Notes under the pieces: model-generated
What the model was told of the DNA's origin: nothing
Databases searched by the model: none
The model's input: only the letters and a program-made list of their open reading frames with translations
Assembly: GCF_019710475.1 (NCBI RefSeq)
Contig: NZ_JAJFAX010000012.1
Coordinates: 1-64,000 of the forward strand
From: Glycomyces sp. TRM65418
GTDB taxonomy: Bacteria; Actinomycetota; Actinomycetes; Mycobacteriales; Micromonosporaceae
Direction of reading: 5' to 3'
Length of the DNA stretch: 64,000 nucleotides
Part shown: in pieces, positions 1-64,000 of the stretch
Numbering within the stretch: position 1 is the first letter of the stretch
Layout: each line of letters begins with the position of its first letter
Made by a program: the position numbers and the translations under genes

Positions 1-73
1 TCCGCTTCCACTCGTCGCTGTGGGCGACGTCGAGCAGATGCTCGTCCGCGGTGACGCGGCGCTTCAGGGTCAT
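1..73 (-). CDS. LOG/TIGR00730-family protein, N-terminal fragment
   Basis: Only the first 24 codons are inside the window; the gene runs off the left edge. The ATG overlaps the dapE stop as ATGA, so the two are translationally coupled. The start (MTLKRRVTADEHLLD, then a Trp-containing stretch) resembles the beginning of actinobacterial TIGR00730/LOG-family nucleotide hydrolases, which are often found next to dapE. The fragment is too short to show the catalytic motif, so the assignment rests on context and a short N-terminal resemblance. Confidence 0.4.
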   Translation of the reverse strand, partial: MTLKRRVTADEHLLDVAHSDEWKR

Positions 74-1140
74 GATTCCTCCACATAGGCTCGCAGCGCG
101 TCCGCGCAGGCGCGGATGCGCGGGATCTCGACGCGTTCGTCCTGCTTGTGGGCGAGGTTCGGGTCGCCCGGCCCGAAGTTCACCGCAGGGATACCCAGAG
201 TGGCGAATCGTGCCACATCGGTCCAGCCGAGCTTGGCGCGGAACTCGCCGCCCGCGGCCGCGACGAAGTCGGCCGCTTCCGGCCGGTCCAGGCCCGGCCG
301 GCACGACGGCGCGGAGTCGGTGATCGCGAGGTCGTAGCCTGCGAAGACCTCGCGCAGGTGCGCTTCGGCGGCGGCCTCGTCGCGGTCGGGCGCGAAGCGG
401 AAGTTCACCTCGACCCAGCATTCGTCGGGGATGACGTTCCCGGCGACGCCGCCGCCGATGAAGACCGCGTTCAGCCCCTCGCGGTAGGCGCAGCCGTCGA
501 CCTCGACCTCCCGGGCCCGGTACGCGTTCAGGCGCTCCAGGACGGGCGCGATCCGGTGGATCGCGTTCTCGCCCTTCCAGGACCGCGCCGAGTGGGCCCG
601 CTTGCCGCGGGTGCTCACGCGCGCCCGCATGGTGCCCTGGCATCCGGCCTCGACCAGGCCGTACGTCGGCTCCAGGAGGATCGCGAAGTCGGCCGCGAGC
701 AGTTCGGGCCGCGTCCGCGAGAGCTTGTTGAGCCCGTTGTGCTCGGCCTCGATCTCCTCGCAGTCGTAGAACGCGAAGCTCAGGTCGAACTTCGGGTCCG
801 CGACGGTGGCCGCGATCCACAGCGCCAGCGCGGTGCCGGACTTCATGTCGGCGGTGCCCAGCCCCCACAGGACGTCGCCGTCGAGGCGGGTGGGGAAGTT
901 GCCGTTGACCGGGACGGTGTCGAGGTGCCCGGCGAGCATGACGCGCCGCTCGCGTCCCAGGTCGGTGCGGGCGACGAGGGTGTTCCCGATGCGCTCGGTC
1001 GTCAGGTGGTCCAGGCGCTTGAGGGCCGTCTCGACCTCGTCGCAGATCTCCGCCTCGTGCCAGGAGACCGACTGGATGTCGCACAGGGCCCTGGTCAGCG
1101 CGACCGGGTCGGCGAGGACTGCCTCACTCAGAACTGTCAC
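70..1140 (-). CDS. dapE: succinyl-diaminopimelate desuccinylase DapE
   Basis: Cytoplasmic M20-family metallopeptidase that removes succinate from N-succinyl-LL-2,6-diaminopimelate in the lysine/peptidoglycan pathway. The 356-aa protein shows the M20 zinc motifs: LAGHLDTVP (metal His and Asp), GTADMKSG (bridging Asp), the DCEEIE catalytic Glu pair and a C-terminal AHKQDE metal His. I chose the GTG at 1140 because it gives the usual family length; a reading upstream to 2178 would run antisense through dapD. A TATCGT hexamer (1149-1154) ends 8 nt before the GTG, suggesting a leaderless mRNA. It is divergent from dapD with only 39 bp between starts, so both succinylase-branch genes are probably co-regulated. 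Confidence 0.95.
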   Translation of the reverse strand: MTVLSEAVLADPVALTRALCDIQSVSWHEAEICDEVETALKRLDHLTTERIGNTLVARTDLGRERRVMLAGHLDTVPVNGNFPTRLDGDVLWGLGTADMKSGTALALWIAATVADPKFDLSFAFYDCEEIEAEHNGLNKLSRTRPELLAADFAILLEPTYGLVEAGCQGTMRARVSTRGKRAHSARSWKGENAIHRIAPVLERLNAYRAREVEVDGCAYREGLNAVFIGGGVAGNVIPDECWVEVNFRFAPDRDEAAAEAHLREVFAGYDLAITDSAPSCRPGLDRPEAADFVAAAGGEFRAKLGWTDVARFATLGIPAVNFGPGDPNLAHKQDERVEIPRIRACADALRAYVEES

Positions 1141-1148
1141 ATCCGCAG

Positions 1149-1173
1149 ACGATACCCGGCGCGTGGATAGGCT
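1149..1173. promoter_or_regulatory. back-to-back dapE/dapD promoters
   Basis: The 39 bp between the two start codons hold a minus-strand TATCGT (1149-1154) for dapE and a plus-strand TAGGCT (1168-1173) for dapD. Each ends 6-8 nt before its start codon, the spacing expected for leaderless transcripts. The two polymerase sites must overlap, so the two genes may compete or be jointly controlled. No -35 consensus is evident. Confidence 0.55.
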
Positions 1174-1179
1174 TTTCGC

Positions 1180-2109
1180 ATGAGTGATTTCCTGACTGAC
1201 GGAGCATGGGGCGTCGGCGTGGCCACGGTCGCCGCCGACGGCACGGTCCTCGACGTGTGGTTCACCCGCCTGGGCCTCGGCGAGGCCCCGAGCGGGGTCG
1301 ACGCGCCCGAGGTCGACCGGGTCAACCCGACCGGGACCACCTCGAAGGGCGTGTCGATCGTCGTCAAGTCCCTCGCGGACGAGCCGGTCGACACCGCGGA
1401 CGTCTACCTGCGCCTGCACCTGCTCTCGCACCGCTTCGTCATCCCGCATTCGGTCAACCTCTCCGGCATCTTCGGCCTCCTGCCGAACAACGCCTGGACC
1501 AACTTCGGCCCGGTCCCGGCCGACGCCGTGAACGACGCCCGCCTGCGCCTTCGCGGCGAGGGCCGCATGCTCGAAGTGAAGTCCCTCGACAAGTTCCCGC
1601 CGATGGCCGACTACGTGACCCCGCCGGGCGTGCGGATCGCCGACGCCTCCCGGGTCCGCCTGGGCGCGCACCTCGCCGAGGGCACCACGGTCATGCACGA
1701 GGGCTTCGTGAACTTCAACGCCGGGACGCTCGGCAACTCGATGGTGGAGGGCCGCATCTCCGCCGGGGTCGTCGTCGGCGACGGCTCGGACATCGGCGGC
1801 GGCTCCTCGATCATGGGGACGCTCTCCGGCGGCGGCAAGGAGGTCATCTCGATCGGCGAGCGCTGCCTCCTCGGCGCGAACGCCGGCATCGGGATCTCCT
1901 TGGGCGACAACTGCGTCGTCGCCGCGGGCTGCTATGTGACCGCCGGTTCGAAGGTGACGCTCCCCGACGGGCAGGTCGTCAAGGCCGCCACCCTCTCGGG
2001 GAAGGACGACCTGCAGTTCTGGACGAACACCCAGACCGGCGTCCTGGAAGTGCGCCCGCGCTCGGGCACGTGGGGCGAGCTGAACGCCGCCCTCCACAGC
2101 TCGCAGTGA
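1180..2109 (+). CDS. dapD: tetrahydrodipicolinate N-succinyltransferase DapD
   Basis: Transfers succinyl from succinyl-CoA to tetrahydrodipicolinate, the step that creates the substrate later deacylated by DapE. The 309-aa protein has an N-terminal domain (about 1-140) and then a left-handed beta-helix with hexapeptide repeats (about 150-270: [33 protein letters not shown], and similar turns). It matches the longer actinobacterial DapD form in length. ATG at 1180 follows a TAGGCT -10 by 6 nt, suggesting leaderless translation. Its divergent neighbour dapE acts in the same pathway. Confidence 0.95.
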
Positions 2110-2271
2110 TCGTCCGAACAGGCCGACTCGCATAGGATTCTCGGGCCGGGGCCCCGGTGACGCCGGGGCCCGACTCATCCTTCCCGCCTAGTACCGGAGT
2201 GCTAGACGCGACGAGGAATCTGGTTCTCCGGACCCATGCGCGACCCCGCCGACTCGAATACCGTGACCTGC

Positions 2272-2640
2272 ATGGACAGAGTTGGAGAGTTCGGCGCCGC
2301 CAATCCCACCGCTTCGGGGTTCGTGGTCGTGACCACCGAGAACGTGCCGGGCTACGAGGTGCTCGACACCCACGGCGAGGTCTTCGGCCTCACCGTCCGG
2401 TCCCGGAACTTCTTCTCCGACGTCGGCGCCGGCTTCAAGTCGCTCCTCGGCGGCGAGCTCAAGGGCCTCACCAAGGCCCTCGCCGCCTCCCGTGAGGAGG
2501 CGCTCACCCGCATGGTCGAGCAGGCGAAGATGCTGGGCGCCAACGGCGTCGTCATGATGCGCTTCGACGTCTCCGACGCCCGCGACATGGGCACCGAGGT
2601 CTGCGCCTACGGCACGGCGGTCACCGTCCGCAAACGCTGA
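2272..2640 (+). CDS. YbjQ/UPF0145-family protein
   Basis: Small cytoplasmic protein of 122 aa in the YbjQ (UPF0145) family, whose biochemical role is not established. Diagnostic segments are the start VVTTENVPGYEV, the central SRNFFSDVGAGFKS, and the end LGANGVVMMRFDVS with a C-terminal YGTAV. The ATG at 2272 is preferred over an upstream in-frame ATG at 2236: a TACCGT hexamer (2259-2264) ends 7 nt before it, so the message is probably leaderless, and homologues start close to the VVTT segment. It is convergent with mrp. Confidence 0.85.
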   Translation: MDRVGEFGAANPTASGFVVVTTENVPGYEVLDTHGEVFGLTVRSRNFFSDVGAGFKSLLGGELKGLTKALAASREEALTRMVEQAKMLGANGVVMMRFDVSDARDMGTEVCAYGTAVTVRKR

Positions 2641-2692
2641 CCCCAGGCGTCGCCGGGGCGCCACTGCAGCTTTATCAGGGAAACCGGGAAAC

Positions 2693-2732
2693 GAGCGGCG
2701 GCCCCGAACTCGCGAGTTCGGGACCGCCGCTC
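2693..2732. terminator. strong hairpin between convergent genes
   Basis: A nearly perfect inverted repeat (left arm from GAGCGGCGG, right arm ending CCGCCGCTC) around an AACTCGCGAGTT core follows the YbjQ-family gene and faces mrp. There is no U-rich tail, as is common for actinobacterial terminators. The remaining spacer to 2893 shows nothing else. Confidence 0.6.
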
Positions 2733-2893
2733 AACTTCGTCGCACCCAGCTGCCATCGTCGCGAACGGGGTCCTCCGGACGCCCGTTGCGCAGACCGGTG
2801 TCGTACTCGGGCTGAATGCCCGTCCGTAGACCGCACGGGCCGCTCAGCGCCATGGCCGCGCCGCCGTCAGCGCTTCGACGTCGCCGACCCGGC

Positions 2894-4030
2894 TCAGACC
2901 GGGCTCAGGCCCAGCTGCTTGCCCGCCAGCGACACCTTCCGCACCGCCAGCTGGTCCGCGATCGCGCGGATCGCCCGCGACGCCTCGCAGTCGGGGTCCG
3001 AGAGCACCAGCGGCACCCCCGCGTCCCCGCCCTCGCGCAGCTTCGGGTCGAGCGGCACCTGACCGAGCAGCGGCACCTCCGCGCCCACGTCCCGCGTCAG
3101 CGCCTCGGCGACGGTCTTGCCGCCGCCGGAACCGAACGGCTCGATGTGCGACCCGTCCGGCATCACCATCCAGGACATGTTCTCCACCACACCCGCGAGC
3201 TTCTGGTGGGTCTGCGTGACGATCGCCCCGGCCCGCTCCGCCACCTCCGCGGCGGCCTGCTGCGGCGTGGTCACCACGACCAGCTCGGCCGTCGGCAGGA
3301 GCTGCGCCACCGAGATCGCGATGTCGCCGGTCCCGGGCGGCAGGTCGAGCAGGAGCACGTCCAGCTCACCCCAGTACACGTCCGCGAGGAACTGCTGCAG
3401 CGCCCGGTGCAGCATCGGGCCGCGCCACACCACCGCCGTGTTCCCCGGCGTGAACATCCCGATCGAGATGACCTTCATCCCATGCGCCTGCGGCGGCATG
3501 ATCATGTCCTCGACCTGCGTCGGCGCACCCTCGACGCCGAGCATCCGCGGGATCGAGTGCCCGTAGATGTCCGCGTCGGCGACGCCCACCGACAGGCCCT
3601 TCTCGGCCATCGCCGCAGCCAGGTTCACCGTCAGCGACGACTTCCCCACCCCGCCCTTGCCCGACGCGATCGCGAACACGCGGGTGCGCGACTCGGGCAG
3701 GTTGAACGGGATCACCGGCTCGGCGTTCGCGCGGCCGCCGCGCAGCTTGGTCTGCAGGTCGCCGCGCTGCTGCTCGCTCATCACCCCGAACTCGAGGGCC
3801 AGCTCCGAGACCCCCTCGACCCCGTCGACGGCGGCGGCGATGTCCCGCTGCAGCGTGTCGCGCATCGGACAGCCCGCGACGGTGAGGAGAATCTTCAAGG
3901 ACAGGCGACCGCCGTCGACCTCGACGGTGTCGACCATGCCCAGCTCGGTGATCGGGCGGCGGATCTCGGGGTCGTTGACGTGCGAGAGCGCTTCGTGCAC
4001 GGCCTCGACGACGGCAGCGTTGTCAGACAT
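2894..4030 (-). CDS. mrp: Mrp/NBP35-family iron-sulfur carrier ATPase
   Basis: Cytoplasmic P-loop ATPase (378 aa) thought to carry and deliver iron-sulfur clusters. Residues 1-95 are a MIP18-like (DUF59) domain (HVNDPEIRRPITELGMV, with GCPMRDTL containing the conserved Cys). The C-terminal part is a MinD-like ATPase with deviant Walker A SGKGGVGKSS and Walker B LLLDLPPGTGD. The CxxC usually placed after ENMSW is absent (MPDGSHIEPFG), as I recall for other actinobacterial Mrp proteins, so cluster binding must differ from the CxxC-type homologues. A TACGAT (4037-4042 on the minus strand) lies 6 nt before the ATG, pointing to a leaderless mRNA. Confidence 0.9.
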   Translation of the reverse strand: MSDNAAVVEAVHEALSHVNDPEIRRPITELGMVDTVEVDGGRLSLKILLTVAGCPMRDTLQRDIAAAVDGVEGVSELALEFGVMSEQQRGDLQTKLRGGRANAEPVIPFNLPESRTRVFAIASGKGGVGKSSLTVNLAAAMAEKGLSVGVADADIYGHSIPRMLGVEGAPTQVEDMIMPPQAHGMKVISIGMFTPGNTAVVWRGPMLHRALQQFLADVYWGELDVLLLDLPPGTGDIAISVAQLLPTAELVVVTTPQQAAAEVAERAGAIVTQTHQKLAGVVENMSWMVMPDGSHIEPFGSGGGKTVAEALTRDVGAEVPLLGQVPLDPKLREGGDAGVPLVLSDPDCEASRAIRAIADQLAVRKVSLAGKQLGLSPV

Positions 4031-4118
4031 GACTCAATCGTAACCACGCATTTCGGATCGCCAATGTGAGCGTAGCCTTACCGTGGCCGCCGCGCGCCCC
4101 GCGAGCTATAAGTGCAAC

Positions 4119-4958
4119 ATGCTTCCGTTCGCGATCTACGACGTCTTCTCCGACCGCCCCTACGCGGGCAACCAGCTCGCCGTCGTCTACGACGGCCAGG
4201 ACCTCACCGCCGCCCAGATGCAGGCGATCGCCCTCGAGTTCGGCTACTCCGAGACCGTGTTCGTCCTCCCCCCGACCGCCGCCGGCGCCGACTACCTCGC
4301 CCGGATCTTCACCCCTGCGGAGGAACTCCCCTTCGCGGGCCACCCCACCATCGGCGCCGCGCTGGCCGTCGTCCAGTCCGGCCGGGTGAAGCCCATCCGG
4401 GACACCCTGGTCCAGGAATGCGGCGCCGGGCTCATGCACGTGGCGGTCGACGGCGGCACCGCGAAGCTCACCTCCACCGCGATCGCCGTCGGGCCCGAGG
4501 TCGACCGGGCGACGGCCGCGGCCGCGATCGGCCTGGAGGAGGACCGCATCCTCGGCACCCCGAAGAACGCGAGCGCCGGCCTGGACCACAACTTCGTGCG
4601 CCTCGCCGACGAGGACGTGGCCGCCGCGGTCGACCGCCCCGGCCACCTCGACAAGGTCTACGTGTTCAGCTTCGACCCCGACACGAACGCGGTGCACGCC
4701 CGCCTGTTCCACCGCGGCGTCGGCGAGGACCCGGCGACGGGCTCGGCGGCGATCGCCCTGGGCGTCCACCTGGTCGACCAGGGGCTCATCAGCGGCGACG
4801 GCAGCCACGGGTACGAGATCGCCCAAGGCGCGGAGATCAATCGCCCCTCGACGCTCCACGGCGAGGTCACGGTCTTGAACGGCGTTCCGATCTCGGTCTC
4901 GGTCACGGGCACGGCGGTGAAGGTCGCCGAGGGCAACCTGGTGGCGCTCCCGGCTTGA
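4119..4958 (+). CDS. PhzF-family isomerase/epimerase-like protein
   Basis: A 279-aa member of the PhzF/diaminopimelate-epimerase fold. Visible motifs are an N-terminal FSDRPYAGNQLAVV, catalytic-type Glu45 in GYSETVFV, the repeat ELPFAGHPTIGAA, and the C-terminal GEDPATGSAA. The substrate cannot be inferred; no phenazine genes are nearby. ATG at 4119 is chosen over an in-frame ATG at 4083 because TATAAG (4107-4112) ends 6 nt before it and homologues start MxPFxxxDVF. It is divergent from mrp. Confidence 0.88.
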   Translation: MLPFAIYDVFSDRPYAGNQLAVVYDGQDLTAAQMQAIALEFGYSETVFVLPPTAAGADYLARIFTPAEELPFAGHPTIGAALAVVQSGRVKPIRDTLVQECGAGLMHVAVDGGTAKLTSTAIAVGPEVDRATAAAAIGLEEDRILGTPKNASAGLDHNFVRLADEDVAAAVDRPGHLDKVYVFSFDPDTNAVHARLFHRGVGEDPATGSAAIALGVHLVDQGLISGDGSHGYEIAQGAEINRPSTLHGEVTVLNGVPISVSVTGTAVKVAEGNLVALPA

Positions 4959-5079
4959 GGGCGCGGGGCCTCGGCTCCGGCCCGCAGTGGCGACGGCTCC
5001 TCCCGGCCCGACGGGCGGGGAGCGGCCGTGTCCGCCACTGGATCGACCAGGCCTCCCTCCGAGCCGGACCGGTGCGCGT

Positions 5080-5682
5080 TCATCCGTGGAACGATCGGGT
5101 CGCGTATCGTTCGGCCGCGAGGCCGTGCGGCCACGGGGCCGAACGCAGCTCGCCCGACCACAGGGGCTCCGGCCAGCGGCCCTTCCTCAGGAGCGCCGCC
5201 ACGAACCGTTCCGGTTCGGGCAGGTTCGCCCACACGGACGGCAGGAACGTCGCCCGGCGGGCGCCGCCGTCCCGCAACGTCAGGCCGTCCCGGCCGGGCC
5301 GCAGCACATCGAACAGCGCCCCGAAGCCCCGCACGGCGATCGGTTCGGCGGGGGAGAGGATCGTCACGGTGCAGCGGAGCGTCTCGACCTCGGCCTCCAG
5401 CACCGGCGGCAGCCGCGGGTCCCGGGCGGCCAGCCGCGCGTTGCGCACGACGTCGAAGGCCAAGGGCCGCAAGGCGGTCAGGGTGCCGATGCAGCCGCGC
5501 AGGGCCCCGTCCCGTTCGAGGGTCACGAAAGTCGCGGCGCGCTTCGTCAACGCCGGCATGGTGGACAGGTCCGCGAGGAGAGCGGCAGTGGTCGGCGGCC
5601 GCGCCGCGAACGAGGTCGCGACCGCGTTGCGCGCCAGCGCGGTCAGCACCGGGCCGAGCGTCGGCTCCACATGCGGCTCCAT
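5080..5682 (-). CDS. AMMECR1-domain protein (AmmeMemoRadiSam protein A type)
   Basis: A 200-aa AMMECR1-like protein. The family hallmark is LRGCIGTLTALRPLAFDVV (about 60-80), followed by AARDPRLPPV and LRCTVTILSPAEPI. Family function is unresolved; some members are encoded with Memo and radical SAM partners, which are not present here. It sits alone between phzF-like and SDR genes. The flanking gaps (4959-5079 and 5683-6038) are GC-rich and show no further gene or clear signal. Confidence 0.85.
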   Translation of the reverse strand: MEPHVEPTLGPVLTALARNAVATSFAARPPTTAALLADLSTMPALTKRAATFVTLERDGALRGCIGTLTALRPLAFDVVRNARLAARDPRLPPVLEAEVETLRCTVTILSPAEPIAVRGFGALFDVLRPGRDGLTLRDGGARRATFLPSVWANLPEPERFVAALLRKGRWPEPLWSGELRSAPWPHGLAAERYATRSFHG

Positions 5683-6038
5683 CCTCCGATGGTCCCACGG
5701 GCCGAGCCACGGCCCGCCGCACCGGTCGGACCGCGAGCCCGTACGAACCGTTCGCGGCCCCGCCCGAGCCGCCGCGCCCGCCGCCCATCCGCATCGCCGT
5801 CGGGCGTCGGTGCCCGTGCAGCGGCACTCGCTTCGGAGACGCCCCGCCGAGCCTCGCGAGCACCGCAGCGCACGTCGGTGAACCGGAGCCGACCGGGCCC
5901 ATGGCGCTCACCCCGACCCGCTGCGCCGCCCCGCCTTCGCGCGCAGGCGCTGCTCGCCGGCGGCCTGACGGTGTCGGTTTGCCGGTGTTCGGCCCGGCGG
6001 AGGTGTGTTCGCCCGGAGCCCCGTGAGAGACTGCCCCC

Positions 6039-6938
6039 ATGAGTGAACCGCGCTTGAGCTCCGACTCATTCGACTCGTCATTCGACTCGACCGCCTACGC
6101 CTCCACCGGCGGCGAGAACCTCGCCGAGGTCATCGACCTGCCGTCCAACGGCGGGCAGGCGCCGCGGGCCTCCCGCGGGCGGCTGCAGGAACTCGACTCG
6201 CTCGCCGGGAAGATCGCGCTGGTCACCGGGGCGGGCTCGCCGGACGGGATCGGGTTCGCCATCGCCACCCGCCTGCGTCTGGCGGGCGCGGCGGTCGCCA
6301 TCGTGTCCACCACCAAGCGGATTCACGAGCGGGCCGAGGAGATCGACGCGATCGGCTTCGTCGCCGACCTCTCCGACGAGGCCGAAGTGGGCGGCCTGGC
6401 CGACGCGGTGGGCGACGCCCTCGGCGAGGTCGACATCCTCGTCAACAACGCGGGCCTCACCTCCAAGTCCGACCCGGCCGTCGTCAAGCCGGTCGCTCAA
6501 CTGTCCTATTCAGACTGGCAGTCGGAGCTGACCCGGAACCTCGACACCGCCTTCCTGGTCTCCCGCGCGTTCGTCCAGTCCATGGCCGAACGCGGCTGGG
6601 GCCGGATCGTCAACGTCGCCGCGACCACCGGCGTCGTCACCGCGGTCCCCGCCGAAGCGGCCTACGCCGCCGCCAAAGCCGGCGTCACCGGTCTCACCAA
6701 GGCCCTCGCCACCGAGGTCGTCGCCGACGGCGTCACCGTGAACGCGATCGCCCCCGGGCTCATCCGCACCGGCTCCTCCACCGTCCCCGAGCTCCAGAAG
6801 GGCCTCGACGGGCCGCTGGGCCGCCCCGGCACCCCGGCGGAGGTCGCCGCCGCGGCCGTGTTCTTCTGCGCGCCCTCGGCCTCGTACGTCACCGGCCAGA
6901 CCCTCGTCGTCGACGGCGGCAAATCCCTCCGGGCCTGA
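6039..6938 (+). CDS. SDR-family oxidoreductase with N-terminal extension and altered catalytic Ser
   Basis: A 299-aa short-chain dehydrogenase/reductase. Residues 1-54 are a Ser/Asp-rich extension not usual for the family. The Rossmann motif is [10 protein letters not shown] (63-72), NNAG is at 136-139, and Tyr209/Lys213 form the YxxxK pair. The usual catalytic Ser in the NxxS segment is replaced (NVAATTG, 192-198), leaving Ala195 or Thr196 in that place, so activity may be altered. The C-terminal [11 protein letters not shown] is typical of FabG-like enzymes. Substrate unknown. A weak GAGACT hexamer ends 6 nt before the ATG. Confidence 0.85.
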
Positions 6939-7008
6939 ACCGCCACAAGGCGGGACAAGCCTGGCCGCCGGTCCGCAACTTCCGCCTCACCGGTGTCGTT
7001 AGATTTGC

Positions 7009-7677
7009 ATGAGCATGATTTCGACCGCGGTACCGACCGAGATGGGGGACGCGCGCATGGACGAGGCCTTCGGCGAGAACCGGCGGGAGGCCCGAGGGCG
7101 CACCGTCACCGGGCTCGTCCTGCTGCTGGGCGGGCTGGTCGGCCTCGCGGCGGCGTTCGACCTCACCTACGAGCGCATCGCCTCGCTCGCCGACCCCGAC
7201 CACGTCATCTCCTGCGACTTCAACCCGGTGCTGTCCTGCGGCACCGTGATGGACACCTGGCAGGCCTCCGTGTTCGGATTCGCCAACCCGATGATGGGCC
7301 TCGTCAGCTTCCCGCTGGTGGTGTTCACGGGCGTCCTGCTCCTGGCCGGAGTGGCGCTGCCGCGCTGGATGTCGCTGCTGTTCAACCTCGGCACCCTGGG
7401 CGGGCTCGCGTTCGTGTCCTGGCTGATCTTCCAGTCGGTGTACCGGATCGGCGTGCTGTGCCCGTGGTGCATGGCGGTGTGGGCGGTGGTCCTGCCGATC
7501 TTCTGGTTCACGACCGTCCATAACCTGCGCACCGGCGCGATCCCGGTCGGGCCGGACTGGCGCGACGCCGTCGACGACCTCCTGCGCTACCACTGGATCG
7601 GGCTCACCCTGCTCTACCTCGCCGTCGTCATGATCGTCGGCACGGGCTTCTGGGACTACTGGTCCACGCTCCTCTGA
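7009..7677 (+). CDS. vitamin K epoxide reductase (VKOR) family membrane protein
   Basis: Integral membrane thiol oxidoreductase of 222 aa that in actinobacteria re-oxidises periplasmic disulfide catalysts (DsbA-like) using quinone. Four to five hydrophobic helices are visible. The loop cysteines are Cys69 and Cys77 (SCDFNPVLSCG) and the active-site CPWC is Cys151-Cys154. ATGs at 7009 and 7015 both lie close behind TAGATT (7000-7005), so the exact start is uncertain; the message is likely leaderless. No DsbA partner is adjacent. Confidence 0.9.
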   Translation: MSMISTAVPTEMGDARMDEAFGENRREARGRTVTGLVLLLGGLVGLAAAFDLTYERIASLADPDHVISCDFNPVLSCGTVMDTWQASVFGFANPMMGLVSFPLVVFTGVLLLAGVALPRWMSLLFNLGTLGGLAFVSWLIFQSVYRIGVLCPWCMAVWAVVLPIFWFTTVHNLRTGAIPVGPDWRDAVDDLLRYHWIGLTLLYLAVVMIVGTGFWDYWSTLL

Positions 7678-7685
7678 GGGCGACG

Positions 7686-7716
7686 AAAGGCCCCGGGATC
7701 CGATCCCGGGGCCTTT
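7686..7716. terminator. bidirectional terminator
   Basis: Perfect inverted repeat AAAGGCCCCGGGATC / GATCCCGGGGCCTTT between two convergent genes. The AAA/TTT ends give a short U-run on either strand, so it can terminate both the VKOR gene and the APS kinase gene. Confidence 0.85.
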
Positions 7717-7725
7717 CCCTTCGTC

Positions 7726-9270
7726 CTACGACAGCCGCATGCCCGTGGGCTCCAGCCAGCCGCCCTCGGACAGGTACTCCAGGACCTGCTCGACCGCCTC
7801 GCCCACGGTGATCTCCGTGGTGTCGATGGTCAGTTCCGCCGCCGGCGGCTCCTCGTACGGGTCGGAGACGCCGGTGAACTCCGGGATCTGCCCCGAACGC
7901 GCCTTCGCATACAGCCCCTTGCGGTCCCGCGCCTCGCACACCTCGATCGGGGTCGCGATGTGCACCAGCACGAAGTCCGCCCCGGCGGCCTCGGCCATCC
8001 GCCGCGCCTCCGCCCGGTCCGCCTCGTACGGCGCGATCGGGGCGGCCATGCCGATGCCGCCGTGCCGCGCCACCTCGGCCGCGACGAACCCGATCCGGCG
8101 GATGTTCATCGACCGGTCCGCGCGCGTGAAGCCCAGCCCGCTGGACAGGAGCCGGCGCACCACGTCGCCGTCGAACAGCGACACCGTGCGCGTCCCCTCC
8201 TCCAGGAGGGCGTCGTAGACGCCGCGGGAGATCGTGGACTTGCCCGAGCCCGACAGGCCCGTGAAGAACAGCACCAGGCCGCGCTGACGCCGCGGCGGGC
8301 GGGCCTTGCGCAGCTCCGCGGCCACGCTCGGCGGCGTGTGCCACTCAGGCAGCCCGAAGCCGCGGTCGAGCATGTCCGCGATCTCGGCCTCGCTCAGGGC
8401 GGTGCGCCGGAACGGCGGCTCGATGTCCTCGATCGGCCGCCACTGGCCGTCGCGGGTGTCGTAGGCGAGCTCGCGCGGCACCATCGCCCGCACGCCGTCG
8501 CCGCCGCCGAGCCCGTCGCGGTTGGTCATGACGTGCGTCGCACCGTACGCGGCCGCCACCTTCGCGGTCAGCAGCCCGTCGCGCAGCCGGTCGCCGCGCT
8601 TGGACAGCGGCACGGTCAGCACCGTCGCCGTCGGCAGCCGGTCCTTCGCCGCGAGCACCGAGCGCACCAGCGCCGCCGTGGGCAGCCGCAGATCGCGGTC
8701 GCCGTTCGTCTCGTCGCCGGTGGGGATCATGACCAGCACGTGCGCGGCCAGGTTGTGCGCGGCCCTCGCGAGCTGCGCCAGCTGCGGGCGGTGCAGCGGC
8801 CGGTCGGCCACCAGCGCCAGCACCCGCGGCTTCGTGTACGTGGTCTTCGCCTGGTCGGGGGTCGCGCGCAGGCCCGTGAACACGCCGTGCGCGGCGTCCG
8901 CGATGCGCCGCACCGGCCCGCCCACGCGGACCATGTCCGGTCCGAGCGGGTCGAGGGCGTGGCACTCGACGGCCGCGACCGGCGCCCCCTCGGGGTCGGT
9001 GATGCGAAGCACACGACGCTTCGGGTCGGGGTGGTCCAGCAGCCGCGCGATCTCGATCGGCACGTCCAGCGTCACCGGCACCGGCCAGGCCGTCCCGTCG
9101 GGCAGCACCCCGGTCTGGGTGACCGCCCGGGCCTCGGCCTCGCTCATGAACCCGCGCAGCGGCGCGTACGCGCCGTACAAGAGCAGTTCCAGGTCGGCCA
9201 GTTCGTGCGGCAGGGGGGTGTGGCTCGGTGCTTCGGCGAGGATCTCGTCGGGCAGTACCCAGTCAGACAT
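7726..9270 (-). CDS. cysC: adenylylsulfate kinase fused to an ATP-sulfurylase-like domain
   Basis: A 514-aa two-domain protein. Residues 1 to about 320 resemble a sulfate adenylyltransferase (PUA-like start, GAYAPLRGFMSEAEA; later TNRDG). The sulfurylase HxxH signature is replaced by LHRPQLAQ, so this half may no longer make APS. The C-terminal part is an APS kinase with P-loop GLSGSGKST (about 339), DGDVVRR, and the PEFTGVSDPYEEP lid region, which phosphorylates APS to PAPS. Fused forms of this kind occur in actinobacteria, but no other sulfate-assimilation genes are visible here. ATG at 9270 gives the full N-terminal domain. Confidence 0.88.
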   Translation of the reverse strand: MSDWVLPDEILAEAPSHTPLPHELADLELLLYGAYAPLRGFMSEAEARAVTQTGVLPDGTAWPVPVTLDVPIEIARLLDHPDPKRRVLRITDPEGAPVAAVECHALDPLGPDMVRVGGPVRRIADAAHGVFTGLRATPDQAKTTYTKPRVLALVADRPLHRPQLAQLARAAHNLAAHVLVMIPTGDETNGDRDLRLPTAALVRSVLAAKDRLPTATVLTVPLSKRGDRLRDGLLTAKVAAAYGATHVMTNRDGLGGGDGVRAMVPRELAYDTRDGQWRPIEDIEPPFRRTALSEAEIADMLDRGFGLPEWHTPPSVAAELRKARPPRRQRGLVLFFTGLSGSGKSTISRGVYDALLEEGTRTVSLFDGDVVRRLLSSGLGFTRADRSMNIRRIGFVAAEVARHGGIGMAAPIAPYEADRAEARRMAEAAGADFVLVHIATPIEVCEARDRKGLYAKARSGQIPEFTGVSDPYEEPPAAELTIDTTEITVGEAVEQVLEYLSEGGWLEPTGMRLS

Positions 9271-9355
9271 CAGCGGTCGGGATCCCTTCGCAGTGAAACG
9301 TGCGGGGCGGCATCGGTATCGGTCGCATTAGGGTATGTCACCGCCCCGACCATGC

Positions 9356-9545
9356 AAATCTACGGCTTGCAAGCGGGCGCCGTGTACCGCAAATCTACGG
9401 CTTGCAAGCGGGCGCCGTGAACCCCGAATCCACGGCTCGCAACCAGGTACCGCCTACCGCGAATCCGCGGCTCGCAACCAGGTACCGCCTACCGCGAATC
9501 CGCGGCTCGCAAGCGGGCGCCGCGTACCGCCAATCCACGGCCTCC
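9356..9545. repeat. 35-bp tandem repeat array, block 1 (five full units)
   Basis: Five head-to-tail 35-bp units start at 9356, 9391, 9426, 9461 and 9496, with a partial sixth at 9531. Every unit has an ATCYRCGGCTYGCAA core followed by SNGGNRCCG. Two flavours alternate: GCGGGCGCC in units 1, 2 and 5, and CCAGGTACC in units 3 and 4. Units contain short palindromes (CTTGCAAG, GGCGCC or GGTACC). There are no spacers, so it is not a CRISPR array. It lies between the APS kinase start and ppc. Confidence 0.9.
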
Positions 9546-9730
9546 GCAACGGCCGGCAAAGGCCGTGCATCCCCGGCCCCCAGCAGGCCGGCGGGGGCCG
9601 CGAACCTACGGCGTGCGCGCATCCGCCGCGGCCTGACTCCACCCGCGCCGGACGATCGAGAAGCGGCGCGTCCCGCATGGCGGACTGAGAAAGTGGCGCG
9701 GCCATTACCGGTAAGTTACGCTGACCCTGC

Positions 9731-9835
9731 TCATCTACGGCTCCGCAAGCGGTCGCCACGGGTGCTCGTCCACGGCTCCGCAACCGAACGCCGTGGCCGC
9801 CCGCCCGCAGCTCCGCGACCGAACGCCGTGGGTGC
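9731..9835. repeat. 35-bp tandem repeat array, block 2 (three diverged units)
   Basis: Three further 35-bp units (9731, 9766, 9801) share the same core in diverged form (TCTACGGCTCCGCAA; TCCACGGCTCCGCAA; CCGCAGCTCCGCGA) and end in GCCGTGG or similar. They lie about 90-190 bp before the ppc start. The whole 9271-9924 gap contains no convincing gene; these two arrays are its main content. Confidence 0.85.
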
Positions 9836-9924
9836 GCTGAGCACGAATGCAGCAGTGACCGCGGACAAGGACGTCGGCGCGAGCAGCCCCTCCGGGTTTG
9901 CCCAGACCACCAGTGGAGACCTCC

Positions 9925-12675
<2,751 letters not shown>

Positions 12676-12690
12676 CCGGAACCCGAACGA

Positions 12691-12729
12691 CGACAGGGCC
12701 GCAGCGGCGACGCCGCTGCGGCCCTGTCG
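12691..12729 (+). terminator. ppc terminator hairpin
   Basis: Perfect 18-bp stem CGACAGGGCCGCAGCGGC with its complement around a 3-nt loop, 15 bp after the ppc stop. There is no long U-tract. Confidence 0.85.
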
Positions 12730-12757
12730 CGTCCGCCGAACCGCTCACTCGAATGAT

Positions 12758-12793
12758 TTGACAATATATTGTCAATATGACAGACTGTTGTCA
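12758..12793. promoter_or_regulatory. twin MarR-type operators
   Basis: A perfect 18-bp palindrome (TTGACAATATATTGTCAA, 12758-12775) is followed by a second site TGACA-N6-TGTCA (12778-12793). The pair lies 23-58 bp before the start of the DJ-1/MarR operon in an otherwise GC-rich spacer. MarR-family regulators typically bind such AT-rich palindromes next to their own gene, so autoregulation by the downstream MarR protein is likely. Confidence 0.75.
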
Positions 12794-12815
12794 ATGAAGG
12801 TTGAGGAGCGGGAAC

Positions 12816-13433
12816 ATGACGAAGCACGTGCACATGGCGGTCTACGACACCTTGGCCGACTGGGAGGTCGGTTACGCGACCGCCCATATCAACGCCGTCG
12901 AATGGCAGCGCGAACCCGGCCGCTACGAGGTCCGCACCGTCGGCGAAGGGCCGGGACCCGTCCGGACCAAGGGCGGCATGACGATCACACCGGACCTCAC
13001 ACTCGATGAGCTCCGCCCCGAGGACAGCGCCATGCTGATCCTCCCCGGCGCGGACACCTGGCTCGCCGGAGGCAACGCGGGCTTCGCCCAGCAGGCCCGG
13101 CGGTTCCTCGACGCCGGCGTCCCGGTCGCGGCGATCTGCGGCGCGACCGGAGGACTGGCCGCCGAAGGCCTGCTCGACGACCGCCGCCACACCAGCAACG
13201 CCCCCGAATTCGTAGAGGCCTTCGGATCCAAGGGCGCCGCGCTCTACTGCGACGTCCCGGCCGTCACCGACCGCGGGCTCATCACCGCCACCGGCACCAA
13301 ACCCGTGGACTTCGCCCGCGAGGTGTTCGCCGCACTCGACCTGTACACGCCCGAGGTGCTGGCCTCCTGGTACAAGCTCTACGGCCTCGGCGACCCGGCC
13401 GGATACTTCGAGCTGACGGGCGAGGCCGCATGA
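12816..13433 (+). CDS. DJ-1/PfpI-family protein
   Basis: A 205-aa DJ-1/PfpI (class I glutamine amidotransferase-like) protein. The nucleophile-elbow Cys is Cys108 in VPVAAICGATGGLA; a conserved Glu is Glu17 in the WEVGYA segment. Family members include deglycase/glyoxalase-like and stress proteins; the exact activity cannot be read. ATG at 12816 is set by GAGGAG at 12803-12808; an upstream in-frame start at 12801 lies within that site. The stop overlaps the next start as ATGA, so it forms an operon with the MarR regulator and sits behind its operators. Confidence 0.85.
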   Translation: MTKHVHMAVYDTLADWEVGYATAHINAVEWQREPGRYEVRTVGEGPGPVRTKGGMTITPDLTLDELRPEDSAMLILPGADTWLAGGNAGFAQQARRFLDAGVPVAAICGATGGLAAEGLLDDRRHTSNAPEFVEAFGSKGAALYCDVPAVTDRGLITATGTKPVDFAREVFAALDLYTPEVLASWYKLYGLGDPAGYFELTGEAA

Positions 13434-13885
13434 GCGACCGCCAGGCACTGCTCTCGGGGATGGCCCTGACCGTGTTCCGCCTGAACGGCCAGTTCCTCGA
13501 CATCGCCGAAGGACTGGCCCGCCCGGCCGGCCTGACCGCCGCGCACTGGCAGGTCCTCGGCGCGGTCCTGAAGGAACCGCTTCCCGTGGCGGGCATCGCT
13601 CGCGCGATGGGCATCACCCGCCAGGCCGTGCAGCGCATCGCGGACCTCCTGGCCGCGAACGGCATGGTGGAGTACCGGCCCAACCCCGCCCACCGGCGCG
13701 CCAAACTGGTCGCGCCGACCGCGCAGGGCCTGGAGGCCGTGGAGCGGATCGGCCCCGCGCACGCCGCATTCGCCGACCGCCTGGTCGAGGCGCTGGGCGA
13801 GGACCGGGCCGCCGAGATGCACGAACTGCTGCGAGCACTCTCGGCGACCTTGGAGACCTTGGCGTCGGACCAGGACCGCACCTGA
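13430..13885 (+). CDS. MarR-family transcriptional regulator
   Basis: A 151-aa winged-helix regulator with the MarR layout: N-terminal dimerisation helix, helix-turn-helix around PVAGIARAMGITRQAVQRIA (about 62-80), and the wing containing NPAHRRAKLVAPT. It probably senses a small phenolic or oxidant and represses its own operon via the palindromes at 12758-12793. Coupled by a 4-bp overlap to the DJ-1-like gene. Confidence 0.9.
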   Translation: MSDRQALLSGMALTVFRLNGQFLDIAEGLARPAGLTAAHWQVLGAVLKEPLPVAGIARAMGITRQAVQRIADLLAANGMVEYRPNPAHRRAKLVAPTAQGLEAVERIGPAHAAFADRLVEALGEDRAAEMHELLRALSATLETLASDQDRT

Positions 13886-14225
13886 TGCCACCGGGCAAAA
13901 TGTCAACCGCTCGCGAAGTTATCCACAGGCTGAAAAAGAATCCTTGAGTGCGTTGACTTCTTGTGAAAAGCTTGCCCCAGTTTTGGTGTAGGTGAGGCGG
14001 TTGGTAGGGGACCGCGCGGACCGCCGAAAGACTCGGGTCGCGGGGTTGGCTCCCGCGCCCGGGCACCTGCACCAGGCCACCGCGGTAGCGAGGGCGGCCG
14101 ACCCGGCCAAGGTCGGTCGCCCCCGCCACAACAAGACTTGAAGCAGCGCTTTCTCGGAGGCGTCGCCGTGGGCCCTCGTGGTAGGTTCTGGCCACGTTTC
14201 CCCCGATCACCGAGAGCGCGAGGCC
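13886..14225. other. 340-bp gene-free spacer with an AT-rich segment
   Basis: No convincing gene. The first 120 bp are unusually AT-rich and contain one perfect DnaA-box-like nonamer (TTATCCACA, 13919-13927) and a TTGACT hexamer. A TAGGTT hexamer at about 14181 could be the -10 for the following methyltransferase gene. A single DnaA box without neighbours does not indicate an origin. Confidence 0.4.
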
Positions 14226-15062
14226 ATGGCGAGAGTCCTGCGGGTCAGTGTCCGGAACGCCCGGTACCAGCAGTGGGAAACCCTGCTGCACAACCGGACC
14301 AAGCGCCACCGGGCCGGATCCTTCCTCGTTCAGGGCGTGCGGCCGATCTCGCTCGCACTCGAACACCACTGGACGATCGAGGCCCTCCTCTACGACGCCG
14401 ACCGCGGACGTCTCTCCGACTGGGCCCGCGGGGTGCTCGAACGGCCCCATGTCGAGCAGTACGGCGTCGCCGGGCCGCTCCTGGCCGAACTCGGCGGCAA
14501 GGACGAGACGCCGCCCGAACTGCTCGCGCAAGTGGCGATCCCGCATCAGCGGCTCGCCGACCTGGAAGTGGGCCCCGGCTGGCTCGGGCTCGTGGTCGAC
14601 CGGCCGACCAGCCCCGGGAACGTGGGATCGCTGATCCGCTCGGCCGACGCCTTCGGGGCCGATGCGGTGATCGTCACCGGCCGCAACGCCGCCGACCCGT
14701 ACGACCCCAAAGCAGTCCGGGCCTCCACGGGAAGCCTCTTCGCGATCCCGGTGATCAACGCCGCCTCCGCTCACGAGGTCGTCGAATGGGTCCGCAAGCA
14801 GGCCCATCCGCCGTTCATCGTCGGAACCGACGAACGCGGCGAGCGGGCGCTGTCGGATCACGACCTCCGTGGCGCCTCGCTGCTGGTGATCGGCAACGAG
14901 ACCGCCGGGATGTCGAAGGCCTGGTGCGAACTCGCCGACGCGACCGCGCGCATCCCCATGTCGCCCAAGGCCGCCTCCTCGCTCAACGCGGCGAACGCCG
15001 GGTCCGTCGCCCTCTACGAGGCCGTCCGCCAACGCGCCGCCCAGGAACAGCCCGGCGCTTGA
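14226..15062 (+). CDS. SpoU/TrmH-family RNA 2'-O-methyltransferase
   Basis: A 278-aa SPOUT methyltransferase. The N-terminal 100 residues form an RNA-binding-type domain (NRTKRHRAGSFLVQGVRPI). The SPOUT motifs follow: VVDRPTSPGNVGSLIRSADAFG, VIGNETAGMS, and the C-terminal IPMSPKAASSLNAANAGSVALYE that binds SAM in a knot. It should methylate a ribose in rRNA or tRNA; the target is not predictable. ATG at 14226 follows CGAGAGCGAGG. It is unlikely to be a thiopeptide-resistance enzyme of the second RiPP cluster, being 35 kb away. Confidence 0.88.
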   Translation: MARVLRVSVRNARYQQWETLLHNRTKRHRAGSFLVQGVRPISLALEHHWTIEALLYDADRGRLSDWARGVLERPHVEQYGVAGPLLAELGGKDETPPELLAQVAIPHQRLADLEVGPGWLGLVVDRPTSPGNVGSLIRSADAFGADAVIVTGRNAADPYDPKAVRASTGSLFAIPVINAASAHEVVEWVRKQAHPPFIVGTDERGERALSDHDLRGASLLVIGNETAGMSKAWCELADATARIPMSPKAASSLNAANAGSVALYEAVRQRAAQEQPGA

Positions 15063-15253
15063 GCGGCCGGCGCCGGGGATCGAATTGCCTCGAGTGATCG
15101 GCGAGCCGCCGAATCCCGACGGCCGCTCCGCGGGGAAGGGCACCGGAACCACACCGTGGAAGGGCACTGAGCGCCGAGCCGGCCGATCAGACTGCGACCT
15201 CTCGGAGGCCATCGCCGTCCGCGTCTCTCCGGGCTGGGCGGAGACGCCCCGCG

Positions 15254-16126
15254 TTACCGCGACGCCGGTGCGGCGCTCTGGTCCGACTTCTCCTCGGCGA
15301 GCTTCCGCTCGTGCTGCTCCACCGCTTTCGCCCACAGGGCTTCGACTTCGGCGTCGGCCAGCGTGAGGTTGAAGGGCCCCCGCAGCAGGTCCGCGAATGC
15401 GGACCGGTCGGCGACCACGGTGACGGTCTTCCCGTCGGGCAGCGCCGGGTCGTACACGGTCAGCGTCCGCGCCCGCAGCCCCCACATGTCGCTCTCGCGG
15501 GGACTCTGCACGGTCAGCGTCTTCACGAACGGCGACTCCGGCGACGTCGACAGCTCCTCGCACTTCGCCGCGAACTCGCCGACCTGCCGTTCCTCCAGCT
15601 CGAAGTCGAACGTCAAGTTCGTGACCCGCGGGTCGATCGAACAGCGCCACACGCCGTCCTCAAGGTTCCACATCCCGAAGTTGAAGGCCCCCACCCGGTA
15701 GCTGCCGTTGCGGATCGGCAGCGGATCGCGGAAGCCCGTCCCGATCCCGGCGTCGGCCAGGTATTCCTCACCAGCCGGGAACCGCACCACCAGCGGCATG
15801 TGGTTCCACCAGTTCCCGTCGCCCTCGGTCTCGCGCGCGACCCCGCCGAGGACGCGGCGCACGTCGAAGCCCATCGCCTCCAGCGCGTGCGCGAGGACCC
15901 CGTTGTGCTCGTAGCAGTAGCCGCCGCGTCCGCCCGTGACGAACTTCGCGAACAGCGCGTCCGCCTCGAGCCGGATCGGCCTGCCCAGCTGGATGTCCAG
16001 GTTCTCGTACGGCATCGCGGCGACGTGGGCGCGGTGGACCCGGCGCAGCGCGTGCAGCGTCGGGCGCCTCGGAGCGCTGATCCCGATGCGCTTCAGATAA
16101 GCGGCGAGCTGCGAGGAGTCGAACAC
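15254..16126 (-). CDS. nat: arylamine N-acetyltransferase
   Basis: Cytoplasmic NAT (290 aa) that transfers acetyl from acetyl-CoA to arylamines or hydrazines. The catalytic triad is visible: Cys71 in GRGGYCYE, His109 in NWWNHMPLVV and Asp125 in YLADAGIG. Length is normal for the family. The start is GTG at 16126; a TATGGT hexamer (16133-16138, minus strand) ends 6 nt before it, so a leaderless mRNA is likely. The 15063-15253 spacer to the methyltransferase shows nothing recognisable. Confidence 0.93.
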   Translation of the reverse strand: MFDSSQLAAYLKRIGISAPRRPTLHALRRVHRAHVAAMPYENLDIQLGRPIRLEADALFAKFVTGGRGGYCYEHNGVLAHALEAMGFDVRRVLGGVARETEGDGNWWNHMPLVVRFPAGEEYLADAGIGTGFRDPLPIRNGSYRVGAFNFGMWNLEDGVWRCSIDPRVTNLTFDFELEERQVGEFAAKCEELSTSPESPFVKTLTVQSPRESDMWGLRARTLTVYDPALPDGKTVTVVADRSAFADLLRGPFNLTLADAEVEALWAKAVEQHERKLAEEKSDQSAAPASR

Positions 16127-16308
16127 CCCTAGACCATAGCGCGAGCGGCAGGACCGGGTAGGGGCCGTGATCGGAGCGGTACGCGAATGATGTTGCGGGA
16201 CTGATGTTTCGCCACGCCTGGGACCCCGGGTGTCGTGCCCGTGTGGGATAGTCTCTCCAATCCTCCCACTGCGCCCGCAGCAACACCGCCCTTGAAGGAG
16301 TCCCCGCT

Positions 16309-17142
16309 ATGGTCATGGGCCCGACCCACGCCATGTCCGGCGCCGCCCTGTGGCTGGCAGGCTCGGCCGCCGCCGACATATGGTTCGGCATCGACCAGTC
16401 CTCCGCCGAACTCGTCGTCGGCACCATCGCCTGCGCCGGAGCCGCCCTCTACCCCGACATCGACTGCGCCGGCAAGGTCACCGAGAACAAGGGCGGATCC
16501 ACTGTGGCCCGGTCCTTCGGTGTCGCGTCGCTCCTCGTGGCCGAAGTGGTCGAGCGCCTCTGCTACTGGTTCTACCTGCTCACGAAGTCCAAGCAGGACA
16601 AGAAACGGAAGAACGGGCACCGCACCTTCACCCACACCGCCGTCCACGCCGGGCTCGTCGGCGTCGGCACCGGGGCCCTGGCCGCCCAGTTCGGGAAACC
16701 GGCGGTCATCGCGATCCTGTTCGTGCTCACCGGTCTGGCGGTGCGCGGCCTGCTCGCCGAGACCGTCGCGAAGAAGGGCTGGGTCGTCACCACCGCCGTC
16801 GCGCTGGCCGCCTCGTACGGCATGTACCGGCTCCTGCCCGACACGCGCCAATACTGGATCCTCGGCCTCGCCATGGGGATCGGCTGCTTCATCCACATCC
16901 TCGGCGACATGATCACGAAGATGGGCTCGCCGCTGTTCTTCCCGATCCCGATCAAGGGCCGCCGCTGGAACGACATCGGCCTGCCCAACGCGATCGCCCT
17001 CCGCGCGGGCGGCAAGGAGGAGAACCGCATCCTCCTGCCGATCCTCACCGTCCTCGTCGTCATCGGCATGTTCTGGAACCTGCCCGAGGTCCAGAACCTC
17101 ATCTTCGAGCAGAGCAGCAGCGGCAAGGGCGCGGCCGAATAG
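16309..17142 (+). CDS. YdjM-like (DUF457) membrane protein
   Basis: A 277-aa polytopic membrane protein of the LexA-regulated YdjM/DUF457 group, annotated as putative metal-dependent hydrolase. Family marks are the start GPTHAMSGAALWL, LYPDIDCAG (about 45-53), NGHRTFTHTAVHAG (conserved His pair) and FIHILGDMITKMGSP. About five transmembrane helices. Function is not established. ATG at 16309 has GAAGGAG 8 nt upstream. It stands alone before mfd. Confidence 0.85.
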   Translation: MVMGPTHAMSGAALWLAGSAAADIWFGIDQSSAELVVGTIACAGAALYPDIDCAGKVTENKGGSTVARSFGVASLLVAEVVERLCYWFYLLTKSKQDKKRKNGHRTFTHTAVHAGLVGVGTGALAAQFGKPAVIAILFVLTGLAVRGLLAETVAKKGWVVTTAVALAASYGMYRLLPDTRQYWILGLAMGIGCFIHILGDMITKMGSPLFFPIPIKGRRWNDIGLPNAIALRAGGKEENRILLPILTVLVVIGMFWNLPEVQNLIFEQSSSGKGAAE

Positions 17143-17257
17143 GCCCGCGACGGACGCGGCCGAGCCCCGCCGATCGGTCTCGGCGACCGCCTCCGAGCAG
17201 TCGGTGAACACGCTCGTCGAAGCCTGCGAGCGGTAAATCGAGCGAAGTCACGCGAGG

Positions 17258-17263
17258 TAGACT
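17258..17263 (+). promoter_or_regulatory. candidate mfd -10
   Basis: TAGACT about 100 bp before the mfd ATG in the 219-bp spacer; a transcript would have a roughly 90-nt leader. No clear -35 element. Confidence 0.35.
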
Positions 17264-17361
17264 CGACCGGTTGCCGGAACCGGCCCCATCGGGCCGGATT
17301 CCGGCCACTTGTCGTGCTCGAAGCACACCCGTGACCGGAACACCGCGCAGGGAGCCCGCGA

Positions 17362-20300
17362 ATGTCCCAAGACCGATCCGTTCCGAAACTCGCCAGTCTG
17401 CTGCTGGCCGAGGCGAAGTCGCCGAAACTCGCGCGCCTCGCCGAACTCGCGTCCTCGTCCGACCGGCCGGTGGACGTCGTCGCCGTGCCCGGCGCGCGCC
17501 CTCTCGCCCTCGCCCAGGCCGCCGCGCACGCCTCCGGGCCCGTGCTCGCCGTCACCGCGACCTCCCGTGAGGCCGAGGAGCTCGTCGAGTCCCTGGCCTC
17601 GTTCATCCCCGAAGCGGACATCGCGCTCTACCCGGCCTGGGAGACCCTCCCGCACGAGCGCCTCTCGCCGCGTTCGGACACCGTCGGCGCCCGCCTCGAA
17701 CTGCTCCACCGCCTCCACGCCGGCGACGTCCCCCGCGTCATCGTCACCCCCGTCCGAGGCGCCCTTCAGCCCCAGCTCAAAGGCCTCGGCGCGCGCGAAC
17801 CCGTGCAGCTGCGCCGCGGCGACGAGACCGACCTCACCGACCTGGCCGCCCACCTGGTCGACCTCGCCTACGAACGCGTCGACCTCGTGGAGAAGCGGGG
17901 CGAGTTCGCCGTGCGCGGCGGCATCCTGGACGTCTTCCCGCCCACCGCCGAGCACCCCCTGCGCCTGGAGTTCTTCGGCGACGAGGTCGACTCCATCCGC
18001 GAGTTCTCCGTCGCCGACCAGCGCTCCCTCGACGAGGCCCCCGAGCTGCGCGCCGTCGCCTGCCGCGAGCTGCTCCTCACCGAGGACGTGCGCGAACGGG
18101 CCGCCGCCCTCGGCGAGGACTACCCCGGCCTGGCCGACATGTGCGCCAAACTCGCCCAAGGCATCCCCGTCGAAGGCATGGAGTCCCTGCTCCCGGCCCT
18201 CTCGGGACCCGATGAGCTGCAGCTGTTCCAAGAGGTCCTGCCCGGGGACGCCCTCATCGTCGCGATCGACCCCGAGCGCATCCGCTCCCGCGCCCTCGAC
18301 CTCGTCGCCACCTCGAACGAGTTCCTCGAGGCCTCTTGGGCCGCCGCCGCGGCCGGGGCCCAAGCGCCCGTGGACCTCGGCGCCGGCACCTTCACCGACC
18401 TCGCCGAGGCCCGCACCACCGCGCTCGCCGCGGGGCAGCGCTGGTGGACGATCTCGCCGTTCGCGGCGGTCCCCGAATCGGATCCCGTCGCCGCCGAACT
18501 CGCGGCCATCACGGGGGAGTCGCCGACCTCGGGCGGTGTCTCGGACGACTCGATCACCGTGGACCTCGGGATCACCGAGACGCCGCGCTACCACGGCAAC
18601 ACGGCCCAGCTCGTCGCGGACATGCAGGGTTGGACGCGCGAAGGCCGCGCCGTCGCGGTGGTCTACCCGGCCCTCGGCGGGGCCGAGCGCGCCGCCGAGC
18701 AGCTGCGCGCCGAAGGCGTCGGCGCCCACCTCGACGCCGCGCCCGGGGCGTTCCCGAAAGGCGAGGTGGTCGCCTGCACCGGCACGCTCAGCCTCGGTTT
18801 CATCGACGACGCCTCCGGGCTCGTCGTCGTCACCGCCGCGGACATCGCCGGCGGCAAGGCCCTCGCGGCCCAGAAGCCCCGGAAGGGCAAGGCCACCAAG
18901 CGCCGCGGCGCGGTCAACCCGCTCGAGCTCTCCCCGGGCGACTACGTGGTGCACGACTCGCACGGCGTCGGCAAGTACGTCGAGATGGTGCGCCGCTCGA
19001 TCGGCGGGGCCGAGCGCGAGTACCTCGTGATCGAGTACGCCGCCTCGAAGCGCGGCCAGCCCGGCGACCGCCTGTTCGTCCCCACGGACGCGCTGGACCA
19101 GCTCACCCGCTACGTCGGCGGCGAGCAGCCGAGCCTGCACAAGCTGGGCGGCACCGACTGGCAGAAGACGAAGCGCCGCGCCCGCAAGGCCGTCCGCGAG
19201 ATCGCCGCCGAGCTCATCCAGCTGTACGCGGCCCGTCAAGCGGCCCAGGGGCACGCGTTCAGCCCGGACACGCCGTGGCAGCGCGAGCTGGAGGACGCGT
19301 TCCCGTACATCGAGACTCCCGACCAGATGTCGGCCATCATGGACACCAAGGCCGACATGGAGGCCCGCGTCCCGATGGACCGCCTGGTCATGGGCGACGT
19401 CGGCTACGGCAAGACCGAGGTCGCCGTCCGGGCCGCGTTCAAGGCGGTGCAGGACGGCAAGCAGGTCGCCGTCCTCGTGCCGACGACGCTGCTGGCGAGT
19501 CAGCATTACGGCACGTTCGTGGAGCGCATGGGGCAGTTCCCGGTGAAGATCAAGCAGCTCTCGCGGTTCCAGTCGGCTCGCGAGGCCGCGGAGATCCAGC
19601 GGGGCATCGCGGCGGGGGAGATCGACATCCTCGTGGGCACCCACCGGCTTCTCCAGGCCGAGACGCGCTTCAAGGACCTCGGGCTGATCATCGTGGACGA
19701 AGAGCAGCGGTTCGGCGTGGAGCACAAGGAGAAGCTGAAGGCGCTGCGCACGGCCGTCGACGTCCTGACCATGTCGGCGACGCCGATCCCGCGGACCCTC
19801 GAGATGGCGGTGACGGGCATCCGGGAGATGTCGACGATCGCCACGCCGCCCGAGCAGCGCCACCCGGTGCTGACCTATGTGGGCGGTTGGGAGGCGAAGC
19901 AGGTGGCCGCGGCGATCCACCGCGAGCTGCTGCGCGACGGCCAGGTGTTCTACCTGCACAACCGGGTCGAGTCCATCGACCGGGCCGCGACGAAGTTGCG
20001 CGAGCTCGTCCCCGAGGCCCGCGTGGCGGTCGCCCACGGCAAGATGACCGAGACCCAGCTGGAGCAGATCATGCAGGGTTTCTGGGAGGGCGAGTACGAC
20101 GTGCTCGTCTCGACCACGATCATCGAGTCCGGCATCGACATCCCGAACGCGAACACGCTCATCGTGGAGCGCGCGGACCTGCTGGGGCTCTCGCAGCTGC
20201 ACCAGATCCGGGGCCGCGTGGGCCGCAGCCGCGAGCGCGCGTACGCGTACTTCCTGTACCCGCCGGAGCAGACGCTCTCGGACACGGCGCACGAGCGGCT

Positions 20301-20955
20301 GGCGACGATCGCGCAGCACTCGGAGCTCGGCGCGGGCATGTACGTGGCGATGAAGGACCTGGAGATCCGCGGCGCGGGCAACCTGCTGGGGGCGGAGCAG
20401 TCGGGGCACATCGCCGACGTGGGCTTCGACCTCTACCTGCGCATGGTCGGGGAGGCGGTGACCTCGTTCAAGGGCGGCGGTGAGGAGCCGCCGGCCCCGG
20501 TGAAGGTGGACCTGCCGCTGGACGCGAACATCCCGTTCGACTATGTGGAGGTCGAGCGGCTGCGGCTGGAGATGTACCGCAAGATCTCCGAGGTCCACAG
20601 CGAGGCCGAGCTCGAAGAGGTGCGTGAGGAGATGGAGGACCGGTACGGGCCCGCGCCCGACCAGGTGCAGACGCTGTTCCATCTGGCCCGGTTCCGCCTG
20701 CTCGCGCGTCGCCACGGTCTCACGGACGTCGCCTTGCAGGGCAAGAACCTTCGTTTCTCCACTGTGGATCTTCCGGATTCGAAGCAGATGCGTCTGGGCC
20801 GCCATTATCCGGACGCGCACTACAAGGAGGCGGCAGGGCTCATCAGCGTCCCGCGCCCGACCACGTCGAAGATCGGCGGGAAGCCCCTGGAAGGCCTCGC
20901 GCTCCTGCAGTGGTGCGCGGACCTGATCACGGACGTCATCCCCGAAGCGGCATAA
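17362..20955 (+). CDS. mfd: transcription-repair coupling factor Mfd
   Basis: A 1197-aa DNA translocase that removes stalled RNA polymerase and recruits UvrA. The N-terminal UvrB-like region (about 1-390) includes WETLPHERLSP and FFGDEVDSIREF. The RNA-polymerase-interacting domain starts near LSPGDYVVHDSHGVGKYVEM (about 525-545). The helicase/translocase has Walker A GDVGYGKTEV (about 676), DEEQ box (about 778), SATPIPRTL, GRVGRS and the RGAGNLLGAEQSGH motif, followed by the C-terminal TRCF domain. Length and order are typical. Confidence 0.97.
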   Translation: MSQDRSVPKLASLLLAEAKSPKLARLAELASSSDRPVDVVAVPGARPLALAQAAAHASGPVLAVTATSREAEELVESLASFIPEADIALYPAWETLPHERLSPRSDTVGARLELLHRLHAGDVPRVIVTPVRGALQPQLKGLGAREPVQLRRGDETDLTDLAAHLVDLAYERVDLVEKRGEFAVRGGILDVFPPTAEHPLRLEFFGDEVDSIREFSVADQRSLDEAPELRAVACRELLLTEDVRERAAALGEDYPGLADMCAKLAQGIPVEGMESLLPALSGPDELQLFQEVLPGDALIVAIDPERIRSRALDLVATSNEFLEASWAAAAAGAQAPVDLGAGTFTDLAEARTTALAAGQRWWTISPFAAVPESDPVAAELAAITGESPTSGGVSDDSITVDLGITETPRYHGNTAQLVADMQGWTREGRAVAVVYPALGGAERAAEQLRAEGVGAHLDAAPGAFPKGEVVACTGTLSLGFIDDASGLVVVTAADIAGGKALAAQKPRKGKATKRRGAVNPLELSPGDYVVHDSHGVGKYVEMVRRSIGGAEREYLVIEYAASKRGQPGDRLFVPTDALDQLTRYVGGEQPSLHKLGGTDWQKTKRRARKAVREIAAELIQLYAARQAAQGHAFSPDTPWQRELEDAFPYIETPDQMSAIMDTKADMEARVPMDRLVMGDVGYGKTEVAVRAAFKAVQDGKQVAVLVPTTLLASQHYGTFVERMGQFPVKIKQLSRFQSAREAAEIQRGIAAGEIDILVGTHRLLQAETRFKDLGLIIVDEEQRFGVEHKEKLKALRTAVDVLTMSATPIPRTLEMAVTGIREMSTIATPPEQRHPVLTYVGGWEAKQVAAAIHRELLRDGQVFYLHNRVESIDRAATKLRELVPEARVAVAHGKMTETQLEQIMQGFWEGEYDVLVSTTIIESGIDIPNANTLIVERADLLGLSQLHQIRGRVGRSRERAYAYFLYPPEQTLSDTAHERLATIAQHSELGAGMYVAMKDLEIRGAGNLLGAEQSGHIADVGFDLYLRMVGEAVTSFKGGGEEPPAPVKVDLPLDANIPFDYVEVERLRLEMYRKISEVHSEAELEEVREEMEDRYGPAPDQVQTLFHLARFRLLARRHGLTDVALQGKNLRFSTVDLPDSKQMRLGRHYPDAHYKEAAGLISVPRPTTSKIGGKPLEGLALLQWCADLITDVIPEAA

Positions 20956-20960
20956 GGAGA

Positions 20961-20980
20961 CCGGCCGCGACGGCGGCCGG
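20961..20980. terminator. short GC hairpin after mfd
   Basis: CCGGCCGC / GCGGCCGG around a 4-nt loop, 5 bp after the mfd stop and between convergent genes. It lacks a U-tract, so terminator activity is only plausible. Confidence 0.4.
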
Positions 20981-21120
20981 ACCGGGCGAGCGGGCCCTCC
21001 CTCCCGGAGCGGCCCGCCTCGCCTGCATGGCCGTCGACCCCGGCTGCGGCCGCCCGGAGGGAGCGCGCCGGTGTCGCCGCGGGCGAGGAGGACGCTCCGA
21101 CCGGCGGCGCCCGCGGCCGC

Positions 21121-21843
21121 TCAGGCCTGCTCGAAGTAGAACGACTTGATGAAGCAGTCGCGGGGCTGCCCGATCGCGAACCGGACCGTCTCCACGAGCG
21201 ACCGGGCCGACAGCGCGTCGCCCGCGTTTCGCTCGGCGTCCCACTCGTCGCTGAGCGGATCGGGGTTGTCGAAGTCGGGCGGGTACAGCGACATGACCCG
21301 GACGCCTCGGGGCCGCAGCCGCTTCGACAGGACCTCGGTGAACCCGGCCTGGGCGGCCTTGGCCGCGTAGAACGCTTCGTGCGCCGTCGACCGGTGGTTC
21401 CCGTACTCCCCGCACCCCGACACCAGGGTCACGATGTCCGGCCGCTCGCTGCGCAGCAGCAGCGGCAGGAACGCCTTGGTGGCCAGGACGGTCCCGGCGG
21501 CCCCGGCGGCGATCGTCTCAGCGACCTCCTCGTCGGAGGCTTCGAGGAACCCGCCGGCGTCCAGATACGGCGCGCCGTTGTTGACGAGCACGTCCACGGT
21601 GTCCCGGACCTCGCCGACGGCGTCGACGAAGTCCCGCACCGACTCGGCGTCGGCGAGGTCGCACTCGAACGCGTGGGCCCGGCCGCCGACGTGCCGCACC
21701 TCCTCGGCGACGTCCTCGGCCGCGGCGAACCGCCGCGCTGACAGGAACAGCTCGGCCCCGTCCCGGGCGAGCTCGATGGCGAGACTGCGCCCGAACCCGC
21801 GCCCGGCCCCGGTGACCACCACCCGATGACCCGCGAACCGCAT
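21121..21843 (-). CDS. SDR-family oxidoreductase
   Basis: A 240-aa short-chain dehydrogenase with TGAGRGFGRS nucleotide-binding motif, NNGAPY in place of NNAG, a Ser in VSGCGEYG and the catalytic FYAAKAA (YxxxK). The NNGAP variant is uncommon. ATG at 21843 has GGAGGGA 8 nt upstream, favouring it over a start nine codons earlier. Substrate unknown; convergent with mfd. Confidence 0.85.
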   Translation of the reverse strand: MRFAGHRVVVTGAGRGFGRSLAIELARDGAELFLSARRFAAAEDVAEEVRHVGGRAHAFECDLADAESVRDFVDAVGEVRDTVDVLVNNGAPYLDAGGFLEASDEEVAETIAAGAAGTVLATKAFLPLLLRSERPDIVTLVSGCGEYGNHRSTAHEAFYAAKAAQAGFTEVLSKRLRPRGVRVMSLYPPDFDNPDPLSDEWDAERNAGDALSARSLVETVRFAIGQPRDCFIKSFYFEQA

Positions 21844-22069
21844 GAGCCGACTCCCTCCGAGACCCTGCAACCCAGTGTCCCGGACTGCACGGCCCCGTCA
21901 AGTCCTCGGACGGGTCCCAAGACCCCCACCGCGGCAGGCGACGACGCGAAAGGCCGAGCGCCAAGGGCCGCCAAACGAACGCCTCGAGTCGAGTTCCCGA
22001 CAGACCGGATCGTGGGACCCGGGAGTCGGCGACCGAAGGGTAAACTCCAACGCATACAAGAGCTTCACA

Positions 22070-22092
22070 TGCATATGCACGTGCAATATAAC
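22070..22092. promoter_or_regulatory. AT-rich palindromes upstream of the toxin-antitoxin pair
   Basis: TGCATATGCA (22070-22079) overlaps GCACGTGC (22077-22084), both perfect palindromes, followed by TATAAC (22087-22092). This AT-rich patch in the 384-bp gap between the divergent SDR and antitoxin genes could be a promoter/operator. Its distance from the antitoxin start (about 135 bp) leaves the target uncertain. Confidence 0.35.
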
Positions 22093-22227
22093 GAGAAGAT
22101 AACATATTCGGGCCCGAGGCGGAAGGCGTAGGCGCAGGGACCGCCGCATGCCATCCTCAAAGAATCTCACGGCGCATCTTTGAGCGATGCCGTGCGCTCT
22201 CGCCTCATGAAAGCAGGTCCCGTCGCC

Positions 22228-22464
22228 ATGCCGAAACGAGCGATCACCGTCCGCTTCGACGAACACGACTGGCAGGTCATCGCCGCCGTCGCCGCCGCGG
22301 AGGGCAGCAAGCCTGCCACCTGGCTCGCCCGCGAGGCGCGCCGGGCCGCGCTCGCCGCGGAACTGCGCGCATGGAACGAGTCGGCGGCACTCGAGAACCA
22401 GGACTGGGTGGAAGCCACCGAACGCGAGTCCGCCGAGTTGTGGACCGGGGACGGCGAGGAGTAG
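22228..22464 (+). CDS. probable antitoxin of a MazEF/PemIK-type pair
   Basis: A 78-aa acidic-tailed protein (MPKRAITVRFDEHDWQVI start; Glu/Trp-rich end) placed 7 bp before a MazF/PemK-like gene. The N-terminal strand resembles a ribbon-helix-helix DNA-binding start, and the acidic C-terminus would neutralise the toxin. An in-frame ATG at 22207 is a possible earlier start; neither has a strong ribosome-binding site. The assignment rests on size, charge and its partner. Confidence 0.6.
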   Translation: MPKRAITVRFDEHDWQVIAAVAAAEGSKPATWLAREARRAALAAELRAWNESAALENQDWVEATERESAELWTGDGEE

Positions 22465-22471
22465 AGGATCT

Positions 22472-22789
22472 ATGTCAGCACAACGGCCGCCCAAGCGCGG
22501 CGAGGTCTACATGCACACCCCCACCGGCAGGCGAGTGGTCGTGCTGTCGGACAACCGGTTCAACGCCGACCCCCACACGGGCCGCGTGCTCGTCGCGCCG
22601 CTGGGCCGAAGGCCCGCACCGGTGTCGGTGCCCTGCGGCGATCAGGACCCCGTCGGCGGCTTCGTCCACATCGCCGAACTCGGCCAAGCCAGCCTCGGCA
22701 GCCTCGCCGACTCCGCCTGCATGCTCTCCGGCCACACCCTGGACCGCATCAACCGCGCCCTCGTCACCCTCTTCGACCTGCCGTACTAG
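22472..22789 (+). CDS. MazF/PemK-like toxin
   Basis: A 105-aa protein resembling the CcdB/PemK fold: KRGEVYMHTPTGRRVVVLSDNRFN corresponds to the GDIvwvd...RPalVlS..rfN strand pair of PemK/MazF, and the C-terminal half ends with DRINRALVTLFDLPY. Members are usually mRNA interferases; the match is partial, so gyrase or another target cannot be excluded. AGAGGA before the ATG and the 7-bp gap couple it to the antitoxin. Confidence 0.6.
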   Translation: MSAQRPPKRGEVYMHTPTGRRVVVLSDNRFNADPHTGRVLVAPLGRRPAPVSVPCGDQDPVGGFVHIAELGQASLGSLADSACMLSGHTLDRINRALVTLFDLPY

Positions 22790-22898
22790 CCGAGACCCCG
22801 TCCACCCCTGGACACCCCCGCGGTCGAGCCGCCCTCCCGCCCGCTTTCCCTCGTGGCGTTGCGGCCGTAGTCTGGAGGCCCCATGTCTTGGAGCGACC

Positions 22899-23450
22899 GT
22901 GAACATGCCAACCTCCCCCGATCCGGAAGCGCTGTACGACAAGCCGCATTCCGTGGACCTGGCGCAGGTCATGATGGTGTTCCAGTACTTCATGGTGGTC
23001 AGCGTCAGCATCGGCGCCGTCCCGCGGCTCTTCAACTGGCTCAAACGCGAGAACACCGACGCCCCGGTCCTGTCGGACGTCGACATCGGATCGAGCTACC
23101 CGATCGAGATCGTCCTCCCGGCCGTCGTGGTGCTCACCGTCCCGTACATCATCCTGGTCCTCGACCTCGGCTTCGGTCTGCGATGGGCCCGGGTCGCGGC
23201 CTTCGTCGTCGTCCCGGCCAACACGGTGATCGGCATCGGCGGCGTGGCGCGGACCTACGGCGAAGTCCTCGCCGTCGTGGTCGCTCCGATATGGCTCACG
23301 GTCGCGCTGTGCGTGCTCGGCGGCCTGCTCTCCCGCGCCGGAAGGCAATGGTTCAACCAAGGCGGCTGGACCCCGTGGTACGTCCGCTACGAAATGGACC
23401 AACGCCGAAGACGACGCCGACCCATCCGTCGAAGACGCCGCCGATCCTGA
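22899..23450 (+). CDS. small polytopic membrane protein, unknown
   Basis: A 183-aa protein with four hydrophobic helices (starting near LAQVMMVFQYFMVV, then PIEIVLPAVVVLTVPYIILV, VAAFVVVPANTVIGIGG and VVVAPIWLTVALCVLGG) and an Arg-rich cytoplasmic tail. I do not recognise a family. GTG at 22899 has GGAG 6 nt upstream; the ATG at 22905 is an alternative. TAGTCT at about 22869 could be its -10. The tail's Arg run is partly from low-complexity coding. Confidence 0.7.
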   Translation: MNMPTSPDPEALYDKPHSVDLAQVMMVFQYFMVVSVSIGAVPRLFNWLKRENTDAPVLSDVDIGSSYPIEIVLPAVVVLTVPYIILVLDLGFGLRWARVAAFVVVPANTVIGIGGVARTYGEVLAVVVAPIWLTVALCVLGGLLSRAGRQWFNQGGWTPWYVRYEMDQRRRRRRPIRRRRRRS

Positions 23451-23767
23451 ACGGCCCCAACGACGGCAACGCCACCCGAGCCGCGTCCCGGTCGGCGCGA
23501 AGGCGATGAGCGCTGTGCCCGGTCCGATGTCGCGAGCGGCCCGGCAGGCGATCGCGAGGACGAGGAGCAGGTGGCTCCAGTTCTTTGCGAGGAACGACTG
23601 GTCCTTCTCGCTCGGCATGCCAGCGGCATGCGGCGAAGCGAACTCGCCTCGCGAACCCTCTTGCCGGGATCCGGACAAGCCGCTCGAGCCGGGCGGGGTG
23701 GGGGGTTTGTGGGAGCGTCTTCGGTGAGGCTAAGGTCACAGGGGCAGTCGATTGGAAGGGAAGTGCT
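23451..23767. other. 317-bp gene-free spacer with a promoter
   Basis: No supported gene. Near its end TAAGGT (23731-23736) would start a transcript about 25 nt before the GTG of the lipoprotein gene, leaving room for its GGAAGGG ribosome-binding site. Confidence 0.4.
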
Positions 23768-24451
23768 GTGCGCAGACTCAGGCTGGTCGGAGTGGCGGCC
23801 GTCGGGCTCCTCGCGTTGGGGGCTTGCGGGAGCGAGCAGGGCGCGGCCCTGTTCGTCGGCGACGAGCGCGTCACCGAGTCCACCATCGACGGGTACGTCG
23901 ACGGGACGGTGGCCTCCTACCTCGAACAGGGCGCCACGATGGCTGACATCAGCTACGCCGACAACCGCCAGCAGGCCGCGCTCATCGTGCTCTTCGCCGA
24001 GCTGGGCCGCGAGATCGGGCTGCCCGCGCCGCAGACGGGCGGCGCCGCGGACGAATACGAGGCCCTCTACCTCGAAGCCGTCGAGTACCACGAGACCCTC
24101 TCCCAGCGGGCCGAGCCGCGGGCAATGACCAAGGACGAGCTCGAAGCGCTGAACACCGCCATCGAAGGCGATGAGAACCTGCTCCAGCGCATCGTTCAGG
24201 AATGGGCCGTCGGCCAGAACCTCACCCAGGCGCAGTTCCAGGAGTTCGGCATGGCCGTCCAGAGCGACCCCGGCATCCTCACCGACGTCGTCTGGCAGTG
24301 GGCCGAAGTCCAGGGCGCGCAGATGGCGGGCTTCGCCGACGACCTCAACGAATACGTCGAGGAGTACGACATCTCCCTGAACCCCCGCTATGGCGAACTG
24401 GACATCAGCCCGCTCGTCGGAGTGTTCGAAGTGGAGATCCCGCAGCGTTGA
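23768..24451 (+). CDS. SurA N-domain-like lipoprotein
   Basis: Predicted exported lipoprotein of 227 aa: signal peptide RRLRLVGVAAVGLLAL with lipobox LGAC at about 17-20. The mature part (VGDERVTESTIDGYVDGTV) looks like the N-terminal chaperone region of SurA/parvulin proteins, without a rotamase domain. In actinobacteria such lipoproteins commonly sit between mfd and mazG, as here. GTG at 23768 is set by GGAAGGGAAG just upstream. Its stop overlaps the mazG TTG start. Confidence 0.85.
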   Translation: MRRLRLVGVAAVGLLALGACGSEQGAALFVGDERVTESTIDGYVDGTVASYLEQGATMADISYADNRQQAALIVLFAELGREIGLPAPQTGGAADEYEALYLEAVEYHETLSQRAEPRAMTKDELEALNTAIEGDENLLQRIVQEWAVGQNLTQAQFQEFGMAVQSDPGILTDVVWQWAEVQGAQMAGFADDLNEYVEEYDISLNPRYGELDISPLVGVFEVEIPQR

Positions 24452-25395
24452 GCACCATCACCTGGCTCCTGACCTCGCCGCGCATCCCCGCCGGGCTGCT
24501 CACCGTCGAGGCCTGGGACGCCCTGCACGAGGCTGAGGCCGTCGCGGCGTTCTTCGAGTCGCCCGCCGTCGAGGCCGTGCGCGACGCCGGCATCGACGTC
24601 GAGCTGGTCGAGGACGCCGCCGAGTTCATCGAGACCGGCGGCGTCTGGATCGTCGGCGAGGACGGCGACGAGGAGCTGCGCGAGGCCCTCGCCGAGTTCG
24701 TCGCCGGCGGCGAGATCGAGCTGGAGGTCGTCTACGGCTCGTGGGATCCGCCCGGCGCCCGCCTCCTCGACCTGGTCGAGGCCGTCGCGCGCCTCCACGC
24801 CGAGGACGGCTGCCCGTGGCACCGCGAGCAGACGCACCGGACCCTCGGCCCGTACCTGCTCGAGGAGTCCTACGAGGTCCTCGACGCGATCGGCCGCGAC
24901 GACGCCGACGAGCTGCGCGAGGAGCTCGGCGACCTGCTGTTCCAGCCGCTCCTGCACGCCTCGCTCGCCGAGGACTTCGACATCGACGACGTCGCGGGGG
25001 ACCTGGTCGAGAAGATCGTCCGCCGACACCCGCACGTGTGGGGCGACGCCGACCCGGACGACCTCTACCAGCACTGGAACGAGGCCAAGGCCGCCGAGAA
25101 GCCGCACCGCGACCACCCGGCCGACGGCGTCTCCCGGCAGCTGCCGTCGCTCTCGCTGGCGGCCAAGGTCATCGAGCGCTTCCACGACCAGGGCGAACCC
25201 CTGGACCTGCCCGAACTCCCCGCCGGAGTCAAGTTCGAGGCCGACGAGGTCGGCGATTTCCTGCTGGCCGCCGTGGCCGCCGCGCGGAACGCCGGGGTCG
25301 ACCCCGAGCTGGCGCTGCGCCGGGCGGTCACCGAGCGGGCGGGGCTCGACCGCCTCGATCCGCAGGGGCACGTCGCGGAGGCGATCGAGTACTGA
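24448..25395 (+). CDS. mazG: nucleoside triphosphate pyrophosphohydrolase MazG
   Basis: A 315-aa MazG protein that hydrolyses (d)NTPs to monophosphates. The helical MazG core has HREQTHRTLGPYLLEESYEVLDAI with the EExxE metal-binding Glu residues, and ELREELGDLLFQPLLH with the ExxD pair; a second half contains EKIVRRHPHVWGD. A roughly 100-residue N-terminal extension (TITWLLTSPRIPAGLL) is typical of actinobacterial forms. It starts at a TTG that overlaps the preceding stop (TTGA), so it is translationally coupled to the lipoprotein gene. Confidence 0.92.
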   Translation: MSTITWLLTSPRIPAGLLTVEAWDALHEAEAVAAFFESPAVEAVRDAGIDVELVEDAAEFIETGGVWIVGEDGDEELREALAEFVAGGEIELEVVYGSWDPPGARLLDLVEAVARLHAEDGCPWHREQTHRTLGPYLLEESYEVLDAIGRDDADELREELGDLLFQPLLHASLAEDFDIDDVAGDLVEKIVRRHPHVWGDADPDDLYQHWNEAKAAEKPHRDHPADGVSRQLPSLSLAAKVIERFHDQGEPLDLPELPAGVKFEADEVGDFLLAAVAAARNAGVDPELALRRAVTERAGLDRLDPQGHVAEAIEY

Positions 25396-25469
25396 ATATT
25401 CAACGAGAACTTCACAATAACGTTCTCATGGCCTTAACAATCGCCGGTATGTCTGCTACGGTCGACCGC
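25393..25469 (+). promoter_or_regulatory. ectoine operon promoter and putative operators
   Basis: A 10-bp palindrome TGAATATTCA (25393-25402) overlaps the mazG stop, and GAGAAC-N11-GTTCTC (25405-25427) follows. A TTAACA (25433-25438) and TACGGT (25457-25462) 18 bp apart form a good promoter whose -10 ends 7 nt before the ectA ATG. The two inverted repeats sit just upstream of the -35 and could bind an osmotic regulator. Confidence 0.6.
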
Positions 25470-26126
25470 ATGCCATCCGGTGACGCAAGTGCCGCCGGCC
25501 CGCTGGGGCCGAGCACCCAGGTCAGAGGATCGGACGACCCCTCTGCGGGGGCGTTCGACCTGAGCCATCCGGCCCCCCAAGACGGGCCGCTCATGTGGGA
25601 GCTCGCCATCGAAGCGGGCGGTCTCGACGTCAACAGCAGGTACGCCTACCTGCTGTGGTGTCGCGACTTCGCGGCGACGACCGTGGTGGCCCGCTCAGGC
25701 GAACGCCTGGCGGGTTTCATCACCGGTTACCGGCGCCCGGACGCACCCGACACGCTCTTCGTGTGGCAGGTGGCCGTCGGCCCGGACTTCCGCCGCCGCG
25801 GACTGGCATCGCGCATGCTCGACCACCTGGTCGGGTCACTGCGTTCCGAGGGGGTCCGCGTCGTCGAATCGACCGTGACCCCTGACAACAAAGCGTCGAT
25901 GCACCTGTTCTCGTCGTTCGCGAAGGCGAACGGCGCGGACTTGACGCGCGACGTGCTGTTCTCCGAGCACGAGCTCGGCTCCGACCACGGACCCGAGGTG
26001 CTGCACCGCATCGGACCGCTCCCGGAGCGGGCCGAGGGCGACACCGGTCCGTTCTCCGGGTCCTTCGAGCCACGACCGCACCGCCCTGCCGAGCAGGGCG
26101 ATGCGCGCGGCCCGGAACCGGACTGA
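25470..26126 (+). CDS. ectA: L-2,4-diaminobutyrate acetyltransferase EctA
   Basis: GNAT-fold enzyme (218 aa) that acetylates L-2,4-diaminobutyrate, step two of ectoine synthesis. EctA marks are SRYAYLLWCRDFA, AGFITGYRRPDAPDTLFVWQVAV and RRRGLASRMLDHLV (acetyl-CoA loop), then STVTPDNKASMHLFSSFA. ATG at 25470 is chosen because a clear -10 lies 7 nt before it (leaderless); an in-frame ATG at 25428 would precede the promoter's -35. First gene of ectABCD. Confidence 0.95.
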   Translation: MPSGDASAAGPLGPSTQVRGSDDPSAGAFDLSHPAPQDGPLMWELAIEAGGLDVNSRYAYLLWCRDFAATTVVARSGERLAGFITGYRRPDAPDTLFVWQVAVGPDFRRRGLASRMLDHLVGSLRSEGVRVVESTVTPDNKASMHLFSSFAKANGADLTRDVLFSEHELGSDHGPEVLHRIGPLPERAEGDTGPFSGSFEPRPHRPAEQGDARGPEPD

Positions 26127-26229
26127 GCCCCGCCCTACCCGGGCACCGACGAGTGCCGGCCCGGGTATGCGCCCGACTGCCCAGTCGGGAAGCGGAGAAC
26201 CGCCCAATCAGGCCGACCCAGAGAGACTC

Positions 26230-27504
26230 ATGCAGGTTTTCGAACAGGTCGAATCAGAAGTCCGTTCATACTGCCGCAACTGGCCCACGGTGTTCACCAC
26301 CGCCAAGGGCAGTCGCATCAACGACGAGCAGGGGAAGTCGTACATCGACTTCTTCGCCGGGGCCGGATCGCTCAACTACGGGCACAACCACCCCGTGCTC
26401 AAAGAGGCCCTCATGGGCTACCTCGCCGAGGACAACGTCGTCCACACCCTCGACACCTACTCGGTCGCGAAGCGCCGATTCCTGGAGACCTTCCGCGACG
26501 TCGTACTCGCGCCCAGGAACCTCGACTACAAGGTCCAGTTCCCCGGACCGGCCGGCAACAACGCCGTCGAGGCCGCGCTCAAGCTCGCCCGCAAGTACAC
26601 CGGCCGCGAGACCATCGTGTCCTTCACGAACGGGTTCCACGGCATGACGCTCGGGGCCCTCGCGGTCACCGGCAACTCGATGAAGCGCGGCGGGGCGGGC
26701 GTCCCGCTCAACAACGCCGCGACGATGCCCTACGACAACTACATGGACGGGCGCACGCCCGACTTCCTGTGGCTGCGCAGCCTCCTCGAAGACCCCGGCT
26801 CGGGCCTCGACCGGCCCGCCGCGGTGATCGTGGAGACCGTGCAGGGCGAAGGCGGCATCAACGTCGCCAGCGACGAGTGGCTGCGCGGGCTCGAGGCGGT
26901 CTGCCGCGAGCACGAGCTGCTGTTCATCGTCGACGACATCCAGATGGGCTGCGGCCGCACCGGCCCGTTCTTCTCGTTCGAGCGAGCCGGGATCACCCCG
27001 GATATCGTGACGATCTCGAAGTCCCTGTCCGGCATGGGCCTGCCGTTCGCGCTCACCCTGATGAAGTCGCACCTGGACGTGTGGGAGCCCGGCGAGCACA
27101 ACGGGACCTTCCGCGGCTTCGCGCCGGCGTTCGTGACCGCGACCGCCGCGCTGGAGACGTTCTGGCGCACCGACGACTTCACCGCGCAGGTCGACGCCAA
27201 CGCGGACTGGCTCGACGGCCGGCTCCGCGGCATCGCCGAGTCCCACCCCGAGCTCGTGATCACCACCCGCGGCCGCGGCCTGGCCCGGGGCCTGGTCTTC
27301 GACGAGCCCGAGCACGCGGGACTGGTCTGCCAGGAGGCCTTCGCGAACGGCCTGCTCATGGAGACCTCCGGCGGGGCGGACGAGGTCGTGAAGTTCCTGC
27401 CGCCGCTCAACACGCCGCGGTCCGACTTCGAGGAGGGCGTCGACATCCTCCGCGAGGCCGTCGCCACGGTCGCCAAGGAAGTGTCCGCGAAGGAGCAGGC
27501 ATGA
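26230..27504 (+). CDS. ectB: diaminobutyrate-2-oxoglutarate aminotransferase EctB
   Basis: Class III PLP aminotransferase (424 aa) forming L-2,4-diaminobutyrate from aspartate semialdehyde and glutamate. The EctB start is [19 protein letters not shown]; then [38 protein letters not shown], and the PLP-lysine segment [15 protein letters not shown]. Start at 26230, after GAGAGA; the upstream open frame is not conserved. Its stop overlaps the ectC start (ATGA). Confidence 0.97.
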
Positions 27505-27917
27505 TCGTCAAACGCCTCCAAGACCTCGTCGGCACCGAGTACGACGTCGAGGGCCACGACCGCGACAAGGCCCAGGGCACCTGGCGGTCCCGCCGCCTGC
27601 TCCTGGCCAAGGACAAGGTCGGCTTCTCGCTCCACGACACCGTCCTCTTCGCCGGTACGTCCACGACCATGCAGTACGCCAACCACACCGAGGCGGTGTA
27701 CGTCATCGAGGGGTCGGGGAAGCTCCACGACCACGAGACCGGCGAGGTCCACCCGCTCGCCCCGGGGACCATGTACCTCCTCAACGGGGGCGAGAAGCAC
27801 ACCCTCGTGGTCGAGGAGGACCTGCGCTGCGTGTGCGTGTTCAACCCGCCGGTCACCGGCCGCGAAGTGCACGACGCCGACGGCGTCTACCCCCTCCTGA
27901 CCGAAGACGACGCCTAG
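27501..27917 (+). CDS. ectC: ectoine synthase EctC
   Basis: Cupin-fold cyclase (138 aa) that closes N-gamma-acetyl-diaminobutyrate to ectoine. It has [16 protein letters not shown], HYxEAVY-type segment [15 protein letters not shown], and [14 protein letters not shown], as in characterised EctC. It overlaps ectB by 4 bp and is followed 43 bp later by ectD. Confidence 0.97.
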
Positions 27918-27960
27918 CGGACGAACGCGCCGCTCGCGGCGCAGTGAGGAGCGAACTTCC

Positions 27961-28863
27961 ATGCCTTCCAACGACACCCCCACCATCGATTACTATCCGA
28001 CGCGCCGCTTCAAGGAGCCGCGCCTGATCTACCGCACCGAGGACCCGGCCGTCTGGGGGCGTCCCGAGGACGGGCCGCTCACCGAGACGCAGCTCCAGTC
28101 CCACGAGATGGACGGGTTCACCGCCGTCGAGCAGCTGCTGGAGCCCGGCGAGCTCGCCGACGCCCAGACCGAGCTCAACCATCTGCTGACCGATCCCTCG
28201 CTCGTCGGCGACGAGCGCGTGATCCGGGAGCGGTCCACCGACGAGGTGCGGTCGGTCTTCGACGTCCACCGCCTCTCGTCGTTCTTCTCGGAGCTCATCC
28301 GCGACGAGCGGATCGTCGGCGTCGCCCGCCAGATCCTGGGCTCGGAGGTCTACGTCCACCAGAGCCGCGTCAACTACAAGCCCGGTTTCGGCGGCGCGCC
28401 CTTCGAGTGGCACTCGGACTTCGAGACCTGGCACGCGGAGGACGGGATGCCGCGCATGCGCGCGGTCAGCCTCTCCTTCGCGCTGACCGAGAACTACCAC
28501 TACAACGGCTCGCTGATGATCATGCCCGGCTCGCACCAGACGTTCGTCTCGTGCGTGGGCGCGACGCCCGAGGACAACCACAAGGCCTCGCTGGTGAAGC
28601 AGGAGGTCGGCACGCCCGACCACGGGTCGCTGCGGATGCTCGCCGACAAGCACGGCATCCACCAGTTCACCGGCCCCGCGGGCTCGGCGATCTGGTTCGA
28701 CTCGAACTGCATGCACGGCTCGAACGGGAACATCACGCCGTTCCCGCGCTCGAACCTGTTCATCGTGTTCAACAGCGTCGAGAACGCGCTGGAGGAGCCG
28801 TTCGCGGCCGAGAAGCCGCGTCCGGAGTACCTCGGCTCCCGCGACTGGCAGGTCCTGCGTTAG
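27961..28863 (+). CDS. ectD: ectoine 5-hydroxylase EctD
   Basis: Fe(II)/2-oxoglutarate dioxygenase (300 aa) converting ectoine to 5-hydroxyectoine. Signature regions: FEWHSDFETWHAEDGMPRMR with the HxD iron pair, YNGSLMIMPGSHQTFVSCVG, and the distal His in SNCMHGSNGNITPFPRSN with the 2OG-binding Arg. RBS GAGGAG precedes the ATG. Last gene of the operon, so the host makes hydroxyectoine. Confidence 0.97.
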   Translation: MPSNDTPTIDYYPTRRFKEPRLIYRTEDPAVWGRPEDGPLTETQLQSHEMDGFTAVEQLLEPGELADAQTELNHLLTDPSLVGDERVIRERSTDEVRSVFDVHRLSSFFSELIRDERIVGVARQILGSEVYVHQSRVNYKPGFGGAPFEWHSDFETWHAEDGMPRMRAVSLSFALTENYHYNGSLMIMPGSHQTFVSCVGATPEDNHKASLVKQEVGTPDHGSLRMLADKHGIHQFTGPAGSAIWFDSNCMHGSNGNITPFPRSNLFIVFNSVENALEEPFAAEKPRPEYLGSRDWQVLR

Positions 28864-28893
28864 ACCGGTCTGGAACAGGCCGCACGACGGGGG

Positions 28894-28923
28894 GAGGCGC
28901 GGGTCCGTTCGGACCCGCGCCTC
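28894..28923 (+). terminator. ectD terminator
   Basis: Perfect stem GAGGCGCGGGTCCG / CGGACCCGCGCCTC with a 2-nt apparent loop, followed by TTGTCGTCT, 31 bp after the ectD stop and ahead of a convergent gene. Confidence 0.85.
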
Positions 28924-28945
28924 TTGTCGTCTACCGACGGCCGCG

Positions 28946-30559
28946 TCAGCCGGCCGGGATCGTCGGGACGTCCTCCTCGTCGTACACCGGCGCGGGCATG
29001 GCCCGCAGCAGTTCACCGACCATGTCGGCGTCGATCGGCGCGTCGTCGGTCCACTGCAGCCAGACGCCGACCGCCCAGCCTCCAGGGGAGTAGCGGGTGG
29101 CGTACATCTCGTGCTCGGTGAACGCCTCCCAGTCCTCCCCGGCCATCGGCTCGTGGGTCACCGAGTGCTCCTCGAACGCCCATGTGGTGCCGTCGTCGTC
29201 CGACCAGGAGTCGCAGACGAACCCCTCCTTGCACACCGTCAGATGCCCGTCCCAGGTGCCCGTCTCCGAGAAGCCCGGAATCCACCCGCCGGGCAGGTAG
29301 TACCGGAGGTTGAAGGCGACGTCGCCGACCGAGCTGTCGATCGTCGTCTCGATCGGGAGCGTGCCGTAGGCCGAATAGGAGCGCTGCATGTTCGCACCGC
29401 GGTCCATCTGGCCCAGCGACAGCGCGCCGCCCTCCTCGAGCGTCGCGTCGGGATAGTGCTCCCGGAGCACCGTGCGGGCGATCTCGTACGTCTCCGCGGC
29501 GTCGCCCTCCGCCTCAGCGGAGTTCGCCCAGTCGTCCTCGTCGTAGACCCAGCCCATCGGGACTTCGTTCAGCTCCTCGACGGGCCGCAGTTCCGAGGTG
29601 TCGAACTCGAACTCCGGCATCGACGCCGCCGCGTCCACGAGTCCGCCGAGATCGAGCGGGTGGTCCGTGCCCGAGCAGTTGTTCCAGGTGACGCGAAGAC
29701 CCGTGCCGTTGGGGTAGACGATCGCCAGCTCGGCGGCGCAATCGTGGTCGGCGATCATCAGCGTCCGGCCGGCGTCCAGCTGCTCGGTGGTGAACTCCGG
29801 CGCCTCTTCGGTGAAGTACGGCCCGTCGCTGATGAAGTGCTGCGGGAACAGCTGTTCGGTGATCGGACCGGGTTCGGCCGTCCAGCCGCCGGGCAGGGCC
29901 ACTTCGAACTCGAAGATGGTGCGGAGCGCGAACCCCTCCTCCTCGGACTCGCCGCCCTTGAAGCTGCGCAGGAAGGTCTGGCCGTAGTTGCCGGGCTTCT
30001 GATGCGCGCCGACCGGCATGCCGCTCTGTCCGATGATGCAGGCGTCGAACTCCTCCTGCGAGCCGTCCTCGGTGAGGATCCACGAACACTCGTCCTCCGG
30101 GGCGGTGTTGGCCGGGTCGTCCCACACGCCCGCCTCGGCCAGCAGCTGCCCGAACGCCTCGGTGGCCGCCGCCTTGACCTCTGCGGCCTCCTCGTTCTCG
30201 CGGTAGACCCCTCCCGCCCAGTCGCCGTCGGCGACAGTGCCCCACTCCTCGGCGTACGGGTAACCGGCCATCGCCGGGTCTTCGACGACGACTGCTTCGG
30301 GCGGGGTGGAGGCATCGGTGGACGGATCGTCGGCGGCTCCGGTCGGCGTCCCCGGCATCCCGGTCACGGACAGCGCGAGCACCGCGGCGACGGCCGCGAC
30401 GCCGCTGGCGGCCGCCCCGCCGAGCACGGCGCGGTGGCGGCGGCGGACGCGGTACCCGTCGCGCACGATCCGGTCGAGGTCGAACCGGGCCGGCGGGGGC
30501 TCCGCCTCGGGCATGGCCTTGCGGAACACTTCCCCTGGGTCGTCGTCTTGCAGGTTCAT
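28946..30559 (-). CDS. membrane protein, probable anti-sigma partner
   Basis: A 537-aa protein with a short cytoplasmic N-terminus (MNLQDDDPGEVFRKAMPEAE; FDLDRIVRDGYRVRRRHRAV), one transmembrane helix (about 45-68) and a long acidic extracellular part rich in Trp, Glu and Asp, with no family I recognise. It lies 19 bp after a SigE-family sigma factor gene, in the same orientation. Such single-pass proteins with a conserved RVRRRHR segment beside SigE-family genes are often presumed anti-sigma or sensor partners; no zinc anti-sigma HxxxCxxC is present. Confidence 0.6.
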   Translation of the reverse strand: MNLQDDDPGEVFRKAMPEAEPPPARFDLDRIVRDGYRVRRRHRAVLGGAAASGVAAVAAVLALSVTGMPGTPTGAADDPSTDASTPPEAVVVEDPAMAGYPYAEEWGTVADGDWAGGVYRENEEAAEVKAAATEAFGQLLAEAGVWDDPANTAPEDECSWILTEDGSQEEFDACIIGQSGMPVGAHQKPGNYGQTFLRSFKGGESEEEGFALRTIFEFEVALPGGWTAEPGPITEQLFPQHFISDGPYFTEEAPEFTTEQLDAGRTLMIADHDCAAELAIVYPNGTGLRVTWNNCSGTDHPLDLGGLVDAAASMPEFEFDTSELRPVEELNEVPMGWVYDEDDWANSAEAEGDAAETYEIARTVLREHYPDATLEEGGALSLGQMDRGANMQRSYSAYGTLPIETTIDSSVGDVAFNLRYYLPGGWIPGFSETGTWDGHLTVCKEGFVCDSWSDDDGTTWAFEEHSVTHEPMAGEDWEAFTEHEMYATRYSPGGWAVGVWLQWTDDAPIDADMVGELLRAMPAPVYDEEDVPTIPAG

Positions 30560-30578
30560 CAGTCTTCGCTTCCTTCCG

Positions 30579-31091
30579 CTAGACCCGGGCCGGGATGACG
30601 GGATCGGTGAGGAGGTCCTTGAGCTTGCGCAGGCCCTTGGCGGACTGGCTCTTCACCGTTCCGGTCGAACAGCCCATGGCGGTCGCGGTCTCATCGACGG
30701 ACAGTTGCTCCCAATACCGAAGAACGAGCGTCGCGCGCTGCCTGGCGGGCAGCCGGTTCAGCGCCGCGACCACTTCGAGCCGCACGTCGACCGCCTCCTG
30801 CGGGCGTTCGAGGCGCTGCACCGGCAGGTCGGCGCTGGACCGCTCGCGGCGGACCCAGCCCAGGCGGCGGTGCGAGATGTAGACGTTGGTGACGATCTTG
30901 CGGACGTACGCCGGAGCGCCGCCCGGTTCGACTCGCCGCCAGGCCGCGAACATCTTCGTCAGCGCCTTCTGCACGATGTCGTCGGCCTCGTACCAGTCTC
31001 CGCACAGCAGGTACGCGTACCGGCGCAGGCTCTCGCGCTGGGCGATGGCGAAGGATCGGAACTCGGCCTCTTGCTGCTCCTTGGTCTTCAC
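30579..31091 (-). CDS. SigE-family ECF RNA polymerase sigma factor
   Basis: A 170-aa group 4 sigma factor of the actinobacterial SigE family. Region 2 is RRYAYLLCGDWYEADDIVQKALTKMFAAWRRV (about 22-53), and region 4 is LNRLPARQRATLVLRYWEQLSVDETATAMGCSTGTVKSQSAKGL (helix-turn-helix about 130-155). It starts at GTG 31091 with AGAGG upstream. The adjacent membrane protein is the likely regulator of its activity. Confidence 0.92.
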   Translation of the reverse strand: MKTKEQQEAEFRSFAIAQRESLRRYAYLLCGDWYEADDIVQKALTKMFAAWRRVEPGGAPAYVRKIVTNVYISHRRLGWVRRERSSADLPVQRLERPQEAVDVRLEVVAALNRLPARQRATLVLRYWEQLSVDETATAMGCSTGTVKSQSAKGLRKLKDLLTDPVIPARV

Positions 31092-31207
31092 TGGGCCTCT
31101 TTCAGATGACGGGTAGGGGGCGGGCGGCCGGGCGTGGTGGATCGGCTTGGCCTGCCGCGCTTATTACGCGAAGACCGAGGTCCGGGTTGCCGGCGTGGGG
31201 GAAAACC

Positions 31208-31813
31208 TCAGGTCGCGGCCCGTCCGACGCGGACCGACCGGAACGCCGAGCCGGCGATCCAGACCGAGGCCGCGATCGAGGCGGCCTGCAGCGCCAGCCA
31301 CGCCAGCGGCGCGGGACCGCCCTCGCCGCGCGGGCCGACGACCGCGATCAGCGCCGCGCATCCCAGGGCCACGGCGATCTGGGCCAGACCGACCGCGCCG
31401 CACAGCACGGCGCGCCCTTCCAGGCGCCGGGCGACCACGAGCGCGGCGACGGTGAACGCGGCGGCCGTCGCGAGGTCGGTGAGCCTCGCGAGCAGGGTCA
31501 CGGCGAGGCCCGGGTCGCCTTCGCCGCCGAACAGGTCCCACATGATCGTCAACGCGGGCAACGCGATCAGCAGGGTCCAGGCGGTCCGGTGGGCCTGCGC
31601 GGCCGCGAGTTCGCGCTGGAGTTCGGCCGCGACCAGCGGCGGCGGGCCGAACTCGGCGGCGGCGTCCGCGACGGCCCGGTCCCGCGCGAAGCCCGCGTCC
31701 ATCAGCTCGGCGACCGCCTCCTCGAAGCCGTCGCCGAGCTCGGCGAGCATGTCGGCGCGCAGCCGCCGCGGCCCGCGCAGCGGCGCGGCGACCTGCTCGA
31801 CGTACTCGTTCAT
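31208..31813 (-). CDS. permease-prefix (HAAS-type) membrane protein
   Basis: A 201-aa protein with a helical N-terminal HAAS/permease-prefix domain (MNEYVEQVAAPLRGPRRLRADMLAELGDGFEEAVAELMDAG) and four hydrophobic helices. Such proteins are typically paired with PadR regulators; here its ATG overlaps the padR stop (ATGA). Probably part of a small signalling/transport unit; substrate unknown. Confidence 0.75.
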   Translation of the reverse strand: MNEYVEQVAAPLRGPRRLRADMLAELGDGFEEAVAELMDAGFARDRAVADAAAEFGPPPLVAAELQRELAAAQAHRTAWTLLIALPALTIMWDLFGGEGDPGLAVTLLARLTDLATAAAFTVAALVVARRLEGRAVLCGAVGLAQIAVALGCAALIAVVGPRGEGGPAPLAWLALQAASIAASVWIAGSAFRSVRVGRAAT

Positions 31814-32127
31814 GTGCCGAGGACCGCGGTCATGACCTCGCGCAGCGCCAGCCAGTCGGCGCGGCCCTTCGCGAGCGCCGCCGAACCCGCCTCGGTGATC
31901 GCGTAGACGCGGCGGCGGCGGCCGGAGGCCTGCGTCCACTTCCCGGCCACGAACCCGGCCCGCTCCAGGCGGCGCAGCGCCGGGTAGACCGTGCCGCTGG
32001 GCAGGTCGAGCTGCTCACCGCTCGACTCCTTGAGCGCCGCGATGATCGCGTAGCCATGGGCCTCACCGCGTTGGAGGGTCGCCAGGATCAGGGTGTCGAG
32101 CTGGCCGTGAATGCCGTCAGCGTCCAT
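31810..32127 (-). CDS. PadR-family transcriptional regulator
   Basis: A 105-aa PadR winged-helix protein: LDTLILATLQRGEAHGYAIIAALKE, SGTVYPALRRLERAGFV and the RRRVYAITEAGSAAL wing. A TAAGCT hexamer (32134-32139, minus strand) ends 6 nt before the ATG, so it is probably leaderless. It likely represses itself and the divergent membrane gene through the palindrome at 32151-32195. Confidence 0.92.
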   Translation of the reverse strand: MDADGIHGQLDTLILATLQRGEAHGYAIIAALKESSGEQLDLPSGTVYPALRRLERAGFVAGKWTQASGRRRRVYAITEAGSAALAKGRADWLALREVMTAVLGT

Positions 32128-32150
32128 GGGTCCAGCTTACGCGCCGATAG

Positions 32151-32195
32151 GTAGACGGGCTTGATATGTAGCTCGCCTACATATAGGCTGTCTAC
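32151..32195. promoter_or_regulatory. nested PadR operators and divergent promoters
   Basis: Inner perfect inverted repeat ATATGTAG-N5-CTACATAT (32164-32184), which fits the PadR ATGT/ACAT pattern. An outer pair GTAGAC (32151-32156) and GTCTAC (32190-32195) has almost the same centre. The inner site abuts the TAGGCT -10 (32184-32189) of the plus-strand gene, whose ATG lies 6 nt further on, so binding would block that promoter. Confidence 0.75.
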
Positions 32196-32792
32196 ATGAT
32201 CAGATACCTGCACACCCTCTCCCTCGTCGCGGGCCCCCTGCTCGCGGCCGTCGCCACGTTCTTCTGGGAAGGCGACCGCTACGGCGTCACCGCGAGCGTC
32301 CTCCTCGCGTTCAGCACCGTCGCCTGGATCTACGGCCTCCTCGGCCTCTGGGAACGCGTCGCCGCCTGGCGGCCGTGGTTCGGCGGCGTCGGCATCGTGC
32401 TCGCCCTCGCCGGATTCCTGGGCGGCATGGCCTTCAGCTTCCAGGGCTTCTTCGAAGGGCTCTACGGCGTCTCCAAGACCGGCTCCCTCGACGCCGCCGC
32501 CGAGCACCCGGCGGCCTCCGCGCTCGTGCTGTGGCTCCCGGGCCCGGCCTTCCCGCTGGGCCTGTGCGCGCTCGGCATCGCGCTGGCCTGGTCCCGACTC
32601 GCCCCTCGGTGGCTCGGCGGCCTCCTCGTCCTCTCGGGGGTGTGCTTCCCGCTGAGCCGCGTCACGCGCAGCGAACCGATCGCGCACCTCGCCGACCTGC
32701 TCATCCTGGTGGCCTTCACCGTCATCGCCGTCGCCTATCTGCGCACCGGTCTGCGCCGGACCACCCCCGAACCCGCCCCGGCGGCGACCTGA
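32196..32792 (+). CDS. six-helix membrane protein under PadR control
   Basis: A 198-aa integral membrane protein with about six helices (LVAGPLLAAVATFFW ... FPLGLCALGIALAW ... LADLLILVAFTVIAVAYL). I do not recognise a specific family; it resembles DUF4386-like small membrane proteins. Leaderless-type start at 32196. Divergent from padR, with a PadR-type palindrome over its promoter, so it is the probable main target of that regulator. Confidence 0.7.
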   Translation: MIRYLHTLSLVAGPLLAAVATFFWEGDRYGVTASVLLAFSTVAWIYGLLGLWERVAAWRPWFGGVGIVLALAGFLGGMAFSFQGFFEGLYGVSKTGSLDAAAEHPAASALVLWLPGPAFPLGLCALGIALAWSRLAPRWLGGLLVLSGVCFPLSRVTRSEPIAHLADLLILVAFTVIAVAYLRTGLRRTTPEPAPAAT

Positions 32793-32801
32793 ACCGGCCC
32801 G

Positions 32802-32861
32802 GCCCGCGTCCCTCCTCCGGCGTTGCCTCCGTCACGGGAACCCGTTTGGAGGGGCGCGGGC
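32802..32861 (+). terminator. stem-loop before the tRNA gene
   Basis: Long-range stem GCCCGCGTCCCTCC / GGAGGGGCGCGGGC (one G-U) enclosing about 32 nt, 9 bp after the membrane gene stop. It ends before the tRNA promoter. Confidence 0.5.
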
Positions 32862-32919
32862 GCATCCGGTACAGTTACATCCCGTCGGCGCGGCAAGCTT
32901 TGAAGCGCGGACACGCCAT

Positions 32920-32991
32920 TGGGGTATGGTGTAATTGGCAACACGGCTGATTCTGGTTCAGTTGTTCTTGGTTCGAGTCCAGGTACCCCAG
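32920..32991 (+). tRNA. tRNA-Gln (anticodon CTG)
   Basis: A complete 72-nt cloverleaf: 7-bp acceptor stem TGGGGTA / TACCCCA, D arm, anticodon stem CTGA/TCAG around the loop TTCTGGT (anticodon CTG at 32953-32955), and TpsiC arm with GGTTCGAGTCC. The CCA end is not encoded. A GGTACAGTTACAT stretch about 50 bp upstream is the likely promoter. Confidence 0.97.
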
Positions 32992-33013
32992 CAACATCAG
33001 GCATTGAGCCTGC

Positions 33014-33045
33014 AAGCGGTCATCGGGTTGATGACCGCTTATTTT
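33014..33045 (+). terminator. tRNA-Gln terminator
   Basis: AAGCGGTCAT-loop-ATGACCGCTT followed by ATTTT: a classic intrinsic terminator 22 bp after the tRNA. Confidence 0.9.
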
Positions 33046-33424
33046 CGTCCTCATGGTCCGGTGGTCCAGGCTCCGGCCCGGGCGCTGTGGTCTTCGCGGG
33101 TTCGGCAGCGCGTGGAAGGTGCGGGGGAGTCCACCCGCCTGCGTGGAGGTGACCATCGGGGCGGCCACCGATCTCCAGTTCAGTGTGATGATCCGAGGCA
33201 CCGCCCGCTTCGACGACGGCCCGTTCAAGCGCCGGCAGGGTGGGACCGACCCTCAGCACTGTTCAGGACCTCGGTTCCCCCTGCGTCCTTGACTTGCCGC
33301 TCAAGGTCATCGAGGCAGGGACAGGTCTCAAGGGCGCCTGACCCCGCGCGAAGAACGGCACTTCACTCGGGCCGGAGAAGGCCGGGTCCCCGCCTTCTTC
33401 GACATGCGGCGTTCCGCTTCGCCT
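33046..33424. other. 379-bp gap; hairpin near the ABC gene end
   Basis: No gene I can support. A hairpin AGAAGGC / GCCTTCT (33376-33398) lies just beyond the stop of the minus-strand ABC transporter gene and may terminate it. The middle part has open stretches but no recognisable protein. Confidence 0.4.
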
Positions 33425-35185
33425 TCAACCGGCAAAGTGCCGCGCTCGGTTTCCCTGCCACGCGCGCCAGAGTCCCGCGTACACCCCGTTCGCGGCAAGA
33501 AGATCTTCGTGCGTGCCCTCCTCGGCGATGCGGCCGGCCTCGACGACCGCGATCCGGTCCGCCGAACGCGCCGCCTGGAGCTGGTGAGCGATCGTGATGA
33601 CGGTGCGGCCTTCCAGGGCGGCCGCCAGCGCCGACTCCACCTTCCCCGCCCTGGCCGGGTCGATGCCGGCCGTGGCCTCGTCGAGGATCACGACGTCGGG
33701 GTCGGCCACGACGACTCGCGCCAGAGCGATCTGCTGCGCCTCGGCGGTGCTCAACCTGCGATGCTCGTCGCCGAGCATCGTGTCGAGCCCTTCGGTCAGG
33801 GCCCACTCCGCGTCCACGCGCCGCAGCGCGGCCTCCAGAAGCGCGTCTCCCGCCTCGGGGGCGGCGAGCATCAGATTGTCCCGCAACGTCGCGGCGAACA
33901 CGTAGTGCTCCTGCGTCACCAGCACGACGTGGCGGCGGAGTTCCTCGACTCCGATGTCGCACACCGGGACGCCGCCGAACGTCGCCGATCCCGTGCGGGG
34001 TCGGTCGATGCCCGCCAGCAGCCGCGCGATCGTGGACTTCCCGGCCCCCGAGGGCCCGACCACGGCCAGCCGCTCCCCGGGCGCCGGGTGGAGGTTCAGC
34101 CCGTGCAGCACGTCCGGGCCGCCGTCGTAGCCGAATGTCACCGCGTCCAGTCGCACCTCCGTCCCGTTCGGCACGGCCTCCCGCCGTGCGGTCGCGACGC
34201 GATTGACCCCCTCGATGCGTGCCAGCGCCGCCGTCCCCTGCTGGAACCCGTTGAGCTGCGCCATGACCGTGTTGGTCGGGTTGGCGATGCGGACGGTCAA
34301 GGTGATCGCCGCGACCGCCGTGCCCAGGCTCATCCCGCCTTGGAGGGCCCACCAGCCGGCGGCCGCGATGACGAGCACCAACTGGATCCGGTTGAGCCAC
34401 AGCAGGGCCAGGAAGAACTCGTTCTGCAGCCCCAGCACCCGCATGAACCACTCGTACATCGTCTCGGCGCGTCGGTACCCCATCGAGCGTCGCTCCTGCT
34501 GGAGCGCGAGGGCTGCGACGGTCCTGGCGCCCGTGCCCGACGCGGTGAGCGTCTCGGCCGCTTCGCTCATGGCCGCGCGCTCTCCCCGGAACATCTCGCC
34601 GGCGCGGCGCAGGTACCGGCGGGCCGTCAGCAGCAGGAGCGGCAGCGTCAGCAGCGAGCACAGGCCCAGCAGCGGGTCGACCGCGAACGTGGCCACATAC
34701 AGGGCGATGACCTCGATGAACGCGGTGGCGATCGTCGGCCCGCTATAGCGCAGCAGGTCCGCGACGGTGTTGACGTCGGAGGCGGTCCGAGTGCCGAGGT
34801 CGCCGCGTCCGGCCTGCTCGACCCGGTCGAGCGGCAGCCCGAGCACTCGGCCGACGACGCCTTCTCGCAGCCGAGCGGCGGCGCGCTCGCCGAACCGGTA
34901 GCCTGCGCGGCGCCCGAGCCGGCTGAGCACGAACTGGACCGCGACGCATACGACGATGAGACCGCACACCAGGTTGATGCGTCCGACGGTCCAGCCCGCC
35001 CTGATCCCATCGACGACGTGGCCCAGGAGGACCGGCACCGCGACGCTGAGTGCGGCTGCGAGCACGTACAGCACGAGGATCTGGACGGCCCGTCCCTTGT
35101 CGGCGGCGAACAGCCGCATGAGGGCCCGCCGGACCTCCGCAGGGCTCGCGACCGGCAGTCGGTTCTGGATCTCGATGGCGCTCAT
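33425..35185 (-). CDS. ABC exporter half with intact Walker motifs, degenerate signature
   Basis: A 586-aa type IV ABC exporter subunit: six-helix transmembrane domain (about 30-310) and ATPase domain with Walker A GPSGAGKST (377-385), Walker B VVILDEA (catalytic Glu503) and a distal His in ITIAHQ. The ABC signature is degenerate (LSTAE, 478-482, instead of LSGGQ). The partner gene at 35220 has the opposite defects. Start at 35185 follows an AGGAGG-type site; the partner stops 34 bp upstream. Probably exports the peptide product of the adjacent RiPP cluster. Confidence 0.88.
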   Translation of the reverse strand: MSAIEIQNRLPVASPAEVRRALMRLFAADKGRAVQILVLYVLAAALSVAVPVLLGHVVDGIRAGWTVGRINLVCGLIVVCVAVQFVLSRLGRRAGYRFGERAAARLREGVVGRVLGLPLDRVEQAGRGDLGTRTASDVNTVADLLRYSGPTIATAFIEVIALYVATFAVDPLLGLCSLLTLPLLLLTARRYLRRAGEMFRGERAAMSEAAETLTASGTGARTVAALALQQERRSMGYRRAETMYEWFMRVLGLQNEFFLALLWLNRIQLVLVIAAAGWWALQGGMSLGTAVAAITLTVRIANPTNTVMAQLNGFQQGTAALARIEGVNRVATARREAVPNGTEVRLDAVTFGYDGGPDVLHGLNLHPAPGERLAVVGPSGAGKSTIARLLAGIDRPRTGSATFGGVPVCDIGVEELRRHVVLVTQEHYVFAATLRDNLMLAAPEAGDALLEAALRRVDAEWALTEGLDTMLGDEHRRLSTAEAQQIALARVVVADPDVVILDEATAGIDPARAGKVESALAAALEGRTVITIAHQLQAARSADRIAVVEAGRIAEEGTHEDLLAANGVYAGLWRAWQGNRARHFAG

Positions 35186-35219
35186 GCGCCTTCCTCCTCT
35201 TGAAGAAGCTTGCGGGCGA

Positions 35220-36875
35220 TCAGTCGGCGCCGTGCGATGTGAGGGTCCGGTAGGCCGGGTCCGCCACCAGCTCGGCGTGGGTTCCGGTGGCGTGGACCTT
35301 GCCCTCGGCCATCCACGCCACGCGGTCGGCACGCGCGAGCCATAGGGGCGAGGTCGTGACGACCAGAGTGGATTTCATGGCGCGTGTCGCGGCGACCCGT
35401 TCGGCGATGAGCGACTCAGTATGCGAGTCCACCGCCGAGGTCGGCTCCACGGCCAGCAGCACCTCCGGCCCGGCCGCGAGCGCGCGGGCGAGGCGCAGCC
35501 GCTGGCGCTGCCCGCCCGAGAGGTTCCGTCCGCCTTCGGCGACGTGCGCCTCCAGCGTGGCGCCCAATCCGGTGTAGACGTCATGCGCGCATGCGGTCTC
35601 GATCGCTGCGAGCGCCTCGTTCGGCTCGGCCCGCAGTGTGGTTCGCAGCGTCCCGGCGAACAGGTGGTCCTCGTCGGTCAGCAACATGATCCGCTCGCGC
35701 ACCTCGTCGAGGGCATACGCGCTTAGGGGCTTCGTGCCCCAGGCCGCCTCGGAGTCGCGGTAGCGAGCCAGCCGCTCGCAGGCTTCGAGGGCGCAGGCAG
35801 TCTCGGCGGTGACGACCACGGTGAGGCCGCCGGGCGGGACGACCAGCCCCGTATCCGGGTCGCTCAGTTCGCCGCCCGCGCCCCGCACGGTGCCGCCGTC
35901 GTCCACATCGGTCTCGATCGCGAGGAACCGGGCGATGCGCCCGGCCGCCACCCGGGAGGCCACCAGGACGCTCGCAGTGCCGATCAGACCTCCGGAAACC
36001 GCGATGAACACGGTCGCGAAACTGAACGCCGAGGCCAGGCCGCCGATGGTGATGGTCCGGTCCGCAGCCAGGAGGGCGCCGGTCCAGGTGATCGCCGCGA
36101 CGAACACGATCGGCAGCGAGTACTGCAGTGCGTGGATCCACGAGATCGAGTTCGCCACCCGGTACCCGGTGCGCTGCAGTGCGGCCGACCGTTCACGGTA
36201 TCGGTCGGCGAACAGCAGGTCGCCGCCGATGCCGCGCAGTACCCGCAGGCCGCCTACGATGTCGGCGGCGTGGGCGGTGAGATCGCCGATCATCTTCCGG
36301 TAGTCGGCCTGGCGGCGCTGGAGCCTGCCCAGGAGCGGCCCGATGACGAGGGCGGTGAGGGCGCTTCCGGCGATGACGACGATGCCCAGCAGCGGGTGGA
36401 TCGACCAGACCAGGACCGAGCCGACGATGAACATCGCGAAGTTGTTGAAGAAGAATCCGATCTCGGAGACCGATCCGGCCGCTTTGCGGGTGTCCTCGCT
36501 CGAGAGGTTCACCAGCTCCCCGGCCGAAATGCGCCCTCGGACCCCGGTGGCGGCCGTGTTGAGGTGGTCGGTGAGACGCCGGAGCATCGCGCGCTGGTTC
36601 TCGGCCTCGGCGCCGACGAACAGCCGGAAGCCCACCGACCAGAAGAGAGGTTGCACGATCACGGCGAACAGCATGAGCGCCAGCCAGAACGCGAAGGCGC
36701 GTGCATCGCGCGCGATGATGCCCTCGTCGATGATCCGGCCGAGCATCCACAGCTGCGACATCGAGAGCGCCCCCGCGGAGAGGTACATCAGGACGCCGAT
36801 TGCGATGCGGCGAGCATGGGGCCGCGCGTGGTCGACGAGAAGACGCCGAGCCGTCGGCGGGGGAATGGGGTGCAT
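35220..36875 (-). CDS. ABC exporter half with degenerate Walker A/B, intact signature
   Basis: A 551-aa ABC exporter subunit with an N-terminal transmembrane domain (about 20-310). In the nucleotide-binding domain the Walker A is unrecognisable (VTAETACALE, about 355-364) and Walker B reads LLAVEP, but the signature LSGGQRQR (452-459) is perfect. With its neighbour it should form a heterodimer with one active and one dead ATP site. TAGGCT (36884-36889, minus strand) ends 8 nt before the ATG, suggesting a leaderless mRNA divergent from the precursor peptide promoter. Confidence 0.85.
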   Translation of the reverse strand: MHPIPPPTARRLLVDHARPHARRIAIGVLMYLSAGALSMSQLWMLGRIIDEGIIARDARAFAFWLALMLFAVIVQPLFWSVGFRLFVGAEAENQRAMLRRLTDHLNTAATGVRGRISAGELVNLSSEDTRKAAGSVSEIGFFFNNFAMFIVGSVLVWSIHPLLGIVVIAGSALTALVIGPLLGRLQRRQADYRKMIGDLTAHAADIVGGLRVLRGIGGDLLFADRYRERSAALQRTGYRVANSISWIHALQYSLPIVFVAAITWTGALLAADRTITIGGLASAFSFATVFIAVSGGLIGTASVLVASRVAAGRIARFLAIETDVDDGGTVRGAGGELSDPDTGLVVPPGGLTVVVTAETACALEACERLARYRDSEAAWGTKPLSAYALDEVRERIMLLTDEDHLFAGTLRTTLRAEPNEALAAIETACAHDVYTGLGATLEAHVAEGGRNLSGGQRQRLRLARALAAGPEVLLAVEPTSAVDSHTESLIAERVAATRAMKSTLVVTTSPLWLARADRVAWMAEGKVHATGTHAELVADPAYRTLTSHGAD

Positions 36876-36978
36876 GGGCCCGAAGCCTACCCTCGGTCAT
36901 GCTCCGTACCAATGTCCTGGATGGACCATGAAGACCGAGAGCGCATTCCCCTGGGAAGGAAGTGACTGAGCGACGCTC

Positions 36979-37065
36979 GTGAGCTCTCGGTGCGCCGCTC
37001 GGTGGCGGAATGTGAGCCCCTCGAGAGAAGAATGCGAACCGCGAGAGAGCGTCGATCCATACGTT
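36979..37065 (+). promoter_or_regulatory. 11-bp direct repeats and -10 of precursor A
   Basis: Seven consecutive 11-bp frames run from 36979 to 37055; the clearest are GTGAGCTCTCG, GTGAGCCCCTC, GCGAACCGCGA and GAGAGCGTCGA. The last is followed by 4 bp and TACGTT (37060-37065). Direct repeats with 11-bp period just upstream of a -10 are the hallmark of SARP-type activator sites. The same layout recurs at 37635-37688 and 47967-48020. Confidence 0.7.
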
Positions 37066-37125
37066 GGGTGTCGGGTCGGGCTGCAAAGCCCTCGTACCGG
37101 CCCTCGAAGAACAGGAGATGCGCAG

Positions 37126-37425
37126 ATGAGCAATCTGGCCTACGAAGTCCACCCTACCGAGCAAGCGGAGAAGGTCGATGCCGTGGCGACGGCGATGGAC
37201 GCGCTGATCGGTCGACTCGGCTATGACGAGTCGTTCCGAGCGGCGCTCGCCAACAACCCGAAGGAAACGCTCAAGGCGTCCGGGATCGTGCTGCAGAAGG
37301 AGGCCCTGGAGGCGTACATCCGCATCCAGCCCGAGCGATTCGAGAAAGCGTCCGAGGCCCTGTTCTCGCGCGTCGACTCGGATTTCCTGATGAGCCTCTC
37401 GGCGCCTTCCTGCGATGCCTTTTAA
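37126..37425 (+). CDS. RiPP precursor peptide A
   Basis: A 99-aa peptide. The leader is helical and resembles NHLP/Nif11-type leaders (SFRAALANNPKETLKASGIVL), and the C-terminus is a short Cys-containing tail, LSAPSCDAF. It is almost identical to precursor B; the clearest tail difference is the last two residues (AF versus IW). RBS CAGGAG lies 8 nt before the ATG. A roughly 60-nt leader RNA with a GGGCT/AGCCC hairpin separates it from the -10. Its position in front of radical SAM, ligase and oxygenase genes and beside an exporter makes it the likely substrate of the cluster. Confidence 0.8.
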   Translation: MSNLAYEVHPTEQAEKVDAVATAMDALIGRLGYDESFRAALANNPKETLKASGIVLQKEALEAYIRIQPERFEKASEALFSRVDSDFLMSLSAPSCDAF

Positions 37426-37487
37426 CGGGTGCGGGACACGGCCGGAGAGAGGTGCGTCTAGGCGCCTTCCGGATTGACGTTCGGTGT

Positions 37488-37519
37488 CTGGGGCGCGGCC
37501 GCAACGGGCGGCGCCCCAG
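37488..37519 (+). terminator. hairpin after precursor A (copy 1)
   Basis: Stem CTGGGGCGC / GCGCCCCAG, 63 bp after the precursor stop, followed by CAGGAGTGACATG that matches the region just before the radical SAM start at 38186. It is the counterpart of the 38132-38163 hairpin, and shows that the tandem duplication extended to the start of the radical SAM gene, here left as a stub (ATG at 37542, no homologous coding). A partial terminator would favour precursor over enzyme expression. Confidence 0.6.
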
Positions 37520-37634
37520 GTATCTCCTTGCCAGGAGTGACATGAGGCGCCAGCAGAGCCCACGCCGATCCTCGAGTCTCACACCGCAACCGAGTGGCAC
37601 TCGTCGACTCGAGGTGCGCCGCTCGGGACGGCGT

Positions 37635-37688
37635 GTGAGCCGCGAATGAGGCTCGAGTGAGCCGCGAGTGATCCGCGATGCATACGTT
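37635..37688 (+). promoter_or_regulatory. four 11-bp direct repeats and -10 of precursor B
   Basis: GTGAGCCGCGA (37635), ATGAGGCTCGA (37646), GTGAGCCGCGA (37657) and GTGATCCGCGA (37668), then TGCA and TACGTT (37683-37688). This is the cleanest of the three copies and defines the repeat consensus GTGAGCCGCGA. Spacing to the -10 is identical in all three. Confidence 0.8.
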
Positions 37689-37762
37689 GGGTGTCGGGTC
37701 GGGCTGCAAAGTCCTCGTACTGGCCCTTGTAGAACACTTCTCGAAGAACAGGAGATGCGCAG

Positions 37763-38062
37763 ATGAGCGATCTGGCATACGAATCCAACCCCGTCGAGCA
37801 AGCGGAGAAGGTCGAGGCCGTGGCCGCGGCGATGGACGCGCTGATCGGTCGACTCGGCTACGACGAGTCGTTCCGAGCGGCGCTCGCCAACAACCCGAAG
37901 GAAACGCTCAAGGCGTCCGGGATCGTGCTCCACAAGGAGGCCCTGGAGGCGTACATGCGTACCCAGCCCGAGCGGTTCGACAAGGCGTCCGAGGCCCTGT
38001 TCTCGCGCGTCGACTCGGATTTCCTGATGAGCCTCTCGGCGCCTTCCTGCGACATCTGGTAG
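37763..38062 (+). CDS. RiPP precursor peptide B
   Basis: A 99-aa paralogue of precursor A with the same leader and the tail LSAPSCDIW. Differences from A are concentrated near the N-terminus, a few scattered positions and the last two residues; the segment SRVDSDFLMSLSAPSCD is identical. This pattern (constant leader, variable C-terminal residues) is typical of RiPP substrates. CAGGAG is 8 nt before the ATG. It is the first intact gene upstream of the radical SAM operon. Confidence 0.82.
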   Translation: MSDLAYESNPVEQAEKVEAVAAAMDALIGRLGYDESFRAALANNPKETLKASGIVLHKEALEAYMRTQPERFDKASEALFSRVDSDFLMSLSAPSCDIW

Positions 38063-38131
38063 CGAGCACGGGCACGACCGGAGCAATCGCGCCGAGGGCC
38101 TTTCGGCCTCACCGGCGTTAACGTTCGGTAT

Positions 38132-38163
38132 CTGGGGCGTGGCCGCAACGGGCGGCGCTCCAG
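38132..38163 (+). terminator. hairpin between precursor B and the enzyme operon
   Basis: CTGGGGCGT / GCGCTCCAG. Compared with copy 1 at 37488, two stem positions changed but remain paired as G-U, so the structure is conserved while the sequence drifts. It lies 23 bp before the radical SAM ATG and probably lowers read-through from precursor to enzymes. Confidence 0.6.
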
Positions 38164-38185
38164 ATATCCTCTCTTTAGGAGTGAC

Positions 38186-39535
38186 ATGGCGCGCGTCGCC
38201 CTGGTGAATCTGGCAAGCCTTCGAATGCCCGGCAACCAACCCATATTCCCCCTCGGAATCGAGCGGATCCGGCAGGTGCTGCAATCGGACGGGCACGAAG
38301 TCGAGATCATCGACTTCTGCCAGCGCCCCGACCTCCAGACGGACCACGCCTGGATCCGCACAGGCTGGGACGTGGTCGGTCTGACGATACGGAACATCGA
38401 TCCGATCGACATCGCCTGCGAGAGCCACGTTCCCCATTACCTCGAATACACCAGGAACCTCCAGGACGCGGCCGACGGCGCCGACATTCTATGGGTCGGC
38501 GGCGGCCCCGGGTTCAGCCTCTTCGCGGCCGAACTGACCGAGGCCATGCGGCTGTCGATCGGCGTCGTCGGGCCGGGGGAGACGCTCATGTCCCGCATCT
38601 GCGCCGACGTCGGCGCGCACGCGGGCTCGCCGTCCCGCGTGATGACCGGGGCTCCGGACCCGAGGTTCGAGACTCGCGTCATGCAGTACTCGCCGGAACT
38701 CATGGAGGTCTACACCGCCAGGGACCCCTCGGCGATGATCGGGGTGGAGACCCGGCGCAAGAGCTGCTACCAGGGCTGCACGTACTGCCCGTACGCCCAC
38801 ATCACCCAGGACGACGGCGGGACGTGCAGGGCCATCCCGTCGCTGATCGAGGAGATCCGCGGGATCTACGATGCGGGTTTCCGGAGGATCTTCTTCACCG
38901 ACGGCATCTTCAACGCCGAGCTCCGGTTCGCGAAGCAAGTGGTCGCGGCCGTCAAGGCCGAGGCACTCCCAGGGCTGCAGTGGTCCGCGTACTTCACGCC
39001 CAAGCCCTTCGACGACGAGTTCGCCGAGCTGTTGTCGGGCAGCGGGAACGACACCGTGATCGTGTCACCGGACTCGCTCGATCCGGCGATGATGAACGAG
39101 ATCGGAAAGTCCTTCGACGTGCGCCACGTCCGTCGCTTCCTCGATTCCTGCCGCGCCCATGCGCTCAACCCGCGCGTCAGCCTGGTCATCGGCGGGCCCT
39201 TCGAGTCGGAGCAGACCGTCGCGAACACGATGGCGTTCGTCAACGACCACCTGCGCGACAACGAACTGGCGCTGAACGTCGGCTATCGGGTCCTGCCCGA
39301 GACCGCCATGGGCCGGCAGACCGGGGCGACCACCGCGGAACTGCTGGAACCGACGTTCATGGAGATGGACCCGCAGGTGTTTCAGTGGATCTTCGACCAC
39401 CTCGACTCGCGGTTCCTCACGACTGAGCTGATGCTGAACATCACGGCGGCGAAGCACGGGCTCAAGCGGCGGAACACGGTCAAGCCGAAGTTCTCCGTCG
39501 CCCGCAAGCGGCAGATGCGGCTCACGGTGGCCTGA
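38186..39535 (+). CDS. B12-binding-type radical SAM enzyme
   Basis: A 449-aa class B-like radical SAM protein. Residues 1-150 form a Rossmann-like cobalamin-binding-type domain (LPLGIERIRQVLQSDGHEVEIIDF-like segment, WVGGGPGFSLF, VGPGETLM). The cluster motif is Cys194-Cys198-Cys201 (CYQGCTYC), followed by GFRRIFFTDGIFN and a C-terminal tail. The classical DxHxxG cobalamin His is not evident. Such enzymes commonly methylate or rearrange unactivated carbons in peptides. RBS TTAGGAG precedes the ATG; it is the first gene of an operon overlapped to 44143. Confidence 0.88.
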   Translation: MARVALVNLASLRMPGNQPIFPLGIERIRQVLQSDGHEVEIIDFCQRPDLQTDHAWIRTGWDVVGLTIRNIDPIDIACESHVPHYLEYTRNLQDAADGADILWVGGGPGFSLFAAELTEAMRLSIGVVGPGETLMSRICADVGAHAGSPSRVMTGAPDPRFETRVMQYSPELMEVYTARDPSAMIGVETRRKSCYQGCTYCPYAHITQDDGGTCRAIPSLIEEIRGIYDAGFRRIFFTDGIFNAELRFAKQVVAAVKAEALPGLQWSAYFTPKPFDDEFAELLSGSGNDTVIVSPDSLDPAMMNEIGKSFDVRHVRRFLDSCRAHALNPRVSLVIGGPFESEQTVANTMAFVNDHLRDNELALNVGYRVLPETAMGRQTGATTAELLEPTFMEMDPQVFQWIFDHLDSRFLTTELMLNITAAKHGLKRRNTVKPKFSVARKRQMRLTVA

Positions 39536-40236
39536 TGGTGGAACTCCGCATCCTGAGCGCCGGGGACAGGGCCGCCGCGGTCGTCCACGACCGTCTGGCT
39601 CCCCGGCACGACGTCCTGGAGGAAACGCGGCGCCCGGACGACTTCCTGTGGGCCGTCATCGCCGACGGCGAGTCGGTGATGGCGGCGCACCGCGCGCTGA
39701 TCGGCCACGGCCGCCTCTACCTACGGGGCGTCTTCACGTTCCAGAGCACGGGTTTCGCGACCGCCTATACGCTCGCGCGGTATCTGCTCGGCGAGGCGAG
39801 GAAGCGAGGGATCCACGGGTCGCACGTCTGGGTGGAGACCGCCGGGCGCGAGCGCAAGATCGCCGAGCTGCTCGGAGCCAGAACCGATCCGACGCCCCTG
39901 CACCGCTTCCGCCTCCCCGCCTCGCCCCGGCCGGGCGGCCGGCTCCGGGGCGCGTCCGGGACGATCGACCTGCCCGATGCGCCGCGCCTCGACTGGCTGG
40001 TCGACCGGTCGACGACCATCCTTTTCGGACCATCTGGTCCGGACGGCCTCCCGGGCCCGGTCCCGTTCGGCGAGGCGATCGCCCTGCCTTGGAGCGAACT
40101 CGCCGCGACCCCGTTCGTCGAACTGCCCGTGCCGGCCAGCGACATCCCGGCCACGCTGGACCTCCTCGGCCGCGGCGCGAAGCGGATGAACCGCTGCACG
40201 GTCCTCCACGGCGCCGTCGCACCGGAGGCGCCATGA
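39535..40236 (+). CDS. GNAT-like acyltransferase
   Basis: A 233-aa protein whose first 125 residues look like a GNAT domain (MVELRILSAGDRAAAV start, LYLRGVFTFQSTGFATAYTLARYLLGEARKRGIH as the acyl-CoA-binding stretch). The C-terminal 100 residues are unassigned. Start overlaps the preceding stop (TGATG), and its stop overlaps the next ATG. With an adenylating enzyme and acyl carrier protein in the operon, it could transfer an acyl group from the carrier to the peptide; this is inference. Confidence 0.65.
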   Translation: MVELRILSAGDRAAAVVHDRLAPRHDVLEETRRPDDFLWAVIADGESVMAAHRALIGHGRLYLRGVFTFQSTGFATAYTLARYLLGEARKRGIHGSHVWVETAGRERKIAELLGARTDPTPLHRFRLPASPRPGGRLRGASGTIDLPDAPRLDWLVDRSTTILFGPSGPDGLPGPVPFGEAIALPWSELAATPFVELPVPASDIPATLDLLGRGAKRMNRCTVLHGAVAPEAP

Positions 40237-40808
40237 CGGGAGTCCTCGCTCTCCACGGCGCCGGCGGGTCGGCCGAGCGCTTCCGGGACCAGCTGCGCCA
40301 CATCGCCTCCGACCTCTCCTCCTGGCAGATCCCGAGCGCCTGCAAGGACCCCGAGCCGCTGGACAAGATCCACTACGCAGGGCTCGGCGCCGCCGCCTAC
40401 CGCCTGCCCTGCTGGGACATCGAAGCACTGGTTCGAGCGGGCCGGGACAAAGTGATCCTCGGGTTCTCGATGGGCGCCATCACCGCGATGCGGGTGCTCC
40501 AGGCCTCCCCGGCATGCACTCGGGCGGTCGTCTGCATCGCCGGATGCCACAGCATGATGCAGCTCCTCGGGGAGCCCTATACGCCGCCGAGCGGGTTCAA
40601 GGGGGCCGTGCTCTTCATCCACGGCACGGCGGACAGGAAGATCCCGCCGGCACTCGCGAACGAATGCGCGAAAGCACTCGAGCGGTCGGGGGCGTCGGTC
40701 GACTACTGGGCCGTACCCGACGCCGGGCACAGCTTCGGGCAGCTCGGACTGGCCGAACCGAGCCCGACCGCACACCGACTACGTCAATGGATTGAGGACC
40801 GCACATGA
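40233..40808 (+). CDS. alpha/beta hydrolase
   Basis: A 191-aa alpha/beta hydrolase: oxyanion-type LALHGAGGS near the start, nucleophile Ser79 in ILGFSMGAI, Asp134 in FIHGTADRK and His166 in VPDAGHSFG. It lacks a signal peptide. It could release or edit an acyl intermediate on the carrier protein, or process the peptide. ATGA overlap with both neighbours. Confidence 0.85.
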   Translation: MTGVLALHGAGGSAERFRDQLRHIASDLSSWQIPSACKDPEPLDKIHYAGLGAAAYRLPCWDIEALVRAGRDKVILGFSMGAITAMRVLQASPACTRAVVCIAGCHSMMQLLGEPYTPPSGFKGAVLFIHGTADRKIPPALANECAKALERSGASVDYWAVPDAGHSFGQLGLAEPSPTAHRLRQWIEDRT

Positions 40809-41869
40809 CCCCAGAGACGACCGCGCCCGCAGCGCATCCCGGCACCCCGGCGCCGCTGCGGCTGTCCCGTGAGGAGCTGCTGGCCGCGCTGCGCGCCCGC
40901 GGCGAGGAGCAGCGGGAGTTGCACGCCGCCGCACTGAACGTCAAGAAGCGGGTGTACGGCGACGACGTCGTGCTCCGGGGCGTGATCGAGACCGGCAACG
41001 TGTGCCGGGTGAACTGCACCTACTGCCCGATGCGCCGCGACAACAACCGCGACAACTCGAGCTTCTTCATGTCGGCCTCCGAGATCCTGGAGCGCGCCGG
41101 GCACATCAAGGACGCCGGGATCAACGTGATCCTGCTCCAGGCGGGGGAGACCCCCAAGGCCGCGGCCGTCGTCCTCGAGGCGCTCCCCCGGATCGTCGCT
41201 CACTTCGACGGCGCCGTCGAGGTGATCCTGAACCTCGGATCGCTCGGGTACCAGAGCTACCGGCGGCTGCGCGAGGCCGGCGCGACGACCTACATCCTCA
41301 AGCACGAGACCAGCTCCGACCTCCTGCACGCCGAGACCAGGTTCGAGAAGCTGTCGCAGCGCATCCAGGAGTGGTACCTCGCCAGAGACGCGGGCTTCCG
41401 CATGGGCACGGGCATCATCTCGGGGCTGCCCGGGCAGGACTACGAGTCCCTCGCCGACGAGCTCGTATTCCTGCGGTCGATGGACCCCGACATGATCAGC
41501 GTGAGCCCGTTCGTCCCGGCCCCCGACACCCCGATGGCCGACGTGCCGCCCGGGAACGTCGACGACGCCCTGAACTTCCTGGCCCTGACCAGGCTCGAGC
41601 ACCCCCATGCCCTCATCCCCTCGGTGAGCGCCCTGGAGAAGAACGCGAGCGGAGGCCAGGGAGCCGGCATCGCCGCGGGAGCCAACGTGATGACGATCAA
41701 CTTCACCGGCGACCACCAGGGCGAGTACCTGATCTACGGCAAGCAGCGGTATGTGGTGAAGACCGAGCACGTCAGCCGCGTCCTCGCCCGCAACGGGGCG
41801 AGGCGCGCCGGCTCGGTCTGGGTCGGCTCCTCGGCCCGCCGGGCGACCGCCCCGGCCGCCGCGCGATGA
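40805..41869 (+). CDS. HydE/PylB/BioB-like radical SAM enzyme
   Basis: A 354-aa radical SAM protein with the cluster motif Cys67-Cys71-Cys74 (CRVNCTYC) followed by PMRRDNN, close to the GLRRDNK style of HydE and PylB. Also visible: ILLQAGETP, LNLGSL, KHETSS and GMGIISGLPGQ-like RMGTGIISGLPGQDYE, all typical of this branch. These enzymes make small building blocks (for example methylornithine in PylB), so it may supply the substrate of the ligase next door. Overlaps both neighbours by 4 bp. Confidence 0.85.
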   Translation: MTPETTAPAAHPGTPAPLRLSREELLAALRARGEEQRELHAAALNVKKRVYGDDVVLRGVIETGNVCRVNCTYCPMRRDNNRDNSSFFMSASEILERAGHIKDAGINVILLQAGETPKAAAVVLEALPRIVAHFDGAVEVILNLGSLGYQSYRRLREAGATTYILKHETSSDLLHAETRFEKLSQRIQEWYLARDAGFRMGTGIISGLPGQDYESLADELVFLRSMDPDMISVSPFVPAPDTPMADVPPGNVDDALNFLALTRLEHPHALIPSVSALEKNASGGQGAGIAAGANVMTINFTGDHQGEYLIYGKQRYVVKTEHVSRVLARNGARRAGSVWVGSSARRATAPAAAR

Positions 41870-43179
41870 GGTCCCGGGCGCCGGAGGTCGCGGTGACGAC
41901 ACCGCAGCTGCTCGCCGGACTCATGGACTCTCGCGCCCGCCTCAACGGCGTCGAGGTCGCCGGCCTGGCCGCCGGCTTCCGCAGGAGCCCGGCGTTCAGC
42001 GGCCCCGGCGACCTGCGGGGCCGGGTCGTCGCCGTCGACGAGCCGGACGCCGTCTCGACCATCGGCGTCATGGCGGCCGCCTGGGAGCGTGGCGCCGTGT
42101 CGCTGCTGTCGGGCGTGCCCGCGGGCCAGACCCCTTGGGGGAAGGGCGCCCCGGGGAGCCGCCTCGTGCCCGAGGCGGTCACCGCCGAGTGGGACCTCCC
42201 GGAGGACTGCGCCCTGGTGCAGGCCACCTCGGGGTCGAGCGGTACGCCGCGGCTGGCGATGCGCTCGCACGCGTCCTTCGAGTGGGAGTCGCGCGCCTAC
42301 GCTGCGGTCTGGGGCGCCGGGGCGCATCCACTGGTGCACTGCGTCCGCCTCCAGCACTCGCTCGGCATCGGCATCACGCTCAGCGCGCTGCTCGCCGGCC
42401 GGGACGTGTGGCACGCCGACCCGATCCGCGCCAACCGGCTGAGGGGGTTCGGCGACCGCATCGGCGTCCTTGCGGGCACGCCCGCCACACTGCGCGTCCT
42501 CAACGAGGCGCTCGCGGCCCGGGAAGTGCAGGCCGACACCGTCTTCTGCGCTGCCGGCGCCCTCGACCCGCGGCTCCGCGGCGTCCTGGAACGGCGCTGG
42601 GGGAACGGGATCGTGCTGGGATTCGGCTCGACCGAGACCGGCGGCGTCCTCGCGGGCCCCCGCGGCATCGGCGCCCCCGTGCCGGGCGCCGAACTGCTGG
42701 ACGCGCCGATCGGCACCGAACCGTTCCAATTGAAGGTGCGGTTCCCGCACGAGGTGCTCGGATACGTCGGGAGTCCCTCCCGCACGCGCGTCTGGGACTT
42801 CCCCGACCTGGTGCGCCGCGGCGACGACGGCCAGCTCGAGCACGTCGCGCGGATGACCAGGACGATGCGCACCCGGGACCGGACGCAGGCCCTCGCGCGT
42901 CTCGCCGACGCACTGAAGACGATGGACCGCGACTGGCGGCTCCTCGAACCGAGCGGCGACACCGGGACCCTGTCCCTGCTCCTCGAAGGCGGGCCCCTGT
43001 CCGAGGTCGACGAGGCGCGCCTCCGCGACGCGGGCGGCGCGGTCATCGGCGGCGCGGCGATCCGCACGATCCCACGCTTCCCGCGCAACGACGAGGGCAA
43101 GGTCGAGCTGGCGAAGCTCTTCGCCGCGAACCACGACCCGGGCCCTCCCCGGCACGCTCGAAAGGCGGCGACCGCTTGA
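41866..43179 (+). CDS. stand-alone adenylating enzyme (acyl-/aminoacyl-AMP ligase)
   Basis: A 437-aa ANL-superfamily ligase, shorter than usual (about 500-550 aa). Phosphate loop TSGSSGTPR (121-129), GFGSTETGG acyl-site motif, and the C-terminal lid lysine in NDEGKVELAKLF are present. It should activate a carboxylic or amino acid as adenylate and load it on the carrier protein encoded next. Start ATG overlaps the radical SAM stop; its own stop overlaps the carrier's TTG. Confidence 0.85.
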   Translation: MRSRAPEVAVTTPQLLAGLMDSRARLNGVEVAGLAAGFRRSPAFSGPGDLRGRVVAVDEPDAVSTIGVMAAAWERGAVSLLSGVPAGQTPWGKGAPGSRLVPEAVTAEWDLPEDCALVQATSGSSGTPRLAMRSHASFEWESRAYAAVWGAGAHPLVHCVRLQHSLGIGITLSALLAGRDVWHADPIRANRLRGFGDRIGVLAGTPATLRVLNEALAAREVQADTVFCAAGALDPRLRGVLERRWGNGIVLGFGSTETGGVLAGPRGIGAPVPGAELLDAPIGTEPFQLKVRFPHEVLGYVGSPSRTRVWDFPDLVRRGDDGQLEHVARMTRTMRTRDRTQALARLADALKTMDRDWRLLEPSGDTGTLSLLLEGGPLSEVDEARLRDAGGAVIGGAAIRTIPRFPRNDEGKVELAKLFAANHDPGPPRHARKAATA

Positions 43180-43460
43180 ACGGCATCGAATACGAGGACT
43201 TCATGGCATTCATGCAGCGCAGTCTCGCGGCCGACCGGCCCGAGCTCGCCGACATGCCCGTCGGCGAGTTCGCACGCTGCTCCCTCCAGGACGCGGGCGT
43301 CGACTCGCTGGCCCTCACCGAACTGGTGATCAGGGTGAACACCCGCTGGGGCCACGAGTTCAGCGACCGGTTCCTCGCCTCGCCCGAGATCGACGTCCCG
43401 GCGCGCTGGTGGGACCAGGTCGCGGGCAGTACGCACGATTTCGAGAAAGGTGACCAATGA
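43176..43460 (+). CDS. acyl carrier protein
   Basis: A 94-aa carrier protein with phosphopantetheine attachment Ser44 in GVDSLALTEL and the usual four-helix pattern. The start is a TTG overlapping the ligase stop (TTGA), indicating tight co-translation of ligase and carrier. This makes a two-component loading module inside a RiPP operon. Confidence 0.85.
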   Translation: MNGIEYEDFMAFMQRSLAADRPELADMPVGEFARCSLQDAGVDSLALTELVIRVNTRWGHEFSDRFLASPEIDVPARWWDQVAGSTHDFEKGDQ

Positions 43461-44143
43461 ACAGGCAGATCACGTCGGTCGGCGACCGGTTCGTCGTCTT
43501 CGACGACTTCTTCGACGACGACGAGCTCCGATTCGCCCGGGAATGGGCCACGTCCATCTCCGTCGAGATGCGCGACTCGGTGATCGACGCGACCGACGGC
43601 AAGGCCTGGCGCAGCTCCACGGTCGGCTTCGCCACCGACGCGGACGACGCGCCGGTGCACCTCCGGACCGTCTTCCAGGCGTTCGCGATGCCGGAAGTCC
43701 CTTGGGCGGCCGAGGAGAGCAGCATGGTCACCGGCGCAGTGTGGCGATACCCGCGGGGCTCTGCGCTCGGTTGGCACAACGACGCGGGAGGCGGCCGGAT
43801 CGGCGAGTTCGTGTGCTTCCTGCACCCCGAATGGGGAGGCGACTGGGGTGGTGAGCTGGTGGTGCTCGACAAGGCCGCCGACCAGTCCGATCGGACCGGT
43901 CCCGACGGGACGCTCTCGATCCCCGAGTTCGTCAGCCGAAGCCGCAGCACGATGACGCTCATCGCCCCCGTGCCGAACCGGGTCGTATTCCTCAGGGCGG
44001 GAACGGCCCACACGATCAAGCGCGTGGAGGACCAGTGGCAGGCGGAGCCGCGGCTGACCTTCACCGGATTCGTCACGAACAAGGCGCAGTCGAACCAGGG
44101 ACGCGCGCGCAGGCTGCTGCAAGCGCTGGTCTCGGAGGGATGA
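43457..44143 (+). CDS. 2OG-Fe(II) oxygenase, prolyl-hydroxylase-like
   Basis: A 228-aa dioxygenase with iron ligands His107 and Asp109 (GWHNDAG) and His185 (AGTAHTIKRV), and Arg199 (PRLTFTGFV) for 2-oxoglutarate. The fold resembles prolyl 4-hydroxylase type enzymes. It may hydroxylate the Pro or another residue of the SAPSCD tail, or the building block on the carrier. ATGA overlap with the carrier gene. Confidence 0.85.
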   Translation: MNRQITSVGDRFVVFDDFFDDDELRFAREWATSISVEMRDSVIDATDGKAWRSSTVGFATDADDAPVHLRTVFQAFAMPEVPWAAEESSMVTGAVWRYPRGSALGWHNDAGGGRIGEFVCFLHPEWGGDWGGELVVLDKAADQSDRTGPDGTLSIPEFVSRSRSTMTLIAPVPNRVVFLRAGTAHTIKRVEDQWQAEPRLTFTGFVTNKAQSNQGRARRLLQALVSEG

Positions 44144-44149
44144 TCACCG

Positions 44150-44938
44150 ATGCGAGAAGAACAAGCCGGAGCGGCCCAACACCTGCGGGAGTGGACGACG
44201 GGAAAGGGCGTCGCACCCTCCGAGGTCGAGCGGGTGCTCGCCGGCCTGGAGGCCCTTGAACGAGGCGACCACCCCGACGTCCCGTCCACTTCCCCGGACC
44301 CGACCTGTCCCGTACCCGGCCTGAAGGCGCAACCGTGGTGGAACCCCGAGTCGTTTCCTTGGGCTGCGGGGATTCTCGCTGCAGCCGAGGCGATCCGCGA
44401 GGAGTACTTCGCGGTCGCGTCGCGACTGGCGCGATCCGAGGCGCTCCAGCGCCGCAAGGACGGCGGGCGGCTCCGCGCCTCCGGCAGATGGACCACCGTC
44501 CAGCTCTACCACCTCGGCCAGCGGCAGGCTCTCGCCGACTCGTTCCCGGTCGCCGTCGCGTCGCTCCGTCGCGTCGCCGAGCAACCCTGCGGCATGGTGT
44601 TCTTCTCGACGCTGGAGCCGGGGAGCAGGATCGAGCCGCACACGGGCTACACCAACGCGCATCTGCGGGTTCACCTGGTGATCAAACCCAACGAAGGCGC
44701 GCGCTTCCGCGTCGCCGACGAATGGCGGGCCTGGAAGGACCACGAACTGCTCGTCTTCGACGACACCTTCGAGCATGAGGCCGTGAACGAGGACGACGAC
44801 GAGCGCGTCGTGCTGCTCTTCGACATCTGGCACCCGGATATGTCTGAAGTGGAGCGCATGGCGTTCCAGGAGTCCATGGACTACCTCCGGAAGGCGCGTG
44901 CCAGGCGGCACCTGCTGAACGCCCTGGCCAACGGCTGA
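44150..44938 (+). CDS. aspartyl/asparaginyl beta-hydroxylase-like oxygenase
   Basis: A 262-aa protein with the AspH-type facial pair: His164 in EPHTGYTNAHLRVHLVI (HxG in place of HxD) and His209 in FDDTFEHEAVN, with Arg219 for 2OG. The precursor tail contains a conserved Asp (SCD), an attractive candidate substrate. It begins 6 bp after the previous stop with no strong ribosome-binding site. Confidence 0.85.
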   Translation: MREEQAGAAQHLREWTTGKGVAPSEVERVLAGLEALERGDHPDVPSTSPDPTCPVPGLKAQPWWNPESFPWAAGILAAAEAIREEYFAVASRLARSEALQRRKDGGRLRASGRWTTVQLYHLGQRQALADSFPVAVASLRRVAEQPCGMVFFSTLEPGSRIEPHTGYTNAHLRVHLVIKPNEGARFRVADEWRAWKDHELLVFDDTFEHEAVNEDDDERVVLLFDIWHPDMSEVERMAFQESMDYLRKARARRHLLNALANG

Positions 44939-45064
44939 CCCCGCGGCCGCCGCCCGCAGCGCCGCGGAGGACGGGCCGAGTCCTCCCGGCCCGCCCCGCG
45001 GCCGGGCGGCGGCACCGAGCGCCGAGGCCCGAAGCACCCCCCTCCTCGCAGACAAGGACCACTG

Positions 45065-46513
45065 ATGACCGTACGTCCCCAGCAGAACGACCCCGGACAG
45101 GACTTCCGCGACTTCATGCGCACCGGCTGGAGCCGGGCCAGAGGCCCAGTGACGGAACTGCGGCAGGCGCGCTACCACGCCCGGCGCCGCGAGGCCCTGT
45201 CGGCGGCCTTCCCCGGTGAGACGATCGTGGTGCCGACCGGTCAGGAGCAGGTCCGCGCCAACGACACGCATCACCGATTTCGCGCGGGCTCCGACTTCGC
45301 ATGGCTCACCGGCGATCTCGCCCCTGAAGGCGTGCTGGTGCTCCATCCGCGCGCTTCGGGCCACGACGCCGTGCTGTACCGGCGCCCGAGCCATGGCGTC
45401 GACTCCGACGAGCACTATGCCTCGCCCCGATTCGGCGAGCTGTGGGTCGGCCGCAAGCAGACCTTGGCGGAGACGGAGACGGCGCTCGGCGTCGAATGCC
45501 GCGACCGCGAAGCACTCGAGAGCGCCCTCAACGGCCTCGCACGCCGGCGGGTGCGCGTCCTCCGCGGTCGAGACGCCGAGATCGACGCCCGCTTCCCTCT
45601 CGACGCGCCCGCCGAAGGGGAGAGCCGCGACGGCCGTCTGGCGTGGACGCTCGCGGACCTGCGCCTGACGAAGGACGCTTGGGAGCTTGAGCAGCTGCAG
45701 GAGGCGATCGACGCCACCGTGCGGGGATTCGAAGACGTCGCCCGTCTGCTTCCCTCGAGCGGCACGGTCTCCGAGCGGCTGCTCGAGGGGGTCTTCGGCA
45801 CCCGGGCCCGTGTCGAAGGCAACGGCGTCGGTTACGACTCGGTCGTCGCCGCCGGCGCCAACGCGACGACCGTCCATTGGACGGCCAACACCGGGCGCGC
45901 AGCACCGGGGGACCTCGTCCTCATGGACATGGGAGTCGAGGGCCGCAACCTCTACACCGCCGACATAACCCGCACCCTTCCGGTCAGCGGATCCTTCACT
46001 CCCGTGCAGCGGGAGGTCTACGAGATCGTCCTCACCGCCCAGCAGGCGGGCATGGACGCGATCGAACCCGGTGTGAAAGTACTCGCCATTCGCGAGGCGT
46101 GCATGGAGGTCCTTGCAGAGGGCCTCCAAGACCTGGGCCTGCTGCCTCGCGCCGCCGGAGGAGCGTCCGCGACCGATTCCCTGCGATACCGCCGCTGGAC
46201 GCTGCACGGATTCGGCCACATGCTCGGCATCGACGTCCACGACTGCGGTGCCTCATGGCTTGATCGGGCCCGAAACGGCACCGTCGAGGAGAACCACGTG
46301 CTCACCGTGGAGCCGGGTCTGTACTTCCAGCCCAACGACGAGCTCGTCCCCGAAGAACTGCGCGGGATCGGCATCCGCATCGAGGACGATGTGCACGTCA
46401 CCGCGGACGGCTGCCGGAACCTCTCAGCGGCCCTGCCTCGAGCCGCAGGCGAGGTGGAGACCTGGCTCGCCGCCCAGCGGGAAGCCGGCCCCCGCTTCCC
46501 TACCGAGCACTGA
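45065..46513 (+). CDS. aminopeptidase P (Xaa-Pro aminopeptidase, M24B)
   Basis: A 482-aa M24B metallopeptidase. The N-terminal domain (about 1-210) is followed by a pita-bread domain with all five metal ligands: Asp288 (LMDMG), Asp300 (TADITR), His385 (GFGHMLGID), Glu416 (VEPGLYF) and Glu440 (IRIEDDV). These enzymes remove the N-terminal residue when Pro is second. The 126-bp spacer before it has GC-rich sequence and an AAGGA site. A decayed copy of its 3' half lies at 48.2-48.7 kb fused to a decayed precursor, tying it to the cluster. Confidence 0.9.
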   Translation: MTVRPQQNDPGQDFRDFMRTGWSRARGPVTELRQARYHARRREALSAAFPGETIVVPTGQEQVRANDTHHRFRAGSDFAWLTGDLAPEGVLVLHPRASGHDAVLYRRPSHGVDSDEHYASPRFGELWVGRKQTLAETETALGVECRDREALESALNGLARRRVRVLRGRDAEIDARFPLDAPAEGESRDGRLAWTLADLRLTKDAWELEQLQEAIDATVRGFEDVARLLPSSGTVSERLLEGVFGTRARVEGNGVGYDSVVAAGANATTVHWTANTGRAAPGDLVLMDMGVEGRNLYTADITRTLPVSGSFTPVQREVYEIVLTAQQAGMDAIEPGVKVLAIREACMEVLAEGLQDLGLLPRAAGGASATDSLRYRRWTLHGFGHMLGIDVHDCGASWLDRARNGTVEENHVLTVEPGLYFQPNDELVPEELRGIGIRIEDDVHVTADGCRNLSAALPRAAGEVETWLAAQREAGPRFPTEH

Positions 46514-46788
46514 ACCGCGAACCGGCACCAGTACTCCTCCGCAGCCGCCGCACCGGCGCGGAGTCGGGCAATGCGGTCCTCCCGCGGACTCCTCCTGCGG
46601 CCGGCATCGGGTGTTTCGCCGTCTTCTTCCCTTCCGCGGGCCGCGAACCGGGTCCGTCCGTGCGGGGACCTCGCACGCGGCGACGCTAGGTCCTCTGCGG
46701 GTGCGCGCCCGGTGCGAATGAAACCGAGGCGACAGCAATCCGTCTCGATCGCTACGATCACTCCCGCAGACCGAGAAGGAGACCGGCC

Positions 46789-47349
46789 ATGGGACGCGAC
46801 CTGGCGAGATTCGTCGAGGCGGATCAGCCCGTCACGTACCTGGGCGGTTTCGATCATTCACTCGTGCACTGCCCGCGATGCGACCGCATGGCGATCCGCC
46901 GTGAAGGCCGGGTGACGTGCGGGTCGTGCGCTTACGCGGACGGGTTGCCGCGCAAGCCCAAGGCGAAGCCCGTGCAGCCCTTTCAGGTCGTCATGTGCCC
47001 CGAGTGCAATCGCCACGTGGGCTCGTATCGGACCGATCTGCGGTTCGAGTCGCTGTGCTGCCGCGGCTGCGGCTGGTCCCGAGCAGCGGCCGCCGGACCC
47101 CCGTGGACCGCGCCGCAGCGGCACCGCTGGCCGCGGCTCTGGCTGGAGACCGACTTCCGCGGCAAGTCGTTGTGGGCGGTGAACGAGCAGCACCTGCGCT
47201 TCATGGAGGCGTACGTCGCCGCCGGCGTGCGGGAGACCGGTCCGTTCAACGGCACCATCGCAAGCAGGCTCCCCGCCTGGATCAAGTCGGGCAAGAACCG
47301 TGCAGCGGTGCTGCGCGCGCTGGCGAAGCTCCGGTCGCGACTGCCCTGA
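46789..47349 (+). CDS. zinc-ribbon protein, unknown function
   Basis: A 186-aa protein with two or three Cys pairs: CPRC (about 28-31) with CGSC (about 44-47), and CPEC (about 70-73) with CCRGC (about 89-93), consistent with two zinc ribbons. The C-terminal part has LWLETDFRGKSLWAVNEQHLRFMEAYV, seen in hypothetical actinobacterial proteins. GAAGGAGA is 7 nt before the ATG. No link to the RiPP genes is evident. The spacer 46514-46788 shows nothing else. Confidence 0.7.
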   Translation: MGRDLARFVEADQPVTYLGGFDHSLVHCPRCDRMAIRREGRVTCGSCAYADGLPRKPKAKPVQPFQVVMCPECNRHVGSYRTDLRFESLCCRGCGWSRAAAAGPPWTAPQRHRWPRLWLETDFRGKSLWAVNEQHLRFMEAYVAAGVRETGPFNGTIASRLPAWIKSGKNRAAVLRALAKLRSRLP

Positions 47350-47374
47350 GCTCCACCCGAGTGCTTCCTGGTGC

Positions 47375-47600
47375 CCCTCAAGAAAGGTTCGTACCAGCGC
47401 GCACGCTCCACGTCGTCACGCATCCGGAAGCGACCCGTCATGTCGAGGGTCTGGCGGGCGGTGGCATGATCCGCGTCTGACGCCCGGTCATGATCTCGTG
47501 GGTCTCCAGGGCTTCGAGAATGTCGAAGTCTCGCCGGTGCAGGCGGTCGGTCATCTCGTTGCAGTCGCCCGTGGTCGCACCGGGGACCCGCTGCGCGCAT
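47375..47600 (-). pseudogene. possible relic of a replication-relaxation-type protein
   Basis: On the minus strand, TDRLHRRDFDILEALETHEIMTGRQ is followed, after a break in frame, by a second segment (RFRMRDDVERARWYEPFL). The first segment resembles the N-terminal helix-turn-helix of replication-relaxation proteins of mobile elements. No full frame exists, so it is at best a fragment. The rest of 47350-47960 has no gene; a terminator-like inverted repeat lies near 47829-47853. Confidence 0.25.
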
Positions 47601-47966
47601 GCCGCTTCCCACCGCCTTCCCGTTGCGGTGGAGTCGGTTCGGAGGTGAGGCCTGCGGTGAGGCGTCGCTGCCTGGGGTATGCGCCCTGGACGTCTCCAAC
47701 AGGCCGGCCGAATAGCCTCCATGCGAACAAGCAGGCGCGCTCCGCGGGCCTTTTGTTCCGCCCTGAGCGGCTTCTGTGCGACTTTGCGCCACAGAAAAGC
47801 GGGCCCAGCGGCCGATCCCATGAGCGGTCGTCGGGTCGATGCCCGCTCATTCGCGTTCTGAACGGTCCCGCACTGCTCGTGTCGGCGGCCCTTCGAGTGG
47901 CGCCCCGGACACTCCTTCGCCCATGTGCCCTAGGCGAACCGCTCAGCGGCGCAATTCGAGTCGCGC

Positions 47967-48020
47967 GTGAGGAGTGCGTAAGCCGTGCGTGAGCGGTGTA
48001 TGAGCATCGGGGTATACGTT
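47967..48020 (+). promoter_or_regulatory. third copy of the 11-bp repeats and -10
   Basis: GTGAGGAGTGC (47967), GTAAGCCGTGC (47978), GTGAGCGGTGT (47989), ATGAGCATCGG (48000), then GGTA and TACGTT (48015-48020). The organisation is exactly that upstream of precursors A and B, although the gene it serves is decayed. Confidence 0.7.
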
Positions 48021-48082
48021 GGGGTCGGGGGTCGGACGGCGAAGCTCCCGTAACGGCCCTCGAAGAACGGGAGGCGTGCAGA

Positions 48083-48165
48083 TGATCGATCGGGTACACG
48101 GGATTCGACCCCGTCGAGCGAGCGGAGCAGGTCGGGGCCCGTGCGGCGGCGATGAACCCGCTGCA
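48083..48165 (+). pseudogene. decayed RiPP precursor (third copy), 5' part
   Basis: Aligns with the first about 80 bp of precursor B, including the upstream AAGAACGGGAGGCGTGCAG. A +1 insertion after about 18 bases shifts the frame, and homology stops at the codons matching MDALIG, where it joins aminopeptidase-like sequence. It cannot make a full leader or the Cys tail. Confidence 0.75.
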
Positions 48166-48703
48166 CCGCCGACAGCGACCTTCCGATCAGCGGGTCCTTC
48201 ACTCCCGCGCAACAAGAGGGCCACATCGTCCTCGCCGCCGAGCGGACGGGCACGGACGCGATCCGACTCGGGGTGAAAGCACGCGCTATCCGCCAGGCGT
48301 GCATTGGGATCCTGGCAGAGGGCCGCCAAGGCCTGGGCCTGCCGCCACCGGAGGGGCGTCCGCGGCCGACGCCCTGCGGCACCGCCGCCGGACGCTCGAC
48401 GGATTCGGCCACATGCTCGGCATCGACGTCCACGACCGCGGCGTCTCACCGCTTGATCGGGTCCGAAGCAGCGCCGTCGGAGGGCGCCGCGTGCTCACCG
48501 TGGAGCTCGGCCGGTACTTTCAGCCCGACGACGAGTTCGTCCCCGAAACGCTGCGCGGGAACGGCATCCGCATCGAGGACCACGTGCACAACGGCTTCTG
48601 GACTCTCTCAGCCGGCCTGCCCCGCACCGCAGCCGAGGCGGCGACCTGGCCTGCTGCGCAGCGAGAAGCCGGCCCGCGCCTTCCACCGGAATACCGAGCA
48701 TCG
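48166..48703 (+). pseudogene. decayed aminopeptidase P, 3' half
   Basis: Nucleotide homology to 45956-46513 begins exactly at the precursor relic junction (CACCGCCGACA) and runs to the equivalent of the stop codon. The catalytic GFGHMLGIDVHD and RIED segments survive, but a small deletion near 48345 changes frame and the 5' half is missing. The fused structure implies a deletion within a second copy of the cluster. Confidence 0.75.
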
Positions 48704-49350
48704 AGTCGACGCCCGGTTCTCATCGGCAGGCGCCTCCTCGAACCGGCGCCTTCACCGTGGGGCCGCGAACCCCGGCACCCGGACAGGCCGTCCACGCGTA
48801 CCGCCCGGTTCGCATACGCCGCTTCCTCGGCAGGCCCGCTCCGTGACCCTACCGTTGGGGCCGGCTCCCTGCCGCGGGCCTTGGCATTCAACGGGCGGCT
48901 TGGTCGCAACAATGTCTGACTGCAGCCGAATCGCCGCATTCGTCGAGTATTTCGGCGAACCTCGTGCACGGTGTCATTCGCCGATCGCCACTCGGAGCCC
49001 CACGGGCATCGTTGCAACGTTCGGCCAAGGTTTCCTGCCGCTTTCCTGCCGCTTTCCCGCCGCTTTCCCGCCTCGTAGATCGCGCGTTCCCCGGCAATTC
49101 GAACTTCGCGCCGGTGCTCGACCGGATTGGGAGCGGTGAGTTCGATCCGGCCGTGCCGGAATGGATCTGGTGCCGTAGAGCTCCGTTGGGAGACAATCGA
49201 AACCGCAATGTTCGATTTGATTCGTCGTTTATTTCAAGGAGCTAGTCTGGATCAAAGTACCGATCGAAAGCGCTGCGTCATCCCGACCGGCCCTCGCCGC
49301 CTGTCCACGGTTATGAGTGGCCCTTCCCCTCGATGCAATAGGAGATACCG
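48704..49350. other. gene-free region upstream of the regulator
   Basis: No supported gene. It contains a short 11-bp tandem repeat (CCTGCCGCTTT twice, CCCGCCGCTTT once, then a partial copy; 49034-49075) and an AT-rich stretch at 49205-49260 with TTGATT and TAGTCT that may hold the promoter of the following LuxR-type gene. Confidence 0.5.
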
Positions 49351-50100
49351 GTGACAAGAAACAATGGCCCCTCGAACGTCAAGCCAGCTTCTCTCACTCG
49401 AGTTCACACGCTCCTCGACAGTACTCATCACCATCCCCGGCATCATCCCTCCGAGGATCGCCGGACCATTGCGGTGGCGGTTGCCTCCGCCGATATGGTC
49501 ACGCTCCACGGCCTCACTTCGATCATCGGCGCTCAAGACGAGTTCGAAGTCGTGCACAGTGAACGCGACATCGACGTCTCGCTGTCCGCGCTCGCCGAGC
49601 ATCGACCTGATGTCTACGTCATCGAGTCCTGCTTCGGCGGCGACTGCGTGCTGGAGACCGTGGTACGGGCCGCCTGTCCCGTCCCGGTGCTCATCGTTTC
49701 CCGCCACCGTTCCGCCCTGGTGCTCCAGCGCGCGATGCGCCACGGCGCCAGGGGGTACATCCCGCTAGAGGCCAGGCCGTCCATGCTGGGCGAAGCCATG
49801 CTGCGGATCGTCTCCGGATCGGTGTACCTGGACCCTGGCCTGGGGGCGGAGTTGGCCGAGCGCCGTGGCATCCATACCCTCAGCGAGCGCGAACTCGACG
49901 TCCTGCATCTGGTCGCCATCGGGCACACCACGGCCGAGATCGCCGCGTCACTGTATGTCAGCGAGCGGACGGTCGAAGCCTGCCGCTCCTCGCTCAAGAG
50001 CAAGCTCGGCCTGAGAACCAAGGCGCAGATCCATGCGTACGCCTGGAACAAGGGCCTGATCACCGCCTGCTCCTGCGTACCGGTGCCCGGTGCCGGCTGA
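49351..50100 (+). CDS. LuxR/NarL-type regulator with atypical receiver
   Basis: A 249-aa protein. Residues 40-155 form a receiver-like domain (AVAVASADMVTLHGLTSII; VLIVSRHRSALVLQRAMRHGARGYIPL), but the phosphorylatable Asp position reads VYVIES, giving Glu. The C-terminal LuxR helix-turn-helix is LSERELDVLHLVAIGHTTAEIAASLYVSERTVEACRSSLKSKLGL. The Glu may mimic a constitutively phosphorylated state or indicate ligand control, as in some antibiotic-cluster regulators. GTG at 49351 has AGGAG upstream. It lies beside, and convergent with, the azole-peptide operon. Confidence 0.85.
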   Translation: MTRNNGPSNVKPASLTRVHTLLDSTHHHPRHHPSEDRRTIAVAVASADMVTLHGLTSIIGAQDEFEVVHSERDIDVSLSALAEHRPDVYVIESCFGGDCVLETVVRAACPVPVLIVSRHRSALVLQRAMRHGARGYIPLEARPSMLGEAMLRIVSGSVYLDPGLGAELAERRGIHTLSERELDVLHLVAIGHTTAEIAASLYVSERTVEACRSSLKSKLGLRTKAQIHAYAWNKGLITACSCVPVPGAG

Positions 50101-50182
50101 TCGCCGCGAGCGGGCGGCCTCCCTGCGACACGCCCAGGATCCGTTGCTTCGGGCGCCGTTCGGAGCGGTATATTTCTAGCTC

Positions 50183-50213
50183 GGGCCCGGGACGTCACTA
50201 GCGTCCCGGGCCC
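50183..50213. terminator. hairpin after azole precursor 1
   Basis: Perfect 12-bp stem GGGCCCGGGACG / CGTCCCGGGCCC with loop TCACTAG, between the convergent regulator gene and the last gene of the minus-strand operon. Likely a shared terminator. Confidence 0.75.
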
Positions 50214-50240
50214 TCGCGAGTGTCACGGCTTTTCTTCGGC

Positions 50241-50432
50241 TCAGGTCGAGGTCAGCGAGCAGCACGAGCAGCCGACGCAGCACGAGCAGGAGTCGCACGA
50301 ACTCGAACTCGACGACGCGCCGGTCTCCGGCAGTGCGACGGCGTCGCGCACCGTGGCGACTTCGATCGCGTCGAAGGACAGGTCGTCCAGGTCGAGGCCC
50401 TCGAAGTCGAATGCAGCAGTCTGAGTGTTCAC
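50241..50432 (-). CDS. thiopeptide/azole-type precursor peptide 1
   Basis: A 63-aa precursor. The acidic leader (FDFEGLDLDDLSFDAIEVATV ... PETGAS, about 1-40) matches thiopeptide leaders, and the Ser/Cys-rich core has seven Cys (46, 49, 51, 52, 55, 57, 58) and ends in LTST. Starts at GTG 50432 with a near-perfect AAGGAGGTG site 6 nt away. If the core begins at Ser45, a second Ser twelve residues on (Ser56) could form a pyridine ring as in lactazole-type thiopeptides. The C-terminal Thr63 matters for the daptide-type enzymes encoded upstream. Last gene of the operon. Confidence 0.9.
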   Translation of the reverse strand: MNTQTAAFDFEGLDLDDLSFDAIEVATVRDAVALPETGASSSSSSCDSCSCCVGCSCCSLTST

Positions 50433-50473
50433 ATCAATCACCTCCTTCCAAAATGGTTTCCGCACTCGACCAC

Positions 50474-50504
50474 GGGCCCGGGATGTCACTAGCGTCCCGG
50501 GCCC
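50474..50504 (-). terminator. hairpin after azole precursor 2
   Basis: GGGCCCGGGATG / CGTCCCGGGCCC (one G-U pair), duplicated counterpart of the 50183-50213 hairpin. Placed between the two precursor genes, it may act as attenuator or mRNA stabiliser. Confidence 0.65.
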
Positions 50505-50531
50505 TCGCGAGTGTCACGGCTTTTCTTCGGC

Positions 50532-50723
50532 TCAGGTCGAGGTCAGCGAGCAGCAGGAGCAGCCGACGCAGCACGAGCAGGAGTCGCACGAACTCGAGGC
50601 CGAGGACGCGCCGGTCTCCGGCAGTGCGACGGCGTCGCGCACCGTGGCGACTTCGATCGCGTCGAAGGACAGGTCGTCCAGGTCGAGGCCTTCGAAGTCG
50701 AATGCAGCAGTCTGAGTGTTCAC
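50532..50723 (-). CDS. thiopeptide/azole-type precursor peptide 2
   Basis: A 63-aa twin of precursor 1; the only amino-acid change is Ser42 to Ala in the Ser run before the first Cys. Leader, seven Cys and the LTST end are unchanged. GTG at 50723 begins one base after the ADH stop; the last codons of the ADH gene (EGGD) encode its ribosome-binding site, so translation is coupled. Confidence 0.9.
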   Translation of the reverse strand: MNTQTAAFDFEGLDLDDLSFDAIEVATVRDAVALPETGASSASSSCDSCSCCVGCSCCSLTST

Positions 50724-50724
50724 A

Positions 50725-52002
50725 TCAATCACCTCCTTCCAAAGGGATTTCCGCACCGGACGGCGTCGCCGCCAGGCGAGGTTCATGGTGAGCGGGGCCT
50801 CCGCTGGCGCTGCCGAAGAACGCCACCAGCTCGGGCCGCTCCACTCCCGAGAGGCGTCCGGTCAGGTGCCAGCTCTCGTGGCATGCCAGGGCCACTCGCT
50901 CGATGTCTATGCCGCCCAGGTCTTCCAGGCACACCGGCATGTCCCAGGCCGCTAGGCGCTGCGACAGTGCTTCGGCGAAGGTCGCCCGTCCCAGCGGGAC
51001 GGCCACGGCGCGGTCGAGGCGGGACAGGCGATCGGCGTCGCCGAGTCGGGGACCGATGGCGCCGCCCCCGCCGATCGCGGCCAGGTAGGCCGGCAGCAGG
51101 GCGCTCATCGTCCTGCCCTTGGGCAGTCCGTAGATGGTGCACAATGGATCTTGCAGGTACCACAGGACGTGGTCGTACCGGCCGCGCCCCAACCCGACCA
51201 GCTGCGTGGCGGAGACCGCTACGATCCACACGAGCTCCGCCCGCGCCTGCGCATCGGCGGGATCGGCGCTCAGGCGATCGAGCGCGGCGAGGCATTGCGC
51301 GGCGAGGGTCTCGGCCAGTGCGTCGGTGACGTCCAGAGCCGCTCCGGCGAGGTAGGGGCAGACGATCCGGGCGAGGGTCTCCACACCGCCTTCGATGACC
51401 GCCGCCGTCGGCAGGGACGCACTCAGGTCGGGATCGATGAGTGCCGATGTCGAGGCCAGCCGGCCCGACACCATCAGCCGTCGCTGCCCTTCATGGACGA
51501 CCGCGGCGACGCTGTTGAGCTCCGAGCCGGTGGCGGTGGTCGTGGGCAGCAGCAGGCTCGGCAGCCCCGGGCGCAGATGGGCGCCCCGCTCCCCGTCGAG
51601 GTCCAGCAGCGGTCCGCTTCGCCATCGATCGCTTTCCAGCAGTTCGAAGTTGGTCGAGGCCAGCGCGGCGAGTTTAGCGGTGTCCATGGTGCTGCCTCCG
51701 CCGATGCCGACGACGAGATCCGCGCCGCAGGCGGTGACCGCGTCGACTGCGGTCACGACGGCGTCCAAGGTGGGCACGCCCGCGACCCGGGTGACGGACA
51801 CGGCCGGGACCCCATGGGCGGAGAGGCGGGCGAGCAGGTCTCGGCCGGTCTCGGATTCGGCCACTCGCGCGTCGATGAGCACTGCTGGCGCCGATCCCAG
51901 TGCCGCCGCCTGCGGGCCCAGGTCCGCCGCGCGCCCCGATCCGAATCCGATGAGGGTCGGCACCTGCCAGTCGACCGCGGTCGCGGGCGGGTTCACGGTC
52001 AT
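50725..52002 (-). CDS. iron-type alcohol dehydrogenase family, daptide-type
   Basis: A 425-aa member of the Fe-ADH family with the NAD-binding GIGGGSTMDTAK and PTTTATGSE motifs. The metal-ligand segments differ from classical enzymes: EGGVETLARIV where DxxxH is expected, and LPKGRTMSALLP where HG is expected, so iron binding is doubtful. In daptide biosynthesis an ADH-family enzyme oxidatively decarboxylates the C-terminal Thr before an aminotransferase acts; the next gene is such an aminotransferase. Overlaps it by 4 bp (ATGA). Confidence 0.8.
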   Translation of the reverse strand: MTVNPPATAVDWQVPTLIGFGSGRAADLGPQAAALGSAPAVLIDARVAESETGRDLLARLSAHGVPAVSVTRVAGVPTLDAVVTAVDAVTACGADLVVGIGGGSTMDTAKLAALASTNFELLESDRWRSGPLLDLDGERGAHLRPGLPSLLLPTTTATGSELNSVAAVVHEGQRRLMVSGRLASTSALIDPDLSASLPTAAVIEGGVETLARIVCPYLAGAALDVTDALAETLAAQCLAALDRLSADPADAQARAELVWIVAVSATQLVGLGRGRYDHVLWYLQDPLCTIYGLPKGRTMSALLPAYLAAIGGGGAIGPRLGDADRLSRLDRAVAVPLGRATFAEALSQRLAAWDMPVCLEDLGGIDIERVALACHESWHLTGRLSGVERPELVAFFGSASGGPAHHEPRLAATPSGAEIPLEGGD

Positions 52003-53267
52003 GACAGGTCCAGTTCGTCGAAGACCTGACCGGCGGCGTCGGCGATGAGCTTCACATCGTCGTCGTCGATGATCAGCGGCGGCATCAGGCTGAAGCCCCG
52101 GTCGGAGAGGTGGACGATCACGCCGAGCGACCGGAACCGCTCCACCACGACCGCCGCCTGCGCCACGTCGACCGTGCCGCCCGGGCCTTGCAGGCCGACG
52201 CCCAGCATCAGGCCGCGGCCGGTGGGCGCGAGCGCCTGGCCGCGAGCGCGCGGCAGGGCGTCGGTCAGCATCGCGGTCAGTCGCTCGCCGGAGCGCAGCG
52301 ATCGGGAGACCAGGTCGTCGGCCTCGATGACGTCGAGCGTGGCCAGGGCGGCCGCGCAGGCCAGTGGATTGCCCGCCTGGGTCTCCCCGGTGCGCAGGAC
52401 GGCGCCGCCCGCGGCGAACGCCTCCCAGACGCGCTGGTGGATCAGGACCGCCGACATCGGCAGGAAGCCGCCGTTGATCCCTTTGGACATGACCAGCAGG
52501 TCCGGTCGCAGGCCCGTCCACTCCGCGGCGAACATCGACCCGGTGCGGCCGAAGCCGGTGGCGACCTCGTCGACGATCAGGCAGATGTCGTTCGCCTCGC
52601 ACAGGTCGTTCAAGCCGGAGAAGAAGTGCTCGTGCGGCACGAGCACGCCCGCCGATCCGAGCACCGGTTCGACGATGACGGCGGCCAGGCGGCCGGCGGC
52701 GGCCCGCAGCCGCTCCAGGGCGTCGGCCGCTCCCCGCTCGTCCAGGGGGGTCGGCACGTGCATGACCGCCGAGCGGTCCACGCCGTACTCGTCCTGTTCG
52801 AGGTCCTCGCCGGTCACGGCCATGGCGCTGTCCAGTGTGCCGTGGTAGGAATCGGCCAGCGCGGCGACCGTGTCGCGCTCGGGCCGGCCGATCAGCCGCT
52901 GGTAGCGGCGGGCGAGTTTGAGTGCGGTGTCGACTGCGCCCGCCCCGGAAGTGTTGTAGAAGACCTTGGTCAGTTCCGGCCTCGGGCTGATCTCCACCAG
53001 GCGGGAGGCCAGCAGTTGGGCCGGTTCGTTGCCGTAGCGGAACAGCGTCCCGTAGGAGAGCCGGTCGAGCTGCGCGCGGATCGCGGCCTGGATGCGCGGT
53101 TCGTCGAAGCCGCAGTGCATGTTCCACAGTGCCGCGTTGGCGCTGACGTACTCCCTGCCGTTCTGGTCGACCAGGCGGCTGCCGCGCCCTTCGGTGATCG
53201 TCACCGGGGAGGAGAGGTAGCGGCCCATGTCGGTCATGGGGTGCCACAGCGGGTAATCGTCGGTCAT
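51999..53267 (-). CDS. class III PLP aminotransferase, daptide-type
   Basis: A 422-aa class III aminotransferase: start YPLWHPMTDMGRYLSSPV, FYNTSGAGAVDTALKLARRY, SYHGTLDSAMAVTG, LIVDEVATGFGRTG and the PLP Lys in LVMSKGINGGFLPMS. By analogy with daptides it would convert the keto group left on the decarboxylated C-terminal Thr into an amine. Overlaps both neighbours by 4 bp. Confidence 0.85.
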   Translation of the reverse strand: MTDDYPLWHPMTDMGRYLSSPVTITEGRGSRLVDQNGREYVSANAALWNMHCGFDEPRIQAAIRAQLDRLSYGTLFRYGNEPAQLLASRLVEISPRPELTKVFYNTSGAGAVDTALKLARRYQRLIGRPERDTVAALADSYHGTLDSAMAVTGEDLEQDEYGVDRSAVMHVPTPLDERGAADALERLRAAAGRLAAVIVEPVLGSAGVLVPHEHFFSGLNDLCEANDICLIVDEVATGFGRTGSMFAAEWTGLRPDLLVMSKGINGGFLPMSAVLIHQRVWEAFAAGGAVLRTGETQAGNPLACAAALATLDVIEADDLVSRSLRSGERLTAMLTDALPRARGQALAPTGRGLMLGVGLQGPGGTVDVAQAAVVVERFRSLGVIVHLSDRGFSLMPPLIIDDDDVKLIADAAGQVFDELDLS

Positions 53268-55147
53268 GCCGTCCTCTTTCCTGCGGGTAGGACACCGGTG
53301 GCGGCCAGTGCCGCTTCGGCGGCGGCGACCGCTTTCGCGGCCGTGGCGGCGGCGAGCCGCCGGTCGCGGGCCAGGGTCTCGGCCGCGTCGTCGGGGCGGT
53401 CGAGCCGGATCTCGACGGCGGCGGCCAGCGCCGGAGCGAGACGGTGGGCGCGTCCCGCCGCGTGAAGGTAGTAGCGGTCGTCGAACTGGAGCATCGCGGC
53501 GGAGGCGGGCCAGTTCGGGCGGCTGGCGGACGCGTGCGTCAGCGGGCCGCCGCAGCCGCTCACCCGCAGCCCGGCCCGTCCGGTCGGTTCGAACAGGCGC
53601 GGGTGCTCGCCGCTGAGGGCGGCCACCGCGAGCGCGGCGTCGAGGACCCGCCCGAGCCAGGGCCGGTCGGCGTCGGCCATGCCCTCGGGGCGGCAGCGGC
53701 AGCCGTTCGCGGCCGCGGGCAGGGCCCGGATCTCGGCACGGAGCGCGTTCAGGTCGTCGCCGGTCTTGCCGACGGCCGGTCCCGCGCGGCCGAGGAGGAC
53801 GGTGCCGTCGGCCTCGACGTACAGTTGCCGTCCGGTCGAGGCCGGGCAGGGGCCGTGGCCGAGGCGGCACAGCCCCGCGACGAGCGCGCCGGGATCGAAC
53901 AGCCGGGAGTGGCATCGGCCGTGGCGCCAGGCCTGGTCGATGTCGACGAGCACCGGCTCGGCCGATTCGATCCAGACCAGGTCCGGTCTGTCGGAAGCGG
54001 TGCCGTATGCGCCCGGGGCGCAGACCTCTTCGATGTCGTGCACCGCCGCGTGCGCGACCGAGGCGGCGTCCGGCCTGCGCGCCCGCACCGTGCCGCCGGC
54101 GTCCACGACCGAGCCGAGCCACCGCTCGTGCGCGGTGACCGGTTCGTCGTGCTCCCACCACAGGTCCTCGACGCCGACGGTCACCGGCGGGGGCGCACCG
54201 CGTCCGGTGCAGGCCCGTTGCAGCCCGGCCCGTGAACGCCGCCGGTCCTCGCGCAGCCGAACGGCGGTGTCGGTCTGCGGCGGACATCCGGCCAGCGCCC
54301 CTCGGGACGACAGCCGGCGCAGGGTGGACAGGTCGGTCTCGATCACGGCGTCGGGGACCGCTCGGAGCAGTGCGGCCAGCCGGTCCGCGGGCCAGTGGCC
54401 CTCCCGCCCCGCGAGAACCCGGACCAGCGGCCGCAGTCGGTGCGCGGCGAACGCGGACAGTGCCGACCGCACTCGCCCGACGTCGGTGCGGTCCGCAGTG
54501 GCCTCGACGGTGACCCCGCCGGTCGCGAAGGACGACACGGCCGCGGCGACCTCCGCGTCGACCGCGTCGGGATCGATCCGGGGATGCAGCAGCGGCAGGC
54601 GCGGGCCCTGGTCGGCCGCACGACGCAGCCGCTCGGCGAGGTCGCGCCAGTCGGTGTCGCCGTTCGCGATGAGCGGCACGGTCATCGACGCCGCCGACCT
54701 GGCGGCGATGTGGCGCAGTTCTTCGATCGTCTCCTCGCCGACCGGGACGCCGAGCCGGGCGGCCTGCGCGGCCGCGACGGCGCCGGAGCGGTAGAGGCGG
54801 CCGAGGTCGGCTTCGGCGACCAGTTCGGGCCCCGCCCCGCCGCGATGGACCAGCCGCGCCCGATCACCGTCCGGTTCGGCGTGCGCGACGGACACGCCGC
54901 GCCCGGCCAGGCCGTCGCCGAGGGCTTCGGCGACCGCCCGTGTCGACCGGTCGCTGACGAGCACGACCGCGTCAGGGCGCGAACGCGCCAGGTCCCGAGC
55001 CCATTCGGGGACCGTCCCCGCCGGCCCGGCCGTCACCAGCCGGGCCCCGGCCGCCGCCGCGACGGCGGCCGCGGCCAGGTCCGGGAAGCAGTCGAGTCGG
55101 CCCCACCGGTTGCGGCGCAGGCGGACCATGAGCACGAGACGCCTCAT
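53264..55147 (-). CDS. 627-aa protein, possibly degenerate radical SAM-like
   Basis: I do not recognise this protein with confidence. The N-terminal 150 residues look like a Rossmann/B12-type domain (LVTAGPAGTVPEWARDLARS; DAVVLVSDRSTRAVAEAL). The middle shows repeated beta-alpha units (GVTVEATADRTDVGRVRSAL; RPLVRVLAG; DAVIETDLSTLRRL) as in a partial TIM barrel, but there is no CxxxCxxC. A later Cys-rich part (CHSRLFD, CRLGHGPCPAS, DGTVLL, CRCRPEG) resembles a decayed SPASM domain. It may bind or present the peptide. Start overlaps the YidC-like stop. Confidence 0.4.
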   Translation of the reverse strand: MRRLVLMVRLRRNRWGRLDCFPDLAAAAVAAAAGARLVTAGPAGTVPEWARDLARSRPDAVVLVSDRSTRAVAEALGDGLAGRGVSVAHAEPDGDRARLVHRGGAGPELVAEADLGRLYRSGAVAAAQAARLGVPVGEETIEELRHIAARSAASMTVPLIANGDTDWRDLAERLRRAADQGPRLPLLHPRIDPDAVDAEVAAAVSSFATGGVTVEATADRTDVGRVRSALSAFAAHRLRPLVRVLAGREGHWPADRLAALLRAVPDAVIETDLSTLRRLSSRGALAGCPPQTDTAVRLREDRRRSRAGLQRACTGRGAPPPVTVGVEDLWWEHDEPVTAHERWLGSVVDAGGTVRARRPDAASVAHAAVHDIEEVCAPGAYGTASDRPDLVWIESAEPVLVDIDQAWRHGRCHSRLFDPGALVAGLCRLGHGPCPASTGRQLYVEADGTVLLGRAGPAVGKTGDDLNALRAEIRALPAAANGCRCRPEGMADADRPWLGRVLDAALAVAALSGEHPRLFEPTGRAGLRVSGCGGPLTHASASRPNWPASAAMLQFDDRYYLHAAGRAHRLAPALAAAVEIRLDRPDDAAETLARDRRLAAATAAKAVAAAEAALAATGVLPAGKRTA

Positions 55148-55767
55148 GCGGGCACCTCCTCGCGGACGCGCGGAAGCCGGGCCGCCGCCCACTGCACGGC
55201 GGCGACGTTCATCGCCATCGTCGTGGTGAAGGGCACCACCATGGCCGCCGGGAGGAACAGGCCGAGACCCGCGAAGATCACCGGAGCCATGTAGCGGGCG
55301 AAGAACCGCTGCCGCGGGTCGTCGACGCCTGAGGCCCGCAACGCCAGGAGCCCGACCACGGTCCCCGCCAGTGTCAGCGCCGCGGCCCACGCCAGGCCCC
55401 CGGGTCCCTGCGTCGCCGGTGAGGACGACAGCGTCCGCAATCCGTAGAACGCCGCCTCGTCGGCGGCCGGGCCGGTTCGGCTCCACAGCGCGATGGTCAC
55501 CACCACCAGGATCTGCGCCACGGTGAAGACCGTGCCGACGCGCTCGAACCATCCGCGAGGGGGCTTCGGCGCGGCCGGGTCGCGCTGGCGCTCGATGCGA
55601 CGCTCGGCGCCGCGTACCAGCCACGGCCAGGTGAGGACCCGCCACCCGGCGCCGAGCAGCAACACCGCCCAGCCCCAGGACACGGCCTCCGGGCCGATCA
55701 CCTCGGCGATCGGCGCGATGATCGACTCGGTCGCCGCGCCGATGCGGTCGAGGAGGTCACTCCACAT
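55144..55767 (-). CDS. YidC/Oxa1-like membrane protein
   Basis: A 207-aa membrane protein with about five hydrophobic segments. WAVLLLGAGWRVLTWPWLVRGAERRIER resembles the first conserved YidC helix and loop, and ARYMAPVIFAGLGLFLPAAMVVPFTTTMAMN the last ones. It lacks the large periplasmic domain. A dedicated insertase in a RiPP operon might help insert the exporter or provide immunity; this is inference. Confidence 0.5.
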   Translation of the reverse strand: MWSDLLDRIGAATESIIAPIAEVIGPEAVSWGWAVLLLGAGWRVLTWPWLVRGAERRIERQRDPAAPKPPRGWFERVGTVFTVAQILVVVTIALWSRTGPAADEAAFYGLRTLSSSPATQGPGGLAWAAALTLAGTVVGLLALRASGVDDPRQRFFARYMAPVIFAGLGLFLPAAMVVPFTTTMAMNVAAVQWAAARLPRVREEVPA

Positions 55768-55819
55768 TGCAGGGCTCCGTTCTGTCAGCGGTCGGGGGTG
55801 GTCGATTGGGGCCGCTCGC

Positions 55820-56629
55820 TCAGCGCTGCGGCTCCCAGGGCATGGTCTTCACGGCTGCGAACATCGCGATCACGCCCCAGGACGCGATGATGAGCAGGTT
55901 CCCCAGGTCGAAGGACCAGCCCGACGCGCCGGGGTCCAGCGGGGCGCGGACGGCCTCGGCCATCGGCACGAACGGGAGGAAGTCCAGGACCGTCTGCATC
56001 GGGCCCGGCAGTCCCTCGACGGGGAAGAACACTCCGGAGATGAACAGCAACGGGAACAAGGTGGCGGTGGAGACGATGAGCGACACCTCGACGGTGGGGA
56101 TCAGACGGGTCACCGCCAGACCGAGCGCGCAGGAGGTGAAGCCGCTCAGCAGCACCGCGAGCAGGAGGGCCGGCAGGCCCATCGGGCGCACCTCCAGGCC
56201 GAACGCGATCAGCGAGACCCCGATCATGATGACCACGGAGACGATCGTGACCACCAGTGAGACGCCGATGCGGCTCATCAGGTGCACCGTCTTGGGCATC
56301 GGCGTCTGCCGGATCCGCTTGAGCACCGATTTCTCGCGAGCGGTCACGATGCCGGTGACCATGTTGAAGTATCCGGACGAGGTGATGACGAAGACGATGA
56401 TGGCCGCGGTCGTCATCTGGACGGAGGCGACGCCGTTGACCGTTTCACCGGACTGCAGCAGATTGAACATCACGTTGAAGAACAGCGGGAGCAGCAGCGC
56501 GATCACCAGGGCGAACGGTGTGCGCGAGGCGCTGATGAGGCCGTAGCGCATGTCGTTGAAGAGCAGTCCGGCGATGCCCCGCCGCTGATCGGACGTCGCG
56601 GTGGGCATCGTGAGTGTCGAGGTGGTCAT
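55820..56629 (-). CDS. ABC-2 type transporter permease
   Basis: A 269-aa permease with six helices and the ABC-2 signature region (FPLLFISGVFFPVEGLPGPMQTVLDFLPFVPMAEAVR). Start overlaps the ATPase stop. Together they should export the mature peptide and/or give self-protection. Confidence 0.88.
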   Translation of the reverse strand: MTTSTLTMPTATSDQRRGIAGLLFNDMRYGLISASRTPFALVIALLLPLFFNVMFNLLQSGETVNGVASVQMTTAAIIVFVITSSGYFNMVTGIVTAREKSVLKRIRQTPMPKTVHLMSRIGVSLVVTIVSVVIMIGVSLIAFGLEVRPMGLPALLLAVLLSGFTSCALGLAVTRLIPTVEVSLIVSTATLFPLLFISGVFFPVEGLPGPMQTVLDFLPFVPMAEAVRAPLDPGASGWSFDLGNLLIIASWGVIAMFAAVKTMPWEPQR

Positions 56630-57597
56630 GAGGTCCTTCCTTCGGAGTCACGGTGGGCGAGGATGGAGAGGTACAGCTCCTCGAGATCGGGGCGTCGGAC
56701 CTCCAGGTCGGCGAGCGCGACATCGCTGTCGACCGCCCAGGTGGTGAGCGCGTGCAGCGGCCCGCGGGCGTCGTCGACGTCCATGGAGATCCGGCCCGCC
56801 TTGAAGCGCGCGCGTTCCGCGAGGTCGGCGGGCAGCCGTTTGAATTCAGCCTCGTCCCCGCGGAAGGAGATGGTGGCCCCTCGCTCGTCCGGCAGGAGGC
56901 TCGACGGGGCGCCGATCGCGGCGACCCGCCCGGAGTGCAGCACCGCCACCCGGTCGCACAGCCGCTGGGCCTCGGTCATGTTGTGGGTGGTGAGGAAGAC
57001 GGTCTTGCCCATGGCGCGAATGGCCTGCACCGTCTCCCAGGCGCGATCGCGGGCTTCGATGTCCAGCCCGGTCGTCGGCTCGTCGAGGAAGACGATGTCC
57101 GGATCGCCGACCAGGGCCAGAGCCAGATCGAGGCGCCGCTGCTGACCGCCGGAGAGACGCCCGACTCGGGCGCCGCTCTTGGAGCTCAACCCCACCAGCT
57201 CGATCACGTCGTCGACCGGGAAGGCCTGCCTGTAGTAGCCCGCGAAGAGCGCCACATGCTCTCGTACCGTCAGGTAGAGCTCGAAGCTCCCCTTCTGGGG
57301 GACGATCCCGAGGCGGTTCCGCACCGTCCGGTTGGCCCGGATCGGGTCCATGTCCAGTACCCTCACCGTCCCCGAAGTGGGCTTGACGTGGCCCTCGAGG
57401 ATCTCGGTCAGCGTGGTCTTCCCGGCGCCGTTGGGTCCGAGGAGCCCGAACACCTCTCCTCGCTGAACAGTCAGGTCCACATCGGCCAGTGCCTGGACCG
57501 GTCCGAAGGACTTGGACAGGCCCTGGACGATGATCGAGTCGGTACTCTCGACGGTTCGGGGGGGTCGGCTTGCGCTTTCAGTCGTTTGCTGTGTCAT
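56626..57597 (-). CDS. ABC transporter ATP-binding protein (DrrA-like)
   Basis: A 323-aa ATPase with Walker A GPNGAGKTT, Q-loop VPQKGSFE, signature LSGGQQRR, Walker B IVFLDEPTTGLD and H-loop TTHNMTEA, plus a C-terminal extension typical of DrrA-type drug exporters. Overlaps the upstream fused gene and the downstream permease gene. Confidence 0.93.
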   Translation of the reverse strand: MTQQTTESASRPPRTVESTDSIIVQGLSKSFGPVQALADVDLTVQRGEVFGLLGPNGAGKTTLTEILEGHVKPTSGTVRVLDMDPIRANRTVRNRLGIVPQKGSFELYLTVREHVALFAGYYRQAFPVDDVIELVGLSSKSGARVGRLSGGQQRRLDLALALVGDPDIVFLDEPTTGLDIEARDRAWETVQAIRAMGKTVFLTTHNMTEAQRLCDRVAVLHSGRVAAIGAPSSLLPDERGATISFRGDEAEFKRLPADLAERARFKAGRISMDVDDARGPLHALTTWAVDSDVALADLEVRRPDLEELYLSILAHRDSEGRTS

Positions 57598-59357
57598 GAA
57601 TGGGAACCTCCATCACTCGTAGTCGCATTCGCGTCGTCTGACGGGGCGCCGATCGGAATCATGTAGCCGATGATTTCGTCGTAGCCGTCCAACTGGGCTA
57701 TCTCGCACACCGCGTCGTCGAAGAAGCCGCCGACCGAGACCGAACGAAGTCCCAGGGCGGTGGACACCAGCAGTAGCGACTGGGCGGCGTGGCCGATCTC
57801 CAGCGTCGCGAAGCGGTGCGCGCGCAGCCCGTAGCGCGGACGCATCCGCCCCAGGTCGGCTCCGATGAACAGGACCGCCGGGACCTCGGCGACCTCGATG
57901 CGCGGTTCGTCACCGAGGAAGAACGGCGAGCTGTAGCGCAGTACGTCGACGTCCGTCGCGGTACCGACCATCTGCAGCTCGTGGGTTCGAGGCAGGTACT
58001 CGTACAGCGCCGGATCGATCCCCTCCACGGCCCTGGCGAGGACGCGCACGATCAGCGGATACGCCATGCCGGCGCTGGGGTTCGCCATGACCTGACGAGG
58101 CGTGGGAGGATCGGCCTCCTCGTACCATTCGGTGTCGACGACGCCCGCGCCGAGCCCGAGCAGGTTCCCGAGCCGATCGAGGCCGAGTCGCCCGGTGAAT
58201 CCGTCGCGGGCGCTGCGGCGCGCGGCGATCACCTCGGCCAGGGGCGCCGCCGCCAAGGCCGGATCGACCGGCGGCAGCGGGACCGCCTCGTCGCTGGCGA
58301 ACTCGAGGACCCGGACGATCGGTTCGCCCTGCCGCGGCTGCTGGTCGCCCATCGTCACCGGTCGGAACTTGCTCAATTCGTGGTAGGCGCGGTCGGGCGC
58401 GGCGGGACCGTCGGCGAAGTAGTCGGGGTACTTCCCCGGGGCGGCGATGAGCAGGGACGCCAGCCAGGCCAGATAGACCTCGTCCGAGGCGGTCATGCCC
58501 ATGCGGTTGTAGATCATGTGCAGGTGCGAGACCATGACCGAGTCGGCGCTGCCCGTCAGTCGCCCCGTCCGACCGAGCTCGCGGAGACGGTCCGTCATCC
58601 GCCCGACCGCGTCCCACCATTGCCGGTATGCGGCGGGAGCCGCTTCCTTCTGCGCGTCCCTGCGCCGCATGAGCTCGAGCCCGGTGGCGACCATCGTCGA
58701 CTCGGCCGCGGCGTGGGTCTGCGCGAAGGTTCGGGCGACGGCCGCGTCGAGGTACCGCCACATGGTCGCGTATTCACGGAGCCATCGCACGGACTCGCTC
58801 GCGGTCGTGTACATCGCCGAGACGAAGCCGAGCAGCAGATCGAGTGCGACACCGGTTCGAGCCTGCTCGCCCGGTGTGCGGGCGATGACGGCCGCGGCCA
58901 GTTCGCTGGAGATGTGGAACAGGTCCTCCGCGGGGCCGATCGCGTCCGGGCCGCCGTAGCGGTCGGTCTCGGGCAGGTACTCGGCCTCCACGACCCGTCC
59001 GTCGGGGTTCCATTCGAGGGCTCGGGCCTCGTCCGCGGGGATCGCGAACTGCTGATAGAACTCCACCGGGTCGAGCCGGGGGGCGGGCTCGGTCGACAGC
59101 GGCGTCTCCAGCGCCGCGCGCATCATGGCCTGGGCGCGGTCGAGCCGTTCCTTGTCGGGGCCCGCCAGGCGGACTCTGACATGCGGTCCGCCTTCCCAGT
59201 AGCGGATGAAGAACCACCTGTCGATGAGGCCCTCCGCGCGCAGGCTGCGGGCCAGCGGTGCGATCGTCGCGGTCACGAGCCGGTCGGCGGCGGCCTTGCC
59301 TCGGTGGCAGAAGACGTGCAGGGCTCGCCAATTTCGGTCTGAAGTGGACTCGGTCAT
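57594..59357 (-). CDS. LazF-like fusion: dehydratase C domain + SagB-type dehydrogenase
   Basis: A 587-aa two-domain protein. Residues 1 to about 290 are a SpaB_C/thiopeptide-type domain (WRALHVFCHRGKAAADRLV; WFFIRYWEGGPHVRVRLAG) that eliminates glutamate to form dehydroalanines. From about 350 the sequence is an FMN-dependent SagB-type nitroreductase (RRSARDGFTGRLGLDRLGNLLG; ALGLRSVSVGGFFDDAV) that oxidises azolines to azoles. The same order occurs in LazF of lactazole. A partner glutamyl-transferring LanB is not inside the window and may lie beyond the right edge. Confidence 0.85.
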   Translation of the reverse strand: MTESTSDRNWRALHVFCHRGKAAADRLVTATIAPLARSLRAEGLIDRWFFIRYWEGGPHVRVRLAGPDKERLDRAQAMMRAALETPLSTEPAPRLDPVEFYQQFAIPADEARALEWNPDGRVVEAEYLPETDRYGGPDAIGPAEDLFHISSELAAAVIARTPGEQARTGVALDLLLGFVSAMYTTASESVRWLREYATMWRYLDAAVARTFAQTHAAAESTMVATGLELMRRRDAQKEAAPAAYRQWWDAVGRMTDRLRELGRTGRLTGSADSVMVSHLHMIYNRMGMTASDEVYLAWLASLLIAAPGKYPDYFADGPAAPDRAYHELSKFRPVTMGDQQPRQGEPIVRVLEFASDEAVPLPPVDPALAAAPLAEVIAARRSARDGFTGRLGLDRLGNLLGLGAGVVDTEWYEEADPPTPRQVMANPSAGMAYPLIVRVLARAVEGIDPALYEYLPRTHELQMVGTATDVDVLRYSSPFFLGDEPRIEVAEVPAVLFIGADLGRMRPRYGLRAHRFATLEIGHAAQSLLLVSTALGLRSVSVGGFFDDAVCEIAQLDGYDEIIGYMIPIGAPSDDANATTSDGGSHS

Positions 59358-60676
59358 TGGCGCACATCCAGCAGCAGGTCGATGAATCGACTGGCGCCCA
59401 TCAGCGCCAGGTAGATCGGCAATTGCGTCGAAGGCAGCCCCAGGTCGGCCGCGAGGGGGTCGGGATCGAAGCTGCGCGCCGGGCGCAGGAACCCGCGGTG
59501 CGGGGTGATGGACATGCCCGCGGCCTGCGCGGTCGCGCCCATCTGGAGTTGGAGCGCTCGCAGGCCTCGCTCCCCGCCCGCGCGGATGGCCGCGTCGTGG
59601 TCGCAGATCATCAGCAGCGCCGCGGGGCAGCCGGAGACGGCCATCTGCTCGGGCGGATACGAGAAGGACCGCTGCACCGCCGCCATGTCGGGGCCCGCCA
59701 CGGGCCGCGGCGGCCGGCCCGGCTCCAGCCGGTAGCAGCCGGGCTCGAACCCGTCCACCTGCCGCGCGATGAGAACGAAGTCGATGCCGCCCTCGGCGGC
59801 CGTAGGGACCGCGGCGGTCGTTTCGGCGACCGCGCGCAGGACCGCGGCCATGGCCTCGGCCGGGAGCGGGACCGGCGCCGGGGTGTACCCCTTGTTGGCG
59901 CGGCCGGCGGACCGCTCGAACAGCACCTCGGACCAGCTCATGCCGGTGCGGTGGGCCGGTGCGGGGCGGTGCGGCCGGTCGGCGGCCTCGCCCAGCTCGA
60001 TCACGGCGGCCGGAATCCAACCGTCGGCCGCTCGCAGGCCGAGTCGGTCCAGCAGCGGCGCGTCCGGCAGGTCATGGCGCAGGCGTACCGGCAGGCCGTG
60101 CGCGTGTGCGGCCTGTGCGAGCAGTTCGCTCAGATGCCCTGCCTCGCACAGGCTCAAGCTCCAGCGCAGTTCCCGGTACCGGGTCGGGATGCTGCCCAGG
60201 TGGCTGATGACGGCGAGTCGGGCGCCGCCCTCCAGGGCCGCATCGAGGTCGGCGTGGTCCGACACGGGCCACAGGCGGTGCCCGGCCGCGTCATAGTGCC
60301 AGGCGCCGCCTGCGGCCAGCAGGAACACCTGCGCCGAGAAGAAGCAGTGCGCCGCGGGATAGGCGCGGTGCGGGTTGACCGCGCTGCGGACCTCGAACCG
60401 CTGCGGGGCCGAGGCCGCGATCGTGCCCAGCACCCGCTGTCGCAGTGGGGTCGCCGAGTCCACGCCGCCGCCGGGGTAGGCCGCGTCCTCCAGCATCCGG
60501 TGCAGGCCGGCGGGCAGCGGCACCGCCGGTCCGGTCGGCTCGACCGGCACGCGGACGCGGTCGTCGCCGTCGGTGGCGATGTCGAGCAGCAGCGGCCGGG
60601 CGATCCGGTCGGCGAATCCACGGAGGTGCTGGTCATCGATATCGGTTGCGGCCCAAGGCGGGTCGACGACTTCCAT
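59354..60676 (-). CDS. second SagB-type azoline dehydrogenase-like protein
   Basis: A 440-aa protein composed of two nitroreductase-like halves (AHCFFSAQVFLLAAGG; SLCEAGHLSELLAQAAHAHGL; then GRANKGYTPAPVPLPAEAM and LQLQMGATAQAAGMSITPHRGF). Likely a divergent SagB-type dehydrogenase or an inactive partner of the domain in the adjacent fusion. ATG at 60676 has GAGGAG 6 nt upstream; its stop overlaps the fusion gene start. Confidence 0.7.
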   Translation of the reverse strand: MEVVDPPWAATDIDDQHLRGFADRIARPLLLDIATDGDDRVRVPVEPTGPAVPLPAGLHRMLEDAAYPGGGVDSATPLRQRVLGTIAASAPQRFEVRSAVNPHRAYPAAHCFFSAQVFLLAAGGAWHYDAAGHRLWPVSDHADLDAALEGGARLAVISHLGSIPTRYRELRWSLSLCEAGHLSELLAQAAHAHGLPVRLRHDLPDAPLLDRLGLRAADGWIPAAVIELGEAADRPHRPAPAHRTGMSWSEVLFERSAGRANKGYTPAPVPLPAEAMAAVLRAVAETTAAVPTAAEGGIDFVLIARQVDGFEPGCYRLEPGRPPRPVAGPDMAAVQRSFSYPPEQMAVSGCPAALLMICDHDAAIRAGGERGLRALQLQMGATAQAAGMSITPHRGFLRPARSFDPDPLAADLGLPSTQLPIYLALMGASRFIDLLLDVRQ

Positions 60677-60687
60677 GTCGGCTCCTC

Positions 60688-62619
60688 TCACGGGAAGGGG
60701 TGGGGTGGGGCGGTGTCGGGGTCGACCGGCGAGTCGGAGGGGTCGCGGTAGCCCAGGCGGACCGGCAGGCTGCGCAGGCGGTCGAGCCCGCGGGTGCGCC
60801 GGTACACGTGGCCGAAGGTCATCGGGATCGTCTGGGGCACGATCATCTTGACCGTCGCCGGGGTCCGCTCGGTGGTGATCCGGTCGGTCTGGTCGACGAC
60901 GATCGGGTCCATGCCGTTGGCGGTCATCCGTTCGACGACGGCGAGCAGGACGTCCGTGAGGTCGGGGCGGATCCATCGGGACCGCCAGTCGCCGTAGGCC
61001 TCGGCGAGCGTGGCCGGTGCCGCCCGGGGGTCCAGGAACGACCACCAGGACCTGGTCTCGGGGTAGTTGTAGAGGATCGTGTGGTCGTGGAGGGTGTGCA
61101 CCCGCCGCGGGTCGTCGATCAGGCGGCGGCCGTCCTTTTCCTGCTCGGCTCGGGTCTCGGCGGGCATGCGGTTGCGCACCACGCAGTTGGTGACCGCTTC
61201 GGTCGCGGCCGAGGCGACCGCCCGGCGCGGATCGCAGTGCGCTCCGGCCGCGAAGAACGCGACCGGCCCGTCGTCGTCGCGCCGCAGCGCCAGGCTCATC
61301 ACCGCCGGGATCTCCAGTTCGGTGGTGATGTCGAACAGGTGCAGGTCGTAGCCGAGCCGGTCGAGCTGCGTCCGCATCCCTCGCAGGCTCGGCACTTCGG
61401 CTTCGTCCACACGCAGCGGCCGGGCCGGGCGCTTGGTGTACCAGGCCAGCAGAAAGGCGTCGCGTTCGACCACTTCGAACAGTCCGTACAGGCTCGCCTC
61501 CTCCACCGAGGATCCGATGGCGCAGCCGTTCGAGCTCTCGTACAGGAACTTCGGCGAGGGCGGTCCGGTGCGGCCCCATCGGTCGAGATGCCAGTAGGCG
61601 ACGTGCTCGGGCACCAGGACCGGCCGCCGCGCGCCGAGCCGGAAGCCCCACACCCAGTCGATGGGCGTGTCGGGATCGTACGGGCTCAGGCGGAAGTCCG
61701 GATCGTCGCCGCTGCCTTCGACATGCAGGCCGAGTTCGCGCAGGTCGACCGCTTCCGGCAGCGCGTTCTGGCTGCCGCGCACGACGGTGCGCTTGCCGTG
61801 GGGGCTGGAGGAGCTGAGCCTCTCCAGCGCCTCGTAGAGCGCGATGGTCTCGCCCTCGGGATAGGTCAGGGCGCGGCCGTGTCCGGCCTCGCCGGGTTCA
61901 CCGCTGGGCAGGGCGAGTTCGGCGCTGGTCAGGGCCATCACCGAGTTCTCGGAGCGGTAGACGTGGCCGACCGGCCCGTACCGCCAGTCGTGGACGAGGT
62001 CTCGCAGTTCGCTCCCGCTCAGCCCGGAGGCGTTGGTGCGGAACGACTCGGGGTCGGCCTGCGGGCGCGGGGCGAAGGCGACCCGGGCCAGGTCGGCGCT
62101 GTCGTCGGGGACGGGACGGCAGCCGGGGCAGCCCGGCAGCGGCGTCATCCGGTGGATCCGGCCGGTCAGCCGGCCGGTCGAGACGTGAATCTCCCTGTCG
62201 GCCAGCAGGTCATGGCGCAAGGCGCGGTCGGTGATCGCGGCGAGGTGCCGCAGATGCGCGGACGTCAGCGCGAGCGCCGGGACCGGGCCGTCGAGCTGCT
62301 CGGCCGGGGCGTTCTGGCGGCGCCACAGCCGTCGGCGCCGCTCGGCGCACACCTGGCACCCGGGCGTGCCGGGCCGGACCCAGGGGCCGACGATCCCCAG
62401 GTCGCCGACGATCCTGGCGGGCAGGACAGCGGCCTCGCGCAAGGCCTGCTGTTCGGCGCCGTCGCGTTCGGGGTCCCAGCCGTCGCGGGCGAGCACGACG
62501 GTGTCGCCGGTGGTGACCGCGGCGTCCTGGGCGCTCGGCACGGAGGCGTCGTAGCAGCCGGACAGTGTGTCGGCCAGTGTCTCGTGCAGGCCGCCCTCGC
62601 CGATGAGCCAGGTCGTCAT
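60688..62619 (-). CDS. YcaO cyclodehydratase with N-terminal leader-binding domain
   Basis: A 643-aa TOMM cyclodehydratase. The N-terminal about 220 residues are an Ocin-ThiF/leader-binding type domain with PGCQVCAERR and GCPGC zinc Cys pairs. The YcaO domain follows (EGETIALYEALERLSSSSPHGK; GCAIGSSVEEASLYGLFEVVERDAFLLAWY) with ATP-binding Glu residues, and the C-terminus ends in the YcaO PxPxP motif (PHPFP). It should convert core Cys (and perhaps Ser/Thr) to azolines using ATP. Start overlaps the upstream E1-like gene. Confidence 0.93.
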   Translation of the reverse strand: MTTWLIGEGGLHETLADTLSGCYDASVPSAQDAAVTTGDTVVLARDGWDPERDGAEQQALREAAVLPARIVGDLGIVGPWVRPGTPGCQVCAERRRRLWRRQNAPAEQLDGPVPALALTSAHLRHLAAITDRALRHDLLADREIHVSTGRLTGRIHRMTPLPGCPGCRPVPDDSADLARVAFAPRPQADPESFRTNASGLSGSELRDLVHDWRYGPVGHVYRSENSVMALTSAELALPSGEPGEAGHGRALTYPEGETIALYEALERLSSSSPHGKRTVVRGSQNALPEAVDLRELGLHVEGSGDDPDFRLSPYDPDTPIDWVWGFRLGARRPVLVPEHVAYWHLDRWGRTGPPSPKFLYESSNGCAIGSSVEEASLYGLFEVVERDAFLLAWYTKRPARPLRVDEAEVPSLRGMRTQLDRLGYDLHLFDITTELEIPAVMSLALRRDDDGPVAFFAAGAHCDPRRAVASAATEAVTNCVVRNRMPAETRAEQEKDGRRLIDDPRRVHTLHDHTILYNYPETRSWWSFLDPRAAPATLAEAYGDWRSRWIRPDLTDVLLAVVERMTANGMDPIVVDQTDRITTERTPATVKMIVPQTIPMTFGHVYRRTRGLDRLRSLPVRLGYRDPSDSPVDPDTAPPHPFP

Positions 62620-64000
62620 TGTCCGGTTCCGTTCCGTTGCAGGCCCACCCAGCCGATCACACCGAGCGCGTCGAGCGCGGGTTCGCCTCGCCAGCGGGCG
62701 CCGCCGATCCGCTCGTCCTCGCCGCACAGCGCCGCGAGCGTCTCGTCGCCGTGCCAGGCGGGGGCCTCGACGGCGTCGGGTGCTCCGGGCGGGGTGTCGA
62801 CGATCGGGACCGTCGGCCGGTCGCCACCGGCTTGCAGGACCGCGGCGGCGTGCCGGGACACGACCCGGCGGGCGACTTCGCCGTCGGGGTGGGCGAAGAC
62901 GGCCACGCGTCGGCCTTCGGCGAGGGCCGCGGCCACGGTCAGGTCCGGGACCCGGAGCGGGTGCCGCACTTCGAGCGTGACCGCCGGATCGCTCCGGTCG
63001 ATCTCGTCGACGGCGGGGCCGAACCGGTTCCGGCGCTCGTCCTGGTCGTCCAGCCAGGCTGCCGCCAGACGGTTGACCGCGTCGCACAGCATCGCGTTCG
63101 CATCCGCACCGGCACAGGCGATGCGGGTCGAAGCCTGCATCGCCTCGCCACCGGCCAGAGTCCACAGACTGGTCGCGTCGGCCCGACCGGCCGCGTTCCG
63201 GGCCGCGCCGAGGGCCGCGCGATAGCGGGCGACGTCGCCGGTCTCGCCCCAGCCGAACGCGTCCGCGCCGGCGGTCGCCAGCGCCAGCGGCATCTGGGAG
63301 AGCTCGCCGTCGTCGGTGGCCGGGAGGATGCCGGTGACGCTGTCGCACAGGTCGGTGATGCGGTCGGGGTCGGTGTCGGCGGGCAGGTGCGGGTCGACCG
63401 GTTCGGCCACGGTGCGGCCGTGCGGGGCGACGGGGTGGACGGTGGTCTGGATCCGCTCGGCCTCGATGAGGTACGCCTGGCCGTCGTATTCGGTGCTGAC
63501 TCCGGTGAGGGCGTAGAACGCCTGCATCGCGGCGAGGTTCCCCGCGAGGGTCGCGGCGACCGCCGGTACCGGTCCGATGGCGGTGTCGAGGCCCCGGTCC
63601 CGCATCCGTTCGAGCACCGTGGAGAGGCCGGCGTCGCCGTCCCGTTCGCGCAGGGGCGCGATCACCGCGCGGTCGCGCAGTTGGGCGACGCCGATCGTGC
63701 CCGAGGCCGGCCCGGGCGGCGGCTGGGCGGTGTCGACGTGGATGCGCACCGGCGCCTCCGCCTCGCGGCCGGGCCCGAGCTCGGCGCCGGTCTCGGCCGC
63801 CAATCTCCGCAGCGCGTCGGAGGGTTCGTCGATGCGCAGTCGTCCGGCGCCGAGGCTGAGCAGGCTTCGGGCGGCGGCCTCGGCTACGGGGCCTTGGCCG
63901 TGGATCGCGATCGGGTGGTGCCGCAGCCGGTCGAACGCGGCAGTCGGGTCGTCCGCCGCGGAGTCCAGGAACGCGAGGGTGCGGCGGTGATCGGGATGGA
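62616..64000 (-). CDS. E1-like (ThiF-fold) TOMM partner protein, partial
   Basis: The frame is open to the right edge, so the N-terminus is missing. A TTG within the frame at 63803 is not a believable start, because coding continues upstream with HPIAIHGQGPVAEAAARSLLSLGAGRLRI, a ThiF-type nucleotide-binding motif. The rest (461 codons in window) lacks clear catalytic residues. In thiopeptide clusters a leader-binding E1-like protein works with YcaO. It overlaps the ycaO start by 4 bp. Confidence 0.65.
   Translation of the reverse strand, partial: HPDHRRTLAFLDSAADDPTAAFDRLRHHPIAIHGQGPVAEAAARSLLSLGAGRLRIDEPSDALRRLAAETGAELGPGREAEAPVRIHVDTAQPPPGPASGTIGVAQLRDRAVIAPLRERDGDAGLSTVLERMRDRGLDTAIGPVPAVAATLAGNLAAMQAFYALTGVSTEYDGQAYLIEAERIQTTVHPVAPHGRTVAEPVDPHLPADTDPDRITDLCDSVTGILPATDDGELSQMPLALATAGADAFGWGETGDVARYRAALGAARNAAGRADATSLWTLAGGEAMQASTRIACAGADANAMLCDAVNRLAAAWLDDQDERRNRFGPAVDEIDRSDPAVTLEVRHPLRVPDLTVAAALAEGRRVAVFAHPDGEVARRVVSRHAAAVLQAGGDRPTVPIVDTPPGAPDAVEAPAWHGDETLAALCGEDERIGGARWRGEPALDALGVIGWVGLQRNGTGQ

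Follow-up and report, generated by a model that had tools for sequence, protein, structure and literature searches.

A single operon in Glycomyces sp. TRM65418, most of which lies in the analysed stretch of DNA (64,000 nucleotides, here called the window), carries both thiopeptide genes and daptide-type genes. This observation is confirmed, and the operon is larger than first noted. Judged from sequence, the most probable reading, to which we assign a probability of about 0.76, is a thiopeptide pathway equipped with a daptide-type C-terminal module, which would convert a C-terminal Thr via aminoacetone to a 1,2-diaminopropane tail with a free amine.

Operon layout and thiopeptide machinery

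All genes of the locus lie on the minus strand, the genes named before were confirmed as present, and the operon continues beyond position 64000 in the same contig up to position 68118 (Table 1). Among the 13 junctions between its 14 genes, 11 are either overlaps of 4 bases or gaps no longer than 11 bases, and the remaining two are gaps of 52 and 99 bases. The whole operon is kept in the same gene order in Glycomyces tenuis DSM 44171 with protein identities of 58-82%, which excludes that the arrangement is due to chance. Hereby, the G. tenuis operon contains a single precursor gene compared to two in the window.

Table 1. Genes of the operon, in order of position, with the evidence for their assignment
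Feature	Position	Strand	Evidence
Precursor A1, 63 aa, C-terminal Thr, most probable core SCDSCSCCVGCSCCSLTST	50241..50432	-	NF033400 thiazolyl_B 42.2 bits, cut-off 30
Precursor A2, 63 aa, C-terminal Thr	50532..50723	-	NF033400 42.0 bits, cut-off 30
DapC-like dehydrogenase, Fe-ADH family, without iron ligands	50725..52002	-	top model NF041822 daptide_DH with 162.7 bits (cut-off 300)
DapD-like class III aminotransferase	51999..53267	-	top model NF041821 daptide_amino with 374.8 bits (cut-off 450)
DapB-like protein, 627 aa	53264..55147	-	NF041823 daptide_RRE 69.4 bits, cut-off 150
Probable membrane protein, no family assigned, 207 aa	55144..55767	-	hydrophobic segments by eye; 70% identity to G. 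tenuis counterpart; no NCBIfam or Pfam match
ABC-2 permease, DrrB-like	55820..56629	-	TIGR01247 42.6 bits, under model's cut-off
ABC transporter ATPase, DrrA-like	56626..57597	-	TIGR01188 236.3 bits, under model's cut-off
LazF-like fusion, glutamate elimination (SpaB_C/TIGR03891) and SagB-type azoline dehydrogenase	57594..59357	-	TIGR03891 143.1 bits, TIGR03605 86.4 bits, both above cut-off
SagB-like protein, second, diverged	59354..60676	-	TIGR03605 22.3 bits, short of the cut-off of 78.4
YcaO cyclodehydratase with N-terminal leader-binding-type domain	60688..62619	-	TIGR03604 263.2 bits, TIGR03882 68.6 bits, both above cut-off
Putative E1-like partner of the cyclodehydratase	62616..64298 (window ends at 64000)	-	position, overlap, sequence reading; 67% kept in G. 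tenuis
Pyridine synthase, probably TbtD/PbtD-type	64295..65443 (outside window)	-	NF045556 159.3 bits, cut-off 325
LanB glutamylation subunit	65440..68118 (outside window)	-	PF04738 89.7 bits, cut-off 28

The YcaO, SagB-like and E1-like proteins and the LazF-like fusion reported by the first-pass annotation could all be located; the E1-like protein is placed by its position and by reading of the sequence, as it matches no family model of NCBIfam or Pfam. The YcaO cyclodehydratase and the azoline dehydrogenase expected of a thiopeptide cluster are both present above cut-off (TIGR03604, TIGR03605), and the same holds for the two parts of a split LanB, i.e. the glutamylation subunit (PF04738) and the elimination domain (TIGR03891). 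The first-pass annotation had suggested looking to the right of position 64000 for LanB and pyridine-synthase genes, and both were indeed found there. The split LanB and the probable TbtD/PbtD-type pyridine synthase past this position complete the full thiopeptide gene set, and the product is thus expected to be a thiopeptide, most likely macrocyclic, rather than a mere polyazole peptide. The pyridine synthase matches NF045556 over its full length (E 1.4e-46), yet below the curated cut-off of the model; this model finds matches in 39 of 394 genomes of the class, and 31 of these 39 likewise remain under the cut-off. Lactazole-type and thiomuracin-type thiopeptides (genes LazB-F and TbtB-G, respectively) share with this operon the YcaO protein, the E1-like partner, the split LanB, the LazF-like fusion of elimination and SagB domains and, probably, the TbtD/PbtD-type pyridine synthase. 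Compared to these, the operon adds the DapB/C/D module, the second SagB-like protein and a Thr-ended tail as the predicted site of amination.

The earlier statement that both precursors end in Thr holds for the corrected ORFs, which start at GTG 50432 and 50723 and possess an identical ribosome-binding site (GGAAGGAGGTGATTGAT). A2 is a tandem duplicate of A1 (284-bp repeat, 96.5% identity), whereby the core is identical and a single change, from Ser to Ala, is found immediately upstream of it. With their Cys/Ser-rich core, both precursors are of the thiazolylpeptide type according to NF033400; TIGR03892 scores 22.1 and 21.9 bits, under its cut-off of 25. The leader reads FDFEGLDLDDLSFDAIEVATVRDAVALPETGA and is of the thiopeptide type, and the motif ELExMEAP, given as the daptide leader motif in Ren 2023, is absent from it. 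The C-terminal residue is Thr, as in daptides, in all three precursors of the lineage (A1, A2 and the G. tenuis precursor). No published text carrying the core sequences was found in the literature searched.

The daptide-type module

The ADH-family protein and the class III aminotransferase (AT) had been proposed to form a daptide-type pair. In line with this, the top NCBIfam models are daptide models for both of them as well as for the adjacent 627-aa protein, which had not been named before, and the same three proteins are recognised in this way in G. tenuis. The scores themselves do not reach the curated cut-offs for any of the three, the window proteins thus being diverged relatives.

Further evidence comes from the metal site. 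All four ligands of Fe-ADHs are replaced in the window ADH (E208, R212, W281, K295). E, R, W and K are found at these sites in 14 of 14 ADHs within daptide loci, whereas D, H, H and H are found in all five metabolic ADHs (4/4 without L216, a metabolic row added later). L072 (from G258), which is located on another contig than its DapB, was first labelled metabolic and relabelled daptide after E, R, W and K had been seen; as the relabelling is based on its signature, it is excluded from the 14/14 count, and it is counted among the 15 daptide rows of the ADH tree. In G270 no ADH match was found. According to Dommaraju 2025, TfDapC needs no added metal for activity, and the ligands are substituted in its model; the window ADH is, from its residues, probably a metal-free dehydrogenase.

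In unrooted trees, the window ADH and daptide DapC are split from five metabolic paralogues with a support of 100/99.9, and the window AT and DapD from 13 metabolic paralogues with a support of 98/95.7, long branches being present in the latter tree, from which one DapD (G258; gene cut by a contig end) is excluded. A split of the daptide rows alone from thiopeptide plus metabolic rows is likewise found for ADH (100/98) and AT (100/100). Thiopeptide ADH and AT rows hence occupy a position between daptide and metabolic rows, and the kinship of the window ADH and AT with DapC and DapD assumes a root among the metabolic rows. A first quick ADH tree had also placed the window ADH between daptide and metabolic rows, while a later tree, built from more rows, placed the ADHs of both the daptide and the thiopeptide type on one side and the metabolic rows on the other. 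A single clade of all thiopeptide ADHs obtains a support of 70/38, and a thiopeptide-AT clade is neither supported nor refuted (AU p 0.115). An unrelated metabolic origin of the two enzymes is rejected by the ligand signature and by the trees, unrooted as these are, and their assignment as a daptide-type pair is supported. Their functions are proposed by transfer from daptides over identities to the daptide-locus rows of 27-34% for the ADH and 32-40% for the AT.

Residues 387-601 of the 627-aa protein align with 13 DapB including the RRE (hhalign, probability 99.2, E 2.5e-19), whereby the N-terminal ~100 positions of DapB are unmatched. For this alignment (A3) 13 of 16 DapB were used, leaving out L012 (masked bases) as well as L016 and L020 (partial); alignment A6 contains 8 of these 13. 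The N-terminal ~385 aa are extra relative to DapB and, as a fold hint suggests, perhaps represent a dead cobalamin-radical-SAM-like scaffold. G. tenuis provided the only match in the genome contig search, 72,556 plasmid and 50,697 phage records contained no match, and the 394 class genomes yielded three further matches, restricted to the C-terminal part and all within daptide loci. Overall, the locus resembles the daptide systems Mpa, TfDap and SaDap (Ren 2023, Dommaraju 2025) in its DapC- and DapD-type proteins, its probable DapB-type protein, its C-terminal Thr and the DapC ligand loss. It differs from them in lacking DapM, in its thiopeptide leader and Cys-rich core, in the fusion of the DapB-like region to extra residues and in scores under the curated daptide cut-offs.

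Related loci and alternative readings

From the 39 genomes with a pyridine-synthase match, we compared 25 loci of 21 genomes, two of them on contigs below 12 kb and one (L143) matching no query protein; outside the 25 loci, many matches are confined to roughly the first 275 model positions (1-275). Apart from Glycomyces, DapC occurs together with DapD in six thiopeptide loci (L142 and L209-L213, from another actinomycete genus) and alone in two. The six resemble the window in their thiopeptide genes, their DapC/DapD pair and the absence of a daptide methyltransferase above cut-off from the locus, and L142 carries a TbtD pyridine synthase above cut-off. They differ in that tblastn gave no match to the DapB-like protein and in that their precursor cores, where found, end in Ser (CCPCCCCS). 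A C-terminal Ser is not accepted by canonical MpaC, according to Ren 2023.

In the two loci with a DapC-like ADH alone, the precursors end in Thr and no AT match is found within about 20 kb. The aminoacetone of TP-1161 and thiocillin-type thiopeptides arises when a C-terminal Thr is oxidatively decarboxylated, a step for which thiocillin-type clusters use short-chain dehydrogenases; these products are not known to involve an AT step, and the loci L214 and L215 are probably TP-1161-like. The window pathway might stop at the ketone or alcohol, leaving a C-terminal aminoacetone as in TP-1161, with the AT performing another task or working partly. Such products exist (TP-1161, YM-266183; PMC7345825), and the two AT-free loci fit this possibility. 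However, the window AT gene overlaps the ADH gene, shows 81% conservation relative to its G. tenuis counterpart and groups with DapD in the tree; the very existence of loci without AT marks it as a separate, kept addition. We regard a stop at the ketone or alcohol as unlikely.

That ADH and AT provide or alter a small building block, e.g. an amine later joined to the peptide, instead of acting on the peptide itself, appears hardly probable. Those relatives whose structures have been solved bear the names of small-molecule enzymes, but the metal ligands are lost in daptide style, the DapB-like protein adjoins both enzymes, the C-terminal Thr recurs in 3/3 precursors and family-model scans recognised no ligase or condensing enzyme among the operon ORFs.

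The earlier remark that no methyltransferase is visible was borne out for the locus. The daptide methyltransferase model (NF041820) has no match within the window locus, against a positive control in which it exceeds the cut-off in the daptide locus of 16/16 canonical genomes, and no methyltransferase was found in the operon or among seven flanking proteins scanned; the amine should thus stay primary. A methyltransferase encoded at another site of the genome might methylate it in trans. The best match of the window genome (74 bits) lies on another contig, and G. tenuis shows a weak match (86.7 bits, cut-off 175) ~6 kb from the operon, for which no counterpart was found in positions 1-100000 of contig C4 of the window genome. 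Of 14 control genomes, 11 likewise contain matches below the cut-off, which hence mean little. For these reasons it is very improbable that the amine is N-methylated by such an enzyme to yield, on a thiopeptide, the dimethylated tail that canonical daptides carry (Ren 2023, Dommaraju 2025), the G. tenuis match notwithstanding.

Predicted product and implications

For the favoured reading, a thiopeptide ending in a free amine, the sequence itself shows which genes are present and in which order, their homologies, the loss of ligands, the C-terminal Thr and the lack of a daptide methyltransferase in the locus; from these we infer the following reaction sequence, including the serines that close the ring and the structure reached at the end. 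The YcaO protein, acting with its E1-like partner, and the SagB domain would convert core Cys to thiazoles (up to seven in the window product and six in that of G. tenuis), LanB would glutamylate Ser/Thr, and the LazF-like protein would carry out the elimination to dehydroamino acids. The pyridine synthase would join two Dha, most likely those formed at Ser1 and Ser12 in a core of 19 residues, a possible ring spacing as in lactazole, and would release the leader. Thr19 would be converted to an aminoacetone amide through oxidative decarboxylation by the DapC-like dehydrogenase, with the RRE region of the DapB-like protein assisting. Transamination of the ketone by the DapD-like AT, for which L-Lys is the reported amine donor in daptides, would yield the 1,2-diaminopropane tail, whose amine would remain primary and free. 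Of the polyazole peptide with an amino C-terminus envisaged by the first-pass annotation, the amino C-terminus is supported as a prediction by gene set, ligand loss and trees, while the polyazole peptide gives way to a thiopeptide. The combination is not entirely unrecognised, as one sentence in Ren 2023 and one in Dommaraju 2025 refer to genes of thiopeptide type within daptide clusters; a characterised product was not found in the literature searched.

Tentatively, thiopeptides may have taken up the daptide tail module in grades: DapC alone (aminoacetone), DapC and DapD acting on Ser (ethylenediamine-type), and DapB, DapC and DapD acting on Thr in Glycomyces (1,2-diaminopropane), where the DapB part would sit on a cobalamin-radical-SAM-like barrel without iron-sulfur motif, serving as scaffold. 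As the daptide methyltransferase was seen in none of these thiopeptide loci, this would imply a type of thiopeptide bearing a free basic tail. With a complete operon and a counterpart in the type strain G. tenuis DSM 44171, the proposed amination of the Glycomyces thiopeptide is directly testable. Thiopeptides potently inhibit Gram-positive bacteria, and low water solubility has hindered their clinical use (PMC11406533). If the reading is correct, a natural free primary amine on the tail would make the scaffold charged, easy to derivatise and probably more soluble, and daptide tail chemistry would be shown to operate on a peptide that is extensively modified and belongs to a different class.

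Operon layout and thiopeptide genes

On the contig, of which the window covers positions 1-64000 of 112,788 bases (genome 5.09 Mb), a minus-strand operon of 14 genes extends between 68118 and 50241. At 11 of the 13 gene junctions, neighbouring genes overlap by 4 bases or are separated by 11 bases at most; the remaining two gaps measure 52 and 99 bases. The same operon is present in Glycomyces tenuis DSM 44171 (G069, NZ_ATYW01000001.1). The azole and dehydroalanine machinery described in the first-pass annotation is present, and the LanB and pyridine synthase genes suspected to the right of 64000 were found there. YcaO, the LazF-like fusion and the precursors score above the curated cut-offs of the azole, elimination, SagB and thiazolylpeptide models, and LanB above that of PF04738. 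NF045556 covers the pyridine synthase over its full length (E 1.4e-46) with a score under the cut-off, as is likewise the case in 31 of the 39 class genomes having any match. The 560-aa protein matched no family model; its gene place and our reading of its sequence suggest an E1-like role.

Operon genes in transcription order and thiopeptide-type loci with a DapC-type ADH
Feature	Coordinates	Strand	Length (aa)
1, LanB		minus	892
2, pyridine synthase		minus	382
3, E1-like partner		minus	560
4, YcaO		minus	643
5, SagB-like		minus	440
6, LazF-like fusion		minus	587
7, ABC ATPase		minus	323
8, ABC permease		minus	269
9, probable membrane protein		minus	207
10, protein with DapB-like C-terminal part		minus	627
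11, aminotransferase		minus	422
12, dehydrogenase (ADH)		minus	425
13 and 14, two precursors		minus	63 each
L214 locus	6373-14054
L215 locus	522-17999

The precursor core SCDSCSCCVGCSCCSLTST has a counterpart of equal length, SCDSCSCCGATSCCSLSST, in G. tenuis, and Ser1, Ser12 and Thr19 are common to both. Since lactazole has a Ser1-Ser12-like ring spacing, Ser1 and Ser12 are the probable ring-forming pair. The precursor gene lies in a 284-bp tandem duplication (50182-50465 and 50473-50756, 96.5% identical) that includes the ribosome-binding site. The search in G. tenuis gave one precursor gene, and the duplication may therefore be recent.

Outside the operon, 2OG-Fe(II) oxygenase and aspartyl/asparaginyl beta-hydroxylase-like genes neighbour each other at 43457-44938. 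The Xaa-Pro aminopeptidase gene at 45065-46513 is intact; by eye, a frame at 48152-48919 (e.g. LTVELGRYFQPDDEFVPETLRGNGIRIEDHVH) resembles its C-terminal part in decayed form and is apparently the pseudogene remnant of a duplication. At 70608-76547 of the contig, beyond the window, a 1979-aa protein carries Laminin_G_3 and FG-GAP repeats; it looks like a secreted repeat protein and is followed by a frame of 2313 codons (76764-83705).

Dehydrogenase, aminotransferase and DapB-like protein

The ADH, the aminotransferase (AT) and the 627-aa protein, which are encoded side by side, have the daptide dehydrogenase (DapC), aminotransferase (DapD) and RRE protein (DapB) as best NCBIfam models, all under the curated cut-off; the same holds for each of the G. 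tenuis counterparts. In 16 canonical daptide genomes, chosen by an RRE model score over cut-off, the best match of the window AT lies inside the daptide locus in 14 (exceptions: G258, contig end; G320, a paralogue) and that of the ADH in 13 (exceptions: G258, other contig; G529, a metabolic ADH; G270, no match). A branch of the ADH tree splits 25 daptide and thiopeptide rows from 5 metabolic paralogues (support 100/99.9), and in the AT tree 23 such rows stand against 13 (98/95.7); both trees are unrooted, with the thiopeptide rows placed between daptide and metabolic rows, and the AT result is the weaker one because of long branches. The nearest AT paralogue in the window strain's genome scores over the BioA cut-off.

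At the four positions that bind the metal in iron ADHs, the dehydrogenases of the window and of G. tenuis carry E, R, W and K, as do the ADHs inside daptide loci (14/14), those of six thiopeptide loci of another actinomycete genus (L142, L209-L213; lineage 2; 6/6) and those of L214 and L215 (lineage 3; 2/2); the metabolic rows carry D, H, H and H (5/5). This common ligand loss speaks for placing the thiopeptide rows with the daptide side. Of all the indications that the ADH is a DapC-type oxidative decarboxylase, this match at the level of residues is the strongest. Dommaraju 2025 (PMC12670281) describes a TfDapC model with substituted metal ligands and activity without metal addition. The first-pass annotation is right in substance, and a grouping of ADH and AT with metabolic enzymes, which would have spoken against it, is not borne out by the ligand signature and the unrooted trees.

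In the 627-aa protein, hhalign places residues 387-601 against a profile built from 13 DapB sequences (probability 99.2, E 2.5e-19), and both structure models contain a three-strand, three-helix pattern at about residues 550-616, compatible with an RRE. Family-model scans gave no match for the N-terminal ~385 residues, where structure comparison with poor models hints, as a lead only, at a cobalamin-radical-SAM-like barrel; the CxxxCxxC motif is absent from this part. The protein is present in 2 of 22 genus genomes, the window strain included.

Related loci and predicted product

Of the pyridine-synthase loci in the class sample, 25 from 21 genomes were fetched, and one of these (L142) has the ADH and AT pair. 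An ADH-alignment search gave close matches (>430 bits) in 6 of 40 genomes of its genus, and all six lineage-2 loci carry thiopeptide genes and an AT. In the fragmented locus L213, the search gave no precursor; the eight precursors found in the other five loci all have a C-terminal Ser. They are very Cys-rich and end CCSCCSCCPCCCCS (5/6 loci).

L214 and L215 combine LanB, elimination and YcaO matches with the ADH, with no AT match within ~20 kb; L214 gave no pyridine-synthase match, L215 a weak, partial one. Their precursors have a C-terminal Thr, pass NF033401 and contain the cores SCVGTACTCSSTSSST and SCTTTGCACSSSSSST, the latter of which corresponds to that of TP-1161. Each locus has an NshR/TsnR-type resistance methyltransferase gene, and by eye L214 adjoins genes resembling those of a ribosomal protein and an elongation factor. 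Thiopeptides with aminoacetone, among them TP-1161 and YM-266183, are described in PMC7345825.

With window proteins as queries, the canonical daptide loci gave AT matches in 16/16, ADH matches in 14/16, and pyridine synthase, LanB, LazF or YcaO matches in 0/16; in G440, one of these genomes, a pyridine-synthase match lies on another contig. According to Ren 2023 (PMC10036551), major daptide-cluster subgroups encode YcaOs and thiopeptide-like pyridine synthases. The hybrid is thus already in print, with one sentence each in that paper and in Dommaraju 2025 (PMC12670281). Searches of openly readable papers gave no characterised thiopeptide-daptide product.

The daptide methyltransferase model is over its cut-off within the daptide locus in all 16 canonical genomes, and in the same search in neither Glycomyces genome, so the C-terminal amine is predicted to be primary, as the first-pass annotation had supposed. 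The two matches over cut-off in lineage-2 genomes (G561 and G554) sit at most 1.5 kb from a second, separate ADH match and megabases away from the thiopeptide locus. Compared with daptides, the window cluster has neither the methyltransferase nor the leader motif, and its scores stay under the curated cut-offs; for these reasons we do not classify it as a daptide cluster.

In conclusion, the product is most likely a thiopeptide in which 1,2-diaminopropane with a free amine would replace the C-terminal Thr, the pathway proceeding as in daptides up to transamination. The series of loci with DapC only, DapC and DapD, and DapB, DapC and DapD fits the proposed order of steps, and the C-terminal Ser instead of Thr in lineage 2 would predict an ethylenediamine-type tail.
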